A DNA stretch of 25,226 bases from a virus. The notes below the pieces were generated by a model, which searched no databases, was not told where the DNA came from, and was given only the letters and a program-made list of their open reading frames with translations. The stretch spans positions 1-25,226 of IMG/VR virus record IMGVR_UViG_3300023199_000199; one strand, 5' to 3'. Positions 1 to 25,226 of this stretch are shown here, piece after piece. A program made the position numbers and the translations under genes. Positions within the stretch are counted from its first letter, which is position 1; the number at the start of each line of letters is the position of its first letter.

Positions 1-137
1 CTTGAATGCCGGGCTGTGGTTCCGGCGCGGTCGTCTTGCCATGGTCTTCTCCTCGCTCGCAGCATCATGCTGCCGTTACGCGGAAAATCCACTTATCCCG
101 GCTGTTCAGATTTTCGCAGCCACCTCTCGCCGACAAC

Positions 138-1430
138 ATGGCAAACGTCGAATCGATCATGCGCGACGCACGAGCACTGTTTCAGAGCGTCCTCAGGCAC
201 GACAGGGAGCGTCTCGACGCGGCCCTACACGTGGCGGTGATTGATATCGTCTCGTCCTTTGCCGGAGACGACGCCGATGGGCTCGCCGATCGTATCGAAG
301 AGCTCGGCCGGCTCTTGGCCGAGCGGCATGATCAGTTGGGGATCGGCGTTATGCCGAGCTGGCTTGCGCCGCGCATCGACCGCGAGACTGAATGGTGGGC
401 GCTGCTTCGACTACTACGCTCAGTCGGCAGTGACCTTCGCCGTGAGAGCTGGCTCGACGCCGGCAGGATCATGGAGCAGGTCCTTGCCGTCTACGATGCT
501 GAGCGAACGGTCTCGATCGGCGGCGCCTTGCACACGCTCTTCGCGCCCCGGATTGAGGCAGCATTTATCCGGAGCCAAGGACTCGCGGCTCACCTCCAGG
601 ATCTTTTAGAAATGGAGGATTGGACGCCCGAGGAGCGACCGGTCGCGGAGGCTCTGCAAGAGCAAATCACGAAGCGGGCGAAGGATAAATTTCCTTCGCG
701 AATAGACGGGGAGGATGGCGCATTTTCTGAGCTCGGCGCCCTCCTCCAAGACCCTGCACTCCTGAGCCAGGTCCCCGAGCAGATGGCCCGCAAGCTGGAA
801 GGCATGCTCGCAGATAAGATTTGCGGCAAAAGAAGACGTTTGCGCCGCGATGTTCAGCGCGTTTGCCATTCGATCTCAGCAGGGCTGATCGATGCCGCTG
901 ACTATGGCGGCGAGGTTCGCACTGCGTTCGATGAATTGGTCCAGCAGGTCGTCGCCTTCTGCGATGATCGCCAGAACGCCGATCTGTCCCAGCTGCCGGA
1001 GCGGGGCGCGTACCTAAGGAACGCCGACGCGATCGAGAACGATCTCCAGCGGGACCTTCGGGAATGGTTGCGCGGCAACATGCCGGGTGTAGGGATCTTC
1101 CCGGAGGTGCCGGGCATGGCTGCTGGTCGGTCGGACCTATACATAGATTTCAGCGACACTCAGTTCGTAATCGAGCTGAAGCGGCATCATGGTGCCGTAA
1201 GCGAAGATGTCGCCCGCAGGTACCGTGCTCAGGCAGTTGCCTACCAAGCTACTGGGCCAAAGCTCGGGCTACTTGGCATACTCGAACTGGTCGATCGTCC
1301 AGGGCCGCCCCCAAGTCTAGTCGAGTGCATCTGGAGCGACTCCTATGTGCCCGAGGGGAGTACCCTGATGAGGCGCCTCGTCGTGTTCAAGGTTCCGGGC
1401 ATGCTGAAGCCGCCATCAACGATGACTTAG
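138..1430 (+). CDS. Solitary PD-(D/E)XK nuclease-like protein
   Basis: About 430 aa. The frame is open from an ATG at 6 (stop at 3-5), but residues before the ATG at 138 look non-coding in composition, so I chose 138; no strong ribosome site is visible. The N-terminal three quarters is helical, charged and unrecognised. The C-terminal quarter carries a PD-(D/E)XK-like signature: a glutamate near residue 323, 'RSDLYIDF' with Asp333, then 'FVIELKRHH' with Glu346 and Lys348, followed by a helix with 'QAVAYQ'. That order of strand-Asp, strand-Glu-x-Lys, Gln-containing helix is typical of the superfamily. It may cut or bind nucleic acid. It faces the minus-strand replication block convergently and has no partner gene in the window, so its role (defence effector, repair or host gene) is unknown. 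The nuclease fold is moderately supported; the function is not. Confidence 0.75.
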   Translation: MANVESIMRDARALFQSVLRHDRERLDAALHVAVIDIVSSFAGDDADGLADRIEELGRLLAERHDQLGIGVMPSWLAPRIDRETEWWALLRLLRSVGSDLRRESWLDAGRIMEQVLAVYDAERTVSIGGALHTLFAPRIEAAFIRSQGLAAHLQDLLEMEDWTPEERPVAEALQEQITKRAKDKFPSRIDGEDGAFSELGALLQDPALLSQVPEQMARKLEGMLADKICGKRRRLRRDVQRVCHSISAGLIDAADYGGEVRTAFDELVQQVVAFCDDRQNADLSQLPERGAYLRNADAIENDLQRDLREWLRGNMPGVGIFPEVPGMAAGRSDLYIDFSDTQFVIELKRHHGAVSEDVARRYRAQAVAYQATGPKLGLLGILELVDRPGPPPSLVECIWSDSYVPEGSTLMRRLVVFKVPGMLKPPSTMT

Positions 1431-1604
1431 CGGTTTGTTCTCGCTCAGTTCGATGGTTGGAGACGCACTGCAACCTGCGCACCTATGGCCACATGACCGT
1501 CACTGAAGCGCGATTACAGAGTATTCTGGACGATCCGTATCAGAGGGTTCGGTAGAGTGCTTCAAGGCGCCAACGGCTCGCTACTACGCAGCAGCAGAAA
1601 TGAT

Positions 1605-1630
1605 CCCCACGGTCCGTTTGGGGCCGTTTT
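1605..1630. terminator. Weak hairpin between convergent genes
   Basis: CCCCA (1605-1609) pairs with TGGGG (1619-1623) around a 9-base loop that itself holds CGG/CCG. A short T run (1627-1630) follows on the plus strand. It lies between the end of the plus-strand nuclease gene and the end of the minus-strand replication block, where a bidirectional terminator would be expected. The stem is short, so this is tentative. Confidence 0.3.
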
Positions 1631-1647
1631 GCAGTCTCAACACGAGC

Positions 1648-4239
1648 CTACCTCGTCCCCCTCCGATACCGCCACTCCCGCGGGGCCTCGCGCCCGCCCT
1701 CGTCGCGCCGTCGGTACCGCTCCCAGCCGTTTGCCTTGAGGTAGGCCGAGACGCGCATCTGGTCGCCGCGGGTCCAGCGGGCGGGTTCGAGCCCGATCGC
1801 CTCCTCGAGGATCTCGCCGACCGACACGTCGGCCAGCGGCTCTGGGCGCGGCACGCTCTCCGTCCGGGAGTTGCCATAGTCGGGGAAGCCGTCGGAAACG
1901 GTGTGGATCTCGTGGGTCAGCCAGTGCTCGATCAGGTCGTCCCAAGCGTCGGACTGGTAGCGGCGGTCCTGTTCCTCGCGGGCTTCCGCCAGCAGCGCCG
2001 GGTCGTCGATCCACCAGATCGCGCCCGCGCGGAAGCGGTGGACGGCCTCGGCCCAGAGCTGGTCCCGGTCGCGGGCGAGCGCCGCGATATCGATGGTGCC
2101 GCAGCGAAGCGGCCAGAAGCGGCGGTTGCCGGTTTCGTCGCGCAGATAGGTGTCTGGATTCACGGTGCCGGCGAAGACGCACTGTCGGGGCACCTCGACG
2201 GTGTAGCGGCCATAGGGCGGGCGGAAGCGGTCGGTGGTCCGCGTCAGGAACGCCTTGATGCGCGACACCTCGGCGCGGCCGATAGCGTCGAGTTCGGCGA
2301 TCTCCACGATCCAGACGCCCTGCATGTGCAGGGCCGCGTCCTTCGACCCGAGCTCCGGCAGCTCGTCGGTGAACCATTCCTCGCCCGCGAGCACCTTGAT
2401 CGCGGTGGACTTGCGCGCGCCCTGCGGCCCCTCGAGGATGAGCATGTGGTCGGCTTTCACGCCGGGGCGGTAGATGCGGGCGACGGCCGAGATAAGCCAG
2501 AGCGCACCGATGGTGTGGTGGAACGCGGTGGGCTCGGCGCCGAGATAGGTGCTGGTCCAGGTCTCGATCCGGGAAGTGCCGTCCCATGTCAGGGTGTCGA
2601 GCCAGTCGAGGACGGGATGGATGCGCAGTTCGCGGGCGACGGCGCCGACGGCGCGGCTCACGACCACCGGCGCCACGTTGATGCCGCGCAGTTGCAGCCA
2701 CTCAGCAGTGCGGATGTCGTCGGCGTCCTCCCAGGGGCGCGGTAGGGACGTAGCGACGCCGTCCCACGGCAGCGGCTGGCGCACCACGATCTCCTGGCCG
2801 AACTCGTCGAAGGCGAGCACGCCGGCGAACGCCGGATCGGAGGCCAGCGCAACGATGACGTTGGCCTCGTTGCGCTCGGGCGCGCCCGCGAGATCGAGCC
2901 GAAGGCGTCGGAACCAGGCGGGCTTCGGGATCGGTGCGTGCGGATCGCCGGTGGCGTTCACACGGCGGCGGAGCTCAGCCAATTGCTGGGTCAGGACCGA
3001 CATGCCGATCCCGGTCGCGGACTTGATGCGCGCGACGACCTGCCGCTCGGGCAGCGGGTCGAGCTTCGCCAGCGCGATGCGCCCGAGCAGCGTGGACAGG
3101 GCTTCGAACTCGGGCGGGTTGGTCAGCGCCTCGGCCGCGGCGATCAGGGTGGCGGGGTCGTCGGTGGAAGCAGCTATGGGCGTGGCCGTCTCTGGGTCGA
3201 CTGGATCCGCGGCCTGTGGCTCCGGTGTGGTGTCTGCCGCGAGCGCATAATCCTCGGCGCGGGCGCCGCGCTGGAGATCGTCGTTGAAGTCGTCGCCATG
3301 CAGCGGCGCGACGATCTCGTTCGGGATGTCGGCCCGGTTGAGCCGGTCCGAGAGCGTCGCGGCCGCCTGGTGCCCGGCGTCCCCGGCATCGGCGTAGATG
3401 GTGACGCGCCGAGCACCCTCGGGCCACTTGAACCGCGCCAAACCGTCGGCCGACAGCGCCGCCCAGACCGGTGTGCCGAAGAGCGCGTGGGCGGCGAGCG
3501 CCGTCTCGATCCCCTCGGCGATGCCGATGTGCCCATCGTCGGGCAGCGGGAACACCCGGACCACGGCATCCTTCACGCTGCCCAGCATCTTCTTGCCCGG
3601 GGGCGCCTTGGCGCTGCCGTCGTCGAGCAGGAAGGTGCGGTGGATGCCCGGCGCGCGCTCCCCGTCCGGCAGCCGCAGGATCGCGATGAGGCCGGGCCAG
3701 CCACGGCAGCTGTCGAAGTCCGGAAGATCGGGGTGGAACAGCAGGTCGGGCGATCCGGGATCCGACAGCCCGCGGGCGTGCAGGTAGGTCTCGCCCAACG
3801 TGCCTGCTAGGGGAACGGCCCCGGCGACCAGACGCGCGATCTCGGCCGAGTGGTCGGGCCGCGCGCGCATGGTCGACGCCGCCGCGGGCCGCGGCGCGGG
3901 ATGGTCGATTCCCGCGAGCCGCGCCGCCTCGTCGAACAGCGCGCCGTCGCAGAGACCTGTCGCCTGCGCGATCAGGTCGATGGGACCGGCCCGCTCGCCG
4001 GTGGCGTAGTCGAAGCCCCAGCCGGCATAGGGCCCGTCGAGATGGATGGTGCAGGAGCCTTCCTTGCGCGGCGGGCGCCCGGAGAGATCTGCGCAGCGCA
4101 AGGATCGACGGTCCCGCGCAAGCCGGGCCTCGGGGAAGAGCCCCGGCAACCAGTCGGCGGCCGTGCAGGCAAGCCGCTCCTTCACCGCCGCCAGATCGTG
4201 CCGGGTCTTCGGGACCGCGATGTCGTTGAGGTCGATCAT
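1648..4239 (-). CDS. Toprim + VapE-type primase/helicase
   Basis: 863 aa, predicted to prime and unwind element DNA during replication. The start at 4239 (MIDLND) is preceded by GAGGGG about 5 bases upstream; an upstream in-frame extension runs into the neighbouring gene and is not used. The N-terminal region (about 35-110) resembles the CHC2/DUF7146 primase zinc-region family, though its cysteines are sparse. A Toprim domain follows at about 236-315, with 'AEGIETALAA' (241-250) and the acidic 'IYADAGDAG' (281-289). The C-terminal half is a virulence-associated-E (VapE) P-loop ATPase: Walker A GPQGARKS at 604-611, Walker B 'WIVEIAELD' at 643-651, and the 'GTVNPDTYLRDETGNRRFWP' segment typical of the family. 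It is the last gene of the minus-strand block, 8 bases after the RecD-like helicase. VapE proteins are common in prophages and phage satellites. Confidence 0.92.
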   Translation of the reverse strand: MIDLNDIAVPKTRHDLAAVKERLACTAADWLPGLFPEARLARDRRSLRCADLSGRPPRKEGSCTIHLDGPYAGWGFDYATGERAGPIDLIAQATGLCDGALFDEAARLAGIDHPAPRPAAASTMRARPDHSAEIARLVAGAVPLAGTLGETYLHARGLSDPGSPDLLFHPDLPDFDSCRGWPGLIAILRLPDGERAPGIHRTFLLDDGSAKAPPGKKMLGSVKDAVVRVFPLPDDGHIGIAEGIETALAAHALFGTPVWAALSADGLARFKWPEGARRVTIYADAGDAGHQAAATLSDRLNRADIPNEIVAPLHGDDFNDDLQRGARAEDYALAADTTPEPQAADPVDPETATPIAASTDDPATLIAAAEALTNPPEFEALSTLLGRIALAKLDPLPERQVVARIKSATGIGMSVLTQQLAELRRRVNATGDPHAPIPKPAWFRRLRLDLAGAPERNEANVIVALASDPAFAGVLAFDEFGQEIVVRQPLPWDGVATSLPRPWEDADDIRTAEWLQLRGINVAPVVVSRAVGAVARELRIHPVLDWLDTLTWDGTSRIETWTSTYLGAEPTAFHHTIGALWLISAVARIYRPGVKADHMLILEGPQGARKSTAIKVLAGEEWFTDELPELGSKDAALHMQGVWIVEIAELDAIGRAEVSRIKAFLTRTTDRFRPPYGRYTVEVPRQCVFAGTVNPDTYLRDETGNRRFWPLRCGTIDIAALARDRDQLWAEAVHRFRAGAIWWIDDPALLAEAREEQDRRYQSDAWDDLIEHWLTHEIHTVSDGFPDYGNSRTESVPRPEPLADVSVGEILEEAIGLEPARWTRGDQMRVSAYLKANGWERYRRRDEGGREAPREWRYRRGTR

Positions 4240-4247
4240 CGCGCCCC

Positions 4248-5567
4248 TCAGGCCAGCAGCACGAGACCGCGTTCGGCCCGGGTGATCGCGGTGTAGAGCC
4301 AGCGGCGCCGGTCGATCTCGCTGCGGCCCAGCCCGTCGTCCCAGACGATCACGTTCTCCCACTGCGACCCCTGCGCCTTGTGGGCGGTGATCGCCCAGCC
4401 GAAGGTCGCCTCGGTCAGCAGGCGCTTCTCCTTGTAGTCGCGGTCATGGCGCTTGTCGTCGTAGGCAACGTGGTCCTCGAAATGCCCCTTGTAGATGCGC
4501 AACCGGCCGGGACGCCCGTCCTCATAGGGCTCGCCGATGTGGCGCCCGTCCTCGTCATGGACGACGACGGAGAAGTAGAGGCTGCCCTCGTCGACGATGT
4601 CCTCGAGCGTCACGAACATCCCGTTGATCAGCCCCAGATCGTTCTGGTTCTTCAGGCAGATGATCTTCTCGGCCGGTCCCGTGGGTAACCAGGTCCCGCC
4701 GAGACCGGCCGCCGCACGCATGGCGTTGTTGATCTGCAGCCGCGTCGCGTTCAGGCCGCAGATCAGCTGGCCGCCACGGAGCGCTTGCTCGGGCGTGATG
4801 TCGCCCTTGCGGAGCTTCGCGACATGGTCGTCGTAGACGCCGAAGCCGATGGGCCGGCCCTCGCGCGCCATGGTGGCGAGGCGGATGATGGCGCTCTCTG
4901 CCGCCTGGCGGTGGATCTCGGTCAGCATCACGTCCGGCTCGTCGCGGGTGAAGGCGCCTTCGCCGCGGATCGGCGGCAACTGGCCGGGATCGCCGAGCAC
5001 GAGGATCGGCTTGCCGAAGCTCATCAGGTCGCGCGCCATCTCCTCGCCGACCATAGACACCTCGTCGAGCACGATGAGCCGCGCGTCGGCCGCGTCGCTC
5101 TGCGGGTTCAGGGCGAAGCGCGGGTGCTTCATCGCCGAAAGCCCCTGGCGCATCGCTTCGATCGCGGCATCGGCCGTGGTGCGCGCGAACCCGGTGAGAC
5201 GGAGCGCGTCGCGTTCGGCCAGCGCGATCTTGCGGGCAGCCTCCTCGATTTCCTCTTCGGTCGACTCGATCACCGAGTAGATCAGGCTGTGAATGGTGCG
5301 CGCGGGCGTGCCCTTGCGGGTCAGCACCAGTGCGGCCTTGCCGGTGAATGTGGCGGTGACGACGCCGGGCACGCAGCGGCCGTCCTTCGCGCTGCGGTGG
5401 GGCGAGAGGCCGAGTTCCTCGAGCGCAAACTTCAGCACGGTGGTCTTGCCGGACCCGGCATAGCCGAAGAGGCGGAACACCTGCTGCTGCTCTGTGCGGG
5501 TCTCGAACCACTCCTTGATCTCGCGGATGGCGGCGGCCTGCGCGGCGGATGGTGTGAATTCTGTCAT
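4248..5567 (-). CDS. RecD-like superfamily 1 DNA helicase (AAA_30)
   Basis: 439 aa, an ATP-dependent 5'-3' type helicase expected to act on element DNA in replication or recombination. I chose the start at 5567 (MTEFTPSAAQ) because GGGGAGGG lies just upstream and the ATG overlaps the stop of the nuclease gene as ATGA. Motif I is GYAGSGKTT (35-43). Motif II is 'LIVLDEVSM' (Asp168-Glu169). Motif III is 'GDPGQLPPI' (192-200), followed by 'TEIHRQ' (216-221). The C-terminus has the UvrD_C_2 signature 'WAITAHKAQGSQW' and ends with 'YTAITRAERGLVLLA'. All helicase motifs appear intact, and the length fits the short phage RecD/Dda-like group rather than full RecD of RecBCD. Its coupling to a Cas4/RecB-like nuclease suggests a helicase-nuclease pair (inference). 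Confidence 0.93.
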   Translation of the reverse strand: MTEFTPSAAQAAAIREIKEWFETRTEQQQVFRLFGYAGSGKTTVLKFALEELGLSPHRSAKDGRCVPGVVTATFTGKAALVLTRKGTPARTIHSLIYSVIESTEEEIEEAARKIALAERDALRLTGFARTTADAAIEAMRQGLSAMKHPRFALNPQSDAADARLIVLDEVSMVGEEMARDLMSFGKPILVLGDPGQLPPIRGEGAFTRDEPDVMLTEIHRQAAESAIIRLATMAREGRPIGFGVYDDHVAKLRKGDITPEQALRGGQLICGLNATRLQINNAMRAAAGLGGTWLPTGPAEKIICLKNQNDLGLINGMFVTLEDIVDEGSLYFSVVVHDEDGRHIGEPYEDGRPGRLRIYKGHFEDHVAYDDKRHDRDYKEKRLLTEATFGWAITAHKAQGSQWENVIVWDDGLGRSEIDRRRWLYTAITRAERGLVLLA

Positions 5568-6361
5568 CGCGGCCCTCCCCAGCACCGTTTCGCCCAGGCA
5601 CAGGGGGCATGCCACTTACCGGCCGCCATGCCGCCCCGGCAGAGGACTGCGGTGGGCTCGGCCGCGGCGCGCGGCAGCCATTCCCCGGCCTCGGAGGCCC
5701 GCACCACCGCGACGGCGCGATCCGACATCTCCTGCGCGAGATGCGCGTCGAAGGGCACGAGCTCCGCGTGAAATTCCATCGTGTCGCGGTTCAGCGCGGT
5801 GAAGAGCGCTGGGGCGGGCAGCTCCATGTAGGCCTGATAGAGGGCGATCTGCGCCGCATACACGGGGCGCGCGAGGCTGACGCCGCGCTTGACCACGTCC
5901 TTCCAACTGGCCGCGCCGAGCGCCTTGTTCTCCCAAAGCGCGGGATAGTCTATCGCGACGGGGCCCGAGACGAAGCAGCCGTCGATATGGCCCTTGAAGC
6001 GCCCGCCGAGGGCCTCGAAGCCGAACTGGCGTCCATCGGGTCGCGCGGTGCGCAGGTCGAACCCGGCGATCCGGAACCAGCCCGCGACGATGTCCTCGGC
6101 CCGGTGGCCCGCCTCGAAGATGCGCAGCGTGCGCGGCGCGAACTCCTGGCCCTCGTCCTTGGGCACCGCGAGGAAGTCGTACTGGATCTGGCGCAGGCAG
6201 TCGCGGCCGAGACCCGAGGAACTGACATAGGTGCGTGGACGCTCGGCCCTGTGGCGCGCGGACAGCGCCGTGTCGATGGCGGCGGACACCGCTTCCGCGA
6301 TGGGCCGGCGCGGCGCGCCGGCGCCGTAGAGGAAGCCGGATTTGTGGTTCAGGTCGATCAT
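5564..6361 (-). CDS. Cas4/RecB-like PD-(D/E)XK nuclease
   Basis: 265 aa. It is predicted to be a RecB-family exonuclease. The active-site series is visible: His87 ('GHRAE'), Asp127 ('GHIDG'), Glu144 and Lys146 ('ENKAL'), then the QxxxY helix 'QIALYQAY' (171-178). One cysteine precedes the core (Cys55 in 'GRDCLRQ') and three sit at the C-terminus (Cys241, Cys254, Cys260; spacing C-x12-C-x5-C). That arrangement resembles the Fe-S 'iron staple' of Cas4 and AddB. The start at 6361 has GGGAG 8 bases upstream and overlaps the previous stop as ATGA; its own stop overlaps the helicase start in the same way. There are no cas1/cas2 genes or CRISPR array here, so a phage-recombination role is more likely than adaptation. 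The fold is well supported; the cluster is inferred. Confidence 0.88.
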   Translation of the reverse strand: MIDLNHKSGFLYGAGAPRRPIAEAVSAAIDTALSARHRAERPRTYVSSSGLGRDCLRQIQYDFLAVPKDEGQEFAPRTLRIFEAGHRAEDIVAGWFRIAGFDLRTARPDGRQFGFEALGGRFKGHIDGCFVSGPVAIDYPALWENKALGAASWKDVVKRGVSLARPVYAAQIALYQAYMELPAPALFTALNRDTMEFHAELVPFDAHLAQEMSDRAVAVVRASEAGEWLPRAAAEPTAVLCRGGMAAGKWHAPCAWAKRCWGGPR

Positions 6362-6573
6362 CGCTCGCGCTCCCAGAACCCGCCGGCCTGCGCGATGCAG
6401 GTCAGCTTGTGGAACTGCGCGTCTGTCAGCCGGGTGCTGTCGCCGAACCGCGCGAGCTTCTCGCGGAGGCTGTCGCAGAACTCGATCTCGAAATCGGTGA
6501 CGGCGTTCTCGGTGGCCGCCTCGAGCAGGTGGGTCCAGCTGCAGGACGGGGTGTCGTCGTTCAGGTCGATCAT
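6358..6573 (-). CDS. Small acidic protein of unknown function
   Basis: 71 aa, starting MIDLNDDTPS. The start at 6573 has GGAGGG 7 bases upstream and overlaps the stop of the HNH gene as ATGA; its stop overlaps the nuclease start the same way, so it is embedded in the operon and almost certainly translated. The sequence is mostly helical with cysteines at 11, 33 and 59 and no recognised domain. The first five residues (MIDLN) are shared with the two neighbouring larger genes. No function can be given. Confidence 0.75.
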   Translation of the reverse strand: MIDLNDDTPSCSWTHLLEAATENAVTDFEIEFCDSLREKLARFGDSTRLTDAQFHKLTCIAQAGGFWERER

Positions 6574-6991
6574 GACCGTGCCCTCCGACGCTTGCCGACG
6601 GCGACGGGATGACGATCTCCGGTCCTCCCGCGGCAGTATTCGAGGAAACCGGGCGCGTTCAGGTTCTCGCGCTGCGTCCCCCACGCGAGGTTGTCGGCGC
6701 GATTGTTCGCAGCGTTCTCGTCGAGATGCATGACGACTGCGCGGTCGAATGGCGGGGGTCCGTGGAACGCCTCCGCGACGAGCCTCGCGACCTTGTAGGT
6801 CGTGCCGCGCACCACGATGATGAAGCGCGCATCCAGCTTGTTCCACACGCCGAAGGTCGGCGTGCCCCGTAGGATCGCTCGCCGCCCTTGGGCATCGGAC
6901 CGCGATAAGGCGCGATCATCACGCGCCCCTCGCTGCTCACCAGCACGTCGGGGACGCTCGGGACGGTTCTCCAGATTTCACCGTTGGTCAT
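6570..6991 (-). pseudogene. NUMOD4/HNH endonuclease, frameshifted
   Basis: Two frames together make one homing-type endonuclease. The first frame starts at 6991 (GGAGGG 5 bases upstream) and encodes 'EIWRTVPSVPDVLVSSEGRV', a NUMOD4-like domain. The second, overlapping frame ends at 6570 and encodes 'TYKVARLVAEAFHG...VVMHLDENAANNRADNLAWGT', a typical HNH core with its His and Asn-Asn-rich zinc/metal motif. The frames join in a run of four C (6865-6868, G on the coding strand): one more base would read straight through as 'YGGTPTFGVWNK'. So a single-base deletion or a sequencing error is the simplest reading. Such genes are usually selfish nucleases inserted in phage replication operons. The last bases still overlap the next start as ATGA, so operon architecture is preserved. 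Confidence 0.75.
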
Positions 6992-7003
6992 TTCGCCCTC
7001 CGA

Positions 7004-7414
7004 CTAGAATGGCAGAGGGTCGTCGAGGACCGTGCCGGTGCGCTCCCTGCGCGCGGCCTGGTCCTGCATGCTGTCGATGTAGCCGGTGACGGCCGCCTCG
7101 ATCAGGCGGTCGATGTCCGCGGCGCTGCGGTGAAAGAAGGGCTCCATGAGCCCGAGGTCGGTGAGCGCTTCGGCGAAGAGCGTCCGCGCATCGCGGATCG
7201 CACGGGCCTCGCGCGCGGTCTTGTCGATCATGCCGTTGTTCCTTTGGGCGATGGCGCTGCCCGCGTCCTGACAGCGGCGCGAGCAGGAGCGGTGGTAGGG
7301 GTGGCGATCCCAGCGGAGGCCGTGGCAGTAGCCGAAGCCGCGCGCCTCGCGGGCGCAGACGGCGCAGAGCGCTACCCGAGCAAGAAGGTCGCCATCGGGT
7401 CCTCGGGCGGCCAA
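7004..7414 (-). CDS. DUF6511-like small zinc protein
   Basis: About 136 aa. The N-terminal part has a treble-clef-like cysteine set, CAVC then CSRRC about 20 residues later ('SCSRRCQDAG'). It is followed by 'GMIDKTAREARAIRDARTLFAEAL' and a helical C-terminus ending in 'DDPLPF'. This pattern matches my memory of the DUF6511 family found beside alphaproteobacterial phage replication genes; a domain search would settle it. No ATG exists upstream of the cysteines in this frame except far inside the previous gene, so I favour a TTG start at 7414 (AGAGG 5 bases upstream), which overlaps the preceding gene by about 43 bases. A shorter start at 7231 would remove the zinc motif and is less likely. Function unknown. 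Confidence 0.65.
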   Translation of the reverse strand: MAARGPDGDLLARVALCAVCAREARGFGYCHGLRWDRHPYHRSCSRRCQDAGSAIAQRNNGMIDKTAREARAIRDARTLFAEALTDLGLMEPFFHRSAADIDRLIEAAVTGYIDSMQDQAARRERTGTVLDDPLPF

Positions 7415-7689
7415 CCCGCCCTCTGGAGCTTTTCGGACTGGAGCACGATCCAGCGCGAGATCGCGTTGCTGGCCATCGCTTCGAGGTCGCCGAGGCTGAG
7501 GCTTGCGATGGGGGCGTGCAGTTTTCCTCGGGCCTCGAGCCATCGTCCGATCTCCAGCGCCGCCTCGCGCGTCACATGCGCCTGCCATTCATCCGGGGTC
7601 ATCGGCCCGGCAGGATCGCGCCGGGCCTCGGGCGGGGGCGAAGGCCGCTGAGACCTCCGCCGCCGTGCTGCCGACCGCGCCTCACCCAT
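7372..7689 (-). CDS. Small conserved-looking protein, function unknown
   Basis: 105 aa if it starts at 7689, where the ATG overlaps the stop of the DUF669-like gene by 8 bases (coupled translation). The alternative is an ATG at 7602, giving 76 aa beginning MTPDEWQAHV. The first 29 residues of the long form are basic and proline-rich, and the compact part is 'MTPDEWQAHVTREAALEIGRWLEARGKL...DLEAMASNAISRWIVLQSEKL'. This is helical and has no recognised motif. No strong ribosome site marks either start. It sits between the ssDNA-binding-like protein and the DUF6511-like protein, so a helper role in element replication is possible but unproven. Confidence 0.65.
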   Translation of the reverse strand: MGEARSAARRRRSQRPSPPPEARRDPAGPMTPDEWQAHVTREAALEIGRWLEARGKLHAPIASLSLGDLEAMASNAISRWIVLQSEKLQRAGWPPEDPMATFLLG

Positions 7690-8458
7690 TGAGCCAGGCG
7701 GGCATGCCGGTCGCCGGCGCTCCGCTCGGCGCGTTGGCCGGGGACGCCGGCGGCTGCTGGGCGGGCGGTTGCTGCGGGGACTGCTGCGGAGCTGGAGCCT
7801 GCGCGCCCCAGGCCGGGGCCGCGGACGGCGCTTGCGGCTGCGCACCCCATGCCGGCGTGGGCGCCTGCCAGCCCGGCGCCGGCGCGCTCGCGGCCTTGCG
7901 CGGCGGCGCGTTGACGGGCTCCGGGGGCACGGTTTCGCCGCGCATGATCTCGGCATGTTGCGGCTCGTCAGGCAGAACGACGTTCGCGACCCGGTTCTGG
8001 TCCCGGTATTGCGGGTTGGAGGCGGGCTCCACCATGATCCGCGCGGCGAAAACGATGCCGTCGAGATGCTTGAGCCCGGGCAGCACCCGCTTGGCCTTGG
8101 CGTCGGGGCTCTCGTCCCTGGGATCAAGCCCGAGAGCGCTGTCGACCATCGCCCGAAAGGTGGACTTCGAGATCTTCCAGCCGATCGACTGGCCCTTCTC
8201 GTCGACCTTGCCGCCCGCCACGGTGAAGCTCTGCCAGAATTTCCGCCGGGCATGCGGCCCCTCGAGGATGGTGAACTCGCAGTCCAGCATCTTCGCGTCG
8301 CTCGACTGCGAGGCCTTCAGGAGCTTCGCGTCCATCGGGGTTGCGCCGTCGACGCCGCCGGGGCGCACGGTCAGGCGGACCTTGGCGAAGGTGCCGTCAG
8401 GGATGAGCTCGCCGATGGGGGCCATCTGTGGCTGGGCGTCGTTGAGATCGTAGCTCAT
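7682..8458 (-). CDS. DUF669-like single-strand DNA-binding-type protein
   Basis: 258 aa. Residues about 15-175 form a beta-rich domain with 'CEFTILEGPHARRKFWQSFTV', which resembles the DUF669 group that sits beside Sak-type recombinases in phages and is suspected to bind ssDNA. The rest (about 180-258) is a low-complexity Pro/Ala/Gln tail with repeated 'PAWGAQ'-type units, ending in 'GMPAWLNG'. A flexible tail with a short conserved tip resembles the layout of SSB proteins, though the tip is not acidic. Start 8458 has AAGGAC 8 bases upstream. It is 22 bases after the Sak4-like ATPase, which fits an annealing or strand-exchange pair. The binding activity is inferred. Confidence 0.72.
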   Translation of the reverse strand: MSYDLNDAQPQMAPIGELIPDGTFAKVRLTVRPGGVDGATPMDAKLLKASQSSDAKMLDCEFTILEGPHARRKFWQSFTVAGGKVDEKGQSIGWKISKSTFRAMVDSALGLDPRDESPDAKAKRVLPGLKHLDGIVFAARIMVEPASNPQYRDQNRVANVVLPDEPQHAEIMRGETVPPEPVNAPPRKAASAPAPGWQAPTPAWGAQPQAPSAAPAWGAQAPAPQQSPQQPPAQQPPASPANAPSGAPATGMPAWLNG

Positions 8459-8480
8459 GGGTCTGTCCTTTGCGTCTGGA

Positions 8481-9338
8481 TCAGGAGTGGGTGGCAGTGT
8501 GGGCGGGTGCGCGGCCGTCGATCTTCGCGATCAGCGCGCCGAGATCGGGCGCCTCGGTCACATCGAGCCGGCCGGAGCGGTCCTTGGCGGGAAGGCCCCA
8601 GGGGTTGCCGGAGCGGCAGACGAGCCGGCGCTCGGCGGAGGTCTCGTCGAGGGTCCAGTCGCCCTTGGCGTCGCGGCCGAAGAGCTGCATGGAGACGACC
8701 TGATCGACGATGCCCGGCAATTCGCGGCCGGCCTTCGTGCCCTCCATCTGCGGCTGCCATGTCGTCGCGCCGAACTCGTCGGTGACCTTTTCCAGCACGC
8801 CGACGAAGATCACCGTCTTGCCGCGGGCGTGCTGCAGATGCTTCAGCGCCTGGATCACCTCGCGCCCCAGGAGCCCGTAGGCGCCGCGGACATCGGGCTT
8901 CCCGGTCCGCTCGGAGAAGGCCTCGGGCTGCTGGCGGGCATAGGCCATGGCCTGCCGCGTCAGGTCGGTAATCGAGTCGACGAAGACGATCCGCTTCCGG
9001 GCGAGGAAGTCCTCGATGCCGGTGCCGAGATACTGCTGCTGCAGCCAGGCGTGATACTCGGCGCCGTACCAGGACTTCGGATGCTGGGCCGGGTCGTGCC
9101 CGCCGATCAGCACGGCGAGGTCGCGGAAATCGGTGAAGCTGCGCACCGGGATCGAGTCCCCGCGCCAGTCCTGCACCGACTTCATGCCGGCCTCGAGATC
9201 GAGGCAGACGGTCTCCTCGGCGGGCAGAGATTTCAGGAGCGTGGTCTTGCCGACGCCGGGCGGGCCGAAGATGGCGAGCGAGGTCTTGTTCTCGGCGGCC
9301 GAGAGCCGTTCGTCGGCGGTGATGATGCGGAAGGCCAT
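8481..9338 (-). CDS. Sak4-like AAA_24 / RecA-fold recombination ATPase
   Basis: 285 aa. It has Walker A GPPGVGKTT (25-33) and Walker B 'RIVFVDSITD' (Asp121), followed by 'GAYGLLGREVIQALKHLQHARGKTVIFVGVLE' and a C-terminal 'EGTKAGRELPGIVDQV', all typical of phage AAA_24 ATPases of the Sak4 type. These proteins promote single-strand annealing together with an SSB-like partner, and the DUF669-like gene directly downstream is a good candidate. Start 9338 has GGAG 8 bases upstream. It is separated from the upstream gene by a 104-base GC-rich spacer with a long inverted repeat, so its expression may be set separately from the upstream genes (inference). Confidence 0.85.
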   Translation of the reverse strand: MAFRIITADERLSAAENKTSLAIFGPPGVGKTTLLKSLPAEETVCLDLEAGMKSVQDWRGDSIPVRSFTDFRDLAVLIGGHDPAQHPKSWYGAEYHAWLQQQYLGTGIEDFLARKRIVFVDSITDLTRQAMAYARQQPEAFSERTGKPDVRGAYGLLGREVIQALKHLQHARGKTVIFVGVLEKVTDEFGATTWQPQMEGTKAGRELPGIVDQVVSMQLFGRDAKGDWTLDETSAERRLVCRSGNPWGLPAKDRSGRLDVTEAPDLGALIAKIDGRAPAHTATHS

Positions 9339-9366
9339 GGGGTTCTCCGGGGTGTGAATTCAGGGG

Positions 9367-9441
9367 GCGCGGCGGCGGGGGTGACCGGGTGCCGAAGGGG
9401 AACCTGCCCGGCGTTGCCGACCGGGCGTCCCGCCGCCGCGC
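9367..9441 (-). repeat. 13-bp inverted repeat in intergenic spacer
   Basis: Positions 9367-9379 are the exact reverse complement of 9429-9441, with a 49-base loop that can form further CCGGG/CCCGG stems. The outer arm ends just beyond the stop codon of the 160-aa gene and precedes the Sak4-like gene by about 30 bases. There is no U run, so it is not a classical terminator; an attenuator, RNA processing site or stability element is possible. The arms are CGG-rich, so chance is not excluded. Confidence 0.5.
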
Positions 9442-9442
9442 G

Positions 9443-9925
9443 TCACCGGTCTCGAGCCTCGAGCCGGAAGATGGGTTTGCCGGTGGTCTCGCTCCGCGCA
9501 TCCGCGAAGCCCTCGCGCATCGCCGCGGGCCAGGCGCCGTAGCGCCGCTCGGGCACGCGGTAGGCGATCTCGAGATACTCGGTCGGATCGTCGCCGGCGG
9601 CGCGGATGCGCTCGGCCATCGCAGCCAGCCGGTCCTGATCCCACGTGACCTTCTTTGGCAGGTCGGCGACGACCACAACGCCCTCGTCCTCGACGCGCAC
9701 GGTGCCGCTGGTCTTGCCCTGAGCGGCCCGCTCGGCCGCGGCGGCGGCCTCGTAGCGCTGCGCAATGCCGGCCTCGAGCCGGTCCCGCAGCCGCTTCACG
9801 CGGGCGGTCTCGGCGAGCGCCGTCGTCTGCAGATCCAGCAGCATCTCGGGCGGCAGCGCCGCGATGTCGCCGAGGGCGAGACGTTCGAGATCGTCGAAAT
9901 GCGGGGCGTTGTCGGGGTGCGGCAT
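9443..9925 (-). CDS. Conserved-looking protein, function unknown
   Basis: 160 aa starting MPHPDNAPHFDDLERL. I chose 9925 (GGAG about 8 bases upstream) over an in-frame ATG at 9961 that would overlap the previous stop as ATGA; both are possible. The middle is a strongly charged helix, a likely coiled coil (about 35-75), followed by a small beta segment 'SGTVRVEDEGVVVVADLPKKVTWDQDRLAAMAERIRAAGDDPTEYL' and 'YRVPERRYGAWP'. I recall similar unnamed proteins next to phage replication genes in alphaproteobacteria but cannot name a domain. No function is assigned. Confidence 0.7.
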   Translation of the reverse strand: MPHPDNAPHFDDLERLALGDIAALPPEMLLDLQTTALAETARVKRLRDRLEAGIAQRYEAAAAAERAAQGKTSGTVRVEDEGVVVVADLPKKVTWDQDRLAAMAERIRAAGDDPTEYLEIAYRVPERRYGAWPAAMREGFADARSETTGKPIFRLEARDR

Positions 9926-9960
9926 GGCGGGGTCTCCATTGGAGGGGAATGGCAGGGCCA

Positions 9961-10302
9961 TCAGGCGGCCTCGGCGTCTTCGAGGAGGCGGGCGAGCGGC
10001 ACCGGCGTGCGACGCGGCCTGGTCCGGGCGATGGCGAGATAGGCGAAGCGGTCCGGACCGAGCCGCACCTGGACGAGGCCCGCCTCGAAGGCCCGGTGCG
10101 CGGCGCCGGCCAGCGCGACCAGCCTGCGGCGGTCCGGTTCCGGCAGCGTCGAGATCACGGCCGTCGTGTCGATCCCGAGGAACCCGCGGTGGTATTCCAG
10201 CCGGTCGCCGGGCATCGCCTGTCCGATCCAGGCGCAGAACTCGATGTCGGTCAGCGGCCGGGGCCGCGCCGGGGTGAAAGCGGTGGGGGGCATGACGAGC
10301 AT
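9961..10302 (-). CDS. Small protein of unknown function
   Basis: 113 aa from the ATG at 10302. An ATG two codons earlier (10308) lies too close to the strong GGGAGG ribosome site, which is 8 bases from 10302. The sequence 'RPLTDIEFCAWIGQAMPGDRLEYHRGFLGIDTT...DRRRLVALAGAAHRAFEAGLVQV' is alpha/beta without a recognised motif. It follows the sigma-like gene by about 20 bases, and its stop region overlaps a possible start of the next gene, so it is part of the same transcript. Function unknown. Confidence 0.7.
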   Translation of the reverse strand: MLVMPPTAFTPARPRPLTDIEFCAWIGQAMPGDRLEYHRGFLGIDTTAVISTLPEPDRRRLVALAGAAHRAFEAGLVQVRLGPDRFAYLAIARTRPRRTPVPLARLLEDAEAA

Positions 10303-10321
10303 CTCCATGTCCTCCCTCTAC

Positions 10322-10915
10322 TCACGCGGCTCGCGAGGCGTCCCACCGCCCCCCGAGCCCGCGCATGGCGAGATCGAGCCGGAGGCGTGCGAGGCGGCGG
10401 TAGAAGGCGGAACGGGAGATGCCGTCGCGACCGATCAGATCGGCGACAGCGCAGGTGCCGAGTGCAGTGCAGAGCCCGCGGACATCCTCCGGCAGGTCGG
10501 CGAGCGCCCGGGCGAGATCGTGGCGGGTCTCGACGTCCGCCGCGGCGCAACGATCCTGGCCGTGCCAGGCGGCCAGCCCGTCCGTCTCCGCCAGCCGGCA
10601 GCCCAGCGGCTCGGCGCTGCCGGCGACGGGCGCGTCGAGCGACAGCACCCTGCCGCCCTGCGCCCGGCGCCGGCGATGGTGCCGGATCGCGATGCGCGAG
10701 CACTGGTTGCGGAGAACTATGTTGGCGAAGGCGCCGATGGTGCCGCGGCGCTTGTCGAAGCCCGGCAGCCGGCAGATCAGATCGATCAGGAGGTCCTGGC
10801 GGAGATCGTCGAGATCGGCGGCAGGGAGCGCCAGCTTGCGGTGCAGACGCCGCGCCGCGACGTCTGTCTCGTCGATCAGCGTGGCAAGGTCGGAGGGGGA
10901 AATTGGGGGATACAT
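10322..10915 (-). CDS. Sigma-70 family RNA polymerase sigma factor-like protein
   Basis: 197 aa. Residues about 33-85 look like sigma region 2 ('LDDLRQDLLIDLICRLPGFDKRRGTIGAFANIVLRNQCSRIAIRHHRRRR'), with a basic end that would contact the -10 element. Residues about 150-190 look like region 4 with a helix-turn-helix ('AVADLIGRDGISRSAFYRRLARLRLDL'). The linker is short, as in ECF-type sigma factors. It heads the replication genes on the minus strand, behind the 11-bp repeat array, so it could direct polymerase to element promoters. It could also be a sigma-like protein used for another DNA-binding job. No anti-sigma gene is adjacent. Family assignment is good; target promoters are unknown. Confidence 0.8.
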   Translation of the reverse strand: MYPPISPSDLATLIDETDVAARRLHRKLALPAADLDDLRQDLLIDLICRLPGFDKRRGTIGAFANIVLRNQCSRIAIRHHRRRRAQGGRVLSLDAPVAGSAEPLGCRLAETDGLAAWHGQDRCAAADVETRHDLARALADLPEDVRGLCTALGTCAVADLIGRDGISRSAFYRRLARLRLDLAMRGLGGRWDASRAA

Positions 10916-10978
10916 CGGTGAAAGCCTCGGAACATCGTTTCTGATGCTCCAAGACTGCCGGCCTCCGCCGGGCCGCCG

Positions 10979-11022
10979 GTGTGATTGGCGTGTGTTTGAT
11001 GTGTGCCGGGTGTGTGACCGAC
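10979..11022 (-). repeat. Four-unit 11-bp direct repeat array (GTGTGnnnGnn)
   Basis: Four consecutive 11-base units start at 10979, 10990, 11001 and 11012 on the plus strand: GTGTGATTGGC, GTGTGTTTGAT, GTGTGCCGGGT, GTGTGACCGAC. All share GTGTG at positions 1-5 and G at position 9, while the other positions vary. The array starts 6 bases past the regulator's stop and ends 63 bases before the sigma-like gene, so it occupies that gene's probable promoter region. Spacing of 11 bp is the classic layout for PhoB/OmpR-type winged-helix binding, which makes it a candidate operator (inference). Confidence 0.8.
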
Positions 11023-11027
11023 GGCAC

Positions 11028-11952
11028 TCAGTCCTCTATGACGACCTCTGACGGCGCGAGGCCAAGGCGGTACCCGCGCGACCGGACGGTCCCCACGAGC
11101 GTTTCGACCTCCTTTTCTGTGAGCCCGCAGGTGACGAGGGCCCTGCGCAGGTCTCGGACGATCTCTCGCGGTGTTCGCTGAAACTGCGCCTCGATCTCCT
11201 GCGCCTTGAGCACGGGGTCGCGCTGCACCGACCGTTCGACAAGCATTCTGAAGAGAGCGAACATCTGCGGGGCAAGATCGAGACGGCGACCGTCCAGCAC
11301 CGCGAACTGCCCTTGGCGATGCAGGACGAGCCTTACACCGCCGGTCGGTATGCGCCCGTCGTCGAGGATCAGGCGGTCGACGCCCTCCGGATCTGCCTTG
11401 ACCATGTCGGCCAGCGCAAGGACCTCAATCCCGGCCTCGCGCAGCCGCAGCACCAGCGCCGGCTCCGGCTCCTTGGCGATGACCGTCACTGGTCGCGGCG
11501 CCGCCGCGGATTTCAGCGCGAGGATTGCGCCCGGCACCTCCAACCGGTCCGCGCTGTCGCAGAGCATGAGCACCCGACCGGCAGGCCCGGAGCCGATCAT
11601 CCAGACCCCATCCACGACCGCCGAGACCGCCGCTCGCGCCGATCTGCCCTGCAAGCCGGTTGGCATCGACGCCGAACCGCATCAGGTCGCCATCATCGAG
11701 CACAACGTCCTCTGCCGCATCGTGCGGACAGCATGCGCGCAGTTCGTCGCAGATCTGCCGGATCGGGCGAACATCGAGACCGCAGTCGCAATGCGCACAG
11801 ACCGACCAGCTGTCCGCCTTCGGAAGCTCGATCAGCACGCGCGTCCTCAGCAGGCGCTCGACCTCGCGCTCGGGAAACCGGCGCAGCGCCCGGCCCGAGA
11901 TCGAGACTTCCGGGCCGCCGTCACTCAGCCGCGTCCACAACCATGCCAGCAT
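11028..11952 (-). pseudogene. Zn-finger/winged-helix regulator, frameshifted
   Basis: Two overlapping frames appear to form one protein of about 306 aa. The first (start 11952) encodes a cysteine-rich segment 'SWSVCAHCDCGLDVRPIRQICDELRACCPHD', a likely zinc site, followed by 'VVLDDGDLMRFGVDANRLAGQI' (Ile104). The second frame continues as 'ARAAVSAVVDGVWMIGSGPAGRVLML', ending in a PhoB/OmpR-like winged helix ('LDLAPQMFALFRMLVERSVQ...LRRALVTCGLTEKEVETLVGTVRSRGYRLGL') at 11028. Removing one base near 11635-11643 restores a continuous frame. Alternatively the second frame starts at its own ATG (11666) as a separate 212-aa protein, giving split genes. The first ATG lies inside the end of the 411-aa gene, so the two are coupled. 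It is probably the DNA-binding regulator of the element. Confidence 0.65.
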
Positions 11953-13156
11953 CGCGATCCTTCTCCAGCCCGTGGCGCGCGATCAGCGTGTGGACCGCCT
12001 TCTCGAACCGCGTCCGGCGAAAAGCGAGCGTGCCCGGCGGTTTCAGCTTCACGGTGACCTGCGCAGGCCGCTTGCCCTCCGACTCGAAGAAGACGCGGAA
12101 CGAGATCTCGCCGAGCCGCCAGCCCTTGCCAAACTGCACCTCGCTGCCCTTGAAGTGCCGCAGCGCGCCGGTAGCGTCCTTCGATTCCCACGTCCGAACG
12201 TGGCGCCACTTCGCCTCGTCCTCATCCCACTCGAAATGGTCGGCGGCGGCGGCCACGATCCGCACGTCGAGGATGCGGTCGTCGTAGCGATGATCGAAAG
12301 CGAAGTCGGGGCCGGCCTCGCTGATCGGATCGAGGGTATAGAGATCGCGGGCATCCTTGCCCGAGAAGAAGCCGGGACGGCCAAGGACGTGCTTGGCGAA
12401 GATCTCGGCGAGATCCGCCTGCTGGGCCTTCACGACCCCGCCGATGAACAGCCGCGCCTCTGCCGGCGAGTAGCGCAGCGTGGCGTATTTCACGGCGCGA
12501 AGCGGAATGATCTTTTCCTTGTCGCCGTCCACCACGGGTGTCGTCGCGACCGGTGCTCCATGGCTGACGACGAGGTTGATCTCGCCGGCCTCCTCGTAGG
12601 GACCGAGGCGGCAATACTCGCCCTGAAGATCGCGGGCGAAAAGCTTCATCGCTGCAACCTTGAATGCGTCGATGATCTCCGGCGTCAGGTCGGCGCTGAC
12701 GTCGCGCTCCGGCCCTCGGAACTCGGCCAGTGCTGTCGGGGTCCGCAGGGCATGGAAGTCGGCCGCCGCCTCGAAGACGCTCTTGTGATGCAGGTAGGTG
12801 TGCAGCGCGACATGCTTCGGGTCGTGTCTGGCTGGCGCAGATTCCTTCTCGTCCGGCTCGGGATCGGGATAGAGCACCACCCCCTGCCGCCGCGCCTCGT
12901 TCAGGATGATCTGCATGCCCTCGTTGCTTCCGAGGTCTGCCACCCGGTGGAGATCGGCCACCATGCCCTCGTTCCAGGCGGTGACGGCCGCCTCGAAATG
13001 CTTCGCGAGCGCAGATCGGACATCTGAATCTTCGCCATCGAAATCGATTGGCACGTCCTTCGGCTCGAAGTGCCGTGCAAAGAGTTCCTCGATGAGGCCA
13101 AGATCGATTGTCTTCAGGAATTTTGGATTGACGAATTTCTTGAGATCGGAACCCAT
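11921..13156 (-). CDS. Unrecognised 411-aa protein, SOS-linked
   Basis: 411 aa, start 13156 with GAGGTG 7 bases upstream. The sequence is charged, soluble-looking and without membrane segments or any motif I recognise. Notable parts are 'HDPKHVALHTYLHHKSVFEAAADFHAL' (His-rich, about 115-145), 'GEYCRLGPYEEAGEINLVVSHGAP', and a beta-rich C-terminal half with 'FFSGKDARDLYTLDP' and 'HRYDDRILDVRIVAAAADHFEWDEDEAKWRH'. It is the first gene behind a perfect LexA-type box and is coupled by a 32-base overlap to the winged-helix regulator. The two probably act together, for example as sensor/modulator and DNA-binding partner (inference only). The gene itself is certain; its function is unknown. Confidence 0.8.
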   Translation of the reverse strand: MGSDLKKFVNPKFLKTIDLGLIEELFARHFEPKDVPIDFDGEDSDVRSALAKHFEAAVTAWNEGMVADLHRVADLGSNEGMQIILNEARRQGVVLYPDPEPDEKESAPARHDPKHVALHTYLHHKSVFEAAADFHALRTPTALAEFRGPERDVSADLTPEIIDAFKVAAMKLFARDLQGEYCRLGPYEEAGEINLVVSHGAPVATTPVVDGDKEKIIPLRAVKYATLRYSPAEARLFIGGVVKAQQADLAEIFAKHVLGRPGFFSGKDARDLYTLDPISEAGPDFAFDHRYDDRILDVRIVAAAADHFEWDEDEAKWRHVRTWESKDATGALRHFKGSEVQFGKGWRLGEISFRVFFESEGKRPAQVTVKLKPPGTLAFRRTRFEKAVHTLIARHGLEKDRDAGMVVDAAE

Positions 13157-13182
13157 TCATTCACCTCGCTAATGCCGGACAT

Positions 13183-13197
13183 GTTCTGATTATGTTC
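13183..13197 (-). promoter_or_regulatory. LexA (SOS) box, alphaproteobacterial type
   Basis: GTTC-TGATTAT-GTTC is a perfect match to the GTTC-N7-GTTC consensus known for LexA in Rhodobacter and other Alphaproteobacteria. It lies 27 bases upstream of the 411-aa gene, and on that gene's strand it overlaps a -10-like CATAAT (centred near 13192). A further GAAC half-site sits at 13207-13210. Binding there would block transcription of the 411-aa/winged-helix pair until DNA damage. Confidence 0.75.
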
Positions 13198-13221
13198 TAC
13201 CTGACAGAACAACCGGGAGTC

Positions 13222-13258
13222 GAGTCCGAGGCGGCTCTACCCGCGTCTTTCCGGACTC
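13222..13258. repeat. 7-bp inverted repeat in divergent spacer
   Basis: GAGTCCG (13222-13228) and CGGACTC (13252-13258) are exact inverted repeats 23 bases apart in the spacer between the minus-strand SOS-linked operon and the plus-strand recombinase cassette. This may be an operator; there is no T run. Low specificity. Confidence 0.35.
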
Positions 13259-13290
13259 TGTGGGACGGTTCGCGAATGGGATGAGTAGGA

Positions 13291-13320
13291 GAAGGGCGAG
13301 ACATCACGGACCCGCCCTTC
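13291..13320 (+). repeat. 8-bp inverted repeat abutting a start codon
   Basis: GAAGGGCG (13291-13298) pairs exactly with CGCCCTTC (13313-13320), and the ATG at 13321 follows immediately. An AGGAG sequence overlaps the left arm about 30 bases from that ATG. In RNA this hairpin would sit against the start codon, which either limits translation from 13321 or suggests that the true start is the ATG at 13354. Confidence 0.45.
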
Positions 13321-13524
13321 ATGAAACGCCCCAATCCCCTGCCGCCCAACCGGATGACGCCCGCCGAACGCCGCGCCGAACTCTGCGGCCTGCTGGCGCT
13401 CGGGCTGGTTCGGCTGAAGCTGCGCGATCGCGGCGAACCTTCTGACGATACTGGAGAAATTCGCCTACACTCTCCGGCCGACCGATGCCGTCATGCAACT
13501 CCAACTCACCGGAGAACCGCATGA
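13321..13524 (+). CDS. Small leader protein of the recombinase cassette
   Basis: 67 aa from the ATG at 13321, or 56 aa from an ATG at 13354 (MTPAERRAELCGLLALGLVRL). The stop overlaps the DUF2924 start as ATGA. I recall similar short proteins of about this length, with the conserved stretch 'AERRAELCxLLALGLVRL' and an Arg/His-rich end, immediately upstream of DUF2924 genes in alphaproteobacteria. That supports a real, co-translated gene. There is no clear ribosome site, and a hairpin abuts the first ATG. Function unknown. Confidence 0.6.
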   Translation: MKRPNPLPPNRMTPAERRAELCGLLALGLVRLKLRDRGEPSDDTGEIRLHSPADRCRHATPTHRRTA

Positions 13525-13973
13525 CGACCCACGATCCCATCCCCGCGCGCCTGGCAGCGCTGAAGACGGCGACGACGCCGGACCTGAAGGCGCAGTGGCG
13601 CGACCTGTTCGACAGCGAGCCGCCGCCGTTTAACCGGCGCTACCTTGAGAGCCGGCTCGCCTACCGCATCCAGGAACTCGCCTATGGCGGGCTGAAGCCG
13701 GAGACGATCCGCCGGCTGGAGCGGCTCGGCGAGGAACTCGACGGCGGCGACCGGAAGAAGAGCCGGATCCGCGCCGACACGATGCCCATCGCCGGCACCC
13801 GGCTGATCCGCGAATGGCAGGGCGTCGAGCATGTCGTCACCGTCACCGCGGACGGGTTCGAATGGCAGGGGCGGCCGTACAAGTCGCTCTCTGCCATCGC
13901 GCGGGCGATCACCGGCACGCGCTGGAACGGCTGGGTCTTCTTCGGCCTCAAGAACCGGAGGGCGCGGACATGA
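13521..13973 (+). CDS. DUF2924 domain protein
   Basis: 150 aa, start MTTHDPIPARLAALKTAT at 13521, coupled by ATGA overlaps on both sides. It carries the DUF2924 hallmarks: 'LKAQWRDLFDSEPPPFNRRYLESRLAYRIQELAYGGL' and the C-terminal 'GTRLIREWQGVEHVVTVTADGFEWQGRPYKSLSAIARAITGTRWNGWVFFGL', a compact beta-rich module. In this family the gene almost always precedes a large serine recombinase, as here. The tail 'YKSLSAIARAITGTRWNGW' resembles DNA-binding modules found in restriction and recombinase partners, so it may be an accessory factor for the recombinase (inference). Family assignment is confident; role unproven. Confidence 0.9.
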   Translation: MTTHDPIPARLAALKTATTPDLKAQWRDLFDSEPPPFNRRYLESRLAYRIQELAYGGLKPETIRRLERLGEELDGGDRKKSRIRADTMPIAGTRLIREWQGVEHVVTVTADGFEWQGRPYKSLSAIARAITGTRWNGWVFFGLKNRRART

Positions 13974-15280
13974 CGAAGCCGGTCGTCCGAAAACAGCGCT
14001 GTGCGATCTACACGCGCAAGTCGTCCGAGGAAGGGCTGGAGCAGGAGTTCAACAGCCTCCACGCACAGCGCGAGGCATGCGAAGCCTACATCGCCAGTCA
14101 GCGCTCCGAGGGATGGGTTCCCGTCCGCGATCAATATGACGACGGCGGCATCTCCGGCGGCACGCTGGAGCGCCCCGGCCTGAAGCGGCTGCTGGAGGAT
14201 ATCGAGGACGGGCTCGTCGACGTGGTCGTGGTCTACAAGATCGACCGCCTCAGCCGGTCGCTCGCCGACTTCGCCAAGCTGGTGGAAGTGTTCGACCGCA
14301 ACGGCGTGACCTTCGTCTCGGTCACGCAGTCCTTCAACACGACCACGTCGATGGGGCGGCTGACGCTGAACATCCTGCTCTCCTTCGCCCAGTTCGAGCG
14401 CGAGGTGACGGCCGAGCGCATCCGCGACAAGGTCGCCGCGAGCCGGAAGAAGGGCATGTGGATGGGCGGGGTGCCGCCCTACGGCTACCGCGTCGAAAAC
14501 CGGAAGTTGGTGGTCGAAGACGACGCTGCCGAACACGTCCGATGGATCTTCGACCGCTTCCTCGAGATCGGCTCGGGAACGGAACTCGCCCGAGAGGTGG
14601 CTAGGCGTGGCATCCGCACGTCCCGAGGTAATCGGATCGACAAGAAGTACCTCTACCGGATGCTCAACAACCGCGCCTACATTGGCGAAGCGGTCCACAA
14701 GGGCGAGAGCTATCCCGGCGAGCACGACGCGATCATCGACCGCGAGACTTGGGACCGTGTACATGCGATCTTGCAGGAGAGCCCCCGCAAGCGCGCCGCA
14801 CGCACGCGTGCCGAGACCCCGGCGCTGCTGAAAGGGTTGCTCTACGGCCCGGATGGTGCCGCCTTCTCGCCAACCCACACCCGGAAAGGCGGCAAGCTAT
14901 ACCGATATTATGTCAGCCAGACGGTTTTGAAGCATGGTGCAGGATCATGCCCAGTCGGCCGTGTTCCGGCGGGCGAAATCGAAACCGCCGTCATCGACCA
15001 GCTCCGCGCCGTGTTTCGCCAGCCCGAAATTGTTGCGGGCACATGGAAAGCGGCGCGGTCTCAGGCCGACGACATCACCGAGGCAGACGCGCGCACGGGC
15101 CTGCAGCAGCTCGATCCACTGTGGGACGAACTCTTCCCGGCCGAGCAGGCTCGTATCGTGGCATTGCTCGTTGAGCGCGTGGACATCGGCACAGACGGAT
15201 TGAACGTTCGGCTCCGCGTGGATGGCCTCGACGGCCTCGCGCGCGAAATGCTAGCAAGCAACATCGAGGCGGCAGCATGA
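13970..15280 (+). CDS. Large serine recombinase
   Basis: 436 aa site-specific recombinase expected to integrate or excise the element. Start 13970 has GGAGG 8 bases upstream and overlaps the DUF2924 stop. The N-terminal resolvase domain (about 8-155) carries the catalytic serine in 'YTRKSS' (Ser18), plus 'YDDGGISGGTLERPGL', 'VVYKIDRLSRS' and 'SFAQFEREVTAERIRDK'. The recombinase domain follows ('GGVPPYGYRVENRKL...RYLYRMLNNRAYIGEAVHKGESYPGEH' region). The usual zinc-ribbon is altered: 'LKGLLYGPDGAAFSPTHTRKGGKLYRYYV' lacks the first CxxC pair, which I recall as normal for this subfamily. Length is short for a large integrase but complete. No attachment sites could be recognised. Confidence 0.95.
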   Translation: MTKPVVRKQRCAIYTRKSSEEGLEQEFNSLHAQREACEAYIASQRSEGWVPVRDQYDDGGISGGTLERPGLKRLLEDIEDGLVDVVVVYKIDRLSRSLADFAKLVEVFDRNGVTFVSVTQSFNTTTSMGRLTLNILLSFAQFEREVTAERIRDKVAASRKKGMWMGGVPPYGYRVENRKLVVEDDAAEHVRWIFDRFLEIGSGTELAREVARRGIRTSRGNRIDKKYLYRMLNNRAYIGEAVHKGESYPGEHDAIIDRETWDRVHAILQESPRKRAARTRAETPALLKGLLYGPDGAAFSPTHTRKGGKLYRYYVSQTVLKHGAGSCPVGRVPAGEIETAVIDQLRAVFRQPEIVAGTWKAARSQADDITEADARTGLQQLDPLWDELFPAEQARIVALLVERVDIGTDGLNVRLRVDGLDGLAREMLASNIEAAA

Positions 15281-15663
15281 CCAGCAGGGCCCCGATCCCG
15301 GACACCGTTTCGCTGCGCGTTCCGTTTCGCGTCATAAAGCGCGGTGGACGGAAGGAGATGCAGCTGCCGGAAGGTGCTAGCCAGCCGCGGCGAACAGACA
15401 ACACGCTGGTCAAAGCGCTGGCCCGCGCCTTCCGCTGGAAGCGGATGCTGGAGACGGGAGAGTTCGCCACGATCGCCGAGCTCGCCGAGCGCGAGGGGAT
15501 CGCGCCGTCCTACATGACGCGCGTCCTGCGCCTGACCCTGCTCGCGCCCGACATCATCGCGGCGATCCTGGACGGCAAGCAGGAGCCGGAGGTGACGCTC
15601 GCGCAGGTGCTGGAGCCGTTCCCGCTCACATGGCAGCATCAGGAACAGCATTTTTCTCTGTAG
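15277..15663 (+). CDS. Small HTH protein of the recombinase cassette
   Basis: 128 aa, start overlapping the recombinase stop as ATGA. The C-terminal half contains a helix-turn-helix: 'TIAELAEREGIAPSYMTRVLRLTLLAPDIIAAILDGKQ', the same layout as the ParB/KorB-type HTH found in such cassettes. The N-terminus (about 8-30) is a basic beta-like segment, 'SLRVPFRVIKRGGRKEMQLP'. It probably binds DNA, as a recombination directionality helper or as a transcription regulator. A palindromic operator for the downstream restriction island lies about 50 bases after its stop, so it is one candidate for binding it. Function inferred. Confidence 0.8.
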   Translation: MTSRAPIPDTVSLRVPFRVIKRGGRKEMQLPEGASQPRRTDNTLVKALARAFRWKRMLETGEFATIAELAEREGIAPSYMTRVLRLTLLAPDIIAAILDGKQEPEVTLAQVLEPFPLTWQHQEQHFSL

Positions 15664-15686
15664 GATGAAAACTGCAAATTAACGGA

Positions 15687-15715
15687 TTGACTCGAGGGGC
15701 GGGCTCGTCTAGATC
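15687..15715 (+). promoter_or_regulatory. Sigma-70-like promoter of the restriction island
   Basis: A -35 element TTGACT (15687-15692) and a -10 element TAGATC (15710-15715) are separated by exactly 17 bases. The start site would fall near 15721-15723, about 23 bases before the half-HsdS start, and directly on the palindrome at 15715-15736. Confidence 0.6.
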
Positions 15716-15736
15716 TCTGTAAATCTCCTTACAGAG
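15715..15736 (+). promoter_or_regulatory. 8-bp palindromic operator / SD-overlapping hairpin
   Basis: CTCTGTAA-N6-TTACAGAG is a perfect inverted repeat that covers the predicted transcription start. Its right arm carries AGAGG, the ribosome site of the gene starting at 15746 (spacing 8). It can act as a repressor site, or the RNA hairpin could mask the ribosome site. Confidence 0.65.
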
Positions 15737-15745
15737 GATTCTTTC

Positions 15746-16336
15746 ATGCGGCTCGCGGATCTCTCTGACATTCACTCCGGCTACACGGCGCGCGGCAGGC
15801 TCGATCCGCTGTCGGAGGGTGGCGTGCCGGCGATGCAGCTGCGTGACGTCGGAACGAACGGCGAATCGCCAGGACAAGACTTCCAGAGGTACGACTTGGG
15901 CAAGCTGTCCGACCGATACTTCGTCCGCGGCGGCGAGGTCGTCTTTCGCTCGCGTGGCGAACCGAACGCTGCAGCGGCCATTCGCGATCCGCTGCCGGAG
16001 CCCGTCGTGGTCATTGTCCCGTTGGTGATCGTTCGCCCCGACAGGGAACGCGTTCTGACCGAATACGTGGCATGGGCCATTAACCAGCCCGACGCGCAGC
16101 GCAGGCTCGGCGCGGAAGCGCAGGGCACGAGCCTCAGGATGATTCCAATGGCGGTTCTCGAGAACCTCGAGATCGCCGTGCCTGACCTACCCACGCAGAA
16201 ACGTATCGTCGAACTCAATGCCCTCGCCCGGCGGGAGGGGCAGCTGCTCCGTCAACTCGCCGCTCGCCGCGAAGAACTCGTAAGCGCCATTCTCGGCGAT
16301 GCCGCGAAGGCCGCCGACCAGAAGGAAATTGCCTGA
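15746..16336 (+). CDS. Half-size HsdS-like specificity protein (single TRD)
   Basis: 196 aa. It resembles one half of a type I restriction specificity subunit: an N-terminal target-recognition domain ('RLADLSDIHSGYTARGRL', 'GVPAMQLRDV', 'YFVRGGEVVFRSRGEPNAAA', 'SLRMIPMAVLENLEIAVPDLPTQKRIVEL'), then a coiled-coil spacer 'ALARREGQLLRQLAARREELVSAIL'. The motif 'P-L/DLPTQKRI' matches the usual 'PPLPEQKRI' HsdS repeat. Start 15746 follows a clean SD (AGAGGA). Its stop overlaps the HsdM start by one base (TGATG), so it is translationally coupled to it. Half-size HsdS proteins can dimerise into a working specificity subunit. Here a full HsdS also follows, so it may be an alternative subunit, a remnant or a decoy. 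Confidence 0.82.
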   Translation: MRLADLSDIHSGYTARGRLDPLSEGGVPAMQLRDVGTNGESPGQDFQRYDLGKLSDRYFVRGGEVVFRSRGEPNAAAAIRDPLPEPVVVIVPLVIVRPDRERVLTEYVAWAINQPDAQRRLGAEAQGTSLRMIPMAVLENLEIAVPDLPTQKRIVELNALARREGQLLRQLAARREELVSAILGDAAKAADQKEIA

Positions 16337-17853
16337 TGACCGATCAGATTACCCAACAGCAGATCAACCAGACCGCCTGGGCGGCTTGCGACACCTTCCG
16401 GGGCGCCGTCGATGCCGGCCAGTACAAGGACTACATCCTCGTGATGTTGTTCCTGAAGTACATTTCGGACCTCTGGAACGACCATCTCGAGACCTACCGC
16501 AAGCAGTACGGAGACGACGAGGCCCGCATTCGCCGGCGCCTCGAGCGCGAACGATTCATCCTGCCTGAAGGCGCCAGCTTCTACGACCTGTACGCCAAGC
16601 GGAACGAGCCCAACATCGGCGAACTGATCAACATTGCACTGGAGGCGATCCAGGACTCGAACCTCGCGAAGTTGGATGGCGTCTTCCGCAACATCGACTT
16701 CAACTCCGAGGCCAATCTCGGCCGCCCGAAGGATCGCAACCGCCGCCTGAAGAACCTTCTCGAGGACTTCGCCAAACCTGCGCTCGACCTGCGCCCGTCG
16801 CGGGTGACCGAGGACATCATCGGCGAGTGCTACATCTACCTGATCTCGCGCTTTGCATCGGATGCCGGGAAGAAGGCCGGTGAGTTCTACACGCCGACGG
16901 CCGTGTCGCGTCTGCTGGCCAAGCTGGCCGCGCCGCAGCCCGGCAACACGATCTGCGATCCTGCCTGCGGGTCGGGCTCGCTGCTGATCCAGGCCTCGCA
17001 GGAGGTGGGATCCGAGAACTTCGCCCTCTACGGGCAGGAGGTGAACGGCGCGACCTGGGCGCTGGCCCGGATGAACATGTTCCTGCACGCCAAGGACGCC
17101 GCCCGCATCGAATGGTGTGACACGCTCAACAGCCCGGCGCTGGTCGAGGGCGACCACCTGATGCGCTTCGACGTGGTGCTCGCCAATCCGCCGTTCTCGC
17201 TCGACAAGTGGGGCGCGGAGGACGCCGACAGCGACCAGTACAAGCGCTTCTGGCGCGGCGTGCCGCCCAAGTCCAAGGGCGACTACGCCTTCATCACCCA
17301 CATGATCGAGATCGCGAAGCGGCAGTCCGGCCGCGTGGCGGTGATCGTCCCCCATGGCGTCCTGTTCCGGGGCGGGGCCGAGGGGCGCATCCGCCGGCAG
17401 CTGATCGAGGAAAACCTGCTCGACGCCGTCGTCGGGCTGCCCGCCAACCTGTTCACCACCACGGGGATCCCGGTCGCCATCCTGATCTTCGACCGCTCCC
17501 GCGAGGAAGGCGGCGCGAACATGGGAAGGCGCGACGTGCTGTTCATCGACGCCAGCAAGGAGTTCACGCCGGGCAAGACCCAGAACGTGATGGACGACGC
17601 GCATGTCGCCAAGGTGCTGGAGACCTACGGCACCCGCGCCGAGGTCGAGCGGTATTCGCATCGGGCGGCGCCTGAGGAGATCGCCGAGAACGGCTATAAC
17701 CTCAACATCCCCCGCTACGTCGACACCTTCGAGCCCGAGGAAGAGATCGACGTCGCCGCCGTGCAGAAGGACATCCTGCGGATCGAGGCCGAGCTCGCTG
17801 AGGTGCGGGCGAAGATGGCCGGGTATCTGAAGGAGCTTGGCGTCGATGTCTGA
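16336..17853 (+). CDS. hsdM: Type I restriction-modification methyltransferase subunit HsdM
   Basis: 505 aa, S-adenosylmethionine-dependent N6-adenine methyltransferase of a type I RM system. An N-terminal HsdM helical domain ('TAWAACDTFRGAVDAGQYKDYILVMLFLKYISDLW') is followed by 'GEFYTPTAVSRLLAKL', the SAM-binding motif DPACGSGS (from Asp208) and the catalytic motif IV NPPF (284-287). The C-terminus ends in a helix that normally packs against HsdS. It forms the M2S modification complex and, with HsdR, the R2M2S nuclease. It overlaps the half-HsdS by 1 base and RhuM by 8 bases. Full length and apparently intact. Confidence 0.97.
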   Translation: MTDQITQQQINQTAWAACDTFRGAVDAGQYKDYILVMLFLKYISDLWNDHLETYRKQYGDDEARIRRRLERERFILPEGASFYDLYAKRNEPNIGELINIALEAIQDSNLAKLDGVFRNIDFNSEANLGRPKDRNRRLKNLLEDFAKPALDLRPSRVTEDIIGECYIYLISRFASDAGKKAGEFYTPTAVSRLLAKLAAPQPGNTICDPACGSGSLLIQASQEVGSENFALYGQEVNGATWALARMNMFLHAKDAARIEWCDTLNSPALVEGDHLMRFDVVLANPPFSLDKWGAEDADSDQYKRFWRGVPPKSKGDYAFITHMIEIAKRQSGRVAVIVPHGVLFRGGAEGRIRRQLIEENLLDAVVGLPANLFTTTGIPVAILIFDRSREEGGANMGRRDVLFIDASKEFTPGKTQNVMDDAHVAKVLETYGTRAEVERYSHRAAPEEIAENGYNLNIPRYVDTFEPEEEIDVAAVQKDILRIEAELAEVRAKMAGYLKELGVDV

Positions 17854-18874
17854 CGGTGAAATCATCCTCTATGGCACCGAGGACGGACAGACAGAGATTC
17901 AGCTCCGGGCTGTCGATGGGACCGTCTGGCTGACGCAAGCGCAGATGGCCGACCTGTTCGACACGTCGAAGCAGAACATCAGCTTGCACCTCAACAACAT
18001 CATCTCGGACGGGGAGCTCGCGCAGGAGTCAGTTGTCAAGGAATCCTTGATACCTGCCGCGGACGGGAAGGCCTACCGGACGAAGACCTACAACCTGGAT
18101 GCGATCCTTGCAGTCGGGTATCGCGTCCGCAGCCCTCGCGGCGTGCAGTTCCGCCGCTGGGCCACCACCACGCTGAAGGAGTATCTCGTCAAGGGCTTCG
18201 TCATGAACGACGAGCGCCTGAAGGATCCCGCCTGGGACTACTTCGACGAGCTGCTCGAACGAATCCGCGACATCCGGGCGTCCGAGGCGCGGTTCTATCA
18301 GAAGGTCCGCGACATCCTTGCGCTCAGCGAGGACTACGACGCCAAGTCGCCAACTGTGAACACCTTCTATGCGACGATCCAGAACAAGATGCTCTACGCG
18401 GTCACCAGCCACACGGCGGGCGAGCTGATCCGCGCGCGGGCCAATGCCGACCAGCCGAACATGGGGCTGACGACCTGGCAGAACGCCGACAAGGGGCGGC
18501 CCCTGCGCAAGTCCGACGTCGGCACGGCCAAGAACTATCTCGGCGAGGCCGAGATCCGAGAGCTCAACCTCATCGTCGAGACCTTCCTGAACACCGCCGA
18601 GCTGCGGGCGACACGGCGGCAGACCATGCGGCTGGCCGAATGGGAGGGGGTGCTCGACACCTTCCTGACCTCGAACGAGCTGCCGAAGCTGCAGGGCGCC
18701 GGTTCGATCTCTGCAGATGCAGCGAAGCGCATCGCCCACGATCGCTATGACGCGTTCGACGCCAAGCGGAAGGACGCCGCGCGGCAGGCGGCGGCGGAGG
18801 TAGACGACCTCGAAGAACTCAAGCGCATTGCCGATGGGGCAAAGGCGGGGAAGATGGGGCGTGGCGATGCGTGA
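17846..18874 (+). CDS. RhuM family protein
   Basis: 342 aa from the ATG at 17846 (AAGGAG about 10 bases upstream); a TTG three codons earlier is closer to the ribosome site than usual. The N-terminus holds a DNA-binding-like segment 'GTVWLTQAQMADLFDTSKQNISLHLNNIISDGEL' (about 27-60), followed by the hallmark RhuM stretch 'KTYNLDAILAVGYRVRSPRGVQFRRWATTTLKEYLVKGF' and a helical C-terminal half. RhuM was named from a Salmonella pathogenicity island and has no settled function, but its genes are frequent inside type I RM loci, as here between hsdM and hsdS. It overlaps both neighbours by 8 bases. A regulatory or specificity-modifying role is plausible, not shown. Confidence 0.92.
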   Translation: MSDGEIILYGTEDGQTEIQLRAVDGTVWLTQAQMADLFDTSKQNISLHLNNIISDGELAQESVVKESLIPAADGKAYRTKTYNLDAILAVGYRVRSPRGVQFRRWATTTLKEYLVKGFVMNDERLKDPAWDYFDELLERIRDIRASEARFYQKVRDILALSEDYDAKSPTVNTFYATIQNKMLYAVTSHTAGELIRARANADQPNMGLTTWQNADKGRPLRKSDVGTAKNYLGEAEIRELNLIVETFLNTAELRATRRQTMRLAEWEGVLDTFLTSNELPKLQGAGSISADAAKRIAHDRYDAFDAKRKDAARQAAAEVDDLEELKRIADGAKAGKMGRGDA

Positions 18875-20039
18875 CTTGCATTCCCGCCGGTCAATTGGCG
18901 ACCTATGCGACTTTCATAATGGCAATGGGTTCCGCCCGCCAGACTGGCGCCCATCAGGGCTTCCGATCATTCGGATTCAAAACCTGAACGGATCGCAGAA
19001 TTTCAATTACTTCGCCGGTGAGCCGAAACAAAAATGGATTGTCGAACCTGGAGACCTGCTCTTTGCTTGGGCCGGAGTGAGGGGCGTGTCATTCGGTCCC
19101 ACGATTTGGCCGGGACCCAGAGGAGTGCTCAATCAGCACATTTTCCGGATCGTGCCGAAGACAGGAGTGGAGAAGTATTGGCTCTACCTCGCCTTGCAGG
19201 TCGCTACCCGTCGCATTGAGGCAAACGCACACGGCTTCAAATCATCCCTTGTGCACGTTCACAAGGATGACATCACAAACCAGATCGTTGATCTCCCCCC
19301 GCTTCCCGAACAGCGCAAGATCGCCGAGATCCTGCGGACCTGGGACGAGGCGCTCGAAATGCTGACCGCCCTTCGCGCCGCGAAGGAACAGCGCCTCGTC
19401 GGCCTTCGCGCAGCCCTCTTGTTCGGAGAGCTCCGCCTGAACGGCCAGCGGCGCAACTGGGTGCCGACCCGCCTCGGCGCGGTGACCCATGAACTGACCA
19501 AGCGTAACGGGGCCGAGGGGCTTGGCCGGGACTTCGTGATGGGCGTCACCAAAGCCCACGGCGTCGTGCCCATGCGGGAGCAGACCATCGCCGGGGACAT
19601 CAGCCGCTACAAGCGCCTGCCGCCCCGCGCCTTCGCCTACAACCCGATGCGCATCAACGTCGGCTCCATCGCGATGAACGAACGCGAGGACGAGGTGCTG
19701 GTCAGCCCCGATTACGTCGTCTTCGCCTGCAACGCGGACGGGCTCGACCCCGACTACCTCGATCACCTGCGCAAGACGTCCTGGTGGGCCCACTACATCA
19801 ACAGCGGCGGTTCCGGCAGCGTGCGGCAGCGCACCTACTACGAAGACCTCGCTGCCCTGAAGCTGCCCCTGCCTAAACTGGACGAACAGAAGGCCATAGC
19901 TGCTGTCCTCAACACGGCGCGCGACGACCTCGCCGCCACCGAGCGCGAAATCGAAGCCGTCACCCTGCAAAAACGCGGGCTGATGCAGAAGCTGCTGACG
20001 GGCGAGTGGCGGGTCAAGCTGGAGGCGCCTGTTGCCTGA
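18867..20039 (+). CDS. hsdS: Type I restriction-modification specificity subunit HsdS
   Basis: 390 aa with two target-recognition domains. TRD1 (about 5-175) has 'IGDLCDFHNGNGFRPPDW', 'GLPIIRIQNLNGSQNF' and 'QIVDLPPLPEQRKIAEIL', followed by a coiled-coil spacer 'WDEALEMLTALRAAKEQRL'. TRD2 (about 200-355) ends with 'LKLPLPKLDEQKAIAAVLNTARDDLAATEREIEAVTLQKRGLMQKLLTG'. The two conserved spacer repeats are what set the distance between the half-sites of the split DNA target. I chose the ATG at 18867 inside the end of rhuM (8-base overlap); an upstream in-frame ATG at 18828 lacks support. TRD1 is noticeably less GC-rich than TRD2, consistent with domain swapping between HsdS genes. The recognition sequence cannot be read from the protein. 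Confidence 0.95.
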   Translation: MRDLHSRRSIGDLCDFHNGNGFRPPDWRPSGLPIIRIQNLNGSQNFNYFAGEPKQKWIVEPGDLLFAWAGVRGVSFGPTIWPGPRGVLNQHIFRIVPKTGVEKYWLYLALQVATRRIEANAHGFKSSLVHVHKDDITNQIVDLPPLPEQRKIAEILRTWDEALEMLTALRAAKEQRLVGLRAALLFGELRLNGQRRNWVPTRLGAVTHELTKRNGAEGLGRDFVMGVTKAHGVVPMREQTIAGDISRYKRLPPRAFAYNPMRINVGSIAMNEREDEVLVSPDYVVFACNADGLDPDYLDHLRKTSWWAHYINSGGSGSVRQRTYYEDLAALKLPLPKLDEQKAIAAVLNTARDDLAATEREIEAVTLQKRGLMQKLLTGEWRVKLEAPVA

Positions 20040-20763
20040 CTTCTCCGATTTCATCGTCTATGCCGACGAGAGCGGCGATCACGGGATGGTCAGCATCGAC
20101 CCGCAATATCCCATGTTCGCGCTGACCTTCTGCGTCATGCGCAAGGACGAGTATGTCGGCGCCGTCGTGCCAGCCATGCAGCGGTTCAAGTTCGGCATAT
20201 GGGGGCACGACTCGGTCGTCCTGCACGAACACGAAATCCGCAAGAGCCTCGGCTCCTTTGGCCTGCTCCGCACGGACCGGGCCTTACGAACACGTTTCAT
20301 GGACGAGCTGAACGCGCTGATCGAGACCGCGCCGATGACGATCTTCGCCTCGGTCATCCATAAGGAGAAGCACCGGGCGAAATACGCGAACCCGTGGAAC
20401 CCCTACGAGATCGCCCTGCATTTCTGCATGGAGCGGCTGCACATGATGCTGACGGCGGAAAAGCAGCACGGGAAGACCGTGCATGTCGTCTTCGAGAGCC
20501 GGGGCGCCAGGGAGGATGCAGAGCTTGAGCTGGAGTTCCGCCGCATCGCCGGGAATGACAGCCACTGGGGCTACCGCCGGCACGACTTCAGCCGCTTCGA
20601 CTTCCAGCCGGTGTTCATCCCCAAGGCTGCGAACGCCTCGGGCCTGCAACTGGCCGACCTGACGGCCCGGCCCATCGCGCTGTCGCAGCTGCGCCCCGGC
20701 CAGCCGAACCGTGCGTTCGAGATCATCCGGCCCAAGCTGGGAGGGCTCAAATGCTTCCCCTAA
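20032..20763 (+). CDS. DUF3800 protein
   Basis: 243 aa, TTG start at 20032 with GGAGG 7 bases upstream, overlapping hsdS by 8 bases. It shows the DUF3800 signature at the N-terminus, 'DFIVYADESGDHG' (Asp12, Glu13), a middle 'HEHEIRKS' and a C-terminal 'ASGLQLADLTA', giving conserved acidic residues arranged like those of RNase H-fold nucleases. The family has no firmly established activity but recurs in defence islands, including RM loci. It is placed between hsdS and hsdR and is translated with the RM genes, so it probably belongs to the system as an accessory (inference). Confidence 0.88.
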   Translation: MPDFSDFIVYADESGDHGMVSIDPQYPMFALTFCVMRKDEYVGAVVPAMQRFKFGIWGHDSVVLHEHEIRKSLGSFGLLRTDRALRTRFMDELNALIETAPMTIFASVIHKEKHRAKYANPWNPYEIALHFCMERLHMMLTAEKQHGKTVHVVFESRGAREDAELELEFRRIAGNDSHWGYRRHDFSRFDFQPVFIPKAANASGLQLADLTARPIALSQLRPGQPNRAFEIIRPKLGGLKCFP

Positions 20764-20784
20764 GCGCTTGTCAGGCCGAGAAAA

Positions 20785-20819
20785 ACAAAGGGGCCCCGGA
20801 AGCTCCAGGACCCCTTTGT
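20785..20819 (-). terminator. 9-bp hairpin with T run on the minus strand
   Basis: ACAAAGGGG (20785-20793) pairs exactly with CCCCTTTGT (20811-20819) across a 17-base loop with an inner GGA/TCC stem. On the minus strand the stem is followed by five T (20781-20785 read backwards), the form of an intrinsic terminator for leftward transcription. No leftward gene ends here; on the plus strand it could still slow transcription between the DUF3800 gene and hsdR. Confidence 0.5.
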
Positions 20820-20905
20820 CGACCGGGAAATGCCCAATCCTTTGGTCCGTATATAGCCACAGAGCCCCTTAACCGCAAGTTAATCCGGGCCCGGGAGCCC
20901 CGCCC

Positions 20906-23900
20906 ATGACCTTCAACGCCGCCGAAAAACACCAGTCCCAGGTTCCGGCGCTGCAGCTGCTCGTGGCGCTCGGGTTCACCCCGCTCTCGCAGGAGGAAGC
21001 CCTTCGCCTCCGCGGCGGGCGGCTGCGGAACGTCGTGCTGGACGACGTGCTCGCCGAGCAACTGATGCGCATCAACCGGTTCACGCATCGGGGCCGTGAA
21101 TACGGATTTGACCTCGAGGACGCGCACGAGGCGATGCGGCGGCTCAAGCCCACGCCGGACCGCCTGAAGGGGCTGCGGGGGACGAACCAGGACATCTACG
21201 ACACGCTCGTCCTCGGCACGACGATCACGAAGTCCATCGACGGCGACTCGAAGAGCTACTCGTTCCGCTATATCGATTGGGAGCGGCCGGAGAACAACGT
21301 CTTCCATGCCACCGCCGAGTTCTCTGTCGAGAGGACCGCGTCGAGCCAGACGAAGCGCTGCGACATCGTCGCGTTCGTGAACGGCATCCCGCTCTTGGTG
21401 ATCGAGAACAAGCGGCCGACCGAGAGCCTGAAGAAGGCTGATAGCCAGCTGATCGGCTACCAGAACGAAGACAACATCCCGCAGCTCTTCCACTTCGCCC
21501 AGCTACTGATCGGCATGAACCGCAACGAGGCGCGCTATGCGACTGTCGGCACGCCGCGGAAGTTCTGGCAGACTTGGCGCGACGAGGAGGATACTGACGA
21601 GGCCATCGCGCCCTATGCCAACCGCGTGCTCACCGCGGCGGAGAAGGGCGCCATCTTCTCCGGCGACTTCGCGGGCGCGCGAGCTTACTTCGACGCCATG
21701 GCCGCCGAGGGCGAGCGCGCGGTCACGGTTCAGGATCGGACGGTGTACGCGCTGTGCCGCCCCGAGCGACTGCTCGATCTCATCCGCCGTTTCACCGTAT
21801 TCGATGGCGGCGTCCGCAAGGTTGCGCGCCACCAGCAGTTCTTCGGGATCCGGCGCGCCGTCGAGACCGTCAAGCAGCATGATGTGAGCGGCGCCCGCAA
21901 GGGCGGCGTGATCTGGCATACCCAGGGCTCGGGCAAGTCGCTGACCATGGTGATGCTAGGGCGCTCGCTTGCTCTCGAGCGCAGCATCGAGAACCCGCGG
22001 ATCATCATCGTCACGGACCGCGACGATCTCGACAAGCAGATCAAGGACACCTTCAAGTCCTGTGACCTCGAACCGGTTCGGGCGACGAGTGGGTCTCATC
22101 TTCTGGAGCTCGTCCACAACAAGGCTCCGCTGGTCACCACGATCATCAACAAGTTCGACACGGCGCTGAGGAACAGCAAGCTGGCGGACGAAGACCCGAA
22201 CATCTTCGTGCTGGTCGACGAGAGCCACAGGACGCAGACGGGGCGCTACGGCGGCCACAGCCAGTTCGTGGCCAAGATGCGGCGCCTTCTGCCCAAGGCC
22301 TGCTACCTCGGCTTCACCGGCACGCCCCTGCTGAAGAAGGAGAAGAACACGCTTTCGACCTTCGGGCGGCTGATCCACCGCTACGCCATCGACGAGGCGG
22401 TCGCCGACGGCGCCGTCGTGCCACTGCTCTACGAGGGACGGCTTGTCGAGCAGCAGGTCTCGGGCACCGTGATTGACCGCTGGTTCGAGAAGATCAGCGA
22501 GGGGCTCACCGACAATCAGAAGGCCGACCTCAAACGCAAATTCTCCCGGATGGACGCTCTGGCCAAGACCGACCAGGCCATCCGAGCCAAGGCCTTCGAC
22601 ATCTCCGAGCATTATCGCCAGCACTGGCAGGGGACCGGCTTCAAGGCGCAGCTCGTTGCCCCCTCGAAAGCCGCGGCTGTTCGCTTCAAGGAAGTTGTCG
22701 ACGAGATCGGCCACGTCTCGAGCGCGATCGTCATATCGCCGCCGGACGAGAATGAGGGCAACGAGGAGGTCGACCAGGAGTCCAAGGACCTCGTGCGCCT
22801 CTTCTGGTCGCGAATGATGGCGCGGTACAAGACCGAGGAGGAGTACAATCGCCAGATCATCGATGCCTTCAAAGGCTCCGGCGATCCGGAGATCCTGATC
22901 GTCGTCTCGAAGCTGCTCACCGGCTTCGACGCCCCCCGGAACACGGTGCTCTACGTCTGCAAGTCTCTAAAGGAGCACAACCTCCTGCAGGCGATTGCGC
23001 GGGTGAACCGTCTCTATGAGGACGGCGGTACCGAGAAGCAGTTCGGCTTCATCGTCGACTACGAGGGGCTACTGGGCGAGCTGGACAGCGCCCTGACGAC
23101 GTACAGCGCCTTTGAAGGTTACGAGGCGGCCGACCTCGCCGGGACGGTGCATGATGTCCGGGAGGAGATCCGCAAGCTGCCCCAGCTGCACGACCAGCTC
23201 TGGGACCTCTTCAAACCGGTCCGGAACAAGAAGGACATGGAGCAGTTCGAGCAGCACCTCGCCGATGAGGCGCTGCGCCACGAGTTCTACGCGCGCCTCA
23301 AGGCCTTCAGCCGTTGCCTGCACATCTCGCTCTCATCGGACAAGCTGTTCGATGTCTTCGACGAGGCCAAAGTCGATGCTCTGAAGCGGGACTGGAAGCA
23401 GTTCTCCGAGCTCAAGCGGTCGGTCCAGCTCCGCTACCAGGAGACGGTCGATGTCCGTGAGTTCGAGCCGAAGATCCAGAAGCTCCTTGATGACCACGTC
23501 GTGGCAATGCCGGCGGAGACCATCATCGAGGTGGTCAACATCAACGATCCCGACGCGCTGAAGGCCGTCGTCGAAGAGGCGGGGGTCTCCGAGGCCTCGA
23601 GGGCCGATCGCATCGCCAGCGCGACCCGGCGGGCGATCACCGAGAAGATGGATGAGGACCCGACGTTCTACAAACAGTTCTCCGAGCTGCTCGAAGAGAC
23701 CATCCGCGCCTACCGCGAGAAGCGGCTGTCCGAGCGCGAATACCTGAACAGCGTCGTGGACCTCGCGAGCAAGGTCGCGCGCAAGGATCGCGGCCGCGAT
23801 GTTCCGGAAAGCATCCGGGGCGATGAGGATGCGCAGGCGTTCTTCGGGATCCTGGACGGTCAGCTGAAGACCGAAGGCGATGAGCTGGTAGCCGGCGACG

Positions 23901-24121
23901 ATGCCGCAGCGATCGCTCAACAGATCATCGACATCATCAAGTCCCATCTGATCGTGGACATCTGGTCGAACGAGGTGGCCCAGAACAATCTGCGGAACGC
24001 CATCGATGACTACTTCTTCGACGTCCTGCGCGACGAAAAGGGCGTCGAACTGCCCGTGGAGGTGCTCGACGAGCTCGAACTGAGGATCATGGACCTCGCC
24101 CGGGCCCGGTTCGCAGCATGA
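20906..24121 (+). CDS. hsdR: Type I restriction enzyme subunit HsdR
   Basis: 1071 aa, the ATP-dependent translocase and nuclease subunit. Start 20906 has GGGAG about 8 bases upstream, after a 142-base spacer. The N-terminal PD-(D/E)XK nuclease domain has 'RCDIVAFVNGIPLLVIENKRP' (Asp153, Glu167, Lys169) and a QxxxY-like 'SQLIGYQNE'. Superfamily 2 helicase motifs follow: Walker A 'TQGSGKS' (339-345), 'LVDESHRT' (Asp438-His441) and 'LGFTGTPL'. Motifs near 'SKLLTGFDAPRNTVLYVCKSL' and 'QAIARVNRLYEDG' complete the core, and a long helical C-terminal region should bind HsdM. Catalytic motifs look intact, so the system is probably functional. Its stop overlaps the metallopeptidase start as ATGA. Confidence 0.97.
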   Translation: MTFNAAEKHQSQVPALQLLVALGFTPLSQEEALRLRGGRLRNVVLDDVLAEQLMRINRFTHRGREYGFDLEDAHEAMRRLKPTPDRLKGLRGTNQDIYDTLVLGTTITKSIDGDSKSYSFRYIDWERPENNVFHATAEFSVERTASSQTKRCDIVAFVNGIPLLVIENKRPTESLKKADSQLIGYQNEDNIPQLFHFAQLLIGMNRNEARYATVGTPRKFWQTWRDEEDTDEAIAPYANRVLTAAEKGAIFSGDFAGARAYFDAMAAEGERAVTVQDRTVYALCRPERLLDLIRRFTVFDGGVRKVARHQQFFGIRRAVETVKQHDVSGARKGGVIWHTQGSGKSLTMVMLGRSLALERSIENPRIIIVTDRDDLDKQIKDTFKSCDLEPVRATSGSHLLELVHNKAPLVTTIINKFDTALRNSKLADEDPNIFVLVDESHRTQTGRYGGHSQFVAKMRRLLPKACYLGFTGTPLLKKEKNTLSTFGRLIHRYAIDEAVADGAVVPLLYEGRLVEQQVSGTVIDRWFEKISEGLTDNQKADLKRKFSRMDALAKTDQAIRAKAFDISEHYRQHWQGTGFKAQLVAPSKAAAVRFKEVVDEIGHVSSAIVISPPDENEGNEEVDQESKDLVRLFWSRMMARYKTEEEYNRQIIDAFKGSGDPEILIVVSKLLTGFDAPRNTVLYVCKSLKEHNLLQAIARVNRLYEDGGTEKQFGFIVDYEGLLGELDSALTTYSAFEGYEAADLAGTVHDVREEIRKLPQLHDQLWDLFKPVRNKKDMEQFEQHLADEALRHEFYARLKAFSRCLHISLSSDKLFDVFDEAKVDALKRDWKQFSELKRSVQLRYQETVDVREFEPKIQKLLDDHVVAMPAETIIEVVNINDPDALKAVVEEAGVSEASRADRIASATRRAITEKMDEDPTFYKQFSELLEETIRAYREKRLSEREYLNSVVDLASKVARKDRGRDVPESIRGDEDAQAFFGILDGQLKTEGDELVAGDDAAAIAQQIIDIIKSHLIVDIWSNEVAQNNLRNAIDDYFFDVLRDEKGVELPVEVLDELELRIMDLARARFAA

Positions 24122-24834
24122 CGCGGGAATTGCATTGCCTGCAGTACGGCGAGCAGGAGATCCGATACGAAATCGTCCGCCGCCCGAGGAAGACACTGGA
24201 GATCGCCGTCGAGCCGGATGCGTCAGTGGTGATCGTGGCCCCGGAGGACGCGACACTAGAGGCCATTGAAGCCAGGCTGCGGAAGCGCGCGGCATGGATC
24301 ACAAGGCAGCAGCGGTATTTCGCGCAATTCCTGCCGCGGACTCCGGAGCGCAGGTTCGTCGCCGGAGAAACGCATCTCTACCTCGGGCGCCAGTACCGGC
24401 TGAAGGTCGTCCCGCATGTCCAGGAAAGCGTGAAGCTGATCCGCGGCTTCATCGTCGTGCAGACTCACCGGCCGACCCGTCCGGAGGTGACTCGCGAACT
24501 GGTCGAGGCATGGTACCGCGATCGGGCCCACATCAAGTTTCCGGAACGGATCGAACTCTGCCTCGGTCTGTTCCCGGATCCCGAGGCATTCAGGCCGAAG
24601 GGTCTCATCGTACGCCAGACCCGGCAGCGATGGGGTTCGATGTCACCGGCCGGACGTCTACTGCTGAACCGTCGCCTCGTGCAGGCGCCGGTCGATGCCA
24701 TCGACTACGTGATCACCCACGAGCTCTGCCATGTGGCAGAGCCACATCACGGGGCTGCCTTCTTCGAGCTCCTCGACAGGGTGATGCCCGATTGGGAGCG
24801 TCGGAAGCAGAGACTGGAACGGGCCATGGCCTGA
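24118..24834 (+). CDS. YgjP/DUF45 (M48-like) metallopeptidase
   Basis: 238 aa. The zinc-protease motif HELCH (His201-Glu202, His205) is followed by a likely third ligand in 'EPHHG' (His211). Upstream, the family hallmark 'QRWGSMSPAGRLLLNRRL' precedes it, and the N-terminus has 'YEIVRRPRKTLEIAVEPDASVVIVAP'. This is the YgjP/WLM-type group related to SprT-like proteases and often annotated M48 or DUF45. Such genes are regular neighbours of hsdR. The ATG lies in the hsdR stop (ATGA), so the two are co-translated. A role in removing or regulating the restriction complex is an attractive idea but not demonstrated. Confidence 0.92.
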   Translation: MTRELHCLQYGEQEIRYEIVRRPRKTLEIAVEPDASVVIVAPEDATLEAIEARLRKRAAWITRQQRYFAQFLPRTPERRFVAGETHLYLGRQYRLKVVPHVQESVKLIRGFIVVQTHRPTRPEVTRELVEAWYRDRAHIKFPERIELCLGLFPDPEAFRPKGLIVRQTRQRWGSMSPAGRLLLNRRLVQAPVDAIDYVITHELCHVAEPHHGAAFFELLDRVMPDWERRKQRLERAMA

Positions 24835-24884
24835 GAACTTCCGAACCCGGTCGTGGCAGACGCAAACGCGACTCCAATCCAAGC

Positions 24885-24904
24885 AATTTCAACGGCTTGA
24901 ATTT
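24885..24904 (+). terminator. Possible weak terminator of the restriction operon
   Basis: AATTTCAA and TTGAATTT pair at seven of eight positions around a CGGC tetraloop, 51 bases after the metallopeptidase stop, with the stem ending in TTT. It is AT-rich and short, so only a tentative terminator. Confidence 0.25.
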
Positions 24905-25056
24905 CGTCAATATCTACATGGGCTTATGAGAAATTCACCAAAATGGCGCAGTCATGAGGTCCGGAGAATATCGGCCCTGAGAGACCGCTTCCGGCCCGCT
25001 TGTCGAAGGGGCCGGTGTTCAGCCCGTCCCGCATAACCCTCGAAAACAACGCAAAT

Positions 25057-25074
25057 ATCCGGCCGTAGCCGGAT
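25057..25074. repeat. Perfect 7-bp hairpin ATCCGGC/GCCGGAT
   Basis: ATCCGGC (25057-25063), a CGTA loop and GCCGGAT (25068-25074) form a perfect short palindrome in the gene-free stretch. It could be an operator, a small hairpin or a recombinase-type site; nothing further supports any of these. Confidence 0.4.
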
Positions 25075-25181
25075 CGGGAGAACGCTTTCGCAGGGGCAAG
25101 TGGCGGAGCGAACGGGACCGGGATCGGACGTTCTCCACCATAAGCTATTGTTTTTATTTAGGTGACTGGGTCCCTGCGGTC

Positions 25182-25226
25182 ATGATCAACACTGACCGCC
25201 CCGCCCGCGCGACAAGAGTTCCGGCC
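25182..25226 (+). CDS. Possible start of a gene cut by the window edge
   Basis: An ATG at 25182 opens 15 codons (MINTDRPARATRVPA) to the end of the window. There is no clear ribosome site. It follows an AT-rich tract that could be a promoter. I faintly recall unnamed alphaproteobacterial proteins with basic N-termini of this kind. Only the start is visible, so the call is weak. Confidence 0.3.
   Translation, partial: MINTDRPARATRVPA

Follow-up and report, generated by a model that had tools for sequence, protein, structure and literature searches.

An 11-bp direct-repeat array as the candidate operator of an OmpR/PhoB-type regulator in alphaproteobacterial prophages

The array locus and its genes

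The window analyzed here, a stretch of 25,226 nt, comprises positions 1-25,226 of the IMG/VR virus record IMGVR_UViG_3300023199_000199 and is part of a family of temperate prophages found in Rhodobacteraceae and other Alphaproteobacteria. The features relevant to our analysis are the following.

1648..8458, minus strand: replication/recombination genes (ssDNA-binding-like protein, Cas4-type exonuclease, Dda-like helicase, VapE/Toprim primase-helicase)
10322..10915, minus strand: sigma-70/ECF-like gene that opens the replication operon and is the presumed target of the promoter
10925..10954, minus strand: conserved 12-bp hairpin (arms 10954-10943 and 10936-10925, loop AGAAAC)
10945..10945, minus strand: predicted transcription start, 7 nt after the T of the -10 element and inside the 5' arm of the hairpin
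10952..10957, minus strand: -10-like hexamer CAGTCT (nAnnnT), 26 nt from the start of the fourth core
10979..11022, minus strand: four-unit 11-bp array in the register of the original prediction, backed by shuffle tests and by its conserved position in 137 of 139 loci
11016-11006, minus strand: array unit in the coding-strand register, CACACACCCGG
11005-10995, minus strand: array unit in the coding-strand register, CACACATCAAA
10994-10984, minus strand: array unit in the coding-strand register, CACACGCCAAT
10983-10973, minus strand: array unit in the coding-strand register, CACACCGGCGG
11028..11666, minus strand: C-terminal part of the regulator, with an OmpR/PhoB-type winged helix in the last ~100 amino acids (11031-11330)
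11425..11952, minus strand: N-terminal part of the regulator in another frame, holding a CxxCxC...CCPHD cluster
11921..13156, minus strand: gene for a 411-amino-acid protein of unassigned function, upstream of the regulator gene, overlapping its start and part of the same conserved module

The array lies between the gene for the OmpR/PhoB-type winged-helix protein, whose stop codon (11028) is 6 bp away, and the sigma-like gene starting at 10915. Both neighbors that the original prediction had named, a winged-helix gene of this type and a sigma-like gene heading the replication genes, were recovered in our analysis. A frameshift near 11.63 kb, due either to a sequencing error or to real decay, interrupts the regulator gene of the window; in close relatives the gene is intact and encodes 312 amino acids (e.g., L009:2950-3885). 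Profile searches with the regulator returned matches to CadC, ArlR, PhoB and others, and 29 of its 65 members matched Trans_reg_C. An intact relative was modeled with AlphaFold (pLDDT 88.6); its residues 211-311 scored Z 11.1 against BaeR and 9.3 against PhoB, and similar effector domains lay at Z 9-11; by profiles and model alike, the C-terminal domain is a winged helix of the Trans_reg_C fold. The phospho-receiver domain Response_reg was not found in any of the 65 full-length members at E 0.1, and we consequently do not class the protein as a response regulator. Its N-terminal part carries a Cys cluster.

The assignment of the sigma-like gene relies on TIGR02937 (E 3.5e-6, under the curated cut-off), on Sigma70_r2 (E 9.8e-5, just below the cut-off), and on Foldseek comparisons in which the top matches of the protein were sigma factors, at a weak E of 0.04. 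The C-terminal half of the sigma-like protein (10322-10915 and relatives) occurs in two exchangeable versions, and its N-terminal half is nearly constant. The 411-amino-acid gene was found in 118 of the 120 loci with enough flanking sequence; it had no convincing match in Pfam, PHROG or the PDB, where a sequence search gave nothing useful, and it is probably a functional partner of the regulator. On the plus strand, positions 13814-24834 of the window hold a serine recombinase gene followed by an apparent type I restriction-modification set (specificity, methylase, a second specificity-like gene, restriction subunit) and a YgjP-like metallopeptidase gene; these genes are named from their translations, and the Pfam comparison in this region covered the recombinase only.

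We drew the related loci from viral contigs and from species genomes, mostly of Rhodobacteraceae but also of other Alphaproteobacteria. One relative, in Pannonibacter carbonis, looks like a complete temperate phage and has genes for an integrase, terminase, portal, capsid, tail and endolysin; the terminase of this prophage (L174:20-1216) shares 57% identity with its counterpart in Rhodobacter phage RcOceanus. Neither the regulator, queried as two of its types, nor the sigma-like protein had a homologue among 50,697 phage records, and the sigma gene had none in plasmid records. No description of the regulator/array system was found in the open-access literature, to which our search was confined.

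Conservation of the array and promoter geometry

On the plus strand, the units GTGTGATTGGC, GTGTGTTTGAT, GTGTGCCGGGT and GTGTGACCGAC fill positions 10979-11022 exactly, so that the claim of four exact 11-bp units stands; read on the coding (minus) strand, the register is CACAC-N6 repeated four times (11016-10973). Their number and phasing are far beyond chance by shuffle tests: the window contains the pattern CACAC-N6-CACAC three times, always within the array (0.02 expected; none of 100 shuffles reached three), and none of 500 dinucleotide shuffles of the upstream stretch attained the same four-unit phasing. The G at position 9, which had been proposed as part of the motif, is present in all four units of the window but is not conserved among relatives, and it is therefore no part of the motif.

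An array in the same phase occupies the same place in 137 of 139 related loci, a collection that includes many near-copies or one element present in two collections, with its first core at about -101 from the ATG of the sigma gene. This fixed position bears out the expectation that the array should be kept wherever the regulator and the sigma gene are kept. The two exceptions are a locus disrupted by an IS element (L146) and an acidobacterial outlier (L138); 131 of the 139 loci have at most three mismatches in the 20 core positions, and three distant loci (L066, L134, L135) have three units only. A lag of 11 was the strongest self-match lag in 12 of 18 upstream clusters. Across the loci we found three forms of the core, CACAC, CCCAC and GGGAG, and the units of any one locus share one form. 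A pattern built from DNA alone (the array plus GGCAnnnT, with the spacing left free between 15 and 30 nt) matched 27 of 2.9 million viral contigs; 24 of these have the regulator and the sigma gene, with matches identical in length, and the remaining three are plain 11-bp microsatellites. In the host genomes searched, the CACA array pattern adjoins the sigma gene in seven of eight and is absent elsewhere, with one exception.

Where the flank was long enough, almost all loci have the regulator gene upstream; the acidobacterial outlier is the one that clearly lacks it. The gene mostly ends 106-117 nt from the sigma gene, with about ten loci in which this distance is 1-3 kb. In L120 (2893-3900), L162 (1673-3900) and similar loci, opposite-strand cargo is inserted between regulator and array, including an HNH-like gene, an ImmA/IrrE-like peptidase gene and others, and this insertion site is possibly a hotspot for accessory or defence genes.

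The A and the T of an nAnnnT hexamer are the two bases on which a -10 element depends most. Among 32 representatives whose upstream regions are less than 85% alike, all contain nAnnnT either 26 nt (29 representatives) or 27 nt (three representatives) past the fourth core, against a background of 3% per position, and none has a second nAnnnT in the scanned stretch. A -35 box was not found at the array promoter, the best -35 match being no better than random. The array spans approximately -71 to -28 relative to the predicted start, and its last unit covers the -35 position. In L120 and L162, where opposite-strand genes have been inserted, the array still adjoins the sigma gene, and the promoter must therefore lie in that stretch of 100 nt. 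A sigma-54 promoter was considered as well; the arrangement GG-N10-GC fits the window by eye, but relatives do not preserve it. A pho box consists of two 11-nt direct repeats (PMC4415409). The 11-nt direct repeats at the -35 position, the absence of a -35 hexamer and the fixed spacing of the -10 element give the locus a pho-box-like geometry, and by analogy it is the geometry of an activator that would replace the -35 contact.

The hairpin downstream of the array (z = -5.07) overlaps the predicted start as well as the Shine-Dalgarno sequence, its 3' arm containing the likely Shine-Dalgarno GAGG (10928-10925). For its 12 pairs in an alignment of 49 sequences, covariation amounted to 0.262, compared with 0.160 when shuffled and at most 0.103 when slid, with compensatory changes among them. 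RNAalifold predicted no consensus fold from the same mixed alignment, and the hairpin had no match in Rfam. It is possible that the hairpin is a DNA palindrome at the start site. In T4 gene e, the read-through RNA hides the ribosome site and the promoter-proximal RNA does not (PMC3014915). The present locus resembles gene e in that a hairpin would hide the Shine-Dalgarno sequence and a promoter start is predicted inside the 5' arm (PMC3014915); it differs in that the Shine-Dalgarno sequence is only partly within the hairpin in loci of the GGGAG type. A gene e-like release of the Shine-Dalgarno sequence on the short transcript is an attractive mechanism, but it was not supported overall, as the predicted accessibility did not rise (Wilcoxon p 0.76).

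Attribution of the array to a probable binding protein

Comparison of the array type with the gene trees points to the protein that the array probably serves. On the tree of the winged-helix domain, the array type requires two changes, the minimum for three states; five are needed for the N-terminal part of the regulator, six for the 411-amino-acid gene, 25 for the sigma N-terminus and 26 for the sigma tree, and shuffled labels gave 44.6. All counts come from trees built by quick searches, in which many forks are weak. Even with the sigma tree restricted to its well-supported branches, the three array types cannot do with fewer than 8, 6 and 8 changes. The stretches compared lie similarly far from the array, about 10-330 nt for the winged-helix domain and 57-340 nt for the sigma N-terminus. 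A pair of loci illustrates the exchange: L144 and L145 are 98.0% identical in their sigma DNA, only 23% identical in the winged-helix domain, and carry CCCAC and GGGAG arrays, respectively. Residues of the recognition helix follow the array type too, with R64/D65 in 41 of 41 regulators of the CACAC type, D61 in 30 of 31 of the CCCAC type, and R61 (24 of 25) and R65 (25 of 25) in those of the GGGAG type.

From two changes on the winged-helix tree versus 25-26 on the sigma gene, we conclude that the array belongs to the regulator; in reading this comparison it should be considered that the regulator gene is only 6 bp from the array, so that linkage contributes to their co-inheritance, that the more conserved sigma gene favors recombination breakpoints there, and that exchanges inside the diverged regulator-array block are rare. 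Inheritance and geometry lend strong support to the link between regulator and array. The original prediction that the regulator controls the sigma/replication block through the array thereby gains support from the tracking of the winged-helix domain by the array type and from the -10 element at fixed spacing.

We hold with moderate confidence that the array is an operator at which the upstream regulator would bind in tandem, in a PhoB-like manner, and activate the early promoter. Regulator protomers would line up head-to-tail on the four 11-bp units, along the same side of the DNA helix, via their C-terminal OmpR/PhoB-type winged helix, with the last unit covering the -35 position, where a -35 hexamer is absent. 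The bound regulator would then recruit RNA polymerase to the weak -10 element (nAnnnT), as PhoB does at pho boxes, and would thereby turn on the sigma-like gene together with the replication operon that follows. Of the two parts of this model, binding of the regulator to the array is very probable; activation, provided that it binds, has a reasonable likelihood.

The regulator might instead be a prophage immunity repressor that blocks the sigma/replication early promoter in the lysogen, with heteroimmunity cassettes of the lambdoid kind. We judge this unlikely, but the regulator and the operator were exchanged as a unit (2 vs 26 changes), as immunity cassettes are, and since this block exchange through many events fits such cassettes, the repressor is kept as the main rival. 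Immunity selection would favor divergence into types, and operators that diversify are expected of repressors under such selection more than of activators, which counts against activation; unit 4, moreover, overlaps the -35 position. On the other hand, the array reaches far upstream (-71), a -35 box is missing and the -10 element is poor, so that the promoter looks activator-dependent, and both the PhoB-like fold and the tandem sites are characteristic of activators. Judged from promoter anatomy, activation is more likely than repression.

That a different protein binds the array, be it the 411-amino-acid product, the sigma-like protein itself or a host factor, appears improbable. The 411-amino-acid gene is the best placed of these, as it is a conserved member of this module in 118 of 120 loci and just six type changes fall on its tree; however, the winged-helix domain fits better with two, and its fold is one that binds such repeats. 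The 25-26 changes exclude the sigma gene as the source of specificity, and a host factor would leave three array types within related hosts unexplained.

An iteron-like replication origin, with the VapE-type helicase or the winged-helix protein as initiator, had been named as the alternative in the original prediction and is disfavored by our data to the point of being very improbable. Direct repeats do adjoin the replication operon, but the 15 nt past the array are only 19% AT in the CACAC type and 30% in the CCCAC type (58% in the GGGAG type), so that the first two have a GC-rich flank in place of an AT-rich unwinding region; the position of the array is locked to the -10 element and the start codon, as befits a promoter, and its type does not track the downstream sigma gene. 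Chance or repeat slippage, for which only the shortness of the unit speaks, is refuted by conservation and has a negligible probability, as the letters change at constant phase across the 32 diverged representatives and the shuffle tests agree, in keeping with the original view that this is not a simple slippage product.

Relation to known systems and biological meaning

One close parallel is PhoB with its pho boxes in E. coli and relatives, which shares with the present system the OmpR/PhoB winged helix, a site at the -35 position of a promoter that lacks a -35 box, and tandem 11-nt direct repeats with a conserved core and a variable remainder (PMC4415409). Unlike PhoB, the regulator has no detected receiver domain but an N-terminal Cys cluster and a separate middle domain, and its array consists of four units, is a single target beside the gene and is phage-borne. 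The cI/operator cassettes of lambdoid phages offer a second parallel; there, related temperate phages swap regulator and operators as one, specificity groups exist, and the cassettes combine an HTH repressor with palindromic operators. The joint exchange of regulator and operator and the specificity groups are common to both, whereas the present system has an OmpR/PhoB-type protein with one four-unit direct-repeat array, and a repressor role is putative here.

GafA/GafYZ of alphaproteobacterial gene transfer agents are similar in that a DNA-binding regulator and a sigma-like protein govern phage-type genes in the same host group (PMC6363796, PMC11150451). In a Roseophage related to gene transfer agents, a CtrA-like protein without a receiver domain adjoins GafA (PMC6363796, PMC11150451). 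They differ from our locus in that the N-terminus of GafA resembles the DnaA DNA-binding domain (PMC6363796, PMC11150451); an 11-bp array is not known for them. The winged-helix excisionase/regulators of the RdfS type are likewise encoded on mobile elements, bind DNA as oligomers and control promoters; in contrast to the strict 11-bp array in a promoter found here, RdfS is without a consensus motif and acts at attP (PMC11963761).

These findings lend themselves to a tentative model in which a receiver-less OmpR/PhoB-type regulator and its operator of four 11-bp units might run the lysis/lysogeny switch of these prophages. At least three cassette specificities could be traded among them as immunity or compatibility groups, and the structured leader might act as a second lock on the sigma-like gene. 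The OmpR/PhoB-type proteins form a very large bacterial regulator family, in which the rule that relates recognition helix to repeat is known for few members. Here, approximately 97 distinct DNA-binding domains are matched to three operator types within a promoter frame that stays constant, many swaps have left the downstream gene unchanged, and this natural swap set makes the recognition code directly testable. At the same time, it exposes the likely early switch of a widespread and apparently unstudied family of Rhodobacteraceae prophages.
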